This document shows positions 1 through 64,000 of a stretch of 64,000 nucleotides of DNA, in pieces. The stretch covers positions 186,001 through 250,000 of the forward strand of contig JAHDXL010000002.1 in NCBI GenBank assembly GCA_023382935.1, read 5' to 3'. Each line of letters starts with the position of its first letter. Position 1 is the stretch's first letter. The stretch is from Phycisphaerales bacterium. GTDB lineage: Bacteria; Planctomycetota; Phycisphaerae; Phycisphaerales; UBA1924. A model generated the notes under the pieces. The model saw only the letters and a list, made by a program, of their open reading frames with translations, made no database searches and had not been told where the DNA came from. The translations under genes were made by a program, and so were the position numbers.

Positions 1-181
1 GCCTGTTTCCTCGAGTCTGCCCCCCGCGCATACCGATGCGGTGAGCGCAAACCACTAGCATGCTAGAGGCAATCCGGCTCAAATACAAGGGCTCAGATGA
101 ATTGGTGGTCCGATTTTCCACACAGTTGTCGGGTTTTCGCAAGTGCAGTGATAGCCGCCGGTTTATCTCGGGAAAATGGCC

Positions 182-193
182 GAGAACGTTCTC
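182..193. promoter_or_regulatory. 12-bp perfect palindrome, operator-like
   Basis: GAGAACGTTCTC is a perfect palindrome. A further GTTCTC half-site follows 8 bases after it at 202-207, and GAGAA recurs at 213-217. No gene in the window lies directly downstream; the nearest gene ends at 272 on the - strand and has its terminator between. The site could serve a gene beyond the left edge, or could be chance. A second palindrome, CTAGCATGCTAG, lies at 55-66. Confidence 0.25.
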
Positions 194-213
194 AACTGTT
201 GTTCTCACAGATG

Positions 214-247
214 AGAAAAAGCGACCGGCGCCGGAAGGGCGCCGGTC
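214..247 (-). terminator. Rho-independent terminator of the beta-helix gene
   Basis: On the - strand a perfect 10-bp stem (GACCGGCGCC / GGCGCCGGTC, loop CTTCC) is followed after one G/C step by a T run (GCTTTTT). It lies 24 bases past the stop codon at 272, the expected place for termination of the gene at 272-2674. Confidence 0.85.
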
Positions 248-271
248 GGGTGACAAGCCGGTGGCAGAAGG

Positions 272-2674
272 TCAGTCGACCTGTTCGAGGTCGAGCGTCA
301 AGGTGGAGAAACCGTCGATCTCGAAGTGGTAGACACGAAGGACCACAAGGTCGTTGTCCTTCTCAACGGTGAAGGTGCCTTCATTGGGAGTGGGGGCGTG
401 CCAGGTCCAGTTGTCGATCACGAGTTGATTGCCCCCGGTCCCGGTCATTGCGTAGACGCGGATGCCGTCGTCGCTGACGGTCTTGACACGCCAGGTGCCT
501 TTGGGCATGCGCAGACGTCCGACCGCTTCGATGCCGAAGTGGTCGCTGCCGATGTCGGCTTCGGCCAGGTGGCCGGAAGTGTCAGAGATATCGCCGGCGC
601 GAGCCAGATCCTTCGGGCCTCCGAAACTGTACTTGAGGTCAAGAGTCTCGCAGGCAAAGGGTCGAGAATCGGGCCCACGGGCGAGATTGGACCATGCCTC
701 GAAGTCTTCACGCGGATCGACCTTGTCCTTCCAGGAAAAGGCGCGTCCGAGCCAGCGAGCCTTGATGATGGTGCCGTGGAGCGTCTGGTCGAGCCCGGAG
801 CCAGACAGTCGCACGGCAAAGGGCACGACGCCTTCGCTTGCGGTGATGCTGATTCGCTTTGAGTTGGCGATCTTGCCCGGCTCGACGGCCACTTCGAAGC
901 CCTTGGCCTCGGCGGTCGCGGTGAGATCGTCACCGACGCCCAGCGCTTCGTAGACGATGGTACCGCCGCCCCTGGTCAGTTGGCGGAGCAGGGGCGATTC
1001 GTGGTCCCACGGGCCCCATTCGTCGAAGATAATCTGGTCGCGCCCGCGGAGGTGCGAGCGAGTACTGTACGGGATTCCGTTGACGATCTCGATCGGCCGG
1101 CTTTCTCCAAGCACCTCGTAGGAGGGGTGCTGGAAGCCGGGGATGGGTCCGTCCTCGAAAATCTCGACCTCGCCGTTGATCTCCATTTTCTTGCCGAACG
1201 CCTCGTCGATGTTGTAGGTGTTGTTGACGATGAGGGTGTTCTTGAAGGGGCCTCCGTCGTTGCGGAAGTGGAAGGCCAGGCGCTTCTCATTCTGCCCGAC
1301 GCGGTGGAAGGGACGAGGCTCGCCGTTGATGGTGAACGTGTTGTCGGCGATGACGTTGGAGGTGACGCCGCGGTAACTGGTCTTGGCCCACGGAAGAGTT
1401 CCGAAGTCGCCGAGCCCGTCCCACCAGATGTGGATGGCGGCGCGGTTGTTGGTGAACTGGTTGCCGATGATCATGTTGCCGGCGGAGTGCTCGATGTTGA
1501 CGCCGCCGCGCTCGAGTCCGTAGGCCATGCCGCCGTTGCCGTCGAAGAAGTTTTCGTAGATGAGGGAATCCTGGCTGAAGCCGCCCCAGATGCCGCAGAT
1601 GGCGTTCTCGACGAAGCGATTGCGGAAGATGACGTTGTCGAAACTGAAGGTCATCTCGAGCCCGTGGGCGGGGGCATAGGAGAGGTCGTTTTCGGCAAAG
1701 ATGTTGGCGTTGCAGCCGGCGCGGGTGTGCTTCTCCAGCACGTCGTCGGTGTAGGTGATCCTGTCGTCGACGTTCTGCTCGCCGGACTGGCGGCGCAGGC
1801 GGTCGCGCTGCCGGTTTCGGGCCTGCTCGCCGAGAGCGTCGAGCCCTGCGAAGCCGAAGATGCCGTCGCCGCCGTGGGTGACGGAGTTCTGGGCGATGAC
1901 GTTGTGGCTGACCTGCTCGAACATGAGGATGCCGGCCGAGTCCTGCCCGCGGTTGTAGACCCCCTCGACGTGCCCGCGGACGCAGAAGTCAAAGGCATTG
2001 CGGGTGATGGTGTTGCCAGTGGCGCGCCAAAGCCCCAAGCCCCAACCGGACAGGAACGAGCAGTCGTTGTCGTAGATTTTCGAGTTTGACACGTTGTCGA
2101 GCAGGATGCCGTTCTGCCCGCGGCGGACCTTGACGTTGCGAACCGTGATGCCGGTCGAATCCTCGATATACAGGGCCGCTCCGTAGCGTGTCATCCACTC
2201 GTTGTTGATGTTGTGGTGGGGGCTGAGCCAGTCTGACGAGTCCTCACGCTCAGGCGTGGAGCCAAGGCGGGCGCGGTAGTTGTCGGAAAGGTCGGCGTGC
2301 TCAAAGACAAGCCCGTCGGCCTTGGAGATGTAGACTCCGGCCTTGTATCCATGCACCTTGGCGTTCCGGATCGTGACGTTGGAGTGCCCCTCGAGCCGCA
2401 CACCGGTACCGGTGAGTTCATTCCACGGCGTTCCGACCGGCGCGCCGCGAAGGACCGAGCCGGCGAAGTCGATGGTGATACCGTCGGCGGCGATGTGGAT
2501 CACGCCGTTGCCGTCCGCATCGTCGATCACCGCATCAGGCGCGATCTCGATTCTGCACGATTCCGTGATGCGCGTGTTGTCGGCCGTCACGCGCACGACA
2601 GGAAGGTTTTGTGCGGACACGGACGAAACTCCGCCGGCCAGCAGAGTCAACGCAAGAGAAGTGTGGTGCTGCAT
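272..2674 (-). CDS. Secreted right-handed beta-helix repeat protein with C-terminal PA14-like domain
   Basis: This 800-residue protein begins with a signal peptide (residues 1-22, ending SVSAQ). Residues about 50-480 carry repeated NosD/pectate-lyase-like beta-helix units of the form GITVRNVKV...NGILLDN...NKIYDN, with many N-ladder turns. The C-terminal 100 residues contain SDDGIRVY and a following VIDNW, hallmarks of PA14-type carbohydrate-binding domains. The role is probably binding or cleaving an extracellular polysaccharide; no catalytic residues could be assigned. The reading frame is open 81 bases upstream, but the ATG at 2674 is chosen because the signal peptide starts there. No Shine-Dalgarno site precedes it; TATACT lies 6 bases upstream, suggesting a leaderless mRNA. 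It is transcribed alone and divergently from the PEP-CTERM gene. Confidence 0.85.
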   Translation of the reverse strand: MQHHTSLALTLLAGGVSSVSAQNLPVVRVTADNTRITESCRIEIAPDAVIDDADGNGVIHIAADGITIDFAGSVLRGAPVGTPWNELTGTGVRLEGHSNVTIRNAKVHGYKAGVYISKADGLVFEHADLSDNYRARLGSTPEREDSSDWLSPHHNINNEWMTRYGAALYIEDSTGITVRNVKVRRGQNGILLDNVSNSKIYDNDCSFLSGWGLGLWRATGNTITRNAFDFCVRGHVEGVYNRGQDSAGILMFEQVSHNVIAQNSVTHGGDGIFGFAGLDALGEQARNRQRDRLRRQSGEQNVDDRITYTDDVLEKHTRAGCNANIFAENDLSYAPAHGLEMTFSFDNVIFRNRFVENAICGIWGGFSQDSLIYENFFDGNGGMAYGLERGGVNIEHSAGNMIIGNQFTNNRAAIHIWWDGLGDFGTLPWAKTSYRGVTSNVIADNTFTINGEPRPFHRVGQNEKRLAFHFRNDGGPFKNTLIVNNTYNIDEAFGKKMEINGEVEIFEDGPIPGFQHPSYEVLGESRPIEIVNGIPYSTRSHLRGRDQIIFDEWGPWDHESPLLRQLTRGGGTIVYEALGVGDDLTATAEAKGFEVAVEPGKIANSKRISITASEGVVPFAVRLSGSGLDQTLHGTIIKARWLGRAFSWKDKVDPREDFEAWSNLARGPDSRPFACETLDLKYSFGGPKDLARAGDISDTSGHLAEADIGSDHFGIEAVGRLRMPKGTWRVKTVSDDGIRVYAMTGTGGNQLVIDNWTWHAPTPNEGTFTVEKDNDLVVLRVYHFEIDGFSTLTLDLEQVD

Positions 2675-2680
2675 GTTGTG

Positions 2681-2686
2681 AGTATA
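2681..2686 (-). promoter_or_regulatory. -10 box TATACT, leaderless start of the beta-helix gene
   Basis: TATACT matches the sigma-70 -10 consensus at 5 of 6 positions and is separated from the ATG at 2674 by CACAAC only, so transcription would begin at or next to the start codon. No convincing -35 box is seen. Confidence 0.5.
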
Positions 2687-2748
2687 GCGTTTCCGGACGC
2701 CAAACTGCCCTAAATTGCAGTTTGTGGAGCCAATGCGGGGGGAATGAG

Positions 2749-2777
2749 TTGACACACCCCCGCGGGCTGCACAACAT
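2749..2777 (+). promoter_or_regulatory. Possible sigma-70 promoter of the PEP-CTERM gene
   Basis: A perfect -35 hexamer TTGACA (2749-2754) is followed after 17 bases by CAACAT (2772-2777), a weak -10 (3 of 6). It points towards the gene starting at 2853. The spacing is ideal but the -10 box is poor. Confidence 0.3.
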
Positions 2778-2852
2778 GGGGTTGAGGACGCGCCGCGCGC
2801 CGGTCGCGATCGGCCCTCCGTGCGGCGCCCATTGACCGATCGGAGGATGAGA

Positions 2853-3542
2853 ATGCGTGTGTGGACAACAGCCGCGACAGTGGTCGCCCTCGTTGCCGGC
2901 TCTGCGTCGGCCCAGATCTACGACTCGGGCGGGTTCGAGGGCTTCTCGCTCGGTGACTTGCCCGGCCAGGGCGGGTGGTTCGAGGACACCGCCGGTGGGT
3001 ACGCGCCCGCGCAGGTGATGCTCGATCCCACCGGCGCCGGGATGGGCAATGTCGTCATGCTCGATCCGCCCGGCACGGCCGGCGGGTGGCAGGGCATCGA
3101 GATCGACTTCGGACCCCTCTCGGGCAACCTTGTCACGGTCCAGTGGGACCAGTATCGCACCGACCTGAACGACAACGTCTGGATGGCCGACGATGCTTCA
3201 TTCAGCGGGTGGTGGGCCATCCAGTGGGACACCAGCCTGGGCATTCACGCCGAGACTTTCGGCCCCAGCGTCGGGCTTCAGACGGGCGTGTGGCAGCACA
3301 TCACCTACACCTTCGATTTTGCGGCCGGCCTGGTAACCGTTGATGTCAACGGCACGAGTGTGTCGGGATTCCTGTCGGCCAGCGAGATCAGGGGATGGGC
3401 TTTCGAGTATGAGCCGGGTGATTTTGCCGGCGAAGGCGGCCCGTTCTACATCGACAACTTCATGGTCCACCAGGTTCCCACCCCCGGGGCATTGGGGCTC
3501 TTCGGGCTGGGCGTGCTGGCCGCGGCGCGTCGGCGTCGGTGA
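2853..3542 (+). CDS. PEP-CTERM-sorted secreted protein, LamG-like
   Basis: This 229-residue exported protein has an N-terminal signal peptide ending SASAQ. Its C-terminus has a planctomycete-type PEP-CTERM signal: VPTPGALGLFGLG, a short hydrophobic stretch, then RRRR. Such tails are recognised by exosortase, which is not in the window. The middle part (YDSGGFEGF, then alternating beta-rich segments such as WDQYRTDL and GVWQHITYTFDF) resembles concanavalin/LamG-like binding domains; this is inference from pattern only. The ATG at 2853 is preferred over 2847 because GGAGG at 2842-2846 gives 6 bases of spacing. A strong terminator follows the gene, so it appears to be monocistronic. Confidence 0.85.
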   Translation: MRVWTTAATVVALVAGSASAQIYDSGGFEGFSLGDLPGQGGWFEDTAGGYAPAQVMLDPTGAGMGNVVMLDPPGTAGGWQGIEIDFGPLSGNLVTVQWDQYRTDLNDNVWMADDASFSGWWAIQWDTSLGIHAETFGPSVGLQTGVWQHITYTFDFAAGLVTVDVNGTSVSGFLSASEIRGWAFEYEPGDFAGEGGPFYIDNFMVHQVPTPGALGLFGLGVLAAARRRR

Positions 3543-3563
3543 CCGCTGCGAACCGGGTTTGCC

Positions 3564-3598
3564 AACGGGCGTCTGGCGTTGGCCGGGCGCCCGTTTTT
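3564..3598 (+). terminator. Rho-independent terminator of the PEP-CTERM gene
   Basis: AACGGGCG (3564-3571) pairs with CGCCCGTT (3588-3595) around a 16-base loop and runs into TTTTT (3594-3598). It lies 21 bases after the stop codon at 3542. Confidence 0.8.
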
Positions 3599-3653
3599 CA
3601 TGCGCAGGCGCTGGCGCGTGCTTACGCTCTCCCTGCACCCCACGGAGACGAAC

Positions 3654-6353
3654 ATGCCGCTCAAGCCGCTCTACTACACCTTCGGCAATCACATGCACTG
3701 GGTCGACATGCAGTGGCTGTGGGGCTACGACGTCCTGCCCGGCTGCGTAGCCGACATGCGCAACCTCATCGAGCACACCGGCGCCCGCGGGTGCGTGAAC
3801 TTTGATGGCATCGGGTACGAGAAAATGGCGGCCGAATGTCCCGAGTCGCTCGCTGAACTCCGCGCCATGATCGAGGCGGGGCAGGTCGAGCCGGTCGGGT
3901 GCTCGTACGGGCAGCCCTACGGTCTCTTCCAGCCGGGCGAGTCGAACGTTCGGCAGTTCACCTATGGGGTGCGCAGCACGCGCCGCCTGCTCGGGGTGCG
4001 ACCGCAGACCTTCTGGGAAGAGGAGTTCTACTTCTTCCCGCAATTGCCGCAGGTGCTGCGTCGTTGCGGATACACCGGCGCCAACCTCTTCTTCCAGTGG
4101 ACCTGGCACACGCCGGAACTGCCGAAGGAGAACGCGAGTCTGATCCTGTGGGAGGGCATCGACGGCTCGCGTCTGCCGGCGCTGCCGCGCAACACGCTGA
4201 ACGTGCACCAGTGGCCGGAGGACTTCGACGGGTTGCTCGAGCAGGGGTTGATCAACGACCTGGAGCGGCCGGCGATCGTGCAATGGCTCGAACTGATGCC
4301 CAGCAAGGACTGGATGTGCCGCAGCGAGGTGCTGCTCCCGCGCCTGAAGGAGTTGATGGGGGACAAGCGGTTCGACGTGCGCCCGCGAACAAGCGCTCAG
4401 TTGATCGCGGAACTGATCGAAGCCCACGAGGGTGGATCAGTCAGCCCCGGGCGTGAGGGAGGGATTCCCGCGGATCCTTGGCCGACAGGACGGGGCCGAT
4501 GGGACGCGCTTGCGTCGCGCGTGCCGGTCCGGTACTACGCACCTGACGACGTGTGGCATGGCATGACGCTGGGCAAGAACGCCGACCTTCACCCCCGCAC
4601 CTGCCGGCGCGTGGAGCGTCAGATTCTCGCGGCCGAGTCGATCTCGGCGCTGGCGGGTCTGCTGGGCAGGCCTTATGCGTCGTGGGACGTGTACCCGACA
4701 TGGGAAATCGACGAGGCCTGGCGTGAACTGCTCGCAGCCCAGCATCACGACAACCACGAGTGCGAGGGCTTGTGCGGTTTTGTGGGATATCAGCAGATGG
4801 CCAAGGCCGAGACAGCCGCCATCGAGGTGTACCTGCGCACGATGAAGTCGCTCGAACTGCGCTCGAACGGACCAGTGCACTGCAACGCGCTGGGCTGGAA
4901 GCGATCGAAGTACGTCGCCGGGTACGACGAGGCAGGATTCCTCGAAATGCCGCCCTTCGGAGTGCGAGCGGGAGGAAGACTTGCGCGCGCAGCAAACCCT
5001 TCGATCTGCGAGCGGGGGGACATTCTCACGCTCAGCCGCGGTCGTCTGTCCGTCGAAATCAACCAGGTGACAGGCGAAATCGTGCAGATCCGCAGCCCCG
5101 AGCACAAGGACGGGCTGCTGGCTCAACCAATTGGACCCCCTCGCATGATCGTGAACGGACGAGAGTGGCGGGCCGGAAGTTCGGTGCGAGTGGAGAAGGA
5201 TGCCGACATGGGCGGCGTGTATGTCCAGTTCGACAACGCAGATGATGCCGACGGCGAAGTGGAGCAGGCTCTGGATAGGGCTTCCATCGCTTTCAGCATC
5301 TCCGTGCCTCCGAGCGCTGATGCGATCGAGATTGCGATTGTGGGGATCGAGAACCTTCCCCGCCCAGACGGCGGACTGAGCGCTTCCCTGCGTCTGCCCA
5401 TTGTACCGCAGTTTTCGCTGGCGAGCATACGCACCGACTCTGCTTTTGCGGCTCATGCGGTGGCCGGTGGCGGGCCGGTGTGCCGCAAGTATCCGAAGGG
5501 GGACTGGATGACCTCGCCGCAGTGGTTTGACCATTTCAGCGGCGCGATCCACTCGTCCTCGTTTATTGACTTCCTCGATGACCGTGGGCGCGGCTTCCTC
5601 GTGTTACACGATTCGACTCAGCAGTGGTTCAGGACCGAAGCAGGCGTCGATGCGGTGCTGCTGGCCTACGACCCGTGGGACGAACGCCGGTACGAGCCCG
5701 ACGATCAGTTATGCCTGCGCATCGTGCCGCATGCCGGCATGAAGGACTCGGCCAGGGCTCGACTGGCCGCCGAGTTCCTGGATGACACCACCGAGTGGTG
5801 GAACACCCATCCCGGACCGGTCGGCGGGGGCGGCACACCTGAAGGCCATCCCATTCCGCCGACCTTCGCGCCGATGGACATCGCTGGCGACGACAACATC
5901 CTTTGCCATGCCCTCTACCGCGACTCCATGAAATGCGGCGAACATCTGCCCGACTGGGCCGGGCATGAGATGGCGCGCCGCAGCGGGGGCCAGTGCACGC
6001 ATCCGTACGTCGTTCGGCTGGTCGAGTGGGACGGGCAACCCGGCACTGCCATCCTCAAGTTCCCGGGCGAAGTTGCCTCCGTCGCGAAGACGAATCTCAT
6101 GGGCGAGGTCGGGCCGCAGGTCGGTGGCGGGGAAGACACGGGCTGGCTCGAACCGCAGCCCTGCGAGCCGCCGGAGTGGGCCCGGGGCCTCGAGAGTGCT
6201 GGCGGATGGAACCAGGTGCGCGTTCCGGTGAGGCCGCGCGAGATTGCGACTGTGATGCTCGACCTCGTGCTCGGGCGGAAGCAGTGGCGTGACCTTGATG
6301 CGAAACGCAAGGTGTGGGCGACGATCCACAGGAAAGATGAACCGAAGCAGTAG
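3654..6353 (+). CDS. GH38-like alpha-mannosidase family protein
   Basis: This 899-residue protein has the architecture of family 38 glycoside hydrolases. The N-terminal barrel begins with a metal-site-like GNHMHWVDMQWLWGYD (residues 11-26; H13, H15, D18). A WEEEFYFFPQLPQVLRRCGY block (121-140) corresponds to the W-P-D-x-FG...QLPQIL region, and a helical middle domain carries the family QHHD signature (363-366). A beta-rich C-terminal half follows. The PD-x-FG motif that normally carries the nucleophile Asp is replaced by E-rich sequence, so activity or substrate may differ. No signal peptide is seen, so a cytoplasmic role in glycan breakdown is likely. The ATG at 3654 has GGAGA 6 bases upstream. 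A Gly/Pro-rich stretch at residues 260-282 looks like an in-frame insertion. Confidence 0.75.
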   Translation: MPLKPLYYTFGNHMHWVDMQWLWGYDVLPGCVADMRNLIEHTGARGCVNFDGIGYEKMAAECPESLAELRAMIEAGQVEPVGCSYGQPYGLFQPGESNVRQFTYGVRSTRRLLGVRPQTFWEEEFYFFPQLPQVLRRCGYTGANLFFQWTWHTPELPKENASLILWEGIDGSRLPALPRNTLNVHQWPEDFDGLLEQGLINDLERPAIVQWLELMPSKDWMCRSEVLLPRLKELMGDKRFDVRPRTSAQLIAELIEAHEGGSVSPGREGGIPADPWPTGRGRWDALASRVPVRYYAPDDVWHGMTLGKNADLHPRTCRRVERQILAAESISALAGLLGRPYASWDVYPTWEIDEAWRELLAAQHHDNHECEGLCGFVGYQQMAKAETAAIEVYLRTMKSLELRSNGPVHCNALGWKRSKYVAGYDEAGFLEMPPFGVRAGGRLARAANPSICERGDILTLSRGRLSVEINQVTGEIVQIRSPEHKDGLLAQPIGPPRMIVNGREWRAGSSVRVEKDADMGGVYVQFDNADDADGEVEQALDRASIAFSISVPPSADAIEIAIVGIENLPRPDGGLSASLRLPIVPQFSLASIRTDSAFAAHAVAGGGPVCRKYPKGDWMTSPQWFDHFSGAIHSSSFIDFLDDRGRGFLVLHDSTQQWFRTEAGVDAVLLAYDPWDERRYEPDDQLCLRIVPHAGMKDSARARLAAEFLDDTTEWWNTHPGPVGGGGTPEGHPIPPTFAPMDIAGDDNILCHALYRDSMKCGEHLPDWAGHEMARRSGGQCTHPYVVRLVEWDGQPGTAILKFPGEVASVAKTNLMGEVGPQVGGGEDTGWLEPQPCEPPEWARGLESAGGWNQVRVPVRPREIATVMLDLVLGRKQWRDLDAKRKVWATIHRKDEPKQ

Positions 6354-6497
6354 TAGTGAAGAGACCCAAGCGGGCCTTCAAGGGCCTTCCCCTTGCGGGG
6401 CGAGTGTGGCAGGCAAGCCGGATAGGCGCATCCACCAAGACCTCCTGCGCCAGCGAAGGAACTTGCGAAACACGAGGACCATTCCGCGAGAATCATC

Positions 6498-7403
6498 ATG
6501 ACCGCCCGCGTCTGCATCATCGGCTCGATCAACATGGACCTGGTCGTTCGCACGCCGCGCCTGCCCGCGCCGGGCGAGACGCTCATGGGCGGGCCTTTCG
6601 CCCGCTTCCCCGGGGGCAAGGGCGCCAACCAGGCGGTGGCGGCCTCCCGTGCTGGAGCGAGCGTTGCGATGATCGGGGCCGTTGGCGACGACGAGCACGG
6701 CGTGGCGATGCGGAAAACACTGGCCGACAACGCGGTGGACATTGTGCGAGTCGGGACGCACGTCAACACCGCGACGGGGGTGGCGCTCATCACCGTCGAT
6801 GACGCGGGCGAGAACACGATCGTGGTCGCGCCTGGCGCCAACGCGGCAGTCAGTCCGGCGGCCGTCGAGGAGGCGGCGAACGCGATCGGGGATGCCGACG
6901 TGCTGCTTGCTCAACTCGAAGTTCCGCTGGAGTCCGTGGCCAAGGCGGCGTCGATCGCGCGAGCCGCCAAGACACGGGTGATGCTCAACGCCGCGCCGGC
7001 CCGCATGCTTCCGCGTGAACTGCTCTCGCTGCTCGACGTGCTCATCGTCAATCGCGGCGAGGCGGCCCTGACCGCCGGGCGTTCGGAGAGCGATTCGGCC
7101 GATTCGCTGGCCAGGTCGCTGCAGGAACTCGGAGTTCCCGAGATCGTCATCACGCTCGGGGGCGCGGGTGCACTGCACGCCGGCTCGCGCATACGGCGCA
7201 TCCCCGCGTTCCCTGTGGAAACGGTGGACACTGTCGGCGCGGGCGACGCCTTTGCGGGGGCGTTTGCTGCCGCTGTGGCCTCGAACATGCCGACGGAGAC
7301 GGCGTTGCGATTCGCCGCCGCGGCCGGGGCGCTGGCGACGACCAAACACGGCGCGATCCCGTCGTTGCCGACACGCGACGCGATCATGCAGTTGCTTCAA
7401 TGA
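6498..7403 (+). CDS. rbsK: Ribokinase (PfkB family)
   Basis: Ribokinase phosphorylates D-ribose (or a related sugar) at O5 using ATP in the cytoplasm. The 301-residue length is typical. The first PfkB signature is seen at GGKGANQAVAAS (39-50) and the second at DTVGAGDAFAGAF (244-256), where D250 is the expected catalytic base and GAGD forms the anion hole. The N-terminal SINMDLVVRTP is the usual sugar-binding strand. It follows the GH38-like gene after 144 bases and precedes the Gfo/Idh gene by 21 bases, so the last two are probably co-transcribed. The substrate could be another pentose or a nucleoside. Confidence 0.85.
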   Translation: MTARVCIIGSINMDLVVRTPRLPAPGETLMGGPFARFPGGKGANQAVAASRAGASVAMIGAVGDDEHGVAMRKTLADNAVDIVRVGTHVNTATGVALITVDDAGENTIVVAPGANAAVSPAAVEEAANAIGDADVLLAQLEVPLESVAKAASIARAAKTRVMLNAAPARMLPRELLSLLDVLIVNRGEAALTAGRSESDSADSLARSLQELGVPEIVITLGGAGALHAGSRIRRIPAFPVETVDTVGAGDAFAGAFAAAVASNMPTETALRFAAAAGALATTKHGAIPSLPTRDAIMQLLQ

Positions 7404-7424
7404 GTCTTCTAAGGGGAGTTTGAC

Positions 7425-8675
7425 ATGGGATTCATCACGCACATTCCGGGCACGCAGCCGGTCGAACCGCCTGCCAAGCATCCGCAGGCCAGGGGTGTGG
7501 GCGTCATCGGGCTGCACGAAGGCCGCACGCTGCTCATGGCGCTCCAGACGCGCTGCATGTACGCTCGTTCGGTGGCGGGGTGCGACCTCAACCCGGACAA
7601 GATCGCGGCTTCAAGGGCCGAGTATCCGGACCTGTTCTACACCGCCGACTACGACGCGATGCTGGCGCGGAGTGACGTGGACATCGTCGCGATCTACACG
7701 CCCGACGCGCACCACGCCGAGCACATCGTCAAGGCCTTTGAAGCGGGCAAGGACGTGATCTGTACCAAGCCGCTGGTCAACTCTCTTGAGCATGCGGCGC
7801 GGATTCTTGAATCCGGACGTCGCACCGGGCGGCGACTGCTGGTGGGCCAGAGCACGAGGTTCTTTGAGCCGTTCCGGCGGCAGCGTGCCGAACTGGAGGT
7901 GGGAGCGTACGGCGGGCTGGCGGGCATCGAACTGGTGGACGCGCACTACATCCACCGAATGGACTGGTATTACCGCAAGAGCCCGTGGGCTGCGACTGAC
8001 ACCGACTGGGTGTTCCTGGGCATGTCGCACCCGATCGACCTTGTGCGCTGGTATCTCGGGCGCATTGCGCAGGTGTCGGCGTTCGGATTCAAGAGCGCGA
8101 TGGGGCGCCAGTTCGGGCTGCGCGGCAACGACGTTTGCGTTGCGAACTTTGTCGCGGCCGACGGACGCATCGGGCGCGCGATGGGGCACTACGGGTGCCA
8201 CGAACTCCCGCGGGCACGCAACTGCATTGAACTGATGCTCTACGGCTCGGGCGGCACAAGTTTGGCGCAGTACCACGACATGCGGTACGTGCACACGGGC
8301 AAGAGCGACGGATCAACGGCGAGAGAAGTGCAATCATCGTCAGGGCCCCTGCCGTCAGCGGGCGGGGGAGCGCCTGCTCAGTCCGTCAAAATTCCCGGCG
8401 TCTTCGATCCGGGCAATTTGGCCGAGGTGGTGGAAGACTACCTGTATGCGGGGCGTCACTATTATTTCAACAGCGAGGTGCACGGGATGCACTACGGCGA
8501 GTTCGCCAACTACGCCGATCACTTCGCGCGATCGCTGATCGAGTGTCAGCCTGCTTCGCCGAGTCTGGAGGAAGGAGTCGAGACCTACTGCGTGATGGAA
8601 GCGGTCAAGCGGTCGTCAGACACGCGGCGGGTGGTGGATATAGAGCCGTTGCTGCGCGAGGTGGGTCTGTTGTAG
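7425..8675 (+). CDS. Gfo/Idh/MocA family NAD(P)-dependent oxidoreductase
   Basis: This 416-residue protein has the layout of the family: an N-terminal Rossmann fold with GVIGLHEGR near residues 24-34, then DVDIVAIYTPDAHHAEHIVKAFEAGKDVICTKPL, where the CTKP segment matches the conserved EKP loop with Cys-Thr in place of Glu. A C-terminal beta-sheet domain follows. Such enzymes oxidise or reduce sugars, inositols or amino sugars; the substrate cannot be told here. A low-complexity S/G/P/A-rich run (about residues 303-325) interrupts the C-terminal domain. The start has AGGGGAG 7 bases upstream. Likely in one operon with the ribokinase. Confidence 0.85.
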   Translation: MGFITHIPGTQPVEPPAKHPQARGVGVIGLHEGRTLLMALQTRCMYARSVAGCDLNPDKIAASRAEYPDLFYTADYDAMLARSDVDIVAIYTPDAHHAEHIVKAFEAGKDVICTKPLVNSLEHAARILESGRRTGRRLLVGQSTRFFEPFRRQRAELEVGAYGGLAGIELVDAHYIHRMDWYYRKSPWAATDTDWVFLGMSHPIDLVRWYLGRIAQVSAFGFKSAMGRQFGLRGNDVCVANFVAADGRIGRAMGHYGCHELPRARNCIELMLYGSGGTSLAQYHDMRYVHTGKSDGSTAREVQSSSGPLPSAGGGAPAQSVKIPGVFDPGNLAEVVEDYLYAGRHYYFNSEVHGMHYGEFANYADHFARSLIECQPASPSLEEGVETYCVMEAVKRSSDTRRVVDIEPLLREVGLL

Positions 8676-8700
8676 GCCTTGCGTGCGGGGCGGAACCAGG

Positions 8701-8706
8701 TACCAT
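8701..8706 (+). promoter_or_regulatory. -10 box TACCAT before the pseudopilin gene
   Basis: TACCAT lies 8 bases before the ATG at 8715, and TTGCGT at 8679-8684 lies 16 bases further upstream as a possible -35. There is no Shine-Dalgarno site, so a leaderless start is likely. Confidence 0.45.
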
Positions 8707-8714
8707 GATCCGGT

Positions 8715-9491
8715 ATGGGTGTGCGCGGAGATTCATCCCGTCCCGGGTTCACGCTCATCGAACTTCTTGTGGTGATCGCCATTGTCGCGGTTTTGATCGC
8801 GATTCTGCTTCCGGTTCTTGGGAAAGCCCGGGCTGCGGGCCGCTTGTCCGTCTGTCTCTCGACGACGCGAACCATCGGCCAGGCGATGAGCATGTACGCC
8901 GATGACAATCGCGGCGTCACTCCCAGAGAGGGCACCATGGGTGAGAACTGGGAGTCGTTGCGCGATCGCATCCCGTGGAACGTCGCATTCCGGCCCTACC
9001 TGGACGAGCGATGCAGCCCACGGGCCGATCTAAACGATCAGTTTGAGGACGCGCCGTACTACTCGTGCCCGTCTCACACGCCCGAGCCGCATCATGTGCA
9101 CTACGTCGTCAATGGCTTCGCGTTTCGTGCGCCGGGTGTACCCGATGAGCGGGGGACCGATGATCCGCATTATCGCCGCGGACCGACCGGGATCTGGCTC
9201 GTGCCGTTTCCCTTTGAAATGCTCTATCTGACTGATTTGGCCGCGGACGAAGACAACGCCATGTTCAATGTCTGGATCCAGTTGGGCAACACCGACATCT
9301 CGATTGGGCAGTGCTACGACGCCTGGCTGCCCCGGCACATCACGCCCTGGTCCGGCGACTTCCGAATTGGGCCGTTCGGGCACGGGAACGGCGCGGTGGG
9401 CATGTTCCTCGATGTCCACGCCGAGCACCGGCCTGGCGCCTTTTTCATGGACGTTGCAAGTTGGGACGACCGGTACTATGCCAAGGAGTAG
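8715..9491 (+). CDS. Type II secretion/type IV pilin-like prepilin with H-X9-D motif
   Basis: This 258-residue pseudopilin has a short positive leader ending SRPG, cleaved by prepilin peptidase before F12, then TLIELLVVIAIVAVLIAILLP with the conserved Glu at +5 (E16). The rest is the globular planctomycete-type domain. Near the C-terminus GHGNGAVGMFLDVH fits the processing-associated H-X9-DG signature, except that Val replaces Gly after the Asp. Planctomycetes have large families of such proteins, thought to be exported surface or secretion pseudopilins. It stands alone, with no secretion machinery nearby. Confidence 0.85.
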   Translation: MGVRGDSSRPGFTLIELLVVIAIVAVLIAILLPVLGKARAAGRLSVCLSTTRTIGQAMSMYADDNRGVTPREGTMGENWESLRDRIPWNVAFRPYLDERCSPRADLNDQFEDAPYYSCPSHTPEPHHVHYVVNGFAFRAPGVPDERGTDDPHYRRGPTGIWLVPFPFEMLYLTDLAADEDNAMFNVWIQLGNTDISIGQCYDAWLPRHITPWSGDFRIGPFGHGNGAVGMFLDVHAEHRPGAFFMDVASWDDRYYAKE

Positions 9492-9651
9492 TTGCGAATA
9501 TCCGGGTGCATGAAGTCCGATCCCTCACTTATTCTGACGAGCGACGGCCCCAGACCGGCGTAAGAGGCCCCTGCGCAATTTCGTTCTTGGTTCGATCTCT
9601 TCGACGCTTCCGAGTCCTCCCTGCCGGTCGGGCCGACTTCCGAAGCATCGC

Positions 9652-10479
9652 TCAATCGTCATCTTCGTCGTCGATGTCGTCGTCGTCAATCGCGATGTCG
9701 AGATTCAGCGGGCGCACCCAGATGTTGCGGAAACGCATGGGGTTGCCGTGGTCCTGCAACTTGATCGGCCCCGCGGCTTCGTGCGCCTGATAACTGGGCG
9801 CATTGCGGTGCTGCGTGGCGCCGAGCAGGGGCTGGTGGGCCTGCACCAAAACGCCGTTGTGAAGGACGGTGACGTACGCGGGTCGTTCGAGTTCGCCCTC
9901 GTCGTCGAACCGCGGGGCCTCGAAGACGATGTCGTAAGTCTGCCATTCGCCGGGTTTGCGGCTGGCGTTGACCAGTGGCGGATACTGCCCGTAGATCGAG
10001 GCAGCCTGTCCGTCGGCATAGGTCTTGTTGTTGTACGAATCGAGGATCTGGATCTCGTAGATGCCGAAGAAGAACACCCCGGAGTTCCCGCGGCCCTGGC
10101 TGTCGCCTTCGACCTTCTCCGGCGTGGCGAACTCGAGGTGCAGTTGCACGTCCCCGAACGTGTCGCGTGTCTGGATATCGCCGGACCCGGGCGTGACCTG
10201 CATGACCCTGCCATCGATCAGTCGCCACCTGGCGCTGCTCCCGTCGGCGTGCTGCCACGCATCCACGCTTGAGCCATCAAAGAGCACGATGGCGTCGGAA
10301 GGCGCGGGCGCGATGGTCGTCGGCGCCGGCCCGGGGTCCACCACCGGGGGGTTCGGACGGTTCTTGTCATGCACCCGCCAGGCCTGCCCCGGAATCAGCG
10401 GCGTGTCGTCGTACCCGACGCCCTGAGCCAGCGAGGGATCGGCGAAGACTAGCGAACACAGTGCGACCAGTCGTTTCAT
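9652..10479 (-). CDS. Secreted DUF1080 (3-keto-disaccharide hydrolase) protein
   Basis: This 275-residue exported protein has a signal peptide (residues 1-18, ending SLAQ), a Pro-rich linker, and a DUF1080/LamG-like domain starting IVLFDGSSVDAWQHADG (about residues 64-80). Typical family segments include GRGNSGVFFFGIYEIQILDSY, GEWQTYDIVFEAPRF and PIKLQDHGNPMRFRNIWVRPL. Family members hydrolyse 3-keto-glycosides or bind sugars outside the cytoplasm. The last 14 residues are almost all Asp/Glu, an odd acidic tail, possibly for calcium binding. It starts 26 bases after asnB with GGAGGAAAC as ribosome site, so it is probably co-transcribed with asnB. Confidence 0.85.
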   Translation of the reverse strand: MKRLVALCSLVFADPSLAQGVGYDDTPLIPGQAWRVHDKNRPNPPVVDPGPAPTTIAPAPSDAIVLFDGSSVDAWQHADGSSARWRLIDGRVMQVTPGSGDIQTRDTFGDVQLHLEFATPEKVEGDSQGRGNSGVFFFGIYEIQILDSYNNKTYADGQAASIYGQYPPLVNASRKPGEWQTYDIVFEAPRFDDEGELERPAYVTVLHNGVLVQAHQPLLGATQHRNAPSYQAHEAAGPIKLQDHGNPMRFRNIWVRPLNLDIAIDDDDIDDEDDD

Positions 10480-10505
10480 GGTGTTTCCTCCGCAATTGAT
10501 TCAGT

Positions 10506-12605
10506 TTAGCGTGCGTCAAGCACATCGCGTCGAACCCGATCGAGCCACTTGGTCCAGATGCTGAGCACCAGCAGCATGTACAGGCGCTGCGAGTGATCGC
10601 GGCCGTGCCAGGGGTTGGGGCTGCTTTCGCCGGCCGCGTCGTGCTCGCGGAGCATCCGCCGGACAAAAGCCATGTTGATGTTGACACCGGCCTCTGCCAG
10701 ACCCGGAAAGGGATTCTGTGATTCGAGGTGGTCGTGGAGCAGTTGGCGCATGGCGCCGAAGTCGTTACGGAACCAATCGCCGATGGGGATCGCGAAGCCT
10801 TGCTTGGGACGATCGACGATTTCGGGCGGGAGGTACTTGCGGGCGACTTGCTTGAGGAGGCCCTTGCGCTCGCCGTTGGGCATGAGCACGGATAGAGGCG
10901 TGGCCAGCGCACGGCGAGAAAGTTCGGTTTCGAGAAAGGGATTGCGGGCTTCCAGGGCGAGGGCCATGGTCGCCGTGTCCGCCTTGCGCATCAGGTCACC
11001 CGGGAGATACCGCTCGGCGTCGAAAGTTCGCCCGCGCAGGCCTGGCGTTGGTTCTCCCCAGCGTCGGCAGCCAGACCCAGCAACAAGAGCGCGCATGAAG
11101 GGAGTCGGAAAGATTGCCACGAGGTCGTCGTAGCCTCGAGAAGCGGCGGCGCTGACGAGGCGCCCGAATTTGGAGAACTTCGAGCGGGGGTGCACGCCGC
11201 CGGGCATCGCGGCTGATGCAAGACGCATCAGGGGAGGGAAACGTTGCATGACTTGGAGGGTTCGGTCGATGGCCTGTCGCTCATAGCCGCAGAACATTTC
11301 GTCGCCTCCGTCGCCGGTGAGGACGACCTTGACGAAGGGGCGCGCGGCCCGTGCGACCCAGTAGGTGGGCAACAGCGAACTGTCACCGAAGGGCAGGCCG
11401 AGTTGATGAATGAGACGCACGAGGTCTTCGGCCGGTCGTGCGTCGCAGTCGAGCGTGTGATGCGTGGCGCCGAGGTGGTGCGCCGTGCGGGAGGCAGCCT
11501 CGGATTCGTCGTAGCGTGCGTCAGGCATGCGCACGGTGAAGGTGTGCAGTTCGCCCAGGTGAGAGCGTGCGTAGTGGGCGACGATCGCCGAGTCGATGCC
11601 GCCCGAGAGAAAGCAGCCGAGCGGTGTGTCAGACTCGAGTCTGGATGCGACGGCGCGGTCGAGTTGTTGATCGACCTCCTCGGCAGATCGAAACGGGATG
11701 GGTTCAGCCGCCGGGGAAAGCGTTCTAGTCGAAGCGGTCGGCGGCCTCGGCGCGTTCTTTAGCCCGATCGGGGCGATCTCCAGACCCGGCGCAGGGAGTT
11801 CATTGAGATCCTGCACGGGCGTTGTAGCCGTGCCCCAACCCATCGCCAGCCAACGGCTCGTCCGAGCCTTCTCGGGCGTCAAGGTGAGCCCCAGTTTCTG
11901 CCGCAACAAGACCAGACCCGGAACCGCGGACGACACCGCGTAGATGGCGGTGCGCGCGTCGCCGGTGTGGTCGGCGAACTGGTACAGCGGCTTTTCGCCG
12001 TGGCGGGTGCGGATGCTGTACATGGCACAGCGGCGCCGGTCCCACAAGGTGGCGGCGCACATGCCGTCGAGTTTCCAGAGGATCTCCGTGCCCCACTCCC
12101 GCCACCCGTGCACCAGCACTTCCGTGTCAGAGTGATCGGTTTGGAACTTGTGCCCGAGGGCTTCAAGTTCGACCCGCAGTGCGCGGTGGTTGTAAATGCA
12201 GCCGTTGAAGACCACGGCCACGAGATCGGCGTCAGGCGACAACCCCGTCGCGTCGATCGTCACAACGTCTGCTGTGTCGATCAGGGCCGCCTGGACGGCG
12301 TGAAGTGTTCCGGTTGGCCGGGGTTTGAGCAGTTCGCCCGAGCCGTCGGGGTGGCGCACATGGATCATGGGCTGCCAGCCGCCCGCGTGGTCGATGATGG
12401 CGAGTCGCCGGTGGACCAGGGCGACGTCGATCACGCTGCCATCGGGGTGCAAGGCCCGGTCGCGGAAGCGTCCGGCATCATCAGGCCCGCGGTGCCGGAT
12501 CGAGTCATCGAGCAGATTGAGCCATTCCTCGGGAATCGAGAGCCTGTGCGGCGGGAGCGGCTCGCTTGGCCGATGAAGCCTCAGGATGCCTGCGATGCCG
12601 CACAT
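10506..12605 (-). CDS. asnB: Asparagine synthetase (glutamine-hydrolysing)
   Basis: AsnB makes asparagine from aspartate, glutamine and ATP. The chosen ATG gives M-C-G-I-A-G, with Cys2 as the N-terminal glutaminase nucleophile. The frame is open a further 130 codons upstream, but that part would hide Cys2. The synthetase domain carries the PP-loop SGGIDSA and GDGGDEMFCGY. At 699 residues it is longer than common AsnB (about 550-640); extra residues lie in the glutaminase domain between GGWQPMI and LVAVVFNG, and in a Pro/Ala linker before the synthetase domain. The start has no Shine-Dalgarno site but has TACCCT 7 bases upstream. It could instead serve amide transfer in surface polysaccharide synthesis, but no such cluster is present. 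Confidence 0.88.
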   Translation of the reverse strand: MCGIAGILRLHRPSEPLPPHRLSIPEEWLNLLDDSIRHRGPDDAGRFRDRALHPDGSVIDVALVHRRLAIIDHAGGWQPMIHVRHPDGSGELLKPRPTGTLHAVQAALIDTADVVTIDATGLSPDADLVAVVFNGCIYNHRALRVELEALGHKFQTDHSDTEVLVHGWREWGTEILWKLDGMCAATLWDRRRCAMYSIRTRHGEKPLYQFADHTGDARTAIYAVSSAVPGLVLLRQKLGLTLTPEKARTSRWLAMGWGTATTPVQDLNELPAPGLEIAPIGLKNAPRPPTASTRTLSPAAEPIPFRSAEEVDQQLDRAVASRLESDTPLGCFLSGGIDSAIVAHYARSHLGELHTFTVRMPDARYDESEAASRTAHHLGATHHTLDCDARPAEDLVRLIHQLGLPFGDSSLLPTYWVARAARPFVKVVLTGDGGDEMFCGYERQAIDRTLQVMQRFPPLMRLASAAMPGGVHPRSKFSKFGRLVSAAASRGYDDLVAIFPTPFMRALVAGSGCRRWGEPTPGLRGRTFDAERYLPGDLMRKADTATMALALEARNPFLETELSRRALATPLSVLMPNGERKGLLKQVARKYLPPEIVDRPKQGFAIPIGDWFRNDFGAMRQLLHDHLESQNPFPGLAEAGVNINMAFVRRMLREHDAAGESSPNPWHGRDHSQRLYMLLVLSIWTKWLDRVRRDVLDAR

Positions 12606-12612
12606 GCCCAGC

Positions 12613-12618
12613 AGGGTA
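12613..12618 (-). promoter_or_regulatory. TANNNT box (TACCCT) before asnB
   Basis: TACCCT lies 7 bases upstream of the asnB ATG (spacer GCTGGGC), with no Shine-Dalgarno site. It fits the leaderless-start pattern seen at other genes in the window. Confidence 0.35.
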
Positions 12619-12824
12619 ACGGGTTGGTGCCGTTCGCATGGGCGATGGAGAGCCTGATGGTGACGAAATGAGCGGCGGCGGTTCAGGAAAAGTTCGCATG
12701 GGCGTGTGCAGGTCGACGGCTCGACGCGCATGCGGCGCCGGCAGCGGCGTGTTGCACGGACTACCTTGTCACTCTCGGGCGGACTCTCGAACCGGTCCGG
12801 CCGCTGCGAGGAAGGAGTCGGAAG

Positions 12825-13994
12825 ATGCCCGATTCGTACCAACCCAAGCCCAAAGACCGCTTCACATTCGGGCTGTGGACCGTAGGGAACACGGGGCGAG
12901 ATCCATTTGGGGGGCCGACGCGCCCGCAGTGGTCGCCGGCGGAGATCGTCGATCTGCTGGGTGAAGCGGGCGGCGTGCACGGGGTCAACTTCCACGACAA
13001 CGACCTAGTGCCGATTGACGCGAGCGAGGCCGAATCGACGCAGATCAAGCGCGACTTTGCCGCGGCGCTGAAACGGAATAAGTTGCGCGTGTGCATGGCC
13101 ACGACCAACCTGTTCAGCGACGCGGTATTCAAGGACGGTGCGTTCACGAACAACGACGCCGAAGTGCGGGCCTATGCGCTGCACAAGACGATGCGGGCGA
13201 TGGACCTGGGCGCCGAGTTCGGGGCCGAGATCTATGTATTCTGGGGCGGGCGCGAAGGGGTGGAGACCGACGCGGCCAAGGATCCGGTGTTGGCGGTGCA
13301 GCGATTCCGTGAGGCGATCAACTTCCTGTGCGAGTACTCGATCCAGCAGGGCTACGAGTACAGGTTTGCGCTGGAGGCCAAGCCCAATGAGCCGCGCGGA
13401 CACATGTACTTTCCGGCAACCTACGCCTACCTGGCGCTGATTCCCACGCTGGCGCACCCGGAGATGGTGGGGGTGAACCCGGAAGTGGCGCACGAGCACA
13501 TGGCCGGGCTGAATTTCACGCACGCGGTGGCGGCGGCCATCGAAGCGGGCAAGTTGTTCCACATCGATCTCAACGATCAGCAGTTCGGCCGCTACGACCA
13601 GGACTTCCGTTTTGGTTCGGCCGACATCAAGAGCGCGTTCTTCCTCGTGAAATTGCTGGACGATTACAAGTGGGACGGATTCCGGCATTTCGACTCGCAC
13701 GCCTATCGCACGGCCGATCGGGAGGACGTGATCGCCTTCGCACGCGGCTCGATGCGGACATACCTGATCTTGCGCGAGCGAGCCAAGGCGTGGAATGCGG
13801 ACGCGGAGATCAAGAAGTTGCTCAAGCGCATTCATCGCGAGAGCAAGGATCTGTCGGCGCTCGGGCAGTATTCGGAGAGCCACGCCGAGACGCTCAAGGC
13901 AATGCAGTTCGACCGCGAGAAGTTGGCCTCTCGCTCGCTGCCGTACGAGCAGTTGGACCAGTTGACGATGGAGATCATTCTCGGGACGCGCTGA
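12825..13994 (+). CDS. xylA: Xylose isomerase
   Basis: XylA interconverts D-xylose and D-xylulose (also glucose/fructose) using two divalent metals. The 389-residue length fits the shorter, Streptomyces-type class. Visible catalytic and metal-site segments are VNFHDNDL (catalytic His and Asp), [10 protein letters not shown] (metal Glu and the Lys), [11 protein letters not shown] (metal Glu and His), HIDLNDQ (metal Asps) and the FDSHAYR Asp. The ATG is preceded by GGAAGGAG. No xylulokinase is adjacent. The gene is divergent from asnB (219 bases between) and its last 20 bases overlap the 3' end of the convergent gene at 13975. Confidence 0.92.
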
Positions 13995-14628
13995 CCGGCT
14001 CTTCCTGGGCGGCCGGTGCGGCGGCGTGGTCGCGCGGCTTGGGGCGCTGGTCGTCGGGCAGGCCCTTGACACCGTCGCGGTTGAGGTCCACGCGGGCGAG
14101 TTCCTCAATGAGGTAGGAGAGTTTGGGAACATCGACGCGCCCGGTCCGCACCATGTAGATCGAGTGCAGTATGCGTGTGACGATGATGCCCGTGGCGAAG
14201 GCGATCACGAACGCCCAACTGGTGCGGATGTCCGTGAAGTGCTGCACGGCCCACATCAGCCCGATCGACACGCCGTAGAAAATCGGCGACAAGGCCAAGC
14301 GCTCGAATTGGACCAGCGTGGCGTTGCGGAGGAAGAGCCGGTCGTCATCGGGCTTGTCCGAGTCGTGCATGCGGCCGAACGGGCGCCAGTGATTGGCCAG
14401 CCAGTGCAGGACGTAGTAGATGACCACGTCGGCGACGCCATCGATGACGGCGGCCGCAATCGACTTGATCAGCGGGTGCCCCAGCCCGAGGGTTTCATCG
14501 ATGAACCTGTCGGCCAGATGCACGGGGTACTTGGCGACGAGAATGGCCAGCAACCCCGCAGCGGCGATGTTCACGTTGATGTTGATCAGTTTGTGACGCT
14601 GGTACAGCCTGAAAACGCGCTCCGGCAT
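13975..14628 (-). CDS. Conserved integral membrane protein of unknown function
   Basis: This 217-residue protein has about four predicted membrane helices: around residues 17-35, 55-80, 115-130 and 138-158. They include [17 protein letters not shown] and [17 protein letters not shown] soluble C-terminal tail follows. A near-C-terminal segment ([12 protein letters not shown]) resembles an EF-hand-like Asp-rich loop, which may be chance. I do not recognise a named family. It overlaps the xylA end by 20 bases on the opposite strand. It lies 42 bases downstream of the secreted protein gene at 14671 and could share its transcript, but also has its own TAGGAT box before the start. Confidence 0.7.
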
Positions 14629-14634
14629 TCGGCA

Positions 14635-14640
14635 ATCCTA
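14635..14640 (-). promoter_or_regulatory. TANNNT box (TAGGAT) before the membrane protein gene
   Basis: TAGGAT lies exactly 6 bases before the ATG at 14628. It could be a -10 box of a leaderless transcript; its AGGA could alternatively act as a weak ribosome site. Confidence 0.35.
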
Positions 14641-14670
14641 GTCTGCTGCCCGCTTGCGGCCGGTCGGCGG

Positions 14671-15765
14671 TCAGTCCACGACGTGGTTCTCCGGGAGCGG
14701 TTCAATCTGGACCACGGGCTCCCGATAGGGATTCAACGTGCGCCCCGCGCCGACGACCTGAACGCGCATGTTCTCGTAGGTCAGGGCCGCAAGCGAGTCG
14801 CTCACGCTCACCTTTCCGCCCTCGTCGGGCAGGTCAATCATGGTGCCGAGCATCTCGGGTGGGAAGATGAGCATGCGCGAACCGGGCCTGGCCTCGGGCA
14901 TCACGATGTTCCGTTCGTGGAGGTAGGCAAGCCACGACACGGGCGAGAACAGCGAAGCCTTTTCCATCTTTTCGCGTGCCTCGGCGACCGCCGGTGGCGG
15001 GCTGTGCAGCCCGTTGGACCACGAGGCCACCCAGGGGATCTCGACGCTGGTCATGTGTCCTTCGCGCAGTTCCACGTGGAGCGCCTGTCCGAAGCCCGGG
15101 TTGTTGTCAGCCGAGAAGACCACGATGTGCACGGTGCCGGCCGGCAGTCCGACAAACAGGGTCTGTCCGCGCGGCATGCGGTTCCATGCGATGGCATCGC
15201 GCAGGAACGGGCCGCCCCAGCCCGAAAAGCCGAGAATGGGATCGGCGATGGTGGAACTGGTGCTGACAATGCCGAGCGTCTCGTCGTTGGCGGCTTCGGC
15301 CGTCACTTTCAACACCGCCGTGCCGCGCGGGGCCAGCGTGATCTTTCCCGCGTCGCCCTTGGCCACTAACGCCGGGGCGGTGACCAGGCGGATGACCGGC
15401 CCGTTGATGTCCAGAGGCTTGGGCGGCTTCGGGGGTTTGGACCACTGCTGGGCCAGCAGTTTGACCGGGCGGTCCGGGGCGCTGTCGAACACAAATGATC
15501 CGTCGGCCTCGGTCGGCGCCGCGCGCATCGACGCCATGGCGATCTGCATGTCGGCGATGGAGCCGAAGGGCAGCCACTTGGGTCCGCACAGCGGCATGCC
15601 GGTTTCCGCGTCACACGCCAGCACCAACGAGCCTGCGACGGGCTCGCCCTTGGCGTCCACGACCTGCCCACGAAGGGACTGCGTGGCGTCGGCGGCCGGT
15701 GGGGCCGGGGGCGGGGGGGCGGCCAGCGCGATCAATATTGCCAGCAGAACCTGGGAAATGCACAT
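14671..15765 (-). CDS. Secreted protein with carboxypeptidase-regulatory-like domains
   Basis: This 364-residue protein starts with a signal peptide (MCISQVLLAILIALA followed by a Pro/Ala run) and then a carboxypeptidase-regulatory-like beta-sandwich: LRGQVVDAKGEPVAGSLVLA ... TEADGSFVFDSAP (residues about 30-105). The rest is beta-rich (for example ITLAPRGTAVLKVTAEA and GLPAGTVHIVVFSADN), probably a second such sandwich. The function is unknown; such domains are usually structural or binding modules on secreted or envelope proteins. It lies 48 bases after ugd on the same strand and has its own TACGCT box 6 bases upstream of the start. Confidence 0.7.
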   Translation of the reverse strand: MCISQVLLAILIALAAPPPPAPPAADATQSLRGQVVDAKGEPVAGSLVLACDAETGMPLCGPKWLPFGSIADMQIAMASMRAAPTEADGSFVFDSAPDRPVKLLAQQWSKPPKPPKPLDINGPVIRLVTAPALVAKGDAGKITLAPRGTAVLKVTAEAANDETLGIVSTSSTIADPILGFSGWGGPFLRDAIAWNRMPRGQTLFVGLPAGTVHIVVFSADNNPGFGQALHVELREGHMTSVEIPWVASWSNGLHSPPPAVAEAREKMEKASLFSPVSWLAYLHERNIVMPEARPGSRMLIFPPEMLGTMIDLPDEGGKVSVSDSLAALTYENMRVQVVGAGRTLNPYREPVVQIEPLPENHVVD

Positions 15766-15771
15766 AGGCGC

Positions 15772-15777
15772 AGCGTA
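15772..15777 (-). promoter_or_regulatory. TANNNT box (TACGCT) before the secreted protein gene
   Basis: TACGCT lies exactly 6 bases before the ATG at 15765 (spacer GCGCCT). No Shine-Dalgarno site is present, so a leaderless transcript is plausible. Confidence 0.4.
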
Positions 15778-15813
15778 GGCGCCGGGGCTGGAAACCGCAC
15801 CGGCACCGCCCGT

Positions 15814-17172
15814 TCAGGCCTGTAGCGGGGCCACGGGCGCTCGTCCCACGGAGTAGTAGTGGAAGCCAAGGTCGCCCAGGTGTTGGCGGCGGTACAGGTT
15901 GCGGCCGTCGAAGACCACGCGCGAGCGCATCAGTTGCCCGATGCGGCGGAAATCGGGGCTCTTGAAGTCGTCCCAGTCGGTGCAGACAACCAGCGCGTCG
16001 GCGCCGGTCAACGCTTCGTACATGTCCGGGACGACCTTCAGCCGGTCTCCCATCACTGCCTTGGCGGTGTCGTTGGCGACCGGGTCGAAGCCGACTGCTC
16101 GTGCTCCGGCGTCGGTGGCCAACTGCACCAGCGTCAGGGCCGGGGCTTCGCGGACATCATCGGTGCGGGGCTTGAAGGCCAATCCCCAGAAGGCCAGCGT
16201 CCTGCCCGCCAGCCCGTTGCCCCGCGGCGGGGCAAAGTGCTGCTCGATCTTTCGGAAGAAGCGCGTTCTCTGTCCCATGTTGGTCGCATCGACGGCCCGC
16301 GACAGATCGATGGGTGTGCCGGTGCGCTCGCCCATGCGGATGATGGCTCGCGTGTCCTTGGGGAAGCAACTGCCTCCGTAGCCAAGGCCCGGGTAGAGGA
16401 ACTGGTGTCCGATGCGCTTGTCGGCGCACATGCCTTCGCGGACGCGGTTGATGTTGGCGCCCAAGGCTTCGCACAGATTGGCCATCTCGTTGATGAAACT
16501 GATCTTGGTGGCCAGGAAGTTGTTGGATGCGTACTTGACCATCTCCGAACTGAGGATGTCCATGACGAAGATGGGGTTGCCGTTGCGCACGAAGGGGTCG
16601 TAGAGGTCGCGGAACACTTCGCCGCTCTGCCCGTCCTCCACGCCGACAATGACGCGGTCGGGGCGGTTGAAGTCGGAGACCGCGTCTCCCTCCTTGAGGA
16701 ACTCGGGGTTGTTGGCCACGCGGAAGGGGATGTTCGCGCCGACGCGGGCCCGAATGCGGTCGCGGACCATGAACGTCGTGCCCACCGGCACGGTGCTCTT
16801 GACCACGATGGTCTTGGGAACCTGGGCCGGACCGAGGTTTCGCAGCACGTCAGCGATGTCGTCGGCGGCGGCTTGGACGAAGCGCAGGTCCGTGTCGCCG
16901 TCGGGGGCGGTGGGGGTTCCCACGCAGATGAAGATGACTTCGGCGTCGCGGTAGGCCTCGTCGCGGTCGGTGGTGAAGAACAGGCGCCCGGATTCCACGT
17001 TCTTGCGGATCAGTTCGCCCAGCCCCGGCTCGTAGATGGGGCACTGGCCGCGGCGGAGGGTGGCAATCTTGGCCTCGTCCAGGTCCAGGCAGGTGACGCT
17101 GTTGCCGGTGTTGGCAAACAGGGTGCCCGTGACCAGGCCGACGTATCCGGTGCCCACCATCGTCAGTCGCAT
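15814..17172 (-). CDS. ugd: UDP-glucose 6-dehydrogenase
   Basis: Ugd oxidises UDP-glucose to UDP-glucuronate with two NAD+, supplying uronic acid for polysaccharides. The 452-residue protein begins MRLTMVGTGYVGLVTG, the NAD-binding Rossmann motif. It continues with the conserved Ile-Cys-Val-Gly-Thr-Pro segment, FLKEGDAVSDF, and the active-site GLGYGGSCFPKDT with the catalytic Cys. The C-terminal domain has LAFWGLAFKPRTDDVREAPA. An upstream in-frame extension of 59 codons is rejected because the ATG at 17172 has AAGGAGA 9 bases upstream and starts the Rossmann fold. No other nucleotide-sugar genes are close. Confidence 0.93.
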   Translation of the reverse strand: MRLTMVGTGYVGLVTGTLFANTGNSVTCLDLDEAKIATLRRGQCPIYEPGLGELIRKNVESGRLFFTTDRDEAYRDAEVIFICVGTPTAPDGDTDLRFVQAAADDIADVLRNLGPAQVPKTIVVKSTVPVGTTFMVRDRIRARVGANIPFRVANNPEFLKEGDAVSDFNRPDRVIVGVEDGQSGEVFRDLYDPFVRNGNPIFVMDILSSEMVKYASNNFLATKISFINEMANLCEALGANINRVREGMCADKRIGHQFLYPGLGYGGSCFPKDTRAIIRMGERTGTPIDLSRAVDATNMGQRTRFFRKIEQHFAPPRGNGLAGRTLAFWGLAFKPRTDDVREAPALTLVQLATDAGARAVGFDPVANDTAKAVMGDRLKVVPDMYEALTGADALVVCTDWDDFKSPDFRRIGQLMRSRVVFDGRNLYRRQHLGDLGFHYYSVGRAPVAPLQA

Positions 17173-17412
17173 GCCGGTGCTCTCCTTGCGGGGAGCAAGT
17201 GTAGGGGCGGTGCTGCACGACCACCGACACGGGGGCCCCACGCGGCATTGAGTCTCCGAACGGATGATTTGGATCTCCGAACGCGACGGAGGGACGTCCC
17301 GGACAGGCGTCCGGGTTCTCGAGCGCGCGGTCTGGCACCCATCCGTCACCGGTTGGCAACGACCCGGGCGCCCAAGTGTCCTCTGTCCGGTGATCCCGCG
17401 GCATCCGGCCGC

Positions 17413-17418
17413 TACACT
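17413..17418 (+). promoter_or_regulatory. TANNNT box (TACACT) before the methyltransferase gene
   Basis: TACACT lies 9 bases upstream of the ATG at 17428; the spacer is C-rich and holds no ribosome site. Confidence 0.35.
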
Positions 17419-17427
17419 GCACCCCCC

Positions 17428-18267
17428 ATGACCAGGAAGGCACCCCCCCCGAAAAAACGTTCACTCACCGCCGCTACCGCGGACCGCCACGACCTCTACG
17501 AGCGGGCCGTCCAGAGCGTCGAGGCAGAAATTGACTTTGTGGACCGCGTCTACCGTCGCCGCCGCGGCCGCCCGGCCGTTCGACTGCGCGAGGATTTTTG
17601 CGGCACCGGAAACACCTCCTGCGAATGGGTGCGGCGGAGACCCTCCAACCTGGCCTTTGGGCTGGACATCGACCAGGCCACTCTCGACTGGGGCAGGGCC
17701 CGCCACGTCGCGGCGTTGAAACCACACCAGCAGCAGCGGGTATGCCTCCTGCGGCGCGACGTGCTCAGGCCCGGCGATGCCACCGGCATGGATTGCATCC
17801 TGGCGATGAACTTCTCCTACTGGGTCTTTCACGAGCGCGCGGTGATGAAGCGGTACTTTGAGTCCGTCCGCGCCAGCCTGGCCCCTGGCGGGCTGTTCTT
17901 CCTGGACTTTTATGGCGGGTCGGAAGCCTTCTTGGAAATTGAGGAGAAACGCCGGCTCAAGGGCTTCACCTACGTCTGGGAGCAGGAACGCTTCAACCCC
18001 ATCGACGGCCGCGTGCGCTGCCACATTCACTTTGACTTCCCCGACGGCACGCGAATGAAACGGGCCTTTACCTACGACTGGCGTGTGTGGACGCTGCCCG
18101 AGATCCGCGATCTCCTGGTCGAGGCCGGCTTCGGCGAGGTTACCGTCTACTGGGAGGGCGACGACGGGAACGGCGGAGGCAACGGCATCTTCCGCCCCAC
18201 GGCCCGCGGAGATGCGTGCGAGTCTTTCATCTGCTACGTCGTCGCCGGGAAGAGCAGGGAGCACTAA
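17428..18267 (+). CDS. Class I SAM-dependent methyltransferase
   Basis: This 279-residue protein shows a class I methyltransferase core: motif I-like LREDFCGTGNTSCEW, the acidic end of strand 2 in LAFGLDIDQATLDWGRARH, a strand-4 region MDCILAMNFSYWVFHERAV and SLAPGGLFFLDFYGG. The N-terminus is basic (KAPPPKKR). The substrate is unknown; the gene sits directly before a polyprenyl diphosphate synthase, so a quinone or isoprenoid-related role is possible but unproven. The frame is open far upstream across the antisense of ugd, but only the part from 17428 reads as protein. The gap to the next gene is only 2-8 bases. Confidence 0.8.
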   Translation: MTRKAPPPKKRSLTAATADRHDLYERAVQSVEAEIDFVDRVYRRRRGRPAVRLREDFCGTGNTSCEWVRRRPSNLAFGLDIDQATLDWGRARHVAALKPHQQQRVCLLRRDVLRPGDATGMDCILAMNFSYWVFHERAVMKRYFESVRASLAPGGLFFLDFYGGSEAFLEIEEKRRLKGFTYVWEQERFNPIDGRVRCHIHFDFPDGTRMKRAFTYDWRVWTLPEIRDLLVEAGFGEVTVYWEGDDGNGGGNGIFRPTARGDACESFICYVVAGKSREH

Positions 18268-18275
18268 CCTTGGCC

Positions 18276-19292
18276 ATGCACGCGGGAATCGACCTGCCGG
18301 GCGAGTTGAAGTCGGTACGGGCTGCGCTGGAGGCCGGACTGGTGCGTGTCACCCGGCGATTCGATGAGCAGTTGTCCTGCGACCTGCCGCCGGTGCGTGA
18401 TTTGTGCGAGCACGTCGAACGCTACCGGGGCAAGATGCTCCGCCCCACGCTGGTCCTGCTCTGCGGGCTGGCCTCGACGCGCGAACAGGGCGAGGCGGCG
18501 CTGACCGACGACCACGTCACGCTGGCAGCGGTGTGCGAAATGGTTCACATGGCCACTCTGGTGCATGACGACGTCCTCGACGAGGCCGATACGCGCCGGC
18601 GCGGGGCGACGGTCAATCGTCTGCGCGGCAACGAGGCGGCGGTGATCCTCGGGGACTACCTCATCGCGGCCGCGTTTCACCTGTGTTCCCAGGCCGGATC
18701 GCAGGAGCCATCGCTGGTGGTGGGGCGTGCCAGCATGGACATGGCCGCCGGGGAACTGCTCCAACTGCATCGCCGCGAGGATTACTCGATCGACGAGGCA
18801 ACGTACTTTGAAATCGTGCGGCGGAAGACCGGGGCGCTGATCGCCGCAGCCTGTCGGCTGGGTGCGCTGGCCTCGGAGGCGAGCCCGGGAGTGTGCGAGG
18901 CCCTCGATGCCTTCGGACGGGCCCTGGGCGTGGCCTTCCAGATCCAGGATGACCTGCTCGACCTGACCGGGCGGCAGGGAGTGGTGGGCAAAAACGTGGG
19001 CAAGGACGCGGAGAAGGGCAAACTGACCCTCCCCGTGATCCACCATCTGGCCGAGTGTTCGGTGCGCCAGCGAGCCGAGAGTTTGTCGATCCTGTTACGC
19101 CTGGCCAGTGGAGAATCGGCGGGGGAGCAACTGGTGCAGGCCCTGAGCGCGACTGGCTCGCTGGTCCACGCCCGGCAGGTGGCGGTGCGACTGGTCCGGG
19201 AAGCGGCCGACTGCCTGTCCGCCCTGCCCGACACCCCGGCCAGGACCATGCTGGAGATTATGGCCCAGTCCGCGGTGGACCGGGCATTCTAG
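18276..19292 (+). CDS. Polyprenyl (octaprenyl-type) diphosphate synthase
   Basis: This 338-residue enzyme condenses isopentenyl diphosphate units into an all-trans polyprenyl diphosphate, usually the side chain of menaquinone or ubiquinone. Both Asp-rich motifs are present: LVHDDVLDEADTRRRG and FQIQDDLLDLTG. The N-terminal GKMLRPTLVLL and GNEAAVILGDYL are typical. An alternative TTG start at 18270, two codons upstream, has better spacing from AGGGAG at 18256-18261. It follows the methyltransferase closely, so the two are likely co-transcribed. The exact chain length cannot be read from the sequence. Confidence 0.88.
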   Translation: MHAGIDLPGELKSVRAALEAGLVRVTRRFDEQLSCDLPPVRDLCEHVERYRGKMLRPTLVLLCGLASTREQGEAALTDDHVTLAAVCEMVHMATLVHDDVLDEADTRRRGATVNRLRGNEAAVILGDYLIAAAFHLCSQAGSQEPSLVVGRASMDMAAGELLQLHRREDYSIDEATYFEIVRRKTGALIAAACRLGALASEASPGVCEALDAFGRALGVAFQIQDDLLDLTGRQGVVGKNVGKDAEKGKLTLPVIHHLAECSVRQRAESLSILLRLASGESAGEQLVQALSATGSLVHARQVAVRLVREAADCLSALPDTPARTMLEIMAQSAVDRAF

Positions 19293-19333
19293 ATGAATTT
19301 GGCGCCGGTGTTTCGGCTCGGGGCAGAGACAGG

Positions 19334-19339
19334 TACAAT
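19334..19339 (+). promoter_or_regulatory. -10 box TACAAT before the Fur-family gene
   Basis: TACAAT (5 of 6 to consensus) lies 7 bases before the ATG at 19347. There is no Shine-Dalgarno site, so the mRNA is probably leaderless. No good -35 is seen. Confidence 0.5.
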
Positions 19340-19346
19340 CCTCACC

Positions 19347-19835
19347 ATGCAGGAGCAGCACCTCCAGGGGCCGCCCGTGCTCTCGGACGAGCACATTCGC
19401 AGCGCCTTCCGTCGGCGCGGACTTCGGTTCACCCGCCAGCGGGCGTCGATCTTCCGGGCGTTGGCTTCGACGACCTCACACCCCACGGCCGACGAGTTGC
19501 TGACATTTGTGCGTGATGAAGACCCGCGCGTCAGCCTGGCGACGATATACAACACGCTAGAGGTGTTCACCGATTCAGGTCTGTGCAGGCGTCTGCCCGG
19601 GGCCTTGGCCTCGAGCGCGTGCCGCTACGACGCGGATACGCGGCACCACGTTCACCTGATCGCAGACAACGGGCAGATCATGGACGTGCCCCCCGAACTT
19701 GGGGCTGAATTGATGGCACACCTGTCCTCTGACACTGTCGCCGAGATCGAGCGGCGGCTGGGTGTGAAAGTCACCCGTGTGGATCTTCGCCTCATCGGGC
19801 AGATTGCCCCGAACGACGGCGGATTTTCTTCGTAG
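19347..19835 (+). CDS. Fur-family transcriptional regulator, Irr/PerR-like
   Basis: This 162-residue metal- or peroxide-responsive repressor has the Fur winged helix: LRFTRQRASIFRALASTTSHPTADEL and RVSLATIYNTLEVFTDSGL. The dimerisation domain has YDADTRHHVHLIADNGQIMDV, where Fur, Zur and PerR normally carry HHHLxCxxCG. The structural-zinc Cys pair is missing here, as in Irr-type members. The signal sensed is therefore uncertain: iron/haem or peroxide rather than zinc. A further ATG at 19293 is in frame, but 19347 fits the family start and the TACAAT box. It appears to be transcribed alone. Confidence 0.85.
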   Translation: MQEQHLQGPPVLSDEHIRSAFRRRGLRFTRQRASIFRALASTTSHPTADELLTFVRDEDPRVSLATIYNTLEVFTDSGLCRRLPGALASSACRYDADTRHHVHLIADNGQIMDVPPELGAELMAHLSSDTVAEIERRLGVKVTRVDLRLIGQIAPNDGGFSS

Positions 19836-19926
19836 TTGGTGTATTCATCAGTACGATAGTTGATGCGCACGGGGCAGGTGTGGCCGATGACCACCTGCCC
19901 GCCTCTGGCGGCCGCGGAGGACCGTG

Positions 19927-20322
19927 ATGAAGCAGCAGCCGATCGAACGTCGCAGGCACGAGCGTTTTGCCACCGCGCCGATGTACACGACCATCTCTGC
20001 CCGAACCTACGACGAGGTGGGCTTCAGCAGGCACGGGCACGCCTACGACATCTCCGAGGGCGGGGTGCGTTTTGAACTTGACCACCCCATCGAGCCGGGA
20101 ACCCCGGTCGACGTGCAGATCCGGCTGCCCGCGGCCTCGGTGGACCAGATGCGAGAAACCCACAATCGACCGATTTACGCGATGGGCAAAGTGGTGTGGT
20201 GCGAGGCCCTTGAGCCTGGGCCTGCCAAACTGGCGGTGGCCTTCTCCTGCTTCGCACATGAGTCCGACCGCGAGCGTCTGCTCAGTCCGCTGCGCACGCA
20301 CGGGTTGGGTCGCGTGGCCTAG
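19927..20322 (+). CDS. PilZ domain protein (c-di-GMP receptor)
   Basis: This 131-residue single-domain PilZ protein has the two c-di-GMP-binding signatures: a RxxxR-type basic segment in ERRRHERF near the N-terminus and D-x-S-x-x-G in YDISEGGVRFEL. It probably binds cyclic di-GMP and controls motility, surface polysaccharide or another output by protein contact; the flagellar cluster lies about 9 kb away. The ATG at 19927 is chosen over the GTG at 19924 because GGAGG at 19916-19920 gives correct spacing. No obvious partner gene is adjacent. Confidence 0.85.
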   Translation: MKQQPIERRRHERFATAPMYTTISARTYDEVGFSRHGHAYDISEGGVRFELDHPIEPGTPVDVQIRLPAASVDQMRETHNRPIYAMGKVVWCEALEPGPAKLAVAFSCFAHESDRERLLSPLRTHGLGRVA

Positions 20323-20343
20323 GCACGGGGCGCCCGGGTGGCG

Positions 20344-20349
20344 TACCCT
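20344..20349 (+). promoter_or_regulatory. TANNNT box (TACCCT) before obg
   Basis: TACCCT lies 5 bases before the GTG start of obg, with no Shine-Dalgarno site. It belongs to the leaderless-start pattern, though here the match is weak. Confidence 0.3.
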
Positions 20350-20354
20350 CTGCC

Positions 20355-21407
20355 GTGTTCGTTGACCAAGTGACCATCTGGGTTCGCGCCGGAAAGGGCG
20401 GTGACGGCTGCGTTTCGTTCCTGCGCGGCGCCTATCGCCCGAAAGGGGGGCCCGACGGGGGCGACGGCGGCCGCGGGGGCGACATCATCTTTGTCGCCGA
20501 TCCCGGTTTGAACACGCTGGTGGACTTCAAGGGCGTGCGGCACTGGTACGCTCGAAGCGGGGAGCAGGGGCGCGGGCGACAGCAGTATGGAAAGGCGGCC
20601 CCCGATTTGGAGATCCGCGTGCCGGCGGGCACGATGATCTTCAACGACGAGACCGGCGAACTGATGCACGACATGCAGCCGGGCGACCGTGTGGTGATCG
20701 CTAGGGGGGGGCGCGGCGGCTTTGGCAATGAACACTTCAAGAGTTCGACGAACCAGACGCCGAGGCAGTCGACCCCCGGCGAACCGGGCGAGGAATACAC
20801 GCTACGCCTGGAACTGCGGCTGATCGCCGACGTGGGCATCGTCGGGCTGCCCAACGCGGGCAAGTCGACCCTCCTGTCGGCCATCACGCGGGCCCATCCG
20901 AAGATCGCCGATTACCCGTTCACGACGCTGTCGCCGCAGTTAGGCATCGCCGAACTGGATCGCCAGCGGCGCATCGTGTTCGCGGACATCCCGGGGTTGA
21001 TCGACGGGGCGGCCGAGGGCGCCGGGCTGGGACATGACTTCCTGCGGCACATCGCGCGCACGCGAGTGATCGTGCACCTGATCGACCCGCTGCCGGCCGA
21101 TTCGACTCCCTGGGCCAGTTACCGGCTGATTCGCCAGGAACTCGAGGCGTATTCGATCGAACTGGCCGAGAAGCCGGAGTTGATCGTCATCAACAAGGCC
21201 GACCTGTTCGTCGAGGAAAGCGAGTTGCAGGACTTGGTCCGAACCTTCCGCGCTCAACTCCGGCTGGGCGGCAACGTGGAGGTCATGACCATCAGCGCCG
21301 GCACGCGGCAGGGCCTGACGGAGTTGCTCGAGCGCCTGTGGACCATGCTTCGCGGGCGCACGCAGATCGAGACGGGCTGGAAGGCCGAGCCGGATTCAGT
21401 CTCGTGA
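20355..21407 (+). CDS. obg: GTPase Obg (CgtA), ribosome assembly
   Basis: Obg is an essential GTPase acting in large-subunit ribosome maturation and stress control. The 350-residue protein has the glycine-rich Obg fold at the N-terminus (GGPDGGDGGRGGD and RGGRGGFGNEHF). The G domain follows with G1 GLPNAGKST, G3 DIPGLIDGA and G4 NKAD. A short tail follows the G domain; the optional C-terminal OCT domain is lacking. The start is GTG (VFVDQVTIWV). Its last 12 bases overlap the end of the convergent TlyA-like gene. Confidence 0.93.
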   Translation: MFVDQVTIWVRAGKGGDGCVSFLRGAYRPKGGPDGGDGGRGGDIIFVADPGLNTLVDFKGVRHWYARSGEQGRGRQQYGKAAPDLEIRVPAGTMIFNDETGELMHDMQPGDRVVIARGGRGGFGNEHFKSSTNQTPRQSTPGEPGEEYTLRLELRLIADVGIVGLPNAGKSTLLSAITRAHPKIADYPFTTLSPQLGIAELDRQRRIVFADIPGLIDGAAEGAGLGHDFLRHIARTRVIVHLIDPLPADSTPWASYRLIRQELEAYSIELAEKPELIVINKADLFVEESELQDLVRTFRAQLRLGGNVEVMTISAGTRQGLTELLERLWTMLRGRTQIETGWKAEPDSVS

Positions 21408-22004
21408 CGGACCTTCCATGCGCACCAGGGCGAGCCACTCGCGGTTTCCGGTGCTCTTGCCTTTGCCGCCGCGGATCGGGCTTTCCACGAGCCCTTCGAC
21501 GCTGAATCCCATCGAACGAATCTGTGCACAGGTCTGTTCAACCACGGCTTCGGCGGCACAGTCTTCGAGCACGCCGCGACGGGCGCCGGGACCGGCGTGC
21601 TGCTCGTAGTGCGGCTTGATGAGTGTGATGATGAGGCCATCGGCGGCGAGCCAGCGCTGGGCCGCCGGCAGGGCGTGCTGCTGTCGCGTCCAACTCAGGT
21701 CGACGACAACCATCCGGGCCAGCCCGGCGGCGACGAGGTCGGGCGGCGGGTCGGTATGAAGCGCGTTGCAGCGCTCCATTACCACGACGCGCGGATCCTT
21801 GCGGAGTTTCCAGTCCAGCACGCCATAGCCGGTGTCGACCGCGTAGACGCGCAAGGCCCCGGCCTGGAGCAGGCAATCCGTGAATCCGCCTGTACTGCAT
21901 CCCAGGTCGGCGCAGACCCAGCCGATTGGGCGCACGTTGAAGGCATCCAGGGCGGCCTGGAGTTTGAGCCCGCCGCGGCTGGCGAAATGGCGTTCCCCGG
22001 TCAA
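21396..22004 (-). CDS. TlyA/FtsJ-like rRNA methyltransferase lacking the S4 domain
   Basis: This 202-residue protein matches the catalytic part of TlyA: the hallmark SRGGLKLQAALDAF, SAM-binding DLGCSTGGFTDCLLQAGA, YAVDTGYGVLDWKLR, VVDLSW, and the LIKPHYEQ Lys. In TlyA (2'-O-methylation of 16S and 23S rRNA) an S4 RNA-binding domain of about 60 residues precedes this; here the protein starts right at the RGGLK segment. It overlaps the lpxI gene by 4 bases (ATGA), implying translational coupling, and overlaps obg convergently by 12 bases. The loss of S4 may change target choice. Confidence 0.82.
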   Translation of the reverse strand: MTGERHFASRGGLKLQAALDAFNVRPIGWVCADLGCSTGGFTDCLLQAGALRVYAVDTGYGVLDWKLRKDPRVVVMERCNALHTDPPPDLVAAGLARMVVVDLSWTRQQHALPAAQRWLAADGLIITLIKPHYEQHAGPGARRGVLEDCAAEAVVEQTCAQIRSMGFSVEGLVESPIRGGKGKSTGNREWLALVRMEGPSRD

Positions 22005-22960
22005 TGCAGGAAACTCACCGGCTTGATCTCGTGGACGCTCGAGGCCGGGCCGGTGCGATCACGCGAGACCGGCACGCCGACGATCGAGATGCCCAGCCGG
22101 TCGGCGGTGTCGATCATGCGCTCGCGTTCGAGCATGATGACGTCGCCAGCCGCCAAGGCCAAGCATCGTCCGCCGTTGGCGTGCATGTGCTTGATGGTGC
22201 GGATGCCGACGGTTGGGACGTCCGATCTCCGGTCATGCCCGACGCGGGCGCCCTTGCACAGCACCCAGCCGCGGGCCTTGCACAGCAGCCCGACGCGGTC
22301 GATCATGCGGTCAGTCCCTTCGACGGCCTCCACCGCGATCACGTCGCGTTCGCGCACCGCCACGGCCTGTCCGACGTCGAGGCGCAGCATGTCGCTGAGG
22401 ATCGGCCACACAAAGTCGATGTCGGCCAACTGCTGGCGCGTTGGGCGTGTCTGTGTCATCACGCCTGGCGAGGAGAGTTGGTCGGGGATGGGGTAGGTCG
22501 AGTCGAGGAGGGACACGCCGTCGCGGTCGAGTTCCTCGGCTACCGCCGCGAGGACGGCGTGCGAGCGCCGGTCGTGGCGCACGTGCCGATACCAGGCGAT
22601 CATGGTGCGGGCGTCGGGAATGTTCTTGAACATCCGCCACGGATCGTGCATGAGCCGGGCCTTGTCAACGTTTCCGACCATGATGGCATGGCGCACCCCC
22701 AGTCCGCGCAGGATGCGGGCCCAACTGCCGATGCGGAGCAGACCAACCTCGCGGAAAGTCGAGCAGATGCGGGGAAGTTCCCGCTCATACTGACGGCACA
22801 GCCCGAGCCCATGTACCGGGTGCCCGTTCTGCCGAAGGCCGCGAGCGACTGCCAGAGGCAACTGGCCGCCCCCGGCGATCAATCCGATCGGGGTCGGGGG
22901 AACCGGGGGATCCGGCAGAATGGTGAGGGCGCCTGCCGTGGATGATCGCTCGCTTGCCAT
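22001..22960 (-). CDS. lpxI: UDP-2,3-diacylglucosamine pyrophosphatase LpxI
   Basis: LpxI hydrolyses UDP-2,3-diacylglucosamine to lipid X and UMP in the lipid A pathway, replacing LpxH in many Gram-negative bacteria. The 319-residue protein has the DUF1009/LpxI layout: N-terminal IGLIAGGGQLPLAVARGL, HAIMVGNVDKARL, a middle DGVSLLDSTYPIPD, and the C-terminal GQAVAVRERDVIAVEAVEGTDRM with VPTVGIRTIKHMHANGG. Its presence implies lipopolysaccharide-like lipid A. The downstream TlyA-like gene overlaps by 4 bases. No other lpx gene is in the window. Confidence 0.92.
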   Translation of the reverse strand: MASERSSTAGALTILPDPPVPPTPIGLIAGGGQLPLAVARGLRQNGHPVHGLGLCRQYERELPRICSTFREVGLLRIGSWARILRGLGVRHAIMVGNVDKARLMHDPWRMFKNIPDARTMIAWYRHVRHDRRSHAVLAAVAEELDRDGVSLLDSTYPIPDQLSSPGVMTQTRPTRQQLADIDFVWPILSDMLRLDVGQAVAVRERDVIAVEAVEGTDRMIDRVGLLCKARGWVLCKGARVGHDRRSDVPTVGIRTIKHMHANGGRCLALAAGDVIMLERERMIDTADRLGISIVGVPVSRDRTGPASSVHEIKPVSFLH

Positions 22961-23185
22961 CGCTGCAATAAGTCTCCATCGCGCAAAGGCCGAAGTTTAG
23001 ACGAACCCTGCCCGGATCGAGCGCACGGAACCTTGTTCTGGACGACCCGACGCCCTGTCCCAGATGAACGGCGTCGTGAACGAAGCGGCCAAATCCAGTT
23101 ATGGGGAGTATATCGTGAAGCGCCGACTTCTCTCGCGAGCAAAAACGCCGGTTCAGTGCTCGACGGTGGTCGATAGACAGGCCCG

Positions 23186-23422
23186 ATGTCGTCCGTCGGT
23201 CGTCGTTCTTCGAACCCGCAGAGTCCGAGGCCTTGGATCGGCGTGCGGTTCGTCTGCGCGGGGGCCTATCAGCGGGTGTTTCGGAACGTGGACGGGTCGG
23301 GGTACGTCGCACGTTGTCCGTCCTGCGGCAAGTGCTTGCGCTTCACGGTGGCTCCGGGGGGCTCGAAGGAACGGTTCTTCGAGGTGACCTGCGAGGGAGG
23401 CTTCGCGGCGCGAGTCGAGTAG
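23186..23422 (+). CDS. Small Cys-rich (zinc-ribbon-like) protein
   Basis: This 78-residue protein has a CPSCGKC knuckle (C44, C47, C50) plus C24 and C69, arranged as a likely single zinc ribbon. Between C24 and the knuckle lies the segment AYQRVFRNVDGSGYVARC, which I believe recurs in planctomycete proteins, but I could not check this. The function is unknown. The gap to the next gene is only 9 bases, so it may head the 23.2-29.0 kb gene run. No clear Shine-Dalgarno site is seen. The 225 bases upstream, to the divergent lpxI, hold no recognisable element. Confidence 0.6.
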   Translation: MSSVGRRSSNPQSPRPWIGVRFVCAGAYQRVFRNVDGSGYVARCPSCGKCLRFTVAPGGSKERFFEVTCEGGFAARVE

Positions 23423-23425
23423 ACT
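23420..23425 (+). promoter_or_regulatory. TANNNT box (TAGACT) before the gene at 23432
   Basis: TAGACT lies exactly 6 bases before the ATG at 23432 and overlaps the TAG stop codon of the previous small gene. No Shine-Dalgarno site is present. Confidence 0.35.
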
Positions 23426-23431
23426 TGGGCC

Positions 23432-23998
23432 ATGAGCCTCGGAAACCCGGCCTATTCGGTTGCCCGCCCCACCCGTCGCTGTGCCGCCACGGACGTTGAG
23501 ATCAAGCCGGGCGAGTGTTTCATTGCCACCCTGGTCGAGAGACCGGGCGAGGAAGACCTCGAGCGGCTGGATTTTTCCCTCGACGCCTGGGAGGGCGGTG
23601 CGAGGCCGGTGGCGCCGCTCCGGCTGTTTGGGTTTTGGAAGTCATGCTTGAGCGATGCGGAGCCGAACGCTCGCCAGTTGCTTGACGATGACGAACTGCT
23701 CGATCTGTTTGAGCAGTTGGCCGAGACCACCGACGAGAAGCGTGTCGCGTTCCGCTTTGTGCTGGCGCTGGTCCTGATCCGCAAACGCCTGCTGGCGTAC
23801 GAGGGCGGCGTGCCAGCGGTCGTCGGTTCGGGAAAGCCGGGGCTGCTGCGCGTGCGCCGGCGGCGCGATGCAGCGGGCGAGGTGATTCAGGTCGTCGACC
23901 CCGGTATGGACGATGCGGCCGTGGAAGCGGCCACGGAACAGATCGGGCGCATCATGAACCTTGACGCATCCAGGCCCCCACGCGGAGGAGAAGGTTGA
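23432..23998 (+). CDS. Conserved hypothetical protein, first of a coupled run
   Basis: This 188-residue soluble protein has no signal peptide or membrane helix. The N-terminal part has two cysteines (C17 and C29, CAATDVEIKPGEC) that could form half of a metal site. An acidic helical segment follows (LLDDDELLDLFEQLAE), then a basic FRFVLALVLIRKRLL helix and a short beta section (LLRVRRRRDAAG). I do not recognise a family. Its stop codon overlaps the TTG start of the next gene (TTGA), so it is translationally coupled to the lipoprotein. Confidence 0.65.
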   Translation: MSLGNPAYSVARPTRRCAATDVEIKPGECFIATLVERPGEEDLERLDFSLDAWEGGARPVAPLRLFGFWKSCLSDAEPNARQLLDDDELLDLFEQLAETTDEKRVAFRFVLALVLIRKRLLAYEGGVPAVVGSGKPGLLRVRRRRDAAGEVIQVVDPGMDDAAVEAATEQIGRIMNLDASRPPRGGEG

Positions 23999-24906
23999 AC
24001 CGGCGGCATGCGCTCTGCGGCGCGACGTGGCGAGATGGCATCCCGCGGCTGCTCCGGCTGCTGCTGTGTGTCTGCATCGCGACGGGCGCGGTCGGCTGCC
24101 GCGGAGGGGTCCGCAAGCCGCACCCGGTGCCGGGAGTCACCGCGGCCCAGATCGTCGAGGCTCACAACGCTCGCGTGCGATCGCTCGATCGACTGTGGGC
24201 CCGCACGAGCGTGCAGGTGACGTCGAAAAACGAGAAGGGGCGGCGACTGCGCGACCAGGGCGACGGGCACCTGCAAATTGTGCAGCCGTCGTCGGTATTG
24301 CTGTCGCTGGGCAAACTGGGTCAAACGCAGTTGTACCTCGGGTCGAACGACCAGATCTACTGGTGGATCGACCTGATGGACTCAAACGACAAGATCGCAC
24401 TGGTTGGTCGTCACAGTCTGGTGACCAGTGAGAAGGCTGGATTGCTCGGCGTGCCGGTGCCGCCGCGTGACCTGATCCACCTGCTGGGCATCACCACGCT
24501 CCCTGAGCAGGTCGCGCAGCAGGACATCACATGGGACGCCGACGCGAGGGCTGGCCTGGAAACTCCGACCGACAGCGGATCAAGGCGGCTGTGGTTTGAC
24601 GTGTCCTCGATGGAGCCGGTGGCGGTTGAACTGATGGACGCACATGGGCGTGTGGTGCTGACGGCCCGCCTGGAGCGCTATGCGCCGGTCAATGTCGTCG
24701 GCGACGCAACGCTCAAGCCGAGGGCGCCCGAGCAGGCCAACATCACCTATTCCGATGACGGCACTCGGGTGAAAATTTCGCTGTACGCGGCGGAGAATCG
24801 CCCGATCCGCCCGACGGCCTTCGACTTCGAGAGGCTGGTCAAGGGCCTCGGCGTCGACACGTTGTACGATCTGGACGCGCCGTCCGCAATCACACAGCAG
24901 CCATGA
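23995..24906 (+). CDS. Lipoprotein with LolA/LolB-like features
   Basis: This 303-residue protein starts with TTG and has GGAGGAGAAGG just upstream. A positive, hydrophobic signal ends in the lipobox GAVGC (C35), so it is a lipoprotein. The body is beta-rich, with segments resembling the half-barrel of LolA/LolB-type outer-membrane proteins (for example DRLWARTSVQVTSKNEKG, GHLQIVQPSSVLLSLGK, and RLWFDVSSMEPVAVELMD). The fold assignment is inference. It overlaps both neighbours by 4 bases (TTGA, ATGA), so its product may work with the RDD membrane protein encoded next. Confidence 0.7.
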   Translation: MNRRHALCGATWRDGIPRLLRLLLCVCIATGAVGCRGGVRKPHPVPGVTAAQIVEAHNARVRSLDRLWARTSVQVTSKNEKGRRLRDQGDGHLQIVQPSSVLLSLGKLGQTQLYLGSNDQIYWWIDLMDSNDKIALVGRHSLVTSEKAGLLGVPVPPRDLIHLLGITTLPEQVAQQDITWDADARAGLETPTDSGSRRLWFDVSSMEPVAVELMDAHGRVVLTARLERYAPVNVVGDATLKPRAPEQANITYSDDGTRVKISLYAAENRPIRPTAFDFERLVKGLGVDTLYDLDAPSAITQQP

Positions 24907-26453
24907 AGGGACGATCGCTGCATCTTCGAGTGCTTTGCCTGCTGGCGGCGGTGCTGGGCTGGAGCGCAGCCGCGCGAGCGCAGACGAGCGTGTGCTCGCC
25001 GCCGGATGACCAGACTGGGCGTTCGCATGCGTGGGCGGTCATCCCTGACCACGTTGATCGTGTGGAGGCTGGGGCTTGCGTGCTGGTGCATGCTCCGCCG
25101 CGCAGCGGGGATCACGCGACGGAAAGCGGCTTTGTGCAGTTGGCGCGCACCTTCCAGGAATGGCCTCGAGCGCTTGCCGCCTGGGGGGAGCGCGTGTACC
25201 TGGTCTTTCAGCAGCCCGGTAAAGACGGGGCGACGCTGGTGCGGGCCCGCTCGCTGTCGGCTGTTGATCGCGGGCTTGGCTGGGACTATGAACCGCTCGA
25301 TCGCCTCGAGCCGTACCCGACCCTGGTCACCCGCGGCAACGTGGTGTGCAGCGCCGCGTGGAGAGATCTGCTGCTTGTCATCTCCGCTCTCGATGATGGC
25401 ACGCACACGCTCAGCCTGCTGGAGAACGAAGCGTGGCACGACCTGGAACTGCCCGCACCAGCCGATGGAAAGTGGTTGGCCTGGTCAGGACGCGAAGGAC
25501 TCTCCGTCGGACGCGTGGGTCCGGGCGGAATGGATACGTGGACGCTGGAGGCAGACCATGTCCGGGATGGAGCAGCATGGCGGGTCCAGCCCGGTTTCGA
25601 GGCCCGCGCTGCCGGCCGGCAGTTTCCCGTTGACGGGCTTCTGGTCGAGGTCGAGCGCGACCGGTCGGTGTTGGTGGTGCGCATGCTGCTGCCGGGGGAG
25701 GCCCCGATTCGCACGGCATCGCTCCCGGTCCACGATCGCGCGATGCTGATGCCCCTGTCTGCGCAGGGCCCGCGACTGCTGATGCTTCGCTGGGCCGGCG
25801 CGGACCAGGCGGAGGAAACATACCCACGCCTGGAAGTGATCGAGTTGTCGGTGGGGACGGGGGCGGTGCTCTATGAAGGCATGGCGCCGCGATCGGACGT
25901 GCTTTCGCCCGGCGAGTTTCGCATGCTGGCCACCATGCTGGTGGCCCTTTTGATCGGTGTGCTGGTCATCGTGCTCAAGGGCGACCTTGACCAGGACGCG
26001 GTGCCACTGCCGCCGAACACTGCTCTGGCCGGCGCCGGGCGGCGCCTGCTTGGCTCGCTTGTTGATCTGGTCATTGCTGCCCACATCACGGCATTGCTCT
26101 ATGGGGTCAAGACGGCCGACCTGCTGGGGTTGTCGGTGCTCGTCCAGCCGGGGGGGCAATGGACGGCCATTCCGATGATGTTCATCGTCGGCGGGCTGAT
26201 CGGCACACTCTGCGAGTGGGGATTCTCACGCACCATCGGCAAGTTCGTCTTCGGGTGTCGGGTGGTGCGAGTCCGCGGGAAGGTGGGGGCCAGACCTGGC
26301 CTGGTCGCAAGCCTGATCCGAAATGGGATCAAGTGGCTCATGCCCCCGGTGGCGGCCATGGCGGGGCTGGACCAGAACACCCGACATCGGGGGGATCAAC
26401 TGGCCGGGGTGGCGGTCGTGATCGACCTGGAACCGGTGATTCCGGGCGACTGA
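24903..26453 (+). CDS. Exported protein with C-terminal RDD membrane domain
   Basis: This 516-residue protein begins with a signal peptide (residues 1-27, ending ARAQ). A roughly 310-residue extracytoplasmic beta-rich region follows (WAVIPDHVDRVEAGA, VYLVFQQPG, VLLISALDDGTH), then a membrane helix near residues 342-360 (TMLVALLIGVLVIVLKG). The C-terminal RDD domain has AGAGRRLLGSLVDLVIAAHI, with the defining Arg and Asp, and two further helices. RDD proteins are often linked to transport or export. The beta-rich part may be a propeller. The start overlaps the lipoprotein stop (ATGA). Confidence 0.78.
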   Translation: MKGRSLHLRVLCLLAAVLGWSAAARAQTSVCSPPDDQTGRSHAWAVIPDHVDRVEAGACVLVHAPPRSGDHATESGFVQLARTFQEWPRALAAWGERVYLVFQQPGKDGATLVRARSLSAVDRGLGWDYEPLDRLEPYPTLVTRGNVVCSAAWRDLLLVISALDDGTHTLSLLENEAWHDLELPAPADGKWLAWSGREGLSVGRVGPGGMDTWTLEADHVRDGAAWRVQPGFEARAAGRQFPVDGLLVEVERDRSVLVVRMLLPGEAPIRTASLPVHDRAMLMPLSAQGPRLLMLRWAGADQAEETYPRLEVIELSVGTGAVLYEGMAPRSDVLSPGEFRMLATMLVALLIGVLVIVLKGDLDQDAVPLPPNTALAGAGRRLLGSLVDLVIAAHITALLYGVKTADLLGLSVLVQPGGQWTAIPMMFIVGGLIGTLCEWGFSRTIGKFVFGCRVVRVRGKVGARPGLVASLIRNGIKWLMPPVAAMAGLDQNTRHRGDQLAGVAVVIDLEPVIPGD

Positions 26454-26572
26454 TCGCGCGGGTTCTGCCGAACCGCAGCGGATGCGCGTGGGACCGATGG
26501 CTCGATGTTGGACCCGGCCCCGCACTTCCGATATGTGGAAGGGCGCAAGTCGTGCGCGCACGGAGGCGGTGC

Positions 26573-29041
26573 TTGGGGAAGAAGGGCGAACAACCGGCGG
26601 CCGAAACCGACGCGCCGGCGGTTCGCCCGGACCCGGTCGAGCAGGTTCGCAGCCGGTGGCGGGAGTTGTGGCAGATTCCGGCTCTGGCGGGAGCGGTGGC
26701 TCTGCTGGCGGCCGGGCTGAGTTACGGGTTGGCGACCAAGCCCGACCCGGATTTCGGGCCGGTTCTGCGCAGCGCCGAGTCGATGTTGGAGCGGGAGGAG
26801 TACCGGGAAGCCATTCGCCTGCTCAACGAGCAGGTGCTGCCCTATGTGGGGCGTCCGGAGATGAGCGGGAAGGTGGAGGCGAGGTTCCACCAGTTGATCG
26901 CCCGGGCGGTCTATGGTGGGCAGAAGGCAATTGGAATCAGGCACGAGGAGAACTACCGCAATGCGCTGACGGAAATGCGCCTGGCCGAGACGGGCGGGGC
27001 AGACCTGAACGCCCCGGACCAGTATCTGATCGCGGATTGTTACCTGGCGCTGGGCGAGCCGGACTCGGCGATGGCGCGGGTGGAGCAGATTCCGGCGGAT
27101 CGTCCGGACCTACGGCTGCGCATCGCCCGGGCGGTGATCGATCGGCACATGCGCGTCAGCCCGCCCCGCTACGAGGATGCGGGTAAGTTGCTGACGGACA
27201 TGCTGGCGTTGCCCAACCTAGCGCTGGACGACCGCGCCTGGGCTGAAGGGCAGCGGGCCCGGCTTGACATTGCGCAGGGTTTTTCGGATGCGGCGATCAA
27301 CCGGCTGCTGCGGGCCATGCCGCGGCTGACCAGCGCGTCGAAGGAATCGCTGGGAGCCCTCCACATGCTGCTGGGCGAGGCGTACCTGATGAGCATGGCC
27401 ACCGAAGAGGCGGCGCTGCAGTTGGAAATCGCCAAGGGGCTGATACCACAGGGGGGCATCGAGGAAGGGCGTTTGCAGTTGTTCCTGGCCCAGGTGGCCG
27501 AGCAAAAGGACGACTACGAGCGTGTGCGCGACCTGTACCTGCGCATTCTGGAGCGATTCCAGCCGGATGAGATTCGCGCGCGGGCGCAGTTGGGATTGGC
27601 GCTGGCCGAGGCGAGGCTGAACGATCACGTCAGCGCGCAGCAGGTGCTGGGCGACCTGGTGGCGCAAGTGAGAGCGAAGGAAGAGGCGGCTATCGGGCTG
27701 CGGAACCAGATCCTCAGCGAACTGCTCTCGCTGTTCCGCGAGCAGTTTTCGCAGGAAGGGGTGGACATCTGCTATCGCTACGCCGAACTGGCGGGCGCGT
27801 TGTATGCGATCGAGGAAGCGCCGCCCAGTGTGCTCGAGGCGCAGGCCCTGGCACACCGGGCGCTGGCCGATCGCATTGCCGAGAGCGCCCCAAAGGTCGA
27901 TGGCCCGTTGGGGCCGGAGATGGACGCGGGGACGGAGCGCGAGGTGCAACGGCACCGCATTCAGGCCGCGACCTACTTCCGTCTGCACGCTCAGGAGTTC
28001 ATCCTGACGGACTTGCGCACGTACGCCGATTCGTTGTGGGAGTCGGCCAATCTGTACGATCAGGGGGGCGACCAGCGCGAAGCGGCCAACGTGTTTCGCC
28101 AGTTTGCCGCGGATCTGGAGACCGATGCGCGCCAGCCCGAGGCTCGCTTTCGTTTGGCCCAGGCGCTGTGTTCGCAGGGGCGCTACGCCGACGCGATCAC
28201 AGTGTTCCGTTCGCTGATTGATGATCGGGACCGCGGGGTGAACCACTCGGGCATTGGCCGATTCGCCGATCTGAGCCACGTGCCACTGGCGCAGGTGTAT
28301 CTGCTCGACGGCGATCCGGGCAACGACGAGCAGGCGGAGATGCTGCTGGAGCGGGCCGTGAGCGGCGACCTGGGCGGTCCCGAGGCACAGACTTTCCTGC
28401 CTGCGCAGACCGCACTGGGCGACTTGCGTCTGAGGCGGCGGGAATTCGCCCGGGCGATCGAGAGTTACGAGCAGGTGATGGCCCGTTCGGATCAGGGGAT
28501 GGTCAAGCCGTCTCTGCAGTTCAAACTGGCCGAGGCCTATCGCCTGAATGCCCGGGCGATCGCCGAGCGATTGTCCGGCTCACTCACCGACGCCGAGCGC
28601 CGAACGCTGGAGACCACTCGGCAGGAGCACCTCCAGAAGGCACTCGGGTTCTATGACGCGGCGCGTCTGGGCCTGGAGGGCATGCAGCCGCAGAAACGTT
28701 CGGCTATGGACACGCTGTATCTCCGCAACGCTCACTTTTACCTGGGCGATTGCGCCTTCGACCTTGGCGACAATGACGGAGCGGTGCGTTACTACAACGC
28801 GGCGAGGGAACGCTATCCGAAGGATCCGGCCTCGCTGGTCGCGCTGGTGCAGATTGTGAACACGTACCTGCGGCAGGGGAATGTCTCGGCCGCGAGGGCT
28901 GCCAACGAGCGGGCCAAGTACTTCTACGAAAGCCTGCCGGAGGAAGTGTGGGACGATCCCAACCTGCCGATGTCGCGGCGGGACTGGGAGCGGTGGATCG
29001 AATCGAACTCGAAGTTGTACGCCGAGAAGCCCGGCGGGTAG
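26573..29041 (+). CDS. Membrane-anchored tetratricopeptide-repeat protein
   Basis: This 822-residue protein starts with TTG at 26573, with GGAGG at 26562-26566 giving 6 bases of spacing. Upstream in-frame sequence overlaps the RDD gene and is rejected. A single membrane helix (residues about 35-54, IPALAGAVALLAAGLSYGL) is followed by a long extracytoplasmic solenoid. TPR-like pairs are visible, such as REEYREAIRLLNEQVLP, YLIADCYLALGEPDSAMARV, RFRLAQALCSQGRYADAITVF and FYLGDCAFDLGDNDGAVRYYNAA. It probably scaffolds a periplasmic or envelope complex, with the lipoprotein and RDD protein as candidate partners. The flgN gene begins 10 bases later. Confidence 0.8.
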   Translation: MGKKGEQPAAETDAPAVRPDPVEQVRSRWRELWQIPALAGAVALLAAGLSYGLATKPDPDFGPVLRSAESMLEREEYREAIRLLNEQVLPYVGRPEMSGKVEARFHQLIARAVYGGQKAIGIRHEENYRNALTEMRLAETGGADLNAPDQYLIADCYLALGEPDSAMARVEQIPADRPDLRLRIARAVIDRHMRVSPPRYEDAGKLLTDMLALPNLALDDRAWAEGQRARLDIAQGFSDAAINRLLRAMPRLTSASKESLGALHMLLGEAYLMSMATEEAALQLEIAKGLIPQGGIEEGRLQLFLAQVAEQKDDYERVRDLYLRILERFQPDEIRARAQLGLALAEARLNDHVSAQQVLGDLVAQVRAKEEAAIGLRNQILSELLSLFREQFSQEGVDICYRYAELAGALYAIEEAPPSVLEAQALAHRALADRIAESAPKVDGPLGPEMDAGTEREVQRHRIQAATYFRLHAQEFILTDLRTYADSLWESANLYDQGGDQREAANVFRQFAADLETDARQPEARFRLAQALCSQGRYADAITVFRSLIDDRDRGVNHSGIGRFADLSHVPLAQVYLLDGDPGNDEQAEMLLERAVSGDLGGPEAQTFLPAQTALGDLRLRRREFARAIESYEQVMARSDQGMVKPSLQFKLAEAYRLNARAIAERLSGSLTDAERRTLETTRQEHLQKALGFYDAARLGLEGMQPQKRSAMDTLYLRNAHFYLGDCAFDLGDNDGAVRYYNAARERYPKDPASLVALVQIVNTYLRQGNVSAARAANERAKYFYESLPEEVWDDPNLPMSRRDWERWIESNSKLYAEKPGG

Positions 29042-29051
29042 GGAGGTCAGG

Positions 29052-29528
29052 ATGACCGGAAGTGGTCCCGGTGGAACCGGGCAGGACTGGCGTGCCGGAT
29101 TCGAGCAGGCGCTCAACACGCTGACGCAGGCATACGGGCAACTCGACGCGCTGAGTCAGCGCCAGCAGGCGCTGATCGATGCGGGCGAGATGGATCGCAT
29201 GCTCGCGCTGCTGACCGAGCGCCGCACCCTGGTCGAGCAGATCGAGCGGGCGGCACCCGGCTTTGATCGGGGACGCCGCGCATGGGAAGAGCACGCCGGC
29301 GCCCTGTCCGAGGGGCAGAACGTTGAATTGGCGCGGCGTGTGAGTGCCATCGAGCGCATGGGTGCGGTCATCGCGGAGCGCGATCGCAAGGCCGGCGAGG
29401 TGCTGGCTCGCGAGCGTGACAGGTTGACAGAAGAGATGGCCGGTCTTGGTCGCGCGAGCAGCGCGGTGTCGGCCTATCGCCCCGGCGCGGGCGAGCCGTC
29501 TCCGCGGTTTCAGGATCGGAAGGGCTGA
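29052..29528 (+). CDS. flgN: FlgN-like flagellar export chaperone
   Basis: FlgN keeps hook-associated proteins FlgK and FlgL soluble for export. This 158-residue, mostly helical protein has a coiled-coil core (LDALSQRQQALIDAGEMDRM, LLTERRTLVEQIE). It ends with Tyr...PRFQDRKG, like the C-terminal signature of FlgN homologues. The call rests on pattern and on position: it precedes the two-component genes and the flagellar operon. FlgK and FlgL themselves are not in the window. The ATG has GGGAGG 5 bases upstream, and the next gene starts 2 bases after its stop. Confidence 0.7.
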   Translation: MTGSGPGGTGQDWRAGFEQALNTLTQAYGQLDALSQRQQALIDAGEMDRMLALLTERRTLVEQIERAAPGFDRGRRAWEEHAGALSEGQNVELARRVSAIERMGAVIAERDRKAGEVLARERDRLTEEMAGLGRASSAVSAYRPGAGEPSPRFQDRKG

Positions 29529-29530
29529 GA

Positions 29531-30505
29531 ATGGACGCGATCGAGGTCAAGCCCATGCCAGGCGCGATGGATGCCGGCGAACTGGCCGAACTGGTGCACA
29601 CGTTCAACGAGTTGACCGGCAAACTCGAGTCGACGCATCGCAGCCTGCGCGATGAGGTGGAGCGTCTCAAGCGCGAGTTGGGCCAGGCCAACGCCGAGTT
29701 GGAGCGGTCCAGGCGTCTGGCGGCGTTGGGTGAAATGGCGGCCGGCATCGCGCACGAGGTACGCAACCCCCTCGGTTCGATCGGGCTCTATGCCCGAATG
29801 CTCGAAGACGACCTGCACGACCAACCCGGACAGAAGCAGACGGCCCGGAAGATTGTCGAGGCAGTGCGAGGGCTCGACGCAGTGGTCAACGACGTGCTGA
29901 CCTTCTCGCGCGAGATGAAAGTCCGCCCGAGTCTGATGACCGGCGGGGAACTGATGGAAGACGCCTTGCTGCGGGTGGCCGACCTGTTGAGCGACGAGAA
30001 CGGGCCGAGGCTGGTCCGGGGCCCCGGTATGACAGACGAAGCCGTATTGATCGAGGCCGACCGGGGGTTGATGACCCAAGCGCTGGTCAACGTGATCCGC
30101 AACGCGGTGGAGGCGACGCTCGAACAGAGTCCGACCGGCGGAGGGGCGATCGCGCTGGATGTGCGCACGAGCGCGGAATCTGCGGGTCGAGAGCACGCGG
30201 GGCCGATGGTGGTGTTCGTCATCCGGGACACCGGTCCGGGCGTGGATGCGGAGATGGTGGAGCGCATGTTCAACCCGTTCTTCACAACGAGGGCCGCGGG
30301 GACCGGGCTCGGGCTTCCCATTGTGCATCGGATCGTGGAGGCACATGGTGGGCGGGTGGTGGTGAGGAACAACGCCGATGCGGGTGAGTCCCGCGGGGCG
30401 ACGGTCGAGTTGCAGATTCCCGCCCGATTCGGGACGGACAAGACGGGCCGGGGCAGTCGGGCGTCGGCGAGAACAACTCACGTTGTGATGGAGCGAGCAG
30501 GATGA
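29531..30505 (+). CDS. Cytoplasmic sensor histidine kinase (FlrB/AtoS-like)
   Basis: This 324-residue kinase has no membrane helices or large input domain: a coiled coil (residues about 30-62) leads straight into the dimerisation helix with GIAHEVRNPLGSIGLY, where H75 is the phospho-accepting His. The HATPase domain has the N box NVIRNAVEATL, G1 DTGPGV, the F box MFNPFFTTRAAGTGLGLPIV and G2. Its architecture and place next to a sigma-54 activator match FlrB/FleS-type kinases, which respond to flagellar assembly state. It overlaps the response regulator gene by 4 bases (ATGA), so kinase and regulator are very likely cognate. Confidence 0.88.
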   Translation: MDAIEVKPMPGAMDAGELAELVHTFNELTGKLESTHRSLRDEVERLKRELGQANAELERSRRLAALGEMAAGIAHEVRNPLGSIGLYARMLEDDLHDQPGQKQTARKIVEAVRGLDAVVNDVLTFSREMKVRPSLMTGGELMEDALLRVADLLSDENGPRLVRGPGMTDEAVLIEADRGLMTQALVNVIRNAVEATLEQSPTGGGAIALDVRTSAESAGREHAGPMVVFVIRDTGPGVDAEMVERMFNPFFTTRAAGTGLGLPIVHRIVEAHGGRVVVRNNADAGESRGATVELQIPARFGTDKTGRGSRASARTTHVVMERAG

Positions 30506-31983
30506 GCACGATTCTGGTGGTCGATGACAAGGAGATGATGCGTGACAGCGTGGCGGGAACGCTGCGGCGAGCCGGGTTTGACGTGGTGGTGGCCGACAAC
30601 GCCCAGACCGCGCTGGAGCAGATTCGCCATGCGCGACCCGACATGGTCGTCAGCGACCTGAAGATGCCCGGCATGACCGGTATCGACCTGCTCGAACGCA
30701 TCCGGCAGGTCGATGAGGAACTGCCGGTAGTGTTGATGACGGCGTTCGGCTCGATCGAGACGGCCGTGGACGCCATGCGGCACGGAGCCTTCGACTATCT
30801 CACCAAGCCGTTTGAAGGCGACGAACTGATCATCACGGTCAAGCGGGCGCTCAACCACGGCAGCCTGGTGCGTGAAAACGCGCTGCTGCGATCGGCGGCC
30901 CCGGCTCCGATCGGCGTCGAAGGCCCGCACGGGCTGGATCGCGTCATCGGCACGTCGCCGGCCATGCGGCGCGTCAAGGCGCAGATCGAGGCCGTGGCCG
31001 ACTCGCAGGGCACGGTTCTCATCACGGGCGAATCAGGCTCCGGTAAGGAGGTTGTCGCCAGGGCAGTGCATGAACTCAGTTCTCGCAAGAATAATCCGTT
31101 CCTGGCGGTGAACTGTGCCGCCTTGAGTGAGTCGCTGCTGGAGAGCGAACTGTTCGGACACGAGCGTGGCGCTTTCACCGGGGCCGATCGGCTGCGGAAG
31201 GGGCGTTTCGAACTGGCCGACGGGGGCACGTTGCTGCTCGATGAAGTCTCGGAGGTTTCGCCGCAGATCCAGGCGAAGTTGCTGCGCGTACTTCAGGAGC
31301 GTGCGTTCGAGCGGGTCGGGTCGAGCATGACCATCGGCACTGACGTGCGCGTGGTGGCGACGAGCAATCGCGACCTGCCGCGGGCGGCGGCACGGGGCGA
31401 TTTCCGTCAGGACCTGTTCTTCCGCCTCAACGTGCTGCCGATTCACCTGCCGCCGCTGCGCGACCGCCTGGAAGACGTGCCGGCGCTGGCGCGGCACTTC
31501 GTGCGGCAGATCTGCCAGCGCGAGGGCATCGAGCCGGTGGAGATGGACGCTGATGCTGTGAAGTTGCTCACGGGCTATCAGTGGCCCGGCAACGTACGCG
31601 AACTTCAGAACATCTGCGAACGTGGCGTGGTGCTTTGCGGGGTGCGGCGGTCATCGGGCCAGCAGAGCAAGATCATCACGCGAGACCTGATTGAGCCGTG
31701 GCTGATTCCCACGCGCGTGCTGGCCCGGGCCACGCCGATCGCGTCCTTGCCCGGGGCCGGCGGGATCGGGTCCGCCGGGTTCGACAATGTGTTCGAGCCC
31801 AAGTTGGCGCCCGCTCCGGGACGCAAACTCGAGGAGATCGAGCGTGAAGCGATTGTCCAGACGCTTCATCGCTTCAACGGGCACCGCCAGAAGACGGCCG
31901 AGGCGTTGGGCATTGGCGTGCGGACCCTGGGGCTCAAACTCAAGAAGTGGAAGGAAGAGAACCTGGTGTCAGCCTCGCTGTAG
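30502..31983 (+). CDS. Sigma-54-dependent response regulator (FlrC/NtrC family)
   Basis: This 493-residue activator has three domains. The receiver carries phospho-acceptor D52 (VVSDLKMPGMTG) and K102. The AAA+ domain has Walker A GESGSGKE (176-183), the sigma-54-contacting GAFTGA (223-228) and a Walker B in GTLLLDEVSEV. A C-terminal Fis-type helix-turn-helix ends the protein (FNGHRQKTAEALGIGVRTLG). It activates sigma-54 RNA polymerase when phosphorylated, most likely at flagellar promoters; a good sigma-54 site lies at 31988-32002 just after it. The sigma-54 gene rpoN is not in the window. Confidence 0.92.
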   Translation: MSTILVVDDKEMMRDSVAGTLRRAGFDVVVADNAQTALEQIRHARPDMVVSDLKMPGMTGIDLLERIRQVDEELPVVLMTAFGSIETAVDAMRHGAFDYLTKPFEGDELIITVKRALNHGSLVRENALLRSAAPAPIGVEGPHGLDRVIGTSPAMRRVKAQIEAVADSQGTVLITGESGSGKEVVARAVHELSSRKNNPFLAVNCAALSESLLESELFGHERGAFTGADRLRKGRFELADGGTLLLDEVSEVSPQIQAKLLRVLQERAFERVGSSMTIGTDVRVVATSNRDLPRAAARGDFRQDLFFRLNVLPIHLPPLRDRLEDVPALARHFVRQICQREGIEPVEMDADAVKLLTGYQWPGNVRELQNICERGVVLCGVRRSSGQQSKIITRDLIEPWLIPTRVLARATPIASLPGAGGIGSAGFDNVFEPKLAPAPGRKLEEIEREAIVQTLHRFNGHRQKTAEALGIGVRTLGLKLKKWKEENLVSASL

Positions 31984-31987
31984 AGGC

Positions 31988-32002
31988 TGGCCCGCCGATT
32001 GC
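31988..32002 (+). promoter_or_regulatory. Putative sigma-54 promoter upstream of flgB
   Basis: TGGCCC-GCCGA-TTGC matches the sigma-54 consensus TGGCAC-N5-TTGC at 9 of 10 defined positions, including the invariant GG and GC exactly 10 bases apart. It lies between the sigma-54 activator gene and flgB. The expected start of transcription (about 32014) is only about 4 bases before the flgB start codon used here. Confidence 0.6.
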
Positions 32003-32017
32003 GGGAGTTGGTGCGCC

Positions 32018-32461
32018 TTGTTCATCGACCACATATCCAACGCGGGTGCGTTGCCGGCGCTTCGCGCGATGATGAGTTTCGCCTCCCAACGGCAGAAACT
32101 GATCGCGCACAACATTGCCAACTTCGAGACGCCCAACTTTCAGCCGGTGGACGTGTCGCCGCAGGCCTTTCAAGTCGCGTTGGCCGATGCCATCGAGGAA
32201 CGCCGGGCCCGGAACGGGGGGGTGCACGGCGCAGTGCAGATCGGGCGGACCGATGAGTTCGAGCAGGGGACCAATGAGTCGCTCGTGCTACGCCCGCGCA
32301 CGCCTGTTGCGGGCGTGCTCGCCCATGACCGCAACAGCAGCGACCTGGAGCGCACGATGCAGTCGCTGGTGGAGAACGCGGCGACCTTCCGCGTGGCGGC
32401 CGATCTTTATCGGGCCCGCACCGGAGTGATGAAGAAGGCCATCGGGGAGCGGGTGGCCTGA
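32018..32461 (+). CDS. flgB: Flagellar basal-body rod protein FlgB
   Basis: FlgB is a proximal rod subunit of the flagellar basal body, exported by the flagellar type III system. The 147-residue protein shows SFASQRQKLIAHNIANFETPNFQP, the conserved rod/hook N-terminal region with NIAN-TP, and a C-terminal amphipathic helix (TMQSLVENAATFRVAADLYR). No ATG fits the usual length; the TTG at 32018 with GGGAG 10 bases upstream gives a normal N-terminus. It is the first structural gene after the sigma-54 activator and is followed by flgC after 15 bases. Confidence 0.88.
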   Translation: MFIDHISNAGALPALRAMMSFASQRQKLIAHNIANFETPNFQPVDVSPQAFQVALADAIEERRARNGGVHGAVQIGRTDEFEQGTNESLVLRPRTPVAGVLAHDRNSSDLERTMQSLVENAATFRVAADLYRARTGVMKKAIGERVA

Positions 32462-32476
32462 CGCGGGGAAGGGAAC

Positions 32477-32893
32477 ATGTACGGAACACTCGACATCTCA
32501 ACCAGCGGCATGGTGGCGCAGCGCATGCGCATGGCAGCCATTTCGGCCAACATCGCCAACTCCGAGACCATCCTTGATTCGTCCGGGCAACTCAACCCGT
32601 TTCGCAAGCGTATGGTGTTCTTTGCGCCCGGCAACCCGGCGGCGACGACGGCGGCGGGGCAGGCGATGGGTGTGCATGTGGCGTCGATCGAAGCGGATGA
32701 ATCGGCGGTTCGCCCTCGCTACATGCCGTGGAGCCCGTATGCGGACGAGCGCGGGTACGTGCCCTATCCGGACATCAGCCCGGAGATCGAGCAGATTAAC
32801 GCGATGCAGGCAGCCAGGTCATATGAAGCCAACGTGGTGGCGGCCGAGACGACCAAGCAGATGATGGCACAGGCGTTGCGGTTGCTGGCGTAG
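32477..32893 (+). CDS. flgC: Flagellar basal-body rod protein FlgC
   Basis: FlgC is the second proximal rod subunit. The 138-residue length is normal. The N-terminal region DISTSGMVAQRMRMAAISANIANSET and the C-terminal YVPYPDISPEIEQINAMQAARSYEANVVAAETTKQM are typical of the family, including the NPV-like central PYPDI site. GGGAAGGGA precedes the ATG. The gene lies between flgB and fliE, the usual order. Confidence 0.93.
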   Translation: MYGTLDISTSGMVAQRMRMAAISANIANSETILDSSGQLNPFRKRMVFFAPGNPAATTAAGQAMGVHVASIEADESAVRPRYMPWSPYADERGYVPYPDISPEIEQINAMQAARSYEANVVAAETTKQMMAQALRLLA

Positions 32894-32959
32894 CCGGCGG
32901 AGCCGGAGTGCGGGCGCGGAGCGCGTTGAAGAGGCGACGGATCAACGCGGAGAGCAAGC

Positions 32960-33268
32960 ATGAGTGACCCCATCGGACTGGTCGGAGCGGGAGGCGCGGG
33001 GCCCATCAGGCCCGCCGTCCGTCCGCCGTCCCAGGCCGGCGCGGGAGCGCCGGGCTTCAAGGAGGCCCTGCTCAAGAGCCTCGAGCAGGTCAATGCCGCC
33101 CAGCAGGAGGCCGATCGCGCGGTGGAAGACCTGGTGACCGGCAAGCGACAGGACGTGGAAGGGGTGATCCTGGCGACCGAGAAGGCCGACATGGCCTTCC
33201 AGATGCTCCAGTCGGTGCGCAACAAGGTGCTCAGCGCCTACGAAGAGATCAAGCAGGTGCGCGTGTAA
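32960..33268 (+). CDS. fliE: Flagellar hook-basal body protein FliE
   Basis: FliE joins the MS ring to the rod. The 102-residue protein has a variable Pro/Gly-rich N-terminus and a conserved C-terminal half: FKEALLKSLEQVNAAQQEAD, TGKRQDVEGVILATEKADMA, FQMLQSVRNKVLSAYEEIKQ. The ATG has GGAGAG 7 bases upstream. The following 155 bases before fliF hold no gene and no clear promoter; GC pairs there do not have the 10-base spacing of sigma-54 sites. Confidence 0.92.
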   Translation: MSDPIGLVGAGGAGPIRPAVRPPSQAGAGAPGFKEALLKSLEQVNAAQQEADRAVEDLVTGKRQDVEGVILATEKADMAFQMLQSVRNKVLSAYEEIKQVRV

Positions 33269-33423
33269 GTCCGAGTCCGGCACGAGTTGCGCGGCGCGAT
33301 TTGCGCCGAACGGCAGAATCTCCGTCGAGGGCCCGGGCATTCCAGTCCGCACGCACAAGCCTCCGAACATGACGGGCAGAGCCCGGGGTGCGGGCACGAT
33401 GCTTTGGGCATGGAGGCCCGCCG

Positions 33424-35100
33424 ATGGACAAGTTTCGAGTCGTCCTGGAGCAAATTCGGGTATACCTGGGCAAACTGACGCCCACGCAGAAGATGCTCGC
33501 TGGGAGCCTCGCGGTCATCCTTGCAATGACCCTCTTTCTCGTTTTCCAGTACTCGGCCCGCACGTCGCTGGTCGAATTGATGAGCGATGACCCCCAGACC
33601 CAGGTGGCCGGCGTCCTGCGCTCCGCTGGCTTTGACGTGCAGACCAGGGACGGGAAGATCATGGTGCCGGCTTCGCAGCGCACGGCCGCCATCGCCTCGC
33701 TGAGTGAAAGCGGGAACCTGCCATCGGACTCCACTCTGCTCTTCGACAACCTCATGGGCTCGCAGGACTGGCGCAACAGCGCCGAGAAGGATCGCCAGTT
33801 GCATATGCTGGCCCTTCAGAACGAACTGAGCCGCGTGATCGGGCAGTTCCGTGATGTCAAGAGCGCCAAGGTCATCATCCACGCGCCGGAGCAGCCCGGG
33901 CTCGGCCGCGCCTCGCAGACGCCGACCGCCTCGGTGACTATCTTCACCAGCAGCGGCGCTCCACTCACGCAGGGCACGGTGGATGCGGCGGCCCGACTCG
34001 TGGCCGGCGCCCGCGCCGGGCTTGCCGTCGCCAACGTCAACGTGATTGACGGCTCGACCGGGCGCCCGCGCAAGCCGACCGACGACGGTGACCTGGCTTC
34101 CTCCAACTACCTCGAGCACCAGTCGATCGTCGAGCGAGAGATCCGCGCCAAGATCGAGAACCTCCTGTCGTATATCCCCGGCGTCGTCGTCGCGGTGACG
34201 GCCGAGGTCGATGTGACCAAGGTCAACTCACAGATTCAGAAGAACTTGCCGAAGAACGAAGGCACGATCTCGCTGCCTCGGCGATCGCAGACCTCGACCA
34301 TGACGCAGGCGAACTCTTCGACCAGCGCCGAGCCGGGTGTGCGATCCAACGCGACGATGGACATCAATCAGTCGGGCGGCGGGCGTGGTTCGAGCGTCAA
34401 CTCAGAGGAAACCACCGACGAGTTCGAGAACGCCATCGGCACCGAAGTCAAGCAGATGGTCGATCCGCGAGGCATGGCCACGTCGCTGGCCGCGTCGGTC
34501 AACATCCCCGAGGGCTACATCGAACTGCTGCTGCGCCGCGAGAGCGGAGAAGAGGCCAGTGGTCAGTCGGTCGACCGCCAGAAACTGGCCGATCGGTTCA
34601 CGCAGATGCGTCAGCAGATCATCGCTTCCGTTCAGCCGCACCTGCGCACGCGGCTGCCGGATGGAACGATGAGCCAGGGCGTCGTCGAGGTGTCAATGGT
34701 GCCCGTTCCGATCGAGGCCGTCCACGGCGTGAGCAATGAAGCGGGCCTGCTGGGCGGATTGGGCGGGGCCTGGGCCGACACGGGCGGGCTCATTGACAAG
34801 ATCGTGCTGGGCGCGCTGTCGGCGGTCGCGCTTGGCATGATGTTCATGATGGTGCGGCGATCATCGAAGAAGATTGAACTGCCGTCGGCCGAGGAACTGG
34901 TCGGGGTGCCGCCGGCGCTTGCGGTCGATGCCGACGTGGTCGGAGAGGCCGACGAGCGCGACGCGCCAATGGAGGGCATCGAGGTCGGTTCCGACGAGAT
35001 CAAGATTCAGAAGATTCTCGAACAACTCGGCGAAATGGTGTCCCAGAATCCCGAGAGCGCAGCCACCATGCTACGGCGCTGGATCCAGGTCGAGGAGTAA
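33424..35100 (+). CDS. fliF: Flagellar MS-ring protein FliF
   Basis: FliF forms the MS ring in the inner membrane and is the assembly platform for the C ring and export gate. The 558-residue protein has an N-terminal membrane helix (about residues 23-40, SLAVILAMTLFLVFQYSA). The YscJ/FliF ring-building domain contains LQNELSRVIGQFRDVKSAKVIIHAP and VDAAARLVAGARAGL. A second helix lies near residue 465 (ALSAVALGMMFMMV), and the C-terminal FliG-binding tail ends EMVSQNPESAATMLRRWIQVEE. The ATG at 33424 is preferred to one 12 codons upstream. It leaves 6 bases before fliG. Confidence 0.94.
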   Translation: MDKFRVVLEQIRVYLGKLTPTQKMLAGSLAVILAMTLFLVFQYSARTSLVELMSDDPQTQVAGVLRSAGFDVQTRDGKIMVPASQRTAAIASLSESGNLPSDSTLLFDNLMGSQDWRNSAEKDRQLHMLALQNELSRVIGQFRDVKSAKVIIHAPEQPGLGRASQTPTASVTIFTSSGAPLTQGTVDAAARLVAGARAGLAVANVNVIDGSTGRPRKPTDDGDLASSNYLEHQSIVEREIRAKIENLLSYIPGVVVAVTAEVDVTKVNSQIQKNLPKNEGTISLPRRSQTSTMTQANSSTSAEPGVRSNATMDINQSGGGRGSSVNSEETTDEFENAIGTEVKQMVDPRGMATSLAASVNIPEGYIELLLRRESGEEASGQSVDRQKLADRFTQMRQQIIASVQPHLRTRLPDGTMSQGVVEVSMVPVPIEAVHGVSNEAGLLGGLGGAWADTGGLIDKIVLGALSAVALGMMFMMVRRSSKKIELPSAEELVGVPPALAVDADVVGEADERDAPMEGIEVGSDEIKIQKILEQLGEMVSQNPESAATMLRRWIQVEE

Positions 35101-35106
35101 GCACCC

Positions 35107-36147
35107 GTGCCCCGCAAGCCCAACGAGAAACTCCCGCCTGACCCGAGCGAACTGAGTTCACTAACCAAGGCCGCCATCATCCTGCTGGCGGTGGGGGCTG
35201 AGGCGGCCGCACAGATCCTCAAGGCGCTACCCGGTGAGGCAGTGGAGGAAGTGACGCGCGAACTGGCCAGCCTGGGGCGGGTGTCGCGCCAGTTGCAGGC
35301 GGCAGTCGTCGAAGAATTCTACCACACCGTCATCGCGTGGGGCGCCGCGGCCGAGGGCAATCTCGATTACGCCAGGACGCTCCTGCAGAGTTCGCTTGAT
35401 CCCAAGGTGGCCGAGCGTGTGCTGGGGCAGATTCAGACCCAGGTGCAGAAGACGCCGTTCAGTTTCCTGCAGCGAGCCGAGAGCGAAAACCTGCTGACGT
35501 TCATCCAGGATGAGCACCCCCAGACCATCGCGCTGATCATCTGCCATCTTTCCCACCACAAGGCGGCGGAGATCCTGGTCGGGCTTCCGATGCAGAAGCA
35601 GATCGAGGTCATCAAGCGCATCGCCAACATGGAGCAGACCAACCCCGAAGTGATTCGCGAGGTCGAGCGCGGGCTCGAGTCTCGCCTGTCCAACATGCTG
35701 ATGCAGAGCATGGAGAAGGCGGGCGGAGTGCCGACGGTGGCCGAGATTCTCAACCTGGCCGACCGCGCAACGGAGAAGTCGATCATGGAGGGACTCGAGG
35801 GCGAGGATCCCGATCTGGTCGAGCAGATTCGACGGCTGATGTTCGTGTTCGAGGACATCATGCTCGTCAATGACAAGGGCATCCAGGCGGTGCTCAAGGA
35901 GATCGAGAACGACGAACTGGCACTGGCACTCAAGACGGCCAGCCCCGAACTGCAGCAGAAGATCATGTCGAACATGTCGGAACGTGCGGCGGCCATGATC
36001 CGCGAGGACATGGAATACATGGGCCCGGTGCGCGTCAGCGATGTCGAGGCCGCCCAGCAGCGCATCGTCGACGTGGTGCGTCGACTCGAAGAGGCCGGCG
36101 AAGTTCTGATCCAGGGTCGAGGCGGCGAGAACGACATCCTGGTGTAA
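35107..36147 (+). CDS. fliG: Flagellar motor switch protein FliG
   Basis: FliG sits on the MS ring and transmits torque from the stators to the rotor. The 346-residue protein starts with GTG. The N-terminal FliF-binding part has KAAIILLAVGAEAAAQILKALP. The middle domain has EHPQTIALIICHLSHHKAAEIL, with the EHPQ motif that contacts FliM. The C-terminal torque domain has FVFEDIMLVNDKGIQAVLKEIENDELALALK, carrying the charged motor residues. A FliM partner gene is not seen in this cluster although the EHPQ site is kept. Confidence 0.94.
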   Translation: MPRKPNEKLPPDPSELSSLTKAAIILLAVGAEAAAQILKALPGEAVEEVTRELASLGRVSRQLQAAVVEEFYHTVIAWGAAAEGNLDYARTLLQSSLDPKVAERVLGQIQTQVQKTPFSFLQRAESENLLTFIQDEHPQTIALIICHLSHHKAAEILVGLPMQKQIEVIKRIANMEQTNPEVIREVERGLESRLSNMLMQSMEKAGGVPTVAEILNLADRATEKSIMEGLEGEDPDLVEQIRRLMFVFEDIMLVNDKGIQAVLKEIENDELALALKTASPELQQKIMSNMSERAAAMIREDMEYMGPVRVSDVEAAQQRIVDVVRRLEEAGEVLIQGRGGENDILV

Positions 36148-36159
36148 GGGGAGAGTGGA

Positions 36160-36867
36160 ATGGGGCTGGTTCGACGAGCCGACGCCGAGAGAATCGCACG
36201 CGACGCCATCGTACTCGATCTGGGCAGCCTCGAGCAGCAGCGTGATGCGATGGTCGCCGATGCGCGCGCGCAGGCAGAGAAGATCATCGCGAACGCCAGG
36301 CGAGAGCGTGAGACACTTGTCACGGACGCCGCCGCGGCCGGCCGCGCCATTGGCCTGGAAGAAGGCCGAAGAATAGGCATGGATCAGGGGTGCCGCGAGG
36401 GTCGCGAGCAGGCGGTCAAAGAGTTCAGGGAGGCGCTCGATGCCTTGCTGCACGCCTGGGTCGAGGCGCTCGAACAGTTCTCGGCGCGCCGCGAAGCGAT
36501 GCTGCTCGAAGCGCGGCGTGATGTCGTGCAACTGGCCTGCCAGATCGCCTCGCGTGCGACCGGGCGGGTCATCGAGGCCGATCCTTCACTCGTCGAAAGC
36601 GCGATGGCCGAGGTGCTGACGCTGGTGTCCGGGCCGACGCGTCTACGCGTCCGGCTTCACCCCGACGACGAGCCCTTGCTACGTGAAGCGCTGCCCGCCT
36701 TGCTCGAGCGCATGGAGACACGGTTCGATGTCGAACTGATCAGAGACGCCCAGTGCCCCCGCGGGTCGTGCGTGGCGATCACGGAGCGACAGGGCGTGGT
36801 CGATGCGTCAGTGGGCACGCGGCTGGAGCGCCTCACGGCCAGCATCCTCGGGGAGATGCCTGCATGA
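36160..36867 (+). CDS. fliH: Flagellar assembly protein FliH
   Basis: FliH binds and regulates the FliI ATPase of the flagellar export apparatus. The 235-residue protein has a long N-terminal helix with a GxxxG-type glycine ladder (GRAIGLEEGRRIGMDQGCREG, residues about 61-81), a FliH hallmark. The C-terminal domain resembles V/F-type ATPase stalk subunits (LEARRDVVQLACQIASRATG ... VRLHPDDEPLL ... RGSCVAITERQGVVDASV). It overlaps fliI by 4 bases (ATGA). Confidence 0.9.
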   Translation: MGLVRRADAERIARDAIVLDLGSLEQQRDAMVADARAQAEKIIANARRERETLVTDAAAAGRAIGLEEGRRIGMDQGCREGREQAVKEFREALDALLHAWVEALEQFSARREAMLLEARRDVVQLACQIASRATGRVIEADPSLVESAMAEVLTLVSGPTRLRVRLHPDDEPLLREALPALLERMETRFDVELIRDAQCPRGSCVAITERQGVVDASVGTRLERLTASILGEMPA

Positions 36868-38228
36868 GTCTGCTGGCGGGCGAAATGGAGACCGTCGCAC
36901 GCGCTCAGGCGGTGCGTGTGGAAGGCCGGGTGGCCGAACTGCGCGGTCTGTGCATTCACGTTGACGAATTGCCGGCGCCGGTGGGTTCACTGGTGTCCAT
37001 CCATTCGGCCGGTCCGCGTCCCGTCGAGGGCGAAGTGGTCGGCTTTAGCGGGCAGCGATCCATTGTCATGCCGCTGGCGCAGGCCGTTGGCTTGGGGCCC
37101 GGCGATCGCGTGCGCGTCGAGGAGCGCGAGCAGGTGGCTCGCGTGGGCGGTCCGATGCTGGGTCGCGTGGTGGACGGCCTGGGGCGCCCGATTGACGGGC
37201 GTGGTCCGATCGGCGGATGCGCACCGCGCAGGCTCAACCCCGAGCCGCGCGAAGCGCTGCGTCGCGCCCGTGTCGACCAGCCAATCCGCACCGGGGTGCG
37301 AGCCATCGACCTGATGACCCCGCTGGGCCGCGGGCAGCGCGTGGGCATCTTCGCCGGGCCGGGCGTGGGCAAGTCCACGCTGCTCGCCCAGATTGCCCGC
37401 GGCAGCGACGCCGACATCAACGTCATCGCCCTCATCGGCGAGCGAGGCCGAGAGGTGCGAGAGTTCCTGGAAGACGCGCTCGGGTCCGAAGGCCTGGCCC
37501 GTTCGGTCGTGGTGGTGGCGACCGGCGACCAGTCTCCGCTGCTGCGGCTGCGCGCGGCCAAACTTGCCTGTACCGCAGCCGAGTATTTCCGCGATCAGGG
37601 CAGGCAGGTCATGCTCATGATGGACTCCGTGACGCGCTTTGCCCACGCCCAACGACAGGTGGGCCTGTCTGCGGGCGAGCCTCCGGCCACGCGCGGGTAT
37701 ACGCCCAGCGTCTTTGCCAGCCTGGCGCTCATGCTCGAGCGAGCCGGTGGGTGCGCCGACACCGGTGGATCGGTCACGGGGTTGTACACGATTCTCGTCG
37801 AGGGCGACGACATGACCGAGCCGGTTTCCGACGCGGCGCGTGGCATTCTCGACGGGCACCTGTCCCTCAGCCGGCGGCTGGCTCACCGCTCGCACTACCC
37901 GGCCATCGACGTGCTCGACTCGATCAGCCGCGTCGGAGATATCGTGAGCGACAACGCGCACCGTTCGGCCCGGCGCACGCTGATGCGCCTGGAGGCCAAG
38001 TACCGCGAGATCGAGGATCTCGTGCAGATCGGGGCCTACGCGCGGGGGTCGAGCGTTGAGGCTGATGTCGCCATCGAAACCCACGCAGCGATCGAGTCGC
38101 TGTTGCGGCAGGGCACGGATGAGAGGGTGAAGTTTGAGGATGCGCGAGCGAGGCTGATCCGCCTGAGCGAGGACGCGGTTGCGCGGATCGAGCAGATGAA
38201 CGCCGCCCGGTCCCCAGGGAGGGCCTGA
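36864..38228 (+). CDS. fliI: Flagellum-specific ATPase FliI
   Basis: FliI is the hexameric ATPase of flagellar protein export. The 454-residue protein has Walker A GPGVGKST (in GIFAGPGVGKSTLLAQI), Walker B VMLMMDSVTRFAHAQRQVGL and the catalytic Glu region ALIGERGREVREFLED. Its SVTGLYTILVEGDDMTEPVSD block is typical of the family. The ATG overlaps the fliH stop codon. FliJ follows after 3 bases. Confidence 0.95.
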   Translation: MSLLAGEMETVARAQAVRVEGRVAELRGLCIHVDELPAPVGSLVSIHSAGPRPVEGEVVGFSGQRSIVMPLAQAVGLGPGDRVRVEEREQVARVGGPMLGRVVDGLGRPIDGRGPIGGCAPRRLNPEPREALRRARVDQPIRTGVRAIDLMTPLGRGQRVGIFAGPGVGKSTLLAQIARGSDADINVIALIGERGREVREFLEDALGSEGLARSVVVVATGDQSPLLRLRAAKLACTAAEYFRDQGRQVMLMMDSVTRFAHAQRQVGLSAGEPPATRGYTPSVFASLALMLERAGGCADTGGSVTGLYTILVEGDDMTEPVSDAARGILDGHLSLSRRLAHRSHYPAIDVLDSISRVGDIVSDNAHRSARRTLMRLEAKYREIEDLVQIGAYARGSSVEADVAIETHAAIESLLRQGTDERVKFEDARARLIRLSEDAVARIEQMNAARSPGRA

Positions 38229-38231
38229 GAA

Positions 38232-38699
38232 ATGCGAGGATTCCGCTTCAGACTCGATCCGGTGCTCGAACAACGTCGGCGCATCGAGGAGCAGCAGCAA
38301 CTGGCGGTGGCCGAGGTGGAGCGCGAGCGTCTGGCACTGGAGGAACGCATCCGGGCATATGCGCGGGCGATCGCGCAGGAGCAGGACGACCTGCGCCGGC
38401 AGTTGACGCTGGGGGGCGACCTGCGGGCTGCAAGGCTTCAGGCCAACGCCTCGCTCGACTTGACCAACAAGGCCAACCGGGCTGTGCTCGAACTGGCTGG
38501 TGTGCACAAGCGGCTGGATGCCGCCCGGATCCGCCTGCTGGAGGCGATGACGCGGCGCAAGGCGATGGAAGTGTTGCGAGACCGGGCCGAACAGGCGTAT
38601 CGGGAGGAACAGAAGCGCCGCGCGGCGGCCGAACTGGACGAACTGGTGGTGATGCGGCACGGGCGAGCCGGGACCGCTGACCTGGAGAGCAAGCCATGA
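38232..38699 (+). CDS. fliJ: Flagellar export protein FliJ
   Basis: FliJ is the small coiled-coil stalk and chaperone-escort factor of the export ATPase. The 155-residue protein is almost entirely helical, begins RGFRFRLDPVLEQRRRIEE as in most FliJ, and ends with QAYREEQKRRAAAELDEL. Sequence is variable in this family; identity rests on this start, the coiled coil and its place directly after fliI. It overlaps the next gene by 4 bases (ATGA). Confidence 0.88.
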   Translation: MRGFRFRLDPVLEQRRRIEEQQQLAVAEVERERLALEERIRAYARAIAQEQDDLRRQLTLGGDLRAARLQANASLDLTNKANRAVLELAGVHKRLDAARIRLLEAMTRRKAMEVLRDRAEQAYREEQKRRAAAELDELVVMRHGRAGTADLESKP

Positions 38700-39388
38700 A
38701 GCGCATCTGGACGGTGCTCTCGGTGCTGGCATTGGCCAACCTGGTGGCTCTGGGTGGATTCACCGGCTGGCTGGCCCAGACAGGACGTCTCAGCATCGAA
38801 CGTCTGCGCCAGGTCCGCGAGATGTTCAGCCAGACCGTGGCGATGGAGCGGGCTCGCCTGGACGCCGAGGCCAAGGCCGCTGCCGAAGCCGAGAAGGCAA
38901 AATCGAAGGAACTCAGCGGGACGGCACGCTCGGCCTCAGAACTGGTGGCGATGCGGCTCAATGCCACCGAGGTCGATCTGCAGCGCATCGAGCGACTCCG
39001 CCGCGAAGTCGAGGACCTGCAGCGCATGTTGCAACGCGACCAGTCGTCGCTCGATGAACAGGTGGCTTCCTTTCACAAGGAGCGCGACGCCTTCAACGCC
39101 ATGCGCGAGCGCATGCGCGCCATCGAGGGCGGCGACCAGTTCCGCAAATCGCTGGCGGTGCTCGAGGGTGTCAAGCCGGCGGAGGCAAAAGACATGCTCG
39201 ATACCCTGCTCAAGGGAGGCGGCAAGGAGCAGGTGGTTTCCTATCTCAACGCCATGGACGAGCGGGCCCGGTCCAAGGTGCTCACCGAGTTCATCAAGTC
39301 CGGTCAGCCTGACGTGGCAGCCGAGTTGCTGGAATCTCTCCGCACGCGGGGGCTCGAAACCCCCGCGGACGGAGACTCGACTGGATGA
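38696..39388 (+). CDS. MotE-like flagellar protein (MgtE-N-like domain)
   Basis: This 230-residue protein has one N-terminal membrane helix (residues 5-27) and a long coiled coil (about 35-145). A small helical C-terminal domain has LAVLEGVKPAEAKDMLDTLL and VVSYLNAMDERARSKVLTEF. This resembles the MgtE N-terminal/MotE domain, which in other bacteria is found between fliJ and fliK and helps FliG or stator assembly and export chaperoning. The architecture (TM plus coiled coil plus MgtE-N-like) and gene position support MotE. It overlaps fliK by 4 bases. Confidence 0.78.
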   Translation: MKRIWTVLSVLALANLVALGGFTGWLAQTGRLSIERLRQVREMFSQTVAMERARLDAEAKAAAEAEKAKSKELSGTARSASELVAMRLNATEVDLQRIERLRREVEDLQRMLQRDQSSLDEQVASFHKERDAFNAMRERMRAIEGGDQFRKSLAVLEGVKPAEAKDMLDTLLKGGGKEQVVSYLNAMDERARSKVLTEFIKSGQPDVAAELLESLRTRGLETPADGDSTG

Positions 39389-40542
39389 TCGAACAGGCCA
39401 CCGGCTCGAACACCGCAAGAACCGAACTGGATTCGGCCCGCGCGTCAAGCATGACGCCGCAGGCTACTCAGGACTTCGCGCAAGTGCTTGCAGGGCTGTT
39501 CAGCGAACGGGTGCATCCCGCGCCCGGCATTGCGCAGGTCGTGCGCGACGAACTGAAGAACGCAAACAAGGTCAGTCTGTCGGCCATCGCCACCGACGAA
39601 ATGACCAGCCCCTCGCAGCCTCAGGCGACGCCACTCGCGGCTCGCGGCGGGTCCGGGCAGCCCCGGTCTGAACCGCCGGCGCCCGATCAAGCGCCGCCCG
39701 TCATTAGGCAGAACGCTTCGCCCGAGCAGGGTGCTGAGCGAAGCGCTCAGGCGCCCGCGCGATCGGCCGGCGCCGGCGAGCCGCCGGCGCAAACTGCGCC
39801 GATCGACGCGCAAGCACGACCGACACCGGCGCAAAGACCGCAACAGGTCCAGACGCCAGCGGTCTCCTTTCCCCCGGCGGCCAGCAGATCATCGACTTCT
39901 TCGGCGGCGGGAGAAGCCGGGCAGGGTTCCATGCGCATGGACGCGATGGCGGGCCTTGCGCGATCGGGGTTGCGTGCGGACCAGCGTCCGGCGCCCGCAA
40001 CCCTAAAGAACCCCTCGCAGCGTATGTTCCACGTCGAGAAGCAGCAACTCCCCTCCCAGGTGTCGCGTTCGCTGGCCGGCATCATCGCTCGGGGGGGCGG
40101 CAAACTCATACTGCGACTGTCGCCGCAGGCGCTGGGTGATGTGCGTGTGGATGTTCAGGTTCGTGAGGGATCCGCCAGCGCGCTTTTCCAGGCCGAGCAC
40201 GAATCGGCACGCGACTTGCTGAAGAGCAATCTTGCCACGCTTCGCCACGCATTGGAAATCCGTGGCGTGCGCGTCGAACGTCTGGAAGTGGTCGGCCCGC
40301 ACTCGGAGAGCACGGCGCCGGCTTCGGAGAGCGCACGGATCGACGGAAGGGAGTCCGGCGGTTCCGGTCAACACCAGCCCTGGCACGGTGGGAGCACCGG
40401 ACCAGAGCAACGGGCGCCCGCGGAGGCGGGCGGAGGCAAACGGTTTGAGCCCGAGGCGGAGCCCGGCTCGGCGACAGGCCCATGCGTGATGGTGCAACGC
40501 AGCATCGAGGGAGCCGTGCTCCGGCTCGACGCCATCGCCTGA
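39385..40542 (+). CDS. fliK: Flagellar hook-length control protein FliK
   Basis: FliK measures hook length and switches export from hook to filament proteins. The 385-residue protein has a long Ala/Pro/Gln-rich, low-complexity middle as in other FliK. A conserved Flg_hook C-terminal domain follows (about residues 235-310: GKLILRLSPQALGDVRVDVQ, LFQAEHESARDLLKSNLATL, LEIRGVRVERLEV). The final 70 residues are again low complexity. Identity rests on the C-terminal domain and on the place before flgD. Confidence 0.9.
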   Translation: MIEQATGSNTARTELDSARASSMTPQATQDFAQVLAGLFSERVHPAPGIAQVVRDELKNANKVSLSAIATDEMTSPSQPQATPLAARGGSGQPRSEPPAPDQAPPVIRQNASPEQGAERSAQAPARSAGAGEPPAQTAPIDAQARPTPAQRPQQVQTPAVSFPPAASRSSTSSAAGEAGQGSMRMDAMAGLARSGLRADQRPAPATLKNPSQRMFHVEKQQLPSQVSRSLAGIIARGGGKLILRLSPQALGDVRVDVQVREGSASALFQAEHESARDLLKSNLATLRHALEIRGVRVERLEVVGPHSESTAPASESARIDGRESGGSGQHQPWHGGSTGPEQRAPAEAGGGKRFEPEAEPGSATGPCVMVQRSIEGAVLRLDAIA

Positions 40543-40557
40543 CAACGAGGAACGTGC

Positions 40558-40998
40558 ATGTCCACGATCGATGCCCTGGGCGCGACCAGCGCCAACGCGG
40601 CCGGCTCGACCAGCGCCTTCTCCGCGCTGACCAGCAAGCAGTTCGTCGAGATCATGTTCACCGAACTGACCAACCAGGATCCCTTCGAGCCCAACGACTC
40701 GCAGGCCATGCTCGATCAACTCTCAAGCCTGCGCTCCATCGAGTCTGACATCCAGTTGGGTGAACGCCTGGACAAGGTGTCGCAGCGCACCGAGTTCGCG
40801 GCTGCTTCGCAGATGATCGGCAAACTCGTCAGCGGCGTCTCGGAGACCTCGAGCAGGGTCGTGGACGTGGTGTTCTCGGTAAGCCAGACCGACAAGGGCC
40901 CGGTGCTCAACCTGATGAACGGCCAGCGCGTTCGCATGGACAACCTGATCGAAGTCACCACCCCGCAACTGGGAGAGGTCGATGACGATACCGAGTGA
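40558..40998 (+). CDS. flgD: Flagellar hook capping protein FlgD
   Basis: FlgD caps the growing hook and guides FlgE polymerisation. The 146-residue protein has the conserved N-terminal part: FVEIMFTELTNQDPFEPNDS and DQLSSLRSIESDIQLGERL. It is shorter than FlgD of enterics (about 230) because the central Tudor/FnIII part is missing, as in many non-enteric FlgD. The ATG has GAGGAACG 4-8 bases upstream. It overlaps the next gene by 17 bases. Confidence 0.9.
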   Translation: MSTIDALGATSANAAGSTSAFSALTSKQFVEIMFTELTNQDPFEPNDSQAMLDQLSSLRSIESDIQLGERLDKVSQRTEFAAASQMIGKLVSGVSETSSRVVDVVFSVSQTDKGPVLNLMNGQRVRMDNLIEVTTPQLGEVDDDTE

Positions 40999-41464
40999 TT
41001 CGGTCACGCTTCTGCGCATGCTCGGGTCGGGCGTGGTGCCCACCGAGCGTGTTCCATCCGGCGCCGATCCGCGATCGCTTGCCTTCGCGGCTCTTCTTGA
41101 ACAGGCCCGGGCCGGCGCCGTGCGCAGCGGGCTGACCGTCAGCGTCGATCCGGACCTGCGCCTCGAACTCGACCACGACAAGATCGAGCAACTCTCGCAG
41201 ATTGCTGATCTGGCACAGGCGCAGGGGCTTGATCGCGTGCTCGTGATTGACGGTTCCCATCGCCTCGTGCTCGATGTCGAACGCCGGGTCATCGTGGGTA
41301 AGGCCGAAGGGGCCGGGCAACTCATGTCCGGCTTTGACGCCGTATACGAACTTTCTTCGACGCTTTCGTCCGAGACAGCCTCGTCCGGCATGCCGGATGC
41401 GGGCGTCTCAAGCCGCAGGCTGCTCGACTTGCTCACCTCCGGCAGGCAACCGCAGGTTTCCTGA
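40982..41464 (+). CDS. Flagellar operon protein between flgD and flgE (TIGR02530-like)
   Basis: This 160-residue protein lies between the cap and hook genes, the place of the TIGR02530 flagellar operon protein in Gram-positive and other bacteria. The central part follows the same pattern: FAALLEQARAG, then LTVSVDPDLRLELDHDKIEQ, AQAQGLDRVLVIDGSHRLVL and VERRVIVG. The similarity is in pattern rather than strong identity. The role is unknown; it may help hook export or assembly. It starts inside flgD with a 17-base overlap. Confidence 0.6.
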   Translation: MTIPSDSVTLLRMLGSGVVPTERVPSGADPRSLAFAALLEQARAGAVRSGLTVSVDPDLRLELDHDKIEQLSQIADLAQAQGLDRVLVIDGSHRLVLDVERRVIVGKAEGAGQLMSGFDAVYELSSTLSSETASSGMPDAGVSSRRLLDLLTSGRQPQVS

Positions 41465-41509
41465 GCACCCTCTCCGTGTCTGAATCCCGGTTCCATTCAA
41501 GGAGCGTGC

Positions 41510-43264
41510 ATGGCCTCGCTGACCGCACTGTTCACCGGACTGCAAGGGCTCAACGTCCACTCCCGGCGCCTCGACGTCATCGGCAACAACATCGCGAACG
41601 TCAACACCACCGCCTTCAAGTCCAGCCGCATGATGTTCGAGAACGCCTTCAGCCGCGACATCAAGATCGGCTCGGCCCCCGACGACACCACCGGTGGCAC
41701 CAACCCGCTCCAGATCGGCCTGGGCGTCCAGATCGCCGGTGTCCAGCGCGACTTTCGCACCGGCGCCCTCGAGGCCACCGGCGATCCGCGTGACTTGGCC
41801 ATCGATGGGCGAGGCTTTTTCATCGTTCAGCGCGGCGACCAGACACTCTACACCCGCGCCGGCTCCTTCCGCCAGGATCTCAACGACAACCTCGTCACCG
41901 CGACCGGCGAGACGTTGATGGGTTACGGGGTCGATGACAACTTCAACATCAACAGCGGCACGCTCAGACCGGTCAACCTGCCGCTCGGCAAGATCCGTCT
42001 CGCGGAAGCGACGCACAACGCCACGCTCGCCGGCAACCTCAATACCGACGGCGACGAGCCCAGTCGCGGCTCGCTGGTCAACCTCATGGCCACGGCCAGC
42101 GCCGGCTTCATCGCCCTGCCCGGCTCCTCTCCATCACCGGGCGCCGGCAACCGCGTCGTCGCCGGCACGCTGTTGACCGACCTGCGCGACCTCTCGATTG
42201 CCGCCAGCAACGAGGCGCTGTTCGAGGCCGGACAGACACTTTCGCTCTCCGGCGCGCAGAAGGGCCTCTCCTCCGTGCCCGCGCGATCGCTCGACATCAC
42301 CGCCACCACGACGGTGCAGGATCTCATGGACTTCCTCAACGTGGCGCTGGGGCTGCACTCCACCGGTGTCAATCCCGACGGCGGTTCGCCCGGCGTCACC
42401 CTCGATCCGCAAACGGGCGTCATCTCCATCGTCGGAAACACCGGCACCATCAACGACCTCGACCTCGAGGCGGCCGACTTCCGCCTCCTCGACGCGTCCG
42501 GCACCCTTGTTCGCCTGCCCTTCGTGCCCGACAAACAGGCCAGCGCCGACGGCGAGTCGGTGCGCACCACCATCGTCGTCTACGACTCACTGGGCAGCCC
42601 GGTCAGCCTCGATGTCTCGATGGCACTGGAAGCCAAGACCAGCAGCGGCACCACCTGGCGCTATTACCTCGAAGCCAACGACTCCATCGGCGACGCACTG
42701 GCGCTTGGGACCGGCTTGATACAGTTCGACACACTCGGGCGTCTGCTGACCGAAGATCCCGTGGTGGTCTCGCTTGACCGCCCCGGAACCGGCGCGGACA
42801 ACCCGCTCATCTTCAATCTGGCGTTCACCGGATCGATGGGGCGCACCACGGCGCTTGCAGATCAGCCGTCCCAGATCGTGGGGGTCTACCGGGACGGGCT
42901 GCCCGCGGGTACGCTCGAGTCCTTCTCGGTGGCAGACGATGGAGAGATCCTCGGAGCGTTCGATAACGGCGCCGTTCGCACGCTGGGGCGAGTGGTCATT
43001 GCCACCGTGGCCAACGCGGAGGGCATGGTCGACGCCGGTGGAAACGCATGGATGATCGGACCCAATAGCGGCCCGCCGGTGACCCTCACGCCAGGGGAGG
43101 TCGGCTCCGGAACCCTCGTTTCCGGGGCTCTGGAACTTTCCAACGTCGATCTGGGACAGGAGTTCATCAACCTGATCACCACGTCCACGGGGTATTCTGC
43201 CTCATCCAGGGTCATCCGCACAACCGATGAGTTGATGCAGCAACTTCTCGTCCTGGGCCGCTAA
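41510..43264 (+). CDS. flgE: Flagellar hook protein FlgE
   Basis: FlgE forms the hook that couples the motor to the filament. The 584-residue protein has the N-terminal signature LFTGLQGLNVHSRRLDVIGNNIANVNTTAFK and VQIAGVQRDFRTGALEATGD. A large variable central domain follows. The C-terminal part has ALELSNVDLGQEFINLITTS and RVIRTTDELMQQLLVLGR, typical of the axial family. It is longer than enteric FlgE (about 400) because of extra surface domains. The ATG has AAGGAG 7 bases upstream. Confidence 0.94.
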   Translation: MASLTALFTGLQGLNVHSRRLDVIGNNIANVNTTAFKSSRMMFENAFSRDIKIGSAPDDTTGGTNPLQIGLGVQIAGVQRDFRTGALEATGDPRDLAIDGRGFFIVQRGDQTLYTRAGSFRQDLNDNLVTATGETLMGYGVDDNFNINSGTLRPVNLPLGKIRLAEATHNATLAGNLNTDGDEPSRGSLVNLMATASAGFIALPGSSPSPGAGNRVVAGTLLTDLRDLSIAASNEALFEAGQTLSLSGAQKGLSSVPARSLDITATTTVQDLMDFLNVALGLHSTGVNPDGGSPGVTLDPQTGVISIVGNTGTINDLDLEAADFRLLDASGTLVRLPFVPDKQASADGESVRTTIVVYDSLGSPVSLDVSMALEAKTSSGTTWRYYLEANDSIGDALALGTGLIQFDTLGRLLTEDPVVVSLDRPGTGADNPLIFNLAFTGSMGRTTALADQPSQIVGVYRDGLPAGTLESFSVADDGEILGAFDNGAVRTLGRVVIATVANAEGMVDAGGNAWMIGPNSGPPVTLTPGEVGSGTLVSGALELSNVDLGQEFINLITTSTGYSASSRVIRTTDELMQQLLVLGR

Positions 43265-43273
43265 GGAGTCGGC

Positions 43274-43471
43274 ATGATCGAAGTCACACGCCTCAACGGC
43301 AAGAGGTTCGTCGTCAACGCCGAACTTATCCGCACCGTGGAGGAACAACCCGACACGATCATCACGCTGATCAACGGCGACCACATCGTCGTACGCGAGA
43401 CCATGCGCGAGATCGTGGAGAAGGTTATCGAGTACGGGCGCACCCTGCGCCGCCTCGGCGTTGCCGCCTGA
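43274..43471 (+). CDS. flbD: Flagellar protein FlbD (SwrD)
   Basis: This 65-residue protein matches the small FlbD/SwrD family: MIEVTRLNGKRFVVNAELIR, EEQPDTIITLINGDHIVVRE and an EIVEKVIEYGRTL end. In Bacillus the homologue increases swarming motor power through the stators. It sits between flgE and motA, as in many other bacteria. The ATG has AAGGAG 6 bases upstream. Confidence 0.9.
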   Translation: MIEVTRLNGKRFVVNAELIRTVEEQPDTIITLINGDHIVVRETMREIVEKVIEYGRTLRRLGVAA

Positions 43472-43487
43472 TAACTCCGAATCTGAG

Positions 43488-43515
43488 TCAAGTGCACCCG
43501 CGCGCCGGCCGATGC
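43488..43515 (+). promoter_or_regulatory. Putative sigma-28 (FliA) promoter upstream of motA
   Basis: TCAAG (43488-43492), 15 bases, then GCCGATGC (43508-43515). This matches the enteric FliA pattern TCAAG-N15-GCCGATAA in the -35, spacer and first six -10 bases. It lies in the 93-base gap between flbD and motA, about 50 bases before the GTG start. It would drive motA-motB and perhaps genes beyond. Confidence 0.6.
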
Positions 43516-43564
43516 CATTTTCGTCGGTCCGCTTTGATTCGGGGCGCCGCGCGGAGGAGCATCG

Positions 43565-44347
43565 GTGGATATTGGAACCGTCGCAGGCCTGTTCGTCGCG
43601 GTCCTCGCGCTGACCATGGGCATCTTCCTTGGCGGCGGAAACCCCCTCGCCCTGATTGACCTCCCTTCTTTGGCAGTGGTCTTTGGCGGCACGCTCGGGG
43701 CCTTGCTGGCTTCCTTCCCGCTCGCACGTATCACCAAACTCCACGCCATCGTGCTCAAGTCCGTCTTTTCCAAGCCGGTCAACCCGGTCCAGACGATCAC
43801 TGACCTGGTCCGCTACGCCGAAATCGCCCGGCGTGAAGGCATCCTTGCCCTTGAGAACCTTGTCCCCCAAATGAAGGACGACTTTATCGTCCGCGGCATC
43901 AAGATGGCCGTCGACGGCACCGATCCCGAACTCATCAACCAGATCATGGAGACCGAACTTGAGGCCCTGATTGACCGGCATGCCCAGGGCAAGCAGATGC
44001 TTGACACCGCCGGTCGCTATGCCCCGGCCTTTGGCATGATCGGGACTCTCCTCGGGCTGATCTTCATGCTCAGCAACATGGACGATCCCTCGAAGATCGG
44101 TCCCGGTATGGCCGTGGCCCTCATCACCACGCTCTATGGCGCCATCATCGCCAACACCATCACCGGCCCGCTCGGCGACAAACTCCAGGCGCGCGATGCG
44201 GAAGAAGTTCTTGTCAAAACCATTGTCATCGCGGGCGTGATGGCCATTCAGTCAGGCGACAACCCCCGCGTCGTCGAAAGCAAACTGATGACCTATCTGC
44301 CGCCCGGGGTCCGCTCGGCCCTGGAACTCAAGAAGGCCGCCGCCTGA
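43565..44347 (+). CDS. motA: Flagellar motor stator protein MotA
   Basis: MotA forms, with MotB, the proton- or sodium-driven stator. The 260-residue protein has four membrane helices: two near the N-terminus (GLFVAVLALTMGIFLGGG, LAVVFGGTLGALLASFP) and two near residues 150-205 (PAFGMIGTLLGLIFMLSNM, LITTLYGAIIANTITGPLG). The large cytoplasmic loop holds the charged region that touches FliG. Start is GTG with GGAGGA 8 bases upstream. The gene follows a putative sigma-28 promoter. Confidence 0.94.
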   Translation: MDIGTVAGLFVAVLALTMGIFLGGGNPLALIDLPSLAVVFGGTLGALLASFPLARITKLHAIVLKSVFSKPVNPVQTITDLVRYAEIARREGILALENLVPQMKDDFIVRGIKMAVDGTDPELINQIMETELEALIDRHAQGKQMLDTAGRYAPAFGMIGTLLGLIFMLSNMDDPSKIGPGMAVALITTLYGAIIANTITGPLGDKLQARDAEEVLVKTIVIAGVMAIQSGDNPRVVESKLMTYLPPGVRSALELKKAAA

Positions 44348-44363
44348 TCGGATCTTCGTCCCA

Positions 44364-45119
44364 ATGCCCAAACGCAAGCCCCCATCGCAGCCGGGTGTGC
44401 CTGAATGGGTGCTGACCTACGGCGACATGATGTCGCTGCTCCTCTGCTTCTTCATCCTCCTGGCTGCCTTCAGCGAACTCAAGCAGCCTCGTGAGTATCA
44501 GCGCGTGCTCGACGCGATCAAGGAGGCCTTGGGCTCCAGCGGCGGCATAGGGATGGCCAACCTGAACGCCGACGTGCGAAACTCCATCATCGCGCAAGTT
44601 CCTGAACTAGCCAAGCGGGAAGGGCAGAAGCGTTCCACCGATCAGACTCCACTTCCGAACATCTCCGGCCGCCACCCCCAGGCCCAGGTGCTGCACCAGT
44701 CCGATCGCGTCGCCATTGGCAGCGCCCTGGAGTTCGAGCCGGGAGCGTACCAACTCACCCTGGCAATGCAGCAGAAACTGAAGTTCGAAATCGCGCCGCT
44801 CATCCGTGACAAGCGATACATCGTGCACATCACCGGGCACGCCTGGAGTCAGGCCGACCGGGCCGGCTCCGGGCTCAGTCTGGCCGAACTTTCCTTTCGC
44901 CGCGCCGAGGCGGTACTCGATTATCTGACCCAGGAATGCCAGATCAGCCCGCAGATTCTGCGGATTCTCGCGGCATCGGATCAGGAGCCTGCCCCCGGCG
45001 GGCTGGACCTGGGTGATGTGGGCGTGAGCAATCGCCGAGTTCAGTTGTACCAGACCGGCATGACGGTCGACCAGATGCACCCTGATCCCGAGTTCACGGG
45101 ACGCAACTCCGGCGGCTAG
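44364..45119 (+). CDS. motB: Flagellar motor stator protein MotB
   Basis: MotB anchors the stator to peptidoglycan and carries the ion-binding Asp. The 251-residue protein has WVLTYGDMMSLLLCFFILLAAF near the N-terminus, whose Asp is the conserved ion site, in one membrane helix. The C-terminal OmpA-like domain includes YIVHITGHAWSQ and LSFRRAEAVLDYL, and NRRVQL for peptidoglycan contact. It follows motA by 16 bases. Confidence 0.93.
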   Translation: MPKRKPPSQPGVPEWVLTYGDMMSLLLCFFILLAAFSELKQPREYQRVLDAIKEALGSSGGIGMANLNADVRNSIIAQVPELAKREGQKRSTDQTPLPNISGRHPQAQVLHQSDRVAIGSALEFEPGAYQLTLAMQQKLKFEIAPLIRDKRYIVHITGHAWSQADRAGSGLSLAELSFRRAEAVLDYLTQECQISPQILRILAASDQEPAPGGLDLGDVGVSNRRVQLYQTGMTVDQMHPDPEFTGRNSGG

Positions 45120-45133
45120 GCCCGGGAGAGACC

Positions 45134-45658
45134 ATGGCTGAGGAACAGGCACCCGCGGAAGCAACACCGAAGTCCGGGAAACTGGGCATAAAGACTCTCG
45201 GCATCATCGCGGCGATCATGATCGCAGAGGCAGCTGGCGTCTACTTCCTGGTCTCCATGACCGGGGCGCCCAAGACCTCCGGCGCCGCCATCGCGGGCGA
45301 ACAGGAAGCCGATCGCGAGAAGACGCAGGAACTTCTGCTCGTCGAGGATCGCTTCCAGAACGTCGACTCGGGCACCATCTGGCTCTGGGATACGTCCATC
45401 TATGTGCAGGTCCGCAACAAGAACGTCGACCGCGTCAAGGAAGTCATGGAGCGACGCAAGGCCGAGATCAAGGAAGGTGTCTCGCTCATCTTCCGCCGCG
45501 CTGAAGATCGTCACCTCCGCAGCGATCCGGGGCTGGAAACCGTCACCCGGCAGTTGACGGCCTATGTGAACGAAGTCTTCGGGACCGACAAGAACGAACT
45601 GCCGCTGGTCGAGCGCGTCATCATTCCCAAGTGCACCGGGATCAACGCGGGCGGATAA
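45134..45658 (+). CDS. fliL: Flagellar basal body-associated protein FliL
   Basis: FliL surrounds and stabilises the stator. The 174-residue protein has a membrane helix near residues 20-38 (TLGIIAAIMIAEAAGVYFLV) and a periplasmic stomatin-like domain (KVMERRKAEIKEGVSLIFRR...LETVTRQLTAYVNEVFG). Sequence is divergent from enteric FliL, but length, topology and place after motAB support the call. FliN follows after 135 bases; a fliM gene would normally lie here. Confidence 0.82.
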   Translation: MAEEQAPAEATPKSGKLGIKTLGIIAAIMIAEAAGVYFLVSMTGAPKTSGAAIAGEQEADREKTQELLLVEDRFQNVDSGTIWLWDTSIYVQVRNKNVDRVKEVMERRKAEIKEGVSLIFRRAEDRHLRSDPGLETVTRQLTAYVNEVFGTDKNELPLVERVIIPKCTGINAGG

Positions 45659-45793
45659 CCGGAGGCCAAATCTGCGCGACGCCGGCCCCCCGGGCGCACA
45701 AACCGTCGGGACACCGGCAAAGTCGATCCACGAGCGGTGCGATGCCGATGGCCTCGACAGCGACGAGCCGTCGTCGCGCCCCGGAGGATCGGC

Positions 45794-46357
45794 ATGACCG
45801 AGCACGACCCCAACGAAGCGCAAGACTTGCCGTCTCCGGACGAGCAGCCCATCTCCAACCCGGCCGAAGAAGCACTGGCCGCGGCCGAACAGGCCCTCCG
45901 CCAGGTCGCTGACGCCGGGGAGAAGCCTGCCCACTCGCCCGAGGACGAGGCCATGCTCGCCGCGTTCCGGGCCGCAATTGATGAATCCCAAAGTGCCGCC
46001 GCATCGAGTTCAGGTGCCAAGGCCGTCGGGCAGGGTTCGACGTACGGAGCCAGTTTGTCTGACGCAGCCCCATATGTCGCTCCCGCGGTTCAGCCTGCTG
46101 GACCGGCCAGGGTTCCCGAGGAACTCGGCTTCCTCAGCGACGTCAACCTCAATGTCAAGATCGAACTGGGTCGCACCCGCATGTACGTCGAAGACGTCCT
46201 GCGGCTGGGTCCCGGGGCCGTCGTCGAACTGGACAAACTCGCCGGCGATCCCGTCGACGTCTACGTCAACGATCGACACGTCGCCCGGGGCGAAGTCCTA
46301 GTCCTCAACGACAATTTCTGCGTTCGAATCAGCGAGATTCTCAGCCTCACGGAGTAG
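45794..46357 (+). CDS. fliN: Flagellar motor switch protein FliN
   Basis: FliN is a C-ring component needed for rotation switching and export. In this 187-residue protein the last 75 residues are the conserved SpoA/FliN domain: [47 protein letters not shown] and [20 protein letters not shown]. The first 105 residues are an acidic, Ala/Pro-rich extension. The ATG at 45794 has GGAGG 6 bases upstream; an in-frame upstream ATG is rejected. FliM is not encoded next to it. Confidence 0.92.
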
Positions 46358-46400
46358 TTCGCGGCCCGGCCGCTTCCACAGCCACACGCCAGGAGGGCGC

Positions 46401-47186
46401 ATGCGTTCGCGGAGGATCCGCACCGTTTCCTGCATTCTCGTGCTCGCCTTCGCCGAGTCGGGCGCGATGGCGCAATCCGCCGATTCGGCCTTCTCCCCCG
46501 CCGAGCCGACTGCCACCTCTCTTCGCGCCGCCCGTCTTGAATCGCTTCATCTCGGGGACCGCCCCTTGCCGCGGGATGCACAGGGTGCCGGCGCCAAGAC
46601 GACTTCCCAAGGCTCGCTCGGCGTTGCCCGCACGCTCGGAGCGATGGTCGGCGTCGTGGGTCTGGTGCTGGCCTGCGCTTTCGCGTGGCGCTCCCTGGCG
46701 CAGAAGCGGGGGGGGCTGATCGCAACCCTTGGCCCGGCCGGCCGCGCCCCTTCCGGTGTCATCGAAGTGCTCGCCCGCTATCCCGTCGCACGCACGCAGA
46801 AACTGGTGCTCCTGCGCGTCGGACGCCGCATCGTGCTCGCGTGCCAGAGCGGATCGGTCCGGGGCGGTGCCGGCTCCATGAGCACGCTGGCCGAGTTCTC
46901 CGACCCCGATGATGTCGCCGCGCTGCTCCGCTCGGTGCGAGAAGCCGACAACACCGGCAGCCAGGCCGAGTTTCGCGAGGCGCTCCGCTCTCTCGAACGT
47001 CAGGCGTCGTCACAGCCGCTGAGCACGCAGGTCGAGTATCGCGCACCCTCGGGCGATAGCGTGCACCTGTCCGACCCCCGCATCCAGATTCCGCGCCCGG
47101 CGCCTTCCGGCAGGCCGGTTGACCCTTCCATCGGTCTTCTCCGCTCGCGGCTGGCTGCCATGCGCCTCCACGGAGATGCCGCATGA
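46401..47186 (+). CDS. fliO: Flagellar biosynthetic protein FliO
   Basis: FliO assists assembly of the FliP ring of the export gate. This 261-residue protein has an N-terminal signal-like segment (ending AMAQ) and a membrane helix near residues 75-92 (LGAMVGVVGLVLACAFAWR). A cytoplasmic domain follows with IEVLARYPVARTQKLVLLRVGRRIVLACQ, the FliO signature. It is longer than typical FliO (about 120-150). It lies directly before fliP with a 4-base overlap. Confidence 0.85.
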   Translation: MRSRRIRTVSCILVLAFAESGAMAQSADSAFSPAEPTATSLRAARLESLHLGDRPLPRDAQGAGAKTTSQGSLGVARTLGAMVGVVGLVLACAFAWRSLAQKRGGLIATLGPAGRAPSGVIEVLARYPVARTQKLVLLRVGRRIVLACQSGSVRGGAGSMSTLAEFSDPDDVAALLRSVREADNTGSQAEFREALRSLERQASSQPLSTQVEYRAPSGDSVHLSDPRIQIPRPAPSGRPVDPSIGLLRSRLAAMRLHGDAA

Positions 47187-48211
47187 CTGCGCGGCGCTTG
47201 TTCATTTTGCTTCCGATTCTCCTGATTGCCTGCGCGGCGATCTCACCGGCGCAGGCCCAGCCGATGGGTCCGTTCGACGTGCCCGCCGGGCCGGCTCCGG
47301 GCCCGACGACCAGCGCCATCGAACTGCCTTCTTCCCCGGCGCAGATCAACCCGCTCCAGGTCATGGCCGACGCGTCTGCCATGCTCAATGCTCCGCGCCC
47401 ACAGCAGCCCGACGCCAGCGAGAAGCCCGGGCTTTCGGTCGCGGTCAACATCATGCTGCTGCTGACGGTCATCACGCTGGTGCCGTCGATCATGCTGATG
47501 ACCACCTGCTTCGTGCGCATTCTCGTGGTGCTTGCGCTGTTGCGCCAGGCGATGGGCACCCAGTCGCTTCCGCCCCCGCAGGTGGTCACGGGCCTGGCCC
47601 TGTTCATGACCTTGCTGGTCATGTCGCCGACGATCGACCGCATCTGGAACGAGGCCGTCATCCCTTATCAGAACGGGCAGATCGGCGACTACGACACGCT
47701 CTGGGCGGCTGCCCGCCAGCCCATGCGCGACTACATGTTCGACCAGATCGAGGCCACCGGCAACTGGTCCAGCGTCTACACCATCCTCAACTACCGCGGT
47801 GTCGACACCTCCAGCCCCGCGGCCCTGACGCGTGCAGACGTGGACATGGTCTCGCTCATTCCCGCCTACATGCTCAGTGAACTCAAGGTCGCGTTCCTGC
47901 TCGGGTTCCGCGTCTATCTGCCCTTCCTGGTCATCGACATGGTCATCGCCAGTTTGCTCATCTCGATGAGCATGATGATGCTACCGCCCGTCCTCATCTC
48001 GCTGCCGTTCAAACTGCTGCTGTTCGTGCTCGTTGACGGGTGGTCACTCGTGGTTGGTTCCTTGCTTGAAACCTTCGTGCAGGAAGGCGCCGGAGGCCGT
48101 CTGTCGGCCGAGCCGGCCGCCATGCTGCCCTTCCTGCTCATCATCGCCGCACGCCGCCCGAAGTTGCCGATTTCATCGCCACCGCTCACGGAGCATCGCG
48201 ATGATGTATGA
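47183..48211 (+). CDS. fliP: Flagellar export gate protein FliP
   Basis: FliP is the core pore subunit of the flagellar type III export gate. The 342-residue protein has a signal peptide (ending SPAQAQ), then the conserved FliP body: VNIMLLLTVITLVPSIMLMTTCFVRILVVLALLRQAMGTQ, PPPQVVTGLALFMTLLVMSP, and the C-terminal FLLGFRVYLPFLVIDMVIAS with LPPVLISLPFKLLLFVLVDGW. It overlaps fliO by 4 bases and fliQ by 11 bases. Confidence 0.95.
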   Translation: MTARRLFILLPILLIACAAISPAQAQPMGPFDVPAGPAPGPTTSAIELPSSPAQINPLQVMADASAMLNAPRPQQPDASEKPGLSVAVNIMLLLTVITLVPSIMLMTTCFVRILVVLALLRQAMGTQSLPPPQVVTGLALFMTLLVMSPTIDRIWNEAVIPYQNGQIGDYDTLWAAARQPMRDYMFDQIEATGNWSSVYTILNYRGVDTSSPAALTRADVDMVSLIPAYMLSELKVAFLLGFRVYLPFLVIDMVIASLLISMSMMMLPPVLISLPFKLLLFVLVDGWSLVVGSLLETFVQEGAGGRLSAEPAAMLPFLLIIAARRPKLPISSPPLTEHRDDV

Positions 48212-48458
48212 CCAGACCACGCTCGACCTGGTCCGCGAAACGCTGACCACCGTGCTCACCATCGCCGCGCCCATCCTGTTGGCCGGAATGATCGTCGGCC
48301 TGTTCATCAGCCTCATTCAGTCCATCACGAGCATCCAGGACCAGACGCTCACCTTCGTTCCCAAGATCGCCATCATGATCATCGTCGCCGCCATGCTGCT
48401 GCCCTGGGTAGCCCAGCGGCTCATTGAGTTCACCGTCGATCGGCTGCTGCTCTTCTAG
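48201..48458 (+). CDS. fliQ: Flagellar export gate protein FliQ
   Basis: FliQ is the small two-helix subunit of the export gate. The 85-residue protein (MMYDQTTLDLVRETLTTVL..., then PILLAGMIVGLFISLIQSIT and PKIAIMIIVAAMLLPWV) is full length. It begins within the last 11 bases of fliP; the second ATG at 48204 is equally possible. FliR follows after 10 bases. Confidence 0.94.
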   Translation: MMYDQTTLDLVRETLTTVLTIAAPILLAGMIVGLFISLIQSITSIQDQTLTFVPKIAIMIIVAAMLLPWVAQRLIEFTVDRLLLF

Positions 48459-48468
48459 AAGGGAAACC

Positions 48469-49260
48469 GTGCCGATCATCGAGTACCTCCATCCCCTCGT
48501 GGTTCCCTTTGCCTTCGTGCTCACGCGCATCCTGGGGCTGTTCATGTTCACCCCCTTGCTGAGCAGCACCGTGGTGCCCGGCAAGTTCAAGACCCTCTTC
48601 GCATTCATGTTCGCGCTGGCTGTCTTTCCGACTGCCGCTCGCAACGGCTTGCCAGCGTCAGCCGCCTCCGACATCGCCACCATCGGCATGGTCATGTTCG
48701 GCGAACTGCTCATCGGCGTCGTGCTCGGGCTGCTGGCGGGCCTGCCCATCGCCGCACTCCAGATGGGCGGGTTCATCATGGGCTACCAGATGGGACTGGG
48801 ACTGGCCCAGGCGTACAACCCCGAGATGGACGGCAGCGACGACGTCATCAGCCAGTTGCTTTTCTTCATGGGCATCACCGCCTACATCGCCGCCGGAGGC
48901 CTCGACACCGTCTTTGTCGCCCTCCTCGGAACCTTCGACCGCGTGCCCGTCGGCGCCTTCGCCGGCCAGCATGTGCCGCTTGATCTGTACGTCGGCATCC
49001 TCTCGTCCGGGCTCGAACTGGCGATTCGCGTGGCTGCACCGGTCCTCGGTGTCATCCTCCTCGCCCTGCTGGCCATGGGTTTCGTCATGAAGACCATGCC
49101 GCAGATCAACATTCTCTCCGTCGGCTTTGCTGCCAAGATCGTCGCGGGTCTGGCCATGCTCGCCGTGTCCGTCAGCGCCGTGGATTCGGCTCTGCGTGAA
49201 GATCTCTTCTCGACGCTCGATCAGATCCTGGGTTGGGTCGATTCGCTCAGTTCGCATTGA
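48469..49260 (+). CDS. fliR: Flagellar export gate protein FliR
   Basis: FliR completes the export gate with FliP and FliQ. The 263-residue membrane protein starts with GTG (VPIIEYLHPLVVPFAFVLTR). Six or more helices follow, with the family segments GELLIGVVLGLLAGLP, QMGGFIMGYQMGLGLAQAYN and APVLGVILLALLAMGFVMKTMPQINILSVGF. GAAGGGAAA precedes the start. flhB follows after 12 bases. Confidence 0.94.
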   Translation: MPIIEYLHPLVVPFAFVLTRILGLFMFTPLLSSTVVPGKFKTLFAFMFALAVFPTAARNGLPASAASDIATIGMVMFGELLIGVVLGLLAGLPIAALQMGGFIMGYQMGLGLAQAYNPEMDGSDDVISQLLFFMGITAYIAAGGLDTVFVALLGTFDRVPVGAFAGQHVPLDLYVGILSSGLELAIRVAAPVLGVILLALLAMGFVMKTMPQINILSVGFAAKIVAGLAMLAVSVSAVDSALREDLFSTLDQILGWVDSLSSH

Positions 49261-49272
49261 TGGAGCACGCCG

Positions 49273-50361
49273 ATGGCCGACGACATGGGCGAACGCACCG
49301 AGAACGCAACCCCCAAACGCCTGGCCGACGCGCGCAAACGAGGGCAGGTCGCCAAGAGCACCGATGTCAACGCCGCCGTCGGGCTGGGCGCGGCGCTCAT
49401 TCTCCTGCTCACGTTCGGCCGCGACCTGGGCCTCGGGCTGGCTCGCCTGCTCCGCGACAATCTCGACTTCGACCGGCTCGCCGGCTCGATCCGCCCCGAC
49501 GATCTCTGGCCGGCCGTTCAGCACTCGGCCATCACCGGCTCGCTGCTGCTGGCCCCGCTGCTGGCTGTCATCTTCGTCGTGGCGTACGTGACGCAACTGG
49601 CCCAGGTCGGGCTGCTCTTCACCACCCGCCCCCTCAAGCCCAAACTCAGCCAACTCGATCCGATCAAGGGATTCAAGAAGATCTTCGGCGTGCGCGGGCT
49701 GGTCAAGGCCGGCGTCAACGTGCTCAAACTCGTCGTCGTCATGACCATCGCCTACCTGGTCATCCACGCCGAACTCCGGGGCCTCGCCTCGCTGCCTCAA
49801 CTGCCCGTCTTCGTCGCCATCGCCGTCATCGGACAGGCCATGCTCAAACTGGCCATCTGGCTGATCGCGGTCCTGCTCATCCTCGCGGCCATCGACCTGG
49901 TCTACCAGAAGTGGCAGCACAAGCGCGACCTTCGTATGACCAAGCAGGAGGTCAAGGACGAACGCCGCTCCATGGAAGGTGACCCGCAGATCAAGGGCAA
50001 GCGCCTGCGCATGGCCCGCGAGATCGCCATGCAGCGGATCGCGCAGGCTGTGCCGAAGGCCGACGTCATCATCGCCAACCCCACGCATTTCAGCGTTGCC
50101 ATCGCTTACGACGAAGACAAGATGAATGCCCCGACCGTTGTCGCCAAAGGCGCCGATCATCTTGCCCTGCGCATTCGACACATCGCACGCATCTCGGGCG
50201 TTCCCGTCATCGAACGCCCTCCGCTGGCCCGGGCCCTGTACTGGGGTGTCGAAATCGGGCAGCAGATAGCGCCCGAGCATTACGAGGCCGTCGCCGAAGT
50301 CCTCGCATATGTCTACCGCCTCGAACACCAGCAGTCGGTCGCCCGCGCCGCCGCCGGCTGA
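49273..50361 (+). CDS. flhB: Flagellar export specificity protein FlhB
   Basis: FlhB controls the change of export from hook to filament proteins. The 362-residue protein begins with ERTENATPKRLADARKRGQVAKSTD, typical of the family, followed by four membrane helices. The cytoplasmic domain contains the NPTH autocleavage site (IIANPTHFSVAIAYDED), then APTVVAKGADHLALRIRHIA and VIERPPLARALY. FliK, its partner, is also in the cluster. Confidence 0.95.
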   Translation: MADDMGERTENATPKRLADARKRGQVAKSTDVNAAVGLGAALILLLTFGRDLGLGLARLLRDNLDFDRLAGSIRPDDLWPAVQHSAITGSLLLAPLLAVIFVVAYVTQLAQVGLLFTTRPLKPKLSQLDPIKGFKKIFGVRGLVKAGVNVLKLVVVMTIAYLVIHAELRGLASLPQLPVFVAIAVIGQAMLKLAIWLIAVLLILAAIDLVYQKWQHKRDLRMTKQEVKDERRSMEGDPQIKGKRLRMAREIAMQRIAQAVPKADVIIANPTHFSVAIAYDEDKMNAPTVVAKGADHLALRIRHIARISGVPVIERPPLARALYWGVEIGQQIAPEHYEAVAEVLAYVYRLEHQQSVARAAAG

Positions 50362-50380
50362 GACCAGGAGTGTGTGAGCA

Positions 50381-52516
50381 TTGTCTGAGCCGAAGGCATC
50401 GAGTCTGACCACTTGGACCCAGCGGGCACGCACCTACCGCGGGCTCATCGTCCCGCTCGGCTTTGTCCTGCTGCTCGGCGTGCTGCTCGTTCCGCTGCCG
50501 CCCTTCCTGCTCGACGTGCTGATCTCCCTCAACATCTCCCTGGCCGTCATCGTCCTGCTGACGACGATCTACCTCAACCGAGCGCTCGACTTTTCGGTGT
50601 TTCCCTCGCTCCTGCTGGGCACCACACTCTTCCGCCTGGTGCTCAATATCGCCTCGACGCGGCTCATCCTCACCGCCGATGCTGGCAGTCCGCAGGAAGC
50701 CGTGAACGTCGCCGGGCACGTCATCAGCGCGTTCGGTTCCTTCGTAGCCGGCGACTCGCTCTTCGTCGGTGTCGTCCTCTTCCTCATCATCATGATTGTG
50801 CAGTTCATGGTGGTCACCAAGGGTGCCGGACGCATCAGCGAAGTGGCTGCACGCTTCACCCTCGACGCGATGCCCGGCAAACAGATGGCCATTGACTCCG
50901 ATCTCTCCGCCGGGCTGATCGACGAGGCCGAGGCACGCAAACGCCGCGACGAGGTCTCGCGCGAAGCCGACTTCTTCGGCGCCATGGACGGCGCCAGCAA
51001 GTTCGTCAAGGGCGACGCCATTGCCGGCATGATCATCACCGCCATCAACATCGTCGGCGGCTTTGCCGTCGGCGCCATCGAACGCGGCTGGCCCGCCGGT
51101 CAGACCGCACAGGTCTTTACCAAACTCACCATCGGCGACGGGCTGACCAGCCAGATCCCCTCCTTCGTCATCGCCATTGCCAGCGCCCTCATCGTCACAC
51201 GTTCCGGCGCCAAGAAGGACCTCGGCGAGGAAATGACCGGGCAGATCATCAGCCAGCCCCGCGGGCTGGTCATCACCGCCGCTTTCCTCGTCGTCCTCGC
51301 CTTCACGCCCCTGCCCACCATTCCGCTGCTCGGTACGGCCCTCGGCATCGGGGCTGTCGCCTTCGGTCTGCGCCGCGCCGCGAGGATCGCCCAGGCACGT
51401 CAGGAAGAGCAGCGTGAAGAACAGTCAGCCCTCCCGGACGCCCCGCCCGTCGAGACGCTTCTCAAGGTTGATGTTCTCGAACTCGAGGTGGGCTACGGGC
51501 TCGTCTCGCTGATCGATGTCAACCAGGGCGGCACCCTGCTCGACCGCATCAGCGCCGTACGCCGCCAACTGGCCGTCGAAACCGGACTGGTCATGCCTCC
51601 CGTCCGCATCCGCGACAACATGCAACTCCGTTCTGGAGACTACCGCATCAAGATCCGCGGCAACGCCGTCGCCAGCGGCGAACTCCACCCCGAAATGCTC
51701 CTGGCGATGGACTCGGGCATCTCGCTGGGTCGCATCGAAGGCCTGGCGACGCGCGAGCCGGCCTTCGGGCTTGCCGCCTGGTGGATCGAACCCTCCCAGC
51801 AATCCCGCGCCGAAGCCCTCAACTACACCGTCGTCGATCCCACCAGCGTGCTGGCCACCCACATCACCGAGATCGTCCGTCAGCACGCCGACGAACTACT
51901 CACCCGCGAGGAAGTTCAGAACCTGCTCGAAGGCCTCAAGCAGCGCACTCCCAAACTCGTTGATGACACCATTCCCGGCGTCATCAAGGTCGGCGAACTT
52001 CAGAAGGTGCTGCAGCGTCTCCTGCGCGAGCGCGTGCCCATTCGCGACCTCGAAACGGTTCTCGAAGTTCTCGCCGACTGGGCGCCGCGCACCAAGGACA
52101 TCGACGTCCTTGTCGAGTATGTCCGCAACGGGCTCAAGCGTACCATCTGCCAGGCCTCGGCCGTTCCGGGCGATCACGGCAAACTCCGCCTGGTCTGCGT
52201 CACCATCGACCCCGCCCTCGAAGACATCATCGAGAGTTACGTTGACCGCTCCGGAGGCGTCACCACCGTCAACATGCCCAGTCGCGTCGCCCACGACATC
52301 GGCTCGCGCATCGCAATGGCCGTTGAAGCCGGCGCGGCCTCCACGGGCATCGCCCCCGTCGTCATCGCCTCACCCCGCGTCCGGGCCGTCGTCCGCGACG
52401 TGATCGAGCCCTTCACCCCGACGACACCCGTACTCGGCTACAACGAGGTGCTCGCCGGCGTCGAGATCGAGTCGATCCAATTGGTCGGCGCCGATTCACT
52501 CTCCAAGGCGGCATGA
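50381..52516 (+). CDS. flhA: Flagellar export gate protein FlhA
   Basis: FlhA is the main export gate subunit and energy coupler. The 711-residue protein starts with TTG (SEPKASS...). Eight N-terminal membrane helices carry the FHIPEP signature RISEVAARFTLDAMPGKQMAIDSDLSAGLIDEAEA. The cytoplasmic ring-forming half has LEVGYGLVSLIDVNQGGTLL, MDSGISLGRIEGLATREPAFGL and LQKVLQRLLRERVPIRDLETVLE. flhF and flhG, often next, are absent here. Confidence 0.95.
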   Translation: MSEPKASSLTTWTQRARTYRGLIVPLGFVLLLGVLLVPLPPFLLDVLISLNISLAVIVLLTTIYLNRALDFSVFPSLLLGTTLFRLVLNIASTRLILTADAGSPQEAVNVAGHVISAFGSFVAGDSLFVGVVLFLIIMIVQFMVVTKGAGRISEVAARFTLDAMPGKQMAIDSDLSAGLIDEAEARKRRDEVSREADFFGAMDGASKFVKGDAIAGMIITAINIVGGFAVGAIERGWPAGQTAQVFTKLTIGDGLTSQIPSFVIAIASALIVTRSGAKKDLGEEMTGQIISQPRGLVITAAFLVVLAFTPLPTIPLLGTALGIGAVAFGLRRAARIAQARQEEQREEQSALPDAPPVETLLKVDVLELEVGYGLVSLIDVNQGGTLLDRISAVRRQLAVETGLVMPPVRIRDNMQLRSGDYRIKIRGNAVASGELHPEMLLAMDSGISLGRIEGLATREPAFGLAAWWIEPSQQSRAEALNYTVVDPTSVLATHITEIVRQHADELLTREEVQNLLEGLKQRTPKLVDDTIPGVIKVGELQKVLQRLLRERVPIRDLETVLEVLADWAPRTKDIDVLVEYVRNGLKRTICQASAVPGDHGKLRLVCVTIDPALEDIIESYVDRSGGVTTVNMPSRVAHDIGSRIAMAVEAGAASTGIAPVVIASPRVRAVVRDVIEPFTPTTPVLGYNEVLAGVEIESIQLVGADSLSKAA

Positions 52517-52532
52517 ATCTTGCGAGCCTCGC

Positions 52533-52560
52533 TCAAGTCGCCCCATACTCCCGACGATGA
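52533..52560 (+). promoter_or_regulatory. Putative sigma-28 (FliA) promoter before the small gene and fliA
   Basis: TCAAG (52533-52537), 15 bases, then GACGATGA (52553-52560; 6 of 8 to GCCGATAA). The -35 box and spacer length are the same as in the motA promoter at 43488. It would transcribe the small membrane gene and possibly fliA itself, giving autoregulation. Confidence 0.5.
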
Positions 52561-52605
52561 GTTCTCCTGCGTCTCTCCCGGCTCAATGAGCGAGGCTCTC
52601 AGCGC

Positions 52606-52899
52606 TTGCCCACGATGGAGTCCATCCCGCACCTGGTCGGCGCTTCGGCCGCCATGTGTGCCTTTTCCGTGGCCGTCCTCGGTGGACTGGCTGTGGAAAA
52701 CGCGGGGACAGTCATTCTCGCCCGCGCCCTCCCTTCCATGCTCGTCGGCTTCGTCGCCGGCACTCTGATCGGCATGGTCGCGCAGGCCTGCGTCCGCGAA
52801 CACACCGAAAACTACCGGAAGAAGACGCCGGTCCGAGAAGACGAGATGCACGCGCTTGAGCGCCATCTCCACGAGGTTGTCCGGGCGGAGCGAGGTTGA
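52606..52899 (+). CDS. Small two-helix membrane protein in flagellar cluster
   Basis: This 97-residue protein has two predicted membrane helices (about residues 12-30, ASAAMCAFSVAVLGGLAV, and 38-58, LARALPSMLVGFVAGTLIGMVA). A charged cytoplasmic tail ends the protein (REHTENYRKKTPVREDEMHALERHLHEVV). I do not recognise it. The start is TTG at 52606 with GAGG 10 bases upstream; the ATG at 52615 is an alternative. It occupies the place where flhF and flhG often lie, and a sigma-28-like promoter precedes it, so a motility role is likely. Confidence 0.6.
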   Translation: MPTMESIPHLVGASAAMCAFSVAVLGGLAVENAGTVILARALPSMLVGFVAGTLIGMVAQACVREHTENYRKKTPVREDEMHALERHLHEVVRAERG

Positions 52900-53060
52900 A
52901 CTTGTGGCTTCGGAGATCGGGGCTTCTGCCCAATTGAACAAAATCTCACCAACGAAGTGCAAAGGAATCCTCTATACTGGATTGTCAAGCCAGGATGGCT
53001 GAACAAATGGACCGCGCCTGCTCTTCTGCGGGCGCCAGCCAAAGGGTCAAGGAGAGACCG

Positions 53061-53927
53061 ATGGCAGCAACGGATACGTCAACCAGGTCCGGGACGCGCA
53101 ATCTCGGGCGCCACGTCGCCCGCAGAGCCGAACAAACCTCTTTCGGCACGCCTTTCGACCAACGCCCCCTCGACGAGATCTGGCGCCTCTATCGCCAGTC
53201 TCCGACCGAGGACATGCGTAACTACCTCGTCCAGCGCTTCCTTCATCTCGTCCGCTACAACGCCGAACGCATCTACGCCCGCCTTCCCGATGAGGTCGAC
53301 ATCGAAGACCTGATGTCCGCCGGGCTCTTCGGGCTCATGGCCGCCATCGACGCCTACGACCCCGACCGCGAGGTCAAGTTCGAGACCTACTCGGCCACGC
53401 GCATCCGCGGCGCCATTCTGGACGAACTCCGCTCCATGGACTGGGTGCCCCGCCTCGTCCGCCATCGCACGGCCAAGGTCGAGCAGACCCGCATGCGCAT
53501 CCAGATGGAGACCGGCGCCAAACCCTCTCTCCACGACGTGGCCAGCCGGCTGAACCTCGATCCGGCCGAGTTCGAGAAGTACGAGCGCGACTCCAAGCAG
53601 GTCAGCATGACCAGCATCACCCGCAAGTGTTTCCCCACCGACGGTTCCCGCGACCTCCGCGAGATCGACGTCATCAAGGACGAATCCCAGGCCAACCCCG
53701 TCAGCGAACTCCAGCAGCGCGACCTCAAGGATCTCATCACCAAGGGGCTCAGCCGCGCCGAACGCCTCATCGTCATTCTCTACTACTACGAGGGCATGAC
53801 CATGAAAGAAATCGGCGCCACCCTCGACCTCTCGGAGTCACGCGTCAGCCAGATGCATTCCTCCATCCTCCAGCGCCTCAAGGCCCAGATGCAGCACCGC
53901 ATGCGCGAACTCGAACCCGTTGAGTGA
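53061..53927 (+). CDS. fliA: RNA polymerase sigma factor FliA/WhiG (sigma-28)
   Basis: FliA directs transcription of late flagellar genes. The 288-residue protein lacks region 1. Region 2 contains EDLMSAGLFGLMAAIDAYDPDREVKFETYSATRIRGAILDELRS. Region 3 follows around VRHRTAKVEQTRMRIQ, and region 4 has LSRAERLIVILYYYEGMTMKEIGATLDLSESRVSQMHSSIL. The ATG at 53061 has AAGGAGA 5-6 bases upstream, better than an in-frame ATG 22 codons earlier. FlgM, its usual anti-sigma factor, is not in the window. A strong terminator follows. Confidence 0.94.
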   Translation: MAATDTSTRSGTRNLGRHVARRAEQTSFGTPFDQRPLDEIWRLYRQSPTEDMRNYLVQRFLHLVRYNAERIYARLPDEVDIEDLMSAGLFGLMAAIDAYDPDREVKFETYSATRIRGAILDELRSMDWVPRLVRHRTAKVEQTRMRIQMETGAKPSLHDVASRLNLDPAEFEKYERDSKQVSMTSITRKCFPTDGSRDLREIDVIKDESQANPVSELQQRDLKDLITKGLSRAERLIVILYYYEGMTMKEIGATLDLSESRVSQMHSSILQRLKAQMQHRMRELEPVE

Positions 53928-53955
53928 GTGTCTCCCCTCACACCGCTCCACACAC

Positions 53956-53976
53956 GGCCCGCTTTCGGGCCTTTTT
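53956..53976 (+). terminator. Rho-independent terminator after fliA
   Basis: GGCCCG, loop CTTT, CGGGCC, then TTTTT. It lies 28 bases after the fliA stop and marks the end of the flagellar cluster. Confidence 0.88.
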
Positions 53977-54020
53977 CAACCCCCCTTGCCGCGCTCGCCT
54001 CTGTGTGCTTGACTCTGGCG

Positions 54021-54524
54021 ATGCCCGAACCCGTCGAGCGCGTTTTCATCGCCCTTGGCTCAAACATCGAGCCACGCCGCGCCGCCATTGACTCGGCACT
54101 GGCTCACCTGGGACATGCACCGGGCGTCTGTGTCGTCGCTGTCTCGACGATCATTGACACCGCCCCCGTCGGCCCGATCGATCAGCCCCGCTTCCTCAAC
54201 GCCGTCGCCGAACTTGCCACCACGCTCGAACCCCCAGCCCTGCTCGCCCTGCTCCTGAAGGTCGAGCAACTTCACGGCCGCGACCGGAGCCAATCCCTCC
54301 GGTGGGGCCCCCGCACGCTCGACCTCGACCTGATCCTCTTCGGGCACCGCGTCGTCGAACTCCCTCACCTGGTCATTCCCCACCCTCGATTCGCCGAGCG
54401 CCTATTCGTGCTCGAACCGCTCGCCGAACTGGCCGCTGACTTCGTCCCTCCAGGCTTTGCAGACCCCATCACCGTCCTGCGTGATCGCTGTCGCGCCGCG
54501 GTCGCCGGAGCCGGCAGACCATGA
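54021..54524 (+). CDS. folK: HPPK, folate biosynthesis enzyme FolK
   Basis: FolK (2-amino-4-hydroxy-6-hydroxymethyldihydropteridine pyrophosphokinase) adds diphosphate to hydroxymethyl-dihydropterin for folate synthesis. The 167-residue protein has VFIALGSNIEPRRAAIDSA at the N-terminus and the HPPK signature RWGPRTLDLDLILFG, followed by LVIPHPRFAERLFVLEPL. The ATG at 54021 is chosen because it starts the domain; no strong ribosome site is seen, and a TTG four codons upstream is possible. No other folate genes are adjacent. It overlaps the next gene by 4 bases (ATGA). Confidence 0.92.
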   Translation: MPEPVERVFIALGSNIEPRRAAIDSALAHLGHAPGVCVVAVSTIIDTAPVGPIDQPRFLNAVAELATTLEPPALLALLLKVEQLHGRDRSQSLRWGPRTLDLDLILFGHRVVELPHLVIPHPRFAERLFVLEPLAELAADFVPPGFADPITVLRDRCRAAVAGAGRP

Positions 54525-55753
54525 CCGGCCGCGCCCTCATCACGCTCCTGGCTGCGGTTGTGCTTACCCGCCCGGCCTGCTCGGCCGACCCGCGTGCCTT
54601 TCATGTCACGGTCAGTCTTGCCATCGAACGCCCCGAGCAACCGGTCCACCGCCAAGCCTCTTTCACGCTGCGACTCTCGGACACCCGCTTCCGCCTCGAA
54701 CTCGGGCAGGTGATCGTGGTGGGGGATCGCACCGACGAAGGGGCCGCCCTGCTCGCGTGGCACCGCCACGACCCATCCAGCGTGTTCATCGATCGTGGCC
54801 CCGACCTGCCAGCGCTGGTGCGCCGCCACCTGCCGCCCATCTGGTGCGGGCTCCTGGCCGATTGGCTGGCTCAGTCCGAACTGGCCTACCCCCTCGCCGC
54901 ACGCGACTGGCTCGGCATGCCCGACCGCGCCGAGGTGGACGGGGTCGTCATTCTCGAAAGCCCCGGGGTTCGAGTCGAGCGCCGCGTCAACGCCGACGCA
55001 TCCACCATCGTGTCAGAGTCCATCACCATCGCACGCCTTTCCGGCGAGGAACGCCTCCATCTGACGTACACCCCCGTCGACCCCGGCCAATCCGACCAGT
55101 GGTCCATCGACCCTGTCGCCCGCAAGCCCGTGGCCTCGATCTCCGCCCTTCGCCCCCAGCCCGCTCGTTTCAACGCCGGCGATGTGGTCAACCTGCGCCT
55201 CTTCCAGCCCGACGACCAGTCCTGGCGCCCGGCGTCCGTCTTCGAGCCCGAGCCATCGGCCTTTCAGCATCGACAGGCGTCCGCACTGGTCCTGGTCTTT
55301 GCCTCGCTCTCGCCGCGTGCCGCCCCACTCGAGGCGCCGATCGACCCGGCCGAAGTCATCGCGTTGCTCACCGACCTGCGCGCCCGCGTCGCGAGTCTGT
55401 CCGCCCAGCGAGGCGTCGCCCGCCCCGTCTTTGTCGCCCGCCCCGTGGCGGTGTTTGACGTGCCCGGGTTCGATCGCGGGCGTCTCCAGGCCATGCTCGC
55501 CGCCGCTTCAACCCTGCCGACCGATCCGCTTCTGCCCGACATCGAATCTGCCGTGCCGCGCGTGCTCTGGGCCCAGCCGCCGGAGGAGAGCATCGACCTC
55601 TTCTGCCCCGGCGCCCGCACGGCTCTTGTCATCCTCGATTCACAGCGACACCTCGTCGCCGCCATCCGCGTGGACGACCAGCGAAAAGCGGCCGTCGATC
55701 CGGCCGCTCGCGTGCTCCTTGGTGATGCGCTCGATCCCACCGATCACGACTAG
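54521..55753 (+). CDS. Secreted protein of unknown function
   Basis: This 410-residue exported protein has a signal peptide ending ACSADP. The N-terminal half is beta-rich (FHVTVSLAIERPEQPVHRQASFTLRLSDTRFRLELGQVIVVGD), reminiscent of LolA-like or DUF2092 proteins. The C-terminal part (about residues 320-405) has alternating helices and strands (ARTALVILDSQRHLVAAIRV) that could be a degenerate thioredoxin fold without a CxxC motif. Both are weak inferences. It is translationally coupled to folK by an ATGA overlap and faces the convergent recombinase gene, with 8 bases between stops. Confidence 0.6.
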   Translation: MTGRALITLLAAVVLTRPACSADPRAFHVTVSLAIERPEQPVHRQASFTLRLSDTRFRLELGQVIVVGDRTDEGAALLAWHRHDPSSVFIDRGPDLPALVRRHLPPIWCGLLADWLAQSELAYPLAARDWLGMPDRAEVDGVVILESPGVRVERRVNADASTIVSESITIARLSGEERLHLTYTPVDPGQSDQWSIDPVARKPVASISALRPQPARFNAGDVVNLRLFQPDDQSWRPASVFEPEPSAFQHRQASALVLVFASLSPRAAPLEAPIDPAEVIALLTDLRARVASLSAQRGVARPVFVARPVAVFDVPGFDRGRLQAMLAAASTLPTDPLLPDIESAVPRVLWAQPPEESIDLFCPGARTALVILDSQRHLVAAIRVDDQRKAAVDPAARVLLGDALDPTDHD

Positions 55754-55761
55754 GACGAGTT

Positions 55762-56808
55762 TCAGCCCGCCTCGGCCCTGGGGTGCGCCCGCCGATATGT
55801 GTCCTGCATCCGCTGGCTGGTCAGGTGCGTGTACACCTGCGTCGTGCTCAGAGACTGGTGCCCCAGCAACTCCTGTACGCTGCGCAGATCGGCGCCGTTG
55901 TCCAGCAGGTGCGTTGCGAAACTGTGCCGCAGCGTGTGCGGACTGATCGTCGGGTCGAGCCCCACCTGCCGCAGGTACTTGTCCAGTTTCCGCCGCACCG
56001 ACCGCGAACTCAGCCGCTTGCCGTGCTTGTTCAGGAACAGCGGACCCGTGCCGGCCGTCGCGTTGGCCGCCCAGATCTTCCCGAACCGGGCGTCGGCCTC
56101 CACTCCCTCGATGTAGCGACGAATGGCCAAAAGCGCGTGCGAGCCCAGCGGGACAATGCGCTCCTTCTTACCCTTCCCGCGGACGTGCAGCGACTCGCCC
56201 GGGGCATCCAGGTCGCTCACGTTTAGCCCGACCAGTTCGCTCACGCGGATGCCGGTCGAGTACAGCGTCTCCAGCATCGCCCGGTCGCGACGCCCCAGCA
56301 CCTCGTTCTCATCCGGCGCCGACAGCAGCCGCTCCACCTGTTCGATCGTGATCGCCTTGGGCAGCCGCTTGCTCTGCCGAGGCGTGCGGATCAGCGTCAT
56401 CGGATTGGTCGTCACCAGCCTGCGACGGTCGGCCCACTTGTAGAACGACCGCAGCGTCGCGATCTTCCGCGCCGTCGTCGCCGCCGAGTAGTTCTGGTCC
56501 CCCAGGTGCGACAGGAAGTTGCGGATCGTTTCGGCCGAGCCTTCGCAGATGATCTCCGTCACCGTCTTGGGCGCAATGCTCCCGGCCACCGTACTGGCGA
56601 CCGCGCCCTCCGGCGCTGTCAGGCGCGCACTGGCCTGTTCGAAAGCCCGCGCCTCCAGCGATGGCTGCAACTCGATCCCGAACTCGTCGGCCAGATACTC
56701 CACGAACTGGCGCAGGTCTGCCCCATAGCAACGGGCCGTATACGGGCTGAAGCGACGCTCATTGGTCAGATAGGACGAGAAGGCGTCGGTGATCGGCAGC
56801 GTGGTCAT
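55762..56808 (-). CDS. Tyrosine recombinase XerC/XerD
   Basis: Probably the housekeeping recombinase that resolves chromosome dimers at dif. The 348-residue protein has the catalytic set in order: Arg in LYSTGIRVSELVGL, Lys in RGKGKKERIVPLG, HxxR in SPHTLRHSFATHLLDNG, then GHQSLSTTQVYTH with the His and the nucleophile Tyr. The N-terminal SAM-like domain is longer than usual because of an insert of about 45 Ala/Glu-rich residues. The ATG at 56808 has GAGGAG 6 bases upstream. No dif site was recognised. A phage or integron role is unlikely because no mobile genes are near. Confidence 0.85.
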   Translation of the reverse strand: MTTLPITDAFSSYLTNERRFSPYTARCYGADLRQFVEYLADEFGIELQPSLEARAFEQASARLTAPEGAVASTVAGSIAPKTVTEIICEGSAETIRNFLSHLGDQNYSAATTARKIATLRSFYKWADRRRLVTTNPMTLIRTPRQSKRLPKAITIEQVERLLSAPDENEVLGRRDRAMLETLYSTGIRVSELVGLNVSDLDAPGESLHVRGKGKKERIVPLGSHALLAIRRYIEGVEADARFGKIWAANATAGTGPLFLNKHGKRLSSRSVRRKLDKYLRQVGLDPTISPHTLRHSFATHLLDNGADLRSVQELLGHQSLSTTQVYTHLTSQRMQDTYRRAHPRAEAG

Positions 56809-56905
56809 CGTGGACTCCTCTGGCACTTACCTATCGGTCGATCTCAGGTCCGAATCAGCATCTTTCGGACGTGCGCTTCAAGGTTGCGCAAACCCGCCTG
56901 CCGGA

Positions 56906-56938
56906 GCGGCGCGACGGCCAATTTCGACGGCGCGCCGC
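56906..56938. repeat. Inverted repeat between xer gene and lipoprotein gene
   Basis: GCGGCGCG (56906-56913) and CGCGCCGC (56931-56938) form an 8-bp hairpin with a 17-base loop in the 155-base gap. It lies 26 bases past the lipoprotein stop on the - strand. No T run follows, so it is at best a weak terminator. Confidence 0.35.
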
Positions 56939-56963
56939 ATCGGAGCGTCCCCATAACAAGTGC

Positions 56964-57725
56964 TTACTGCCCAGAAGCCCGCGCGGTTCGCATCCATTCG
57001 TTCTCCAGTAGCCTGCGAACCCCGTGATACGCGGCGAACTGTGTATATAACTCCATGCTGGCAAAATAGATACGCCAGTTCAAGGCTGATGCCGAATCGC
57101 TCCGCCCCTGCGCATACTCCCGCACGTACATCTGCGTCTGGTGGTTCCTCGCGTCCAGGTGCTCGATCGACACCGATGCCGGCCCGGACCCGAAACTCGA
57201 ACGGGCAAGGAATCCCGCATCGCTCGCCGCCGTGGCCAAGGCTTTCGGATCCAAGTCCGCCGGCACCTGCCCACGCATCGACCCCGACCGGGCGTACAAC
57301 GCCAGCGTCAATCCGATCACCGGGGGGTCGTATGGATCCCACGCGGTGATCGAACTAACCACCACGCCGTCTGCACCCATCACCTCGGCCAGTTGACGCA
57401 CCTGTTCGGGGGTGGTGACCCGGTCGATCCCGATTCCGCGCATTGCAGCCAGTGTCCGATTCACCGGCAGCGCCGCCACACCCTGGACCTCCGTCACCGC
57501 GGCCACCAACGCATCGCCCATCGCCAGCGCGTTCACCAGCGACGTGCCTGATTCGTTCACCGGCGGCACCACCGCCCAGAGCACATCGCCCGCCAGCGTG
57601 TCATACGGAGCCGTCAGCGTGTTGGGCGGCATCAGTCCGCTCTTGGGCGCCGAGCACCCAGCCAGCGCCGCCGACAGCGCGCCCACATACCCCAGTTTCC
57701 ACCATCCTGGCATTCGTCGGGGCAT
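56964..57725 (-). CDS. Lipoprotein with CsgG/LpoB-like N-terminal domain
   Basis: This 253-residue lipoprotein has a signal peptide with lipobox LAGC (C24). The following domain has LWAVVPPVNESGTSLVNALAMGDALVAAV, then VTTPEQVRQLAEVMGADGVVVSSITAWDPYDPPVIGLTLALY. This pattern (strand, xPxxN, helix, then GADxVV-SI) resembles the CsgG/LpoB/GNA1162 lipoprotein group. The C-terminal third is helical. The ATG at 57725 has AAGGAGG 6-8 bases upstream. It lies 31 bases after the TolB-like gene, so both lipoproteins are probably made from one transcript. Confidence 0.7.
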   Translation of the reverse strand: MPRRMPGWWKLGYVGALSAALAGCSAPKSGLMPPNTLTAPYDTLAGDVLWAVVPPVNESGTSLVNALAMGDALVAAVTEVQGVAALPVNRTLAAMRGIGIDRVTTPEQVRQLAEVMGADGVVVSSITAWDPYDPPVIGLTLALYARSGSMRGQVPADLDPKALATAASDAGFLARSSFGSGPASVSIEHLDARNHQTQMYVREYAQGRSDSASALNWRIYFASMELYTQFAAYHGVRRLLENEWMRTARASGQ

Positions 57726-57756
57726 CCTGCCCTCCTTCCGGCTCATCCGCACCGAT

Positions 57757-59067
57757 TCAGTCGGCCGGAGCCGAAGTGACGGCGTTGTTCCCGGCCGTCT
57801 GTCCACCAGTCGCGGCAAGAATCGCCGGTGCGATGTCCAGCGACCACAGGTTCTCAATCCCGTTGCGCGTCGAGACGAAGAACACCCGCCCGTTGGTTCC
57901 CCAGGTCGGCATCAGGTCGATCGAGGCGCCGCTGGTCAGGTTCACCTGCCCGCGGCCGTCCGTCCCGATCATCCACAGCGACGAGGAGGTCGGACGCTTC
58001 TCGTCCGTCCACTTCTCCGGGTTCGGCACTGCCGCGTACACGATCCGAGTCGCGTCCGGGCTCCACGTCGGGTTGATCAGCGCGTGCTCGGGACTGCTGG
58101 CCAGTTCGGTCTCGTTGCTCGCCTGTCTACTGGCAGGCGAGTAGTCCAGCGTCCAGATGCTGAACGTCCGCTGCCCGCGTTCGCGCGAGCGCTGGAAGAG
58201 GATCTGGTCAGCCCCCCCGTACCCGGTTCCCTTCACCGGGCACCACTCGGGGAACAGCCCGTACCCAATGAACTGCGTCTGGGCCGGATTGAACACGTCG
58301 ACCACCCACAGTTCCCAGCGGCCCGAAGTCTGCCCGAGCCGACAATACACCAGCGTCTGCCCGTCAGGGCTCCAACTCGGGTGCAGGTCGTGGGAGTTGT
58401 CCGATGTGATCTGGACGGCCTTGCCGCCGGTCACCGGCATCACGTACACGTCCCAGTTGCCCGCGCGGTTGCTGGTGAAGGCCACGCGGCTGCCGTCCGG
58501 GCTGAGCGCGGGCATCACATCCTGGGCCGGGTCGTCGGTCAGGCGCGTGATGACCTTGCTGCCGACATGCTGCATGTAGATGTCGGCGGTGGGGCGGTGT
58601 TGTGTGCTGGCGAAAAGGAGCGTGGAGCCGTCGCGGCTGACCATCGGGTCAAAGTTCGACCCATCATGCGCAAATGAAATCTGCTGGATGTTGACCGTGT
58701 GTTCCGACTGGTTGGCAGCCTCGGTCGGCAGGTCAAGCGAAAGGACGCTCGAGTAGATCTGCGAACTCATGTTCGGGCCCGTCGGGCCTGGAGTGGGCAC
58801 TGGGGTGGGAAGGGGGGCAGGCTCGGCCGCGCCGGTGGCTTCGACGAAGTCCCAGCCCGAGCCGGCGCTGTCCCACGAGGTTCCTCCGGTCTGTTCCGTT
58901 GGGCTCGATGCCACTGTGTCGGCCCGCGGCGTCGGGGTCTGCGATGTCGGGTTGCCCGTCGGTGCCGGACCGCCTTGGTGCGCCCACGGCGAAGACGCAC
59001 AGGCGCCCAGCCCGAGGCCTGCGCCCGACAGGGCGACCAGCAGCGGTCGAGTATGAATGCGGTTCAT
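57757..59067 (-). CDS. TolB-like beta-propeller lipoprotein
   Basis: This 436-residue lipoprotein has a lipobox LGAC (C23), then a Pro/Thr-rich linker of about 80 residues. A six-bladed-type TolB/WD40-like propeller follows with PD40 repeats: NFDPMVSRDGSTLLFAS, VMPALSPDGSRVAFTSN, LHPSWSPDGQTLVYCR, INPTWSPDATRIVYAA and LMPTWGTNGRVFFVST. TolB itself is soluble; this lipidated form is probably an envelope-anchored relative. No tolQRA or pal is adjacent. The ATG at 59067 has AAGGAGA 8 bases upstream and is preferred to in-frame ATGs upstream. The following lipoprotein is a candidate partner. Confidence 0.8.
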   Translation of the reverse strand: MNRIHTRPLLVALSGAGLGLGACASSPWAHQGGPAPTGNPTSQTPTPRADTVASSPTEQTGGTSWDSAGSGWDFVEATGAAEPAPLPTPVPTPGPTGPNMSSQIYSSVLSLDLPTEAANQSEHTVNIQQISFAHDGSNFDPMVSRDGSTLLFASTQHRPTADIYMQHVGSKVITRLTDDPAQDVMPALSPDGSRVAFTSNRAGNWDVYVMPVTGGKAVQITSDNSHDLHPSWSPDGQTLVYCRLGQTSGRWELWVVDVFNPAQTQFIGYGLFPEWCPVKGTGYGGADQILFQRSRERGQRTFSIWTLDYSPASRQASNETELASSPEHALINPTWSPDATRIVYAAVPNPEKWTDEKRPTSSSLWMIGTDGRGQVNLTSGASIDLMPTWGTNGRVFFVSTRNGIENLWSLDIAPAILAATGGQTAGNNAVTSAPAD

Positions 59068-59308
59068 CGATCGAGTCTCCTTCATTGCCTCGGCGTGAGC
59101 CTTCCCTGGCTTCTCGGTGTCCCACAAGCGAATCGGCCACTTCGGGCGGTCGGTTCAGAGCAGCCCGCCCCGACTCCCCGATTTCAACGGGCAGGAGCCG
59201 GGTTCAACTGCCGCCCACCCAAGCCGCAAGCCTCGTGCCAGCGATTCGGGTTCCAGGATCGAGAGTCCACTGGCCGGTTGGAAACCAGGCCTGCCGCAGC
59301 GCAATGAA

Positions 59309-59360
59309 GAGGGGCGTCCCACCACGGACGCCCCTCGTGCATCGCCGAACGCCGGCGATG
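59309..59360 (-). terminator. Two tandem hairpins, likely terminator of the small gene at 59384
   Basis: Two perfect stems lie side by side: CATCGCCG/CGGCGATG (59340-59347 and 59353-59360) and the 11-bp GAGGGGCGTCC/GGACGCCCCTC (59309-59319 and 59326-59336, loop 6). Read on the - strand they follow the stop at 59384; the second stem runs into TTCATT, a weak T run. They lie in a gene-free stretch (59068-59383) that otherwise shows only the upstream region of the TolB-like gene. Confidence 0.6.
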
Positions 59361-59383
59361 GCCAAGAGCAGATCTGCCAAACC

Positions 59384-59692
59384 CTAGTAATCGCGATCTC
59401 GCGCGACGACCGCGGGTGAGTCTCCAGGCCGAGTCCACCTCGCCCCACCCGTTCTGGGTTGCTGGAGCCAGAGGAGGTGGTTGAGGTACTGGCTCAGTTC
59501 ATTGACGCTGAAATCGGCCAGAAACTCAAGGGTCGCGCCAGGATTCAGCATCAGAATTTGCTCAATCAACTGCCCCTTCGACAGGACGTCGGTGTCCTCC
59601 CAGCGTCGGGTTGTCCGCTCACGGTCTTCTTCCAGGGAATGCTCGGGAACTGGACGGGCCACTCGGGTCATGGGCGCGAGTTGCAATTGCAT
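59384..59692 (-). CDS. Small conserved hypothetical protein
   Basis: This 102-residue soluble protein is basic and charged at the N-terminus (PVPEHSLEEDRERTTRRW). A central helical part (LSKGQLIEQILMLNPGATLEFLADFS, VNELSQYLNHLLWLQ) looks like a small helical bundle. I do not recognise a family. The start at 59692 is chosen for GAGGG about 8 bases upstream; ATGs before and after it are possible. It is divergent from the gene at 59833. Confidence 0.55.
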   Translation of the reverse strand: MQLQLAPMTRVARPVPEHSLEEDRERTTRRWEDTDVLSKGQLIEQILMLNPGATLEFLADFSVNELSQYLNHLLWLQQPRTGGARWTRPGDSPAVVARDRDY

Positions 59693-59832
59693 GGGTCGAT
59701 CCCTCGTCTCCGCCGGCGAACGATTCGACACAGCGGCGAGCATGGCTATCGGGCTTTCCGGGTCCGCGTCTGGACCGTGTAACCAAAGCGGACGATGCCC
59801 ACACCACCGCCCCGCACGATGAGGGGAAGCAA

Positions 59833-60477
59833 GTGCGCGTACTGGCGAGAATCAGGCCCGAAGAGGGGAGCGGAGTTATCGAGTCTCTGGACGGCGCGCG
59901 CCTCGCGGATCTGGGGGCAGGCAATCTGGCGAATCCGAAAGAAATGCCTGAAACGAGGGGTAGCCCCATTGTGTGCTGGTCGGGTTGGCTGGGGGATGCT
60001 GACGCCGCCGAAGGGTGGTTCGAACGTGTGCCCGGGCAGTGGCTCCCGTCCTCGCGGGCGGCCTGGGACCAGGTCGCCCGGGCGGCCGACCATGAACGGC
60101 TGATTCTGCGCCCGCATGCGCGACATCTGCTCAGCGACGGGCCGGGATGCCTGACCTATCTCCGTGGGGGCGACGGGCGACGCCTCCTTCTCGACCCGGT
60201 CGCGATGTTTGAGACGGAGATGCTGCCCGACGCCGACGAACACCTCCGGAGGCTGCTCATGACGCTAGGGCCGCTGGCGTGGGGACTCGTGGTCAGCGAC
60301 GTGACCGTCCGAGAGTCGCCCAACCGGGGTCCGTGGTGCGTGCCGGCCCCGGCGGGAAGCGGCTCGCTCGACATGACGCGGTTCCTTGCGCTCGTCGGCG
60401 AGTTCGTCCCTGCGACCTGCGTGCTGGTGGGGCCGAGCGACGCGGATGTGGCGTTGCTTCAGGCACTCGAAAAGTGA
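59833..60477 (+). CDS. Conserved hypothetical protein, possible TIM-barrel fragment
   Basis: This 214-residue soluble protein starts with GTG and has GAGGGGAAG 5-8 bases upstream. Alternating strands and helices (ERLILRPHARHLLSDGPG, GRRLLLDPVAMFETEMLPDA, LGPLAWGLVVSDVTV, FVPATCVLVGPSDADVALLQ) resemble the later strands of sugar-phosphate isomerase/epimerase barrels, but the protein is too short for a full barrel. The assignment is weak inference. The next gene, nuoC, starts 40 bases later. Confidence 0.55.
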   Translation: MRVLARIRPEEGSGVIESLDGARLADLGAGNLANPKEMPETRGSPIVCWSGWLGDADAAEGWFERVPGQWLPSSRAAWDQVARAADHERLILRPHARHLLSDGPGCLTYLRGGDGRRLLLDPVAMFETEMLPDADEHLRRLLMTLGPLAWGLVVSDVTVRESPNRGPWCVPAPAGSGSLDMTRFLALVGEFVPATCVLVGPSDADVALLQALEK

Positions 60478-60517
60478 GTGCGAAGGTCTACGATTGACCC
60501 ACCCCGGAGTTCTCGAC

Positions 60518-61081
60518 ATGAGTGACACCCGCGCCCCCAAACTCGACCACCCGACCTTCGCCCGTGTGCGTGAAGCGTTTCGCGACCGGAAGTTCAAGGC
60601 CACCGAGTTTCGCGGGCAGTCGACGCTCATCGTCGAGCCGGGGGATCTGCTTGACGTGATGCGCTTCCTGCGCGACGACGAGCAATGCCGGTATGACTTT
60701 CTGTCCGACGTGATCGGGATCGACTATCTCAACTATCCCTCGCCGATGCCGGGGCGGTTCGCGGTGGTCTACAACCTCGTGTCGTACGTGCACGACCGGC
60801 GCTTCTTCGTCAAGGTGTTCCTCAACCCGTCGATTCCGACCGACGGCATCGTCGAAGATCCGGCGCTGTCGGTCGAGAGCATGTGCCAAGTGTGGCCCGG
60901 GGCCGAGTGGACCGAGCGCGAAGTATTCGACATGTTCGGCATCCGCTTCCGCCATCACCCCGACCTGCGGCGCATCCTGCTCTGGGAGGAGTACCCGGGC
61001 CACCCGCTACGGAAGGACTATCCGCTCCGCGGGCGCGGCGAGCGAGAGCAGTATCGGGTGGTCGATCGCACGTCGAGTTGA
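60518..61081 (+). CDS. nuoC: NADH-quinone oxidoreductase subunit C
   Basis: NuoC is a 30-kDa-type subunit of respiratory complex I, in the peripheral arm at the membrane interface. The 187-residue protein has the family signature ERFVFDMFG-like EREVFDMFGIRFRHHPDLRRILL followed by EEYPGHPLRKDYPLRG. The N-terminal part has YDFLSDVIGIDYL and VVYNLVSYVHDRRFFVKVFL. The ATG has CCGGAG 10 bases upstream. No other nuo gene is adjacent: the preceding gene is unknown and the next is frr on the opposite strand. Confidence 0.92.
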   Translation: MSDTRAPKLDHPTFARVREAFRDRKFKATEFRGQSTLIVEPGDLLDVMRFLRDDEQCRYDFLSDVIGIDYLNYPSPMPGRFAVVYNLVSYVHDRRFFVKVFLNPSIPTDGIVEDPALSVESMCQVWPGAEWTEREVFDMFGIRFRHHPDLRRILLWEEYPGHPLRKDYPLRGRGEREQYRVVDRTSS

Positions 61082-61162
61082 GCGGCGCAGTCGTAGTGAG
61101 CGGATGTGCCACCAACTTCCGTTTTCGGAGATCGGTGCCTGGGTGAGCGGGCCAAGGGGCAC

Positions 61163-61184
61163 CGAGTTCGCAAAGCCGAACTCG
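61163..61184. repeat. Hairpin between convergent nuoC and frr
   Basis: CGAGTTCG and CGAACTCG form an 8-bp stem with a 6-base loop. It lies between the stops of nuoC (61081) and frr (61244). No T run follows on either strand, so its role in termination is uncertain. Confidence 0.35.
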
Positions 61185-61243
61185 CTGGCACGTCGGTCTT
61201 CGAGCGGGCTACCGACTGGAAAGTCAGTTTCAGCGGCAACGTA

Positions 61244-61816
61244 TCAGATTTCGGTGATCTCAGCCGTCTTCTTCTCGACGATCTGGTCGATCTGGGCTTC
61301 GTACTTCTTGACGAGTTCCTGGATTTCTTCCTTGAGCGTCTTGATGTCGTCTTCGGAGAAGTGCTGACCGGTCTGCTTGGCCAGCCCGTCGGCATGCTTG
61401 TTGGCGTCGCGGCGAGTGTTGCGGATGACGACGCGCTGCTCCTCGGCCATTTTTCTGGCCTGGTTGACCAACTGCTGACGACGTTCGCTGGTCAGGGCGG
61501 GCACGTTGAGGCGGATTTGCTTGGATTCGACCATGGGGTTGAGCCCGAGGCCGGAGGTTTCGATGGCGTGCTTGATGGCCATGACTGAGCCGGCGTCGAA
61601 AGGCTTGATGAGGATCTGGGTCGGCTCGGGGATGCTGATAGACGCAAGGGCTTTCAACTCGGTCATGCTACCGTAGTAATCGACCTTGATGTAGTCGACC
61701 AGTGCGGTGGAGGCGCGTCCGGTGCGGAGTCCCTGGAACTCGTGCTTGAGGTATTCGATGGCCTTCTGCATGGCCTCTTCGGATTCGAGAAGAATGGTGT
61801 CCGGGTCGGTGGTCAT
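61244..61816 (-). CDS. frr: Ribosome recycling factor
   Basis: RRF, with EF-G, splits post-termination ribosomes. The 190-residue length is typical. Conserved parts are FQGLRTGRASTALVDYIKVDYYGS, ALASISIPEPTQILIKPFD, IETSGLGLNPM, IRLNVPALTSERRQQLVNQARKMAEEQRVVIRNTRRD and KTLKEEIQELVKKYEAQID. The ATG at 61816 has GGAG 8 bases upstream and gives the normal N-terminus. pyrH lies upstream on the same strand (101 bases between), the common bacterial order. Confidence 0.95.
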   Translation of the reverse strand: MTTDPDTILLESEEAMQKAIEYLKHEFQGLRTGRASTALVDYIKVDYYGSMTELKALASISIPEPTQILIKPFDAGSVMAIKHAIETSGLGLNPMVESKQIRLNVPALTSERRQQLVNQARKMAEEQRVVIRNTRRDANKHADGLAKQTGQHFSEDDIKTLKEEIQELVKKYEAQIDQIVEKKTAEITEI

Positions 61817-61917
61817 GAGTTGGCTCCGTACAGGCCCCAAGCCCACAAGGGGGGCAGGGTGGGTTGGAGAGGATCATACGACGCCGCCGGCGGGTCGGGC
61901 GGGCATCATGGACGGGT

Positions 61918-62688
61918 TCAGGCGCTAGTGAGGATGGTGCCGATGGGTTGGCCTTCCACAACGCGGCGGATGTTGCCGGGGCGTTTGAAGTCGAAGACAA
62001 GGACAGGAAGTTTTCGCTCCTGGCACATGGCCAGTGCGGTCATGTCCATGACGGCCAGGCGTTTGGCCAGGGCCTCGGAGAAGGTGAGGTGGACATAGCG
62101 GGTAGCGGTGGGATCCTTCCTGGGGTCGGCGGTGTAGACGCCATCCACCTTGGTGGCCTTGAGCAGAACGTCGCAGTCCAGTTCGATGGCGCGCAGCGCA
62201 GCGCAGGTGTCGGTGGTGAAGAAGGGATTGCCGGTGCCGGCGGCGAGGATGACCACGCGGCCCTTTTCGAGGTGGCGGATGGAGCGCCCCCGGATGAAAG
62301 GTTCGGCCAGGGCGCGGATCTCCAGGGCGGACTGGACGCGGCAGTCGACGCCGAGGTGGAGGAGTTTTTCCTTGAGTGCGGCGGCGTTCATGACGGTGCC
62401 GAGCATGCCCATGTAGTCAGCGGTGGCTTGGTGGATGTCGCCTCGAGAGGCCAGTTCGGCGCCTCGAATGATGTTGCCCCCTCCGACGACGACGGCGACC
62501 TGAGCCCCGACGGCCCGGGCGTCGCGGATTTCGCCGGCGATGAGGCAGAGTTCCTCGGCGTCGATGCCAAACTGTCCGGGCTTGGAGAAGGCCTCGCCGC
62601 TGATCTTGAGCAGCACTCTGGAGGGAACCCGCCCGAGCACGGAAGCCAGGGTCGGTTGGGCGCTCGAAGACGCGGCGGAGGTGGGCAT
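61918..62688 (-). CDS. pyrH: Uridylate kinase
   Basis: PyrH phosphorylates UMP to UDP. The 256-residue protein belongs to the amino-acid kinase family: RVLLKISGEAFSKPGQFGID (nucleotide Lys and GE), VAVVVGGGNIIRGAE, DYMGMLGTVMNAAALKEKL, ILAAGTGNPFFTTDTCAALRA and LLKATKVDGVYTADPRKDP. It has an extra N-terminal stretch of about 20 Ser/Ala-rich residues compared with usual PyrH (about 240). The ATG at 62688 is chosen as the nearest start before the domain. The usual upstream tsf and rpsB are not seen here. Confidence 0.94.
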   Translation of the reverse strand: MPTSAASSSAQPTLASVLGRVPSRVLLKISGEAFSKPGQFGIDAEELCLIAGEIRDARAVGAQVAVVVGGGNIIRGAELASRGDIHQATADYMGMLGTVMNAAALKEKLLHLGVDCRVQSALEIRALAEPFIRGRSIRHLEKGRVVILAAGTGNPFFTTDTCAALRAIELDCDVLLKATKVDGVYTADPRKDPTATRYVHLTFSEALAKRLAVMDMTALAMCQERKLPVLVFDFKRPGNIRRVVEGQPIGTILTSA

Positions 62689-62909
62689 GGGTTTCTCTCG
62701 CGGGTGGCGCTTGGTGAGGCGAATCGGGCGATTGAACCGATCGGGCGGGGAAACGTCAAGTAGGATGCCACCAGAAGAGGGAAGATCGGTAGAACCGCAG
62801 GGGGCCTGCGAGCGGACGGTTCGGAGGGCGTGAGCAGGCCCGGTTGCGGTGGTGTGGCGGACAAGCGACAATGACCCGGACAGGGCGGGACGTCCGCTCG
62901 GATGGATGC

Positions 62910-63881
62910 ATGGAAGAGCAAGCAGTGGTTGAAGTCGTCGAGGATCGGGGCGCCAGGCTGTGGCTGTGGGCCCGGCGGGCGACGGTCGCCGGTCTGGCTG
63001 CCAGCGTCTTGGTGCACCTGTTTGCCGGGGTGCTGGCTGCATTGTGGACGGTGCGGTACTCCTCGGGCGACTCGGGCGGGTCCGGTTCGCAGGTGGTCGA
63101 CTTTGCGGTGATGACCGAGGCCGAACTGGCCGAACTGTCGAACAGCCAGGTGCAGGTGTCGGCCTCGCACGCTCCGGACGTTTCGGCCCCAAACCTGAGC
63201 GACCTGGAACTGGAGAGCGAGTCGAGCGGCGAGATCGATGCGCTGACGCGTGAACTGGTCGAGGTCGACCTGTCGGCTGGCGGCGGGGACGTGATGTCAG
63301 GCGGTTCTTCGGATGCCTCGCCGGGCGGCGGTGGGCTGAGCGGCGACGGCGCGAGTTTCTTCGGGCTCGAGGCCCAAGGCAGCCGGTTTGCCTACATCGT
63401 GGACGTGTCGAGTTCGATGCGGGCCGAAGGACGGATGGATCGAACGAAGCAGGAACTGGTCCGATCCATCACGGCACTGGCCGAGACTTCGGAAGTGGTG
63501 ATCGTGCTGTACAGCAACGGGCCCATTCCGCTGACCGGGCAGGTGAACTGGGACAAGATGGAACAGCGGAATAAGTTGCGACTTCGGCGGCTGATTACGG
63601 AGATCGAGCCGTCGGGTTCGACCTACCCGCTCGGCGCGTTCGAGCAAGTGCTGAAGATCACCCCGTCGCCGGATGCGATCTACTTCATGACCGATGGCGA
63701 GTTTGACGCCGGCGTTCCAGCGGCCGTGCGATCGCTGAACGGGAGACCTCGCGTGCCGATCCATTGCATCATGTTCGGAGATATCGGCAATGCGCAGGCG
63801 CGGGCCGAGGTTGAGGACATGCTGCGGCGGATCTCGCGCGAGTCGGGCGGGAGATTCAAGCACGTCGGAGAACGTCCGTGA
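62910..63881 (+). CDS. Membrane-anchored von Willebrand factor A protein
   Basis: This 323-residue protein has one membrane helix near residues 25-47 (ATVAGLAASVLVHLFAGVLAALW). A Ser/Gly/Glu-rich linker follows, then a vWA domain from about residue 155. The metal-site (MIDAS) DVSSSM lies at 164-169, followed by a strand-helix pattern (VVIVLYSN, YFMTDGEFDAG). The short linker after the helix resembles TolR/ExbD-type single-pass proteins. The likely role is protein binding in the envelope. The ATG at 62910 is used; one at 62871 in frame is possible. It overlaps the next gene by 4 bases (GTGA), pointing to a common function. The 222 bases upstream, divergent from pyrH, show no clear element. Confidence 0.75.
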   Translation: MEEQAVVEVVEDRGARLWLWARRATVAGLAASVLVHLFAGVLAALWTVRYSSGDSGGSGSQVVDFAVMTEAELAELSNSQVQVSASHAPDVSAPNLSDLELESESSGEIDALTRELVEVDLSAGGGDVMSGGSSDASPGGGGLSGDGASFFGLEAQGSRFAYIVDVSSSMRAEGRMDRTKQELVRSITALAETSEVVIVLYSNGPIPLTGQVNWDKMEQRNKLRLRRLITEIEPSGSTYPLGAFEQVLKITPSPDAIYFMTDGEFDAGVPAAVRSLNGRPRVPIHCIMFGDIGNAQARAEVEDMLRRISRESGGRFKHVGERP

Positions 63882-64000
63882 GAATCTGGGTGTGGGCGGT
63901 GCTGGCGGCTTGTGCGGCCTCTGGTATGGCACGGGCCGAGGTGGTGCTGTGGGGCGGGCGTGCGCTGCCCGAAGGCCAGTTGCTGATGTGCACGCCGAAC
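63878..64000 (+). CDS. Exported protein, N-terminal fragment cut by the window end
   Basis: A GTG start overlapping the vWA stop (GTGA), with GGAG about 9 bases upstream, opens a frame that runs off the window. The 41 visible residues begin with a signal peptide (VRIWVWAVLAACAASGMARA), followed by EVVLWGGRALPEGQLLMCTPN. The product cannot be identified from this part. Coupling suggests it works with the vWA protein. Confidence 0.6.
   Translation, partial: MRIWVWAVLAACAASGMARAEVVLWGGRALPEGQLLMCTPN

Follow-up and report, generated by a model that had tools for sequence, protein, structure and literature searches.

Apparent shift to a near-leaderless layout at a flagellar sigma-54 promoter within a Phycisphaerales-like family

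The window analyzed here is a stretch of 64,000 nt from contig JAHDXL010000002.1 (positions 186,001 to 250,000; assembly GCA_023382935.1), and all coordinates given below are positions within it. On the forward strand, a histidine kinase gene (29531 to 30505; HisKA and HATPase_c by Pfam) overlaps with its 3' end the start of a gene for a sigma-54 activator (30502 to 31983), in which Pfam recognizes a receiver domain, an AAA+ domain and a Fis-type helix-turn-helix (HTH); the GAFTGA motif was read in the protein, and the kinase is its probable partner. Downstream on the same strand follow flgB with a TTG start (32018 to 32461), flgC (32477 to 32893), fliE (32960 to 33268), fliF (33388 to 35100), and fliG (35107 to 36147), and then fliH, fliI, fliJ, fliK, flgD, flgE and two further open reading frames, all co-oriented (36160 to 43264). 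The cluster also includes motA, motB and export genes downstream, as well as a forward-strand gene for a sigma-70-type factor (52995 to 53927; regions 2 and 4 and a weak region 3) that is probably FliA, a name we infer. FlgC scored above the cut-off of TIGR01395. No Pfam family matched FlgB, and NCBIfam models and homology were therefore used in its place; it matched TIGR01396 with an E value of 1.6e-13, below the cut-off, and its N terminus is conserved across the family. A search of 28800 to 32600 for terminator-like and sigma-70-like sites was negative.

The gap between the activator gene and flgB is 34 nt long. Four bases after the activator stop codon (31981 to 31983) begins the forward-strand element at 31988 to 32002, TGGCCCGCCGATTGC, which matches TGGCAC-N5-TTGC in 9 of 10 bases and has its GG (31989 to 31990) and GC (32001 to 32002) 10 bases apart. 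The initial annotation had reported TGGCCC-N5-TTGC with this score and spacing directly behind the gene of a GAFTGA activator, and the window sequence confirms both points, the protein reading ...HERGAFTGADR.... By convention the final C of TTGC is counted as -12, so that +1 falls at offset 11 when the base after TTGC is offset 0; the transcription start is thus predicted at 32014 (plus or minus 1 to 2 nt), with a leader of about 4 nt before the flgB start codon at 32018, in agreement with the distance of about 4 bases given in the initial annotation. The Shine-Dalgarno (SD)-like GGGAG at 32003 to 32007 (forward strand) lies upstream of this predicted +1 and would therefore be present on read-through RNA only. 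Motif positions given for Caulobacter (PMC4287350) lend this numbering loose support: the RpoN motifs of spmX and of its antisense start are assigned to -26 and -24, respectively, but RpoN motifs in general to -35 to -25.

Within the window, the bare pattern shows no enrichment (55 matches with up to two mismatches against 71 expected in shuffles), and because the motif occurs at or below its chance number in this GC-rich DNA, the case for a promoter rests on comparison. Eight sites in the window have at most one mismatch, and two of them are perfect, one at 32865 (end of flgC) and one at 59226 on the minus strand. The perfect site at 32865 to 32879 spells the codons M-A-Q-A-L-R that end flgC and was taken as coding rather than as a promoter; pattern matches to TGGCAC-N5-TTGC near the same place in at least five other genomes are probably coding-driven as well. 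Throughout the genome, allowing A or C at position 5, we counted 26 sites versus 13 for the reversed pattern, a modest excess. The search for further sites that the initial annotation had suggested thus yielded more of them, and that for rpoN was also positive, the genome containing both rpoN and the AAA+ activator with GAFTGA. Some of the sites in this genome precede rpoN, and others precede genes that inspection by eye suggests to be flagellin, groEL, dnaK and hsp20. Those before dnaK, groEL and hsp20 were recorded as L160 (C10:104474), L159 (C9:107031) and L002 (C1:244048), while further sigma-54-like sites precede, at a distance of about 120 nt, rpoN and a gene taken by eye to be recR (L150; C4:391484 and C4:392085). 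Another locus (L174) has a site before rpoN at a similar distance, and among 11 rpoN upstream regions, four carry a site with at most one mismatch, with mixed spacing.

For the comparison we sampled 150 genomes of the bacterial family to which the genome of the window belongs, a Phycisphaerales-like family. FlgB was found in 144 of them, and the DNA upstream of flgB was collected for 143 loci (30, 100 and 13; one truncated locus, G116, was left out). Among the first 130 loci, 109 have a site with at most one mismatch within 120 nt upstream of flgB. The controls gave a mean of 0.9 and a maximum of 3 loci over 20 rounds of dinucleotide shuffling, 2 with the reversed pattern, and 0 when the initial 123 nt of flgB itself were scanned. 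When GG and GC were required, 120 of all 143 loci have a site with at most one mismatch and 134 with at most two, leaving nine loci without an acceptable site. The TT before GC is retained at 99% in the family profile (in which GG and GC are required), and a G directly follows TTGC in 82% of the sites. A gene with the HTH motif of the activator ends upstream of flgB in 133 of 143 loci, a count made by text motif, so that the remaining 10 may still have the gene. The rpoN gene was present in 145 of the 150 genomes, including all 107 with a completeness of 90% or more and a contamination of 5% or less. Position and conservation make 31988 to 32002 credible as a promoter, and rpoN, the further sites and the element found family-wide before flgB support the earlier proposal that sigma-54 would drive the structural flagellar genes. 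One record titled Cyanobacteria, RHKP01000003.1 (L140), encodes a FlgB 87% identical to that of the window, and its title looks wrong.

The distance from the element to the start codon is conserved too. Taking as the start the first in-frame start codon at an offset of at least 10, we found it at offsets 10 to 20 in 117 of 134 loci (12 to 18 in 109) and at longer spacing in the other 17; the start codons of the 117 near loci are ATG (80), GTG (34) and TTG (3). In ten of the 134 loci this count passed over a further in-frame start codon with an offset below 10, and the choice among tied sites, which concerned one locus, leaves the counts unchanged. The distance to the homology-anchored start, for which no start codon has to be chosen, peaks at 12 to 16, with 23 of 134 loci at 6 to 11. 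Counted in any frame, ATG occurs 17 times over the 12 positions of offsets 0 to 11 versus 84 times over the seven positions of offsets 12 to 18, while GTG shows peaks at 12 and 13 but no contrast in total (35 versus 34). As ATG is rare before offset 12 and common from there on, and +1 corresponds to offset 11, start codons begin approximately where the transcript should begin. Of 122 loci with a site, 106 have a predicted leader of 0 to 9 nt. By genus (67 genera, 130 loci), near-leaderless genomes occur in 61 and form the majority in 57. The nearly leaderless flgB mRNA predicted in the initial annotation is thus consistent with a short spacing that is conserved in the family along with the element.

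Signals for translation give a more mixed picture. Inside the predicted leader, no SD 4-mer was found in any of the 106 loci, an absence mostly forced by length, as 62 of these leaders are shorter than 4 nt and cannot hold a 4-mer. Upstream of the predicted start, at a spacing of 3 to 12 nt, an SD-like 4-mer is present in 48 of the 106 near-leaderless loci versus 17 in shuffles; the corresponding figures are 27/29 for dnaK, 28/28 for flagellin (28 of 30 loci, L186 and L204 being left out), 12/20 for flgC (a start was found in only 20 of 30 loci) and 11/16 for flgB with longer leaders. Part of the SD-like signal before flgB may be the G-rich flank of the promoter itself. Read-through RNA would carry these motifs and may be translated as well, and it is they that weigh most heavily against an exclusively leaderless reading. 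Over its first 45 nt, the predicted mRNA folds more weakly, with a mean of -8.9 kcal/mol, than either shuffled sequence (-10.4) or sequence from inside flgB (-11.3). In the window, flgB starts with TTG and not with AUG. Non-AUG starts are described as inefficient on leaderless mRNA in Escherichia coli, and the leaderless mRNAs reported for Sinorhizobium have AUG only, although AUG was also part of their definition there (PMC3616915).

The explanation that we favor is that 31988 to 32002 would be the -24/-12 element of a sigma-54 promoter switching on a flgB-flgC-fliE-fliF-fliG operon, most likely activated by the kinase and the GAFTGA response regulator encoded just upstream. Transcription would start near 32014, leaving 4 nt in front of the flgB TTG, and a sigma-54 mRNA with a leader of about 0 to 9 nt would have no room for an SD sequence, so that flgB would be translated in a leaderless fashion. 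Selection appears to keep this geometry in most of the family. We regard this explanation as likely as a whole, and the promoter itself, of the ordinary sigma-54 kind but in a conserved, unusual near-leaderless layout, is very probably real. A coincidental match to TGGCCC-N5-TTGC in a GC-rich genome would suit the chance-level counts in the window taken alone, but it is extremely improbable given the accumulation of sites at one place before flgB, in 109 of 130 loci against three at most in any shuffle. Nor do we give much credit to a promoter simply squeezed into a short intergenic gap, with the short leader as an unselected by-product. The gap in the window (34 nt) and the median stop-to-site distance (23 nt over 125 loci) are indeed small, but across these loci the distance from stop to site varies widely, its 5th and 95th percentiles being 3 and 124 nt, while that from site to start holds at 13 to 17 nt in the middle half. 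Intergenic length accordingly tracks the former (correlation of 0.94) more than the latter (0.33); both are part-whole correlations, and it is the contrast between them that counts rather than their values.

A more serious competitor, to which we nevertheless assign a clearly lower probability than to the explanation above, accepts the sigma-54 promoter and supposes that a large part of FlgB is translated from read-through RNA, which would begin before the kinase and activator genes and carry GGGAG as its SD sequence, the sigma-54 RNA serving mainly for flgC onward. The overlap of the kinase and activator genes, the terminator-like site that was searched for and not found between the activator gene and flgB, and the excess of SD-like motifs at a workable spacing (48 of 106 loci versus 17) all speak for it. 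Translation of read-through RNA alone, however, needs neither the avoidance of offsets 0 to 11 by ATG nor its accumulation from offset 12. The SD spacing of flgB is also spread over 3 to 12 nt while that of flagellin is tight, but this argument is weak, since dnaK spacing is fairly spread as well (4 to 11 nt).

The promoter with near-leaderless start that we prefer has partial counterparts in known systems. Sigma-54-dependent flagellar genes form a class with the kinase-regulator pairs FlgS/FlgR in Campylobacter, FlrB/FlrC in Vibrio and FleS/FleR in Pseudomonas, and the pair found here is likened to FlgS/FlgR and FlrB/FlrC. The locus shares with this class a -24/-12 element before flgB, a kinase with a GAFTGA regulator, rpoN and a rod-hook operon. 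It differs from the class in that the promoter abuts the start codon and in that the activator stays under the cut-offs of the FlgR (295.7 versus 750) and FlbD (345.1 versus 750) models, as it does for each of the best 25 of 121 matching NCBIfam models. No enhancer was found in a synonymous-conservation scan of five relatives, in which the activator gene never rose above permutation. In flgB, codons 73 to 85 (about 32234 to 32272) have a synonymous identity above the permutation limit in the five relatives, and this stretch could be a downstream enhancer or chance.

Published work touches on several of these elements. According to the predictions of a study of Planctomycetota (PMC12316311), sigma-54 would control flagellar genes in Planctomycetia as well as GroEL, DnaK and IbpA in the phylum, with a smaller share in Phycisphaerae. 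Sigma-54 control of such flagellar genes has thus already been predicted in print, while the near-leaderless geometry was not found there, the terms "leaderless" and "start codon" being absent from the main text of that article. In Deinococcus-Thermus, a -10 region adjacent to the open reading frame is described as giving leaderless expression (PMC12340547). The likeness to our case would lie in a core promoter element directly before the open reading frame and a leaderless mRNA (predicted here), and the difference in that the element there is a sigma-70-type -10 serving many genes, whereas here it would be the sigma-54 -12 of activator-controlled flagellar operons. For Planctomycetes, an analysis that covers one genome describes few genes with SD sequences and biases fitting leaderless or S1-mediated starts (PMC5397173). 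Leaderless mRNAs are reported as common in Leptospira, where sigma-54 promoters are also present and where motility genes are underrepresented among leaderless mRNAs at 37 degrees (PMC5243855). A search mostly at the title and abstract level found no published report of a sigma-54 promoter abutting a start codon.

For dnaK of the window's family (loci L210 to L239, found by an N-terminal motif, one of the 30 being without upstream DNA), 26 of 29 loci carry a sigma-54-like site within 300 nt (at most one mismatch; counted without a shuffle control), and these sites lie 29 to 125 nt before the start. Flagellin was dropped as a comparator for leader length, having a sigma-54 site (at most one mismatch) in only 4 of 30 loci. 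In the flagellin loci (L180 to L209), GGAGGAT occurs in the last 20 nt before the ATG in 29 of 30 cases (not in L186), mostly within CACGGAGGATTGC; it overlies the SD and resembles a CsrA target motif. For flgI, a start and a site with no more than one mismatch occur together in 17 of 30 loci, in 11 of them at offsets 10 to 17, and for flgK 5 of 30 have a site, three of them near, both counts being made without a shuffle control; flgI of the window's own genome (offset 32, TTCGC) is not near-leaderless. Inspection by eye of 30 loci with the near-ATG pattern gave 11 flagellar genes (seven flgB, two flgI, one flgK and one flgG-like), two hsp20 and 17 others, so that near spacing to an ATG is no proof by itself. 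An hsp20-like gene in two sister genomes (L002/L163 and L309) has an in-frame ATG 12 nt past a sigma-54 site, 22 codons before the next ATG, which in the window's own genome is SD-led.

Outside the family, the comparison was extended to the order and the phylum. The FlgB model, which also reaches related rod proteins, has hits in 197 of 251 genomes of the order, and 63 loci of other families were examined for sites with at most one mismatch within 260 nt, with starts picked by rule and hence less certain. Sites were found in 19 of 23 loci of family f3 (offsets 29 to 156, median 47), 5 of 7 of f2 (median 41), 5 of 6 of f83 (median 53) and the single locus of f82 (offset 66), the flgB sites of f2, f3 and f83 together lying 29 to 156 nt from the start. 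Family f81 has sites in only 3 of 26 loci, including one at offset 13 (L417) and one after the start (L444). Across the phylum, the model has hits in 109 of 199 genomes. Of 50 loci examined there (four of them also among the 63 of the order; counted without a shuffle control), 24 have a site with at most one mismatch no farther away than about 200 nt, and most of these sites are tens of bases from the start; near spacing is sporadic in this set (e.g., L250 and L266). From these counts, sigma-54 control of flgB seems to be ancient in the phylum, and its near-leaderless form seems to have been derived within the window's family.

What is apparent here, in one or more genomes from each of 61 of the 67 genera sampled, is an activator-controlled sigma-54 promoter seemingly fused to a start codon, with leadered contrasts available in dnaK of the same family and in flgB of related families. 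If so, the origin and use of leaderless translation would become testable in one operon. We tentatively suggest, as a possibility we hold to be well short of probable, that the sigma-54 flagellar operons of the family form a translational class of their own, in which the mRNA begins at the start codon and initiation is leaderless, while chaperone mRNAs such as that of dnaK keep longer leaders with SD sequences. If this were true, one sigma factor would feed two modes of ribosome recruitment, and the cell could tune flagellar assembly against stress via the state of its ribosomes.
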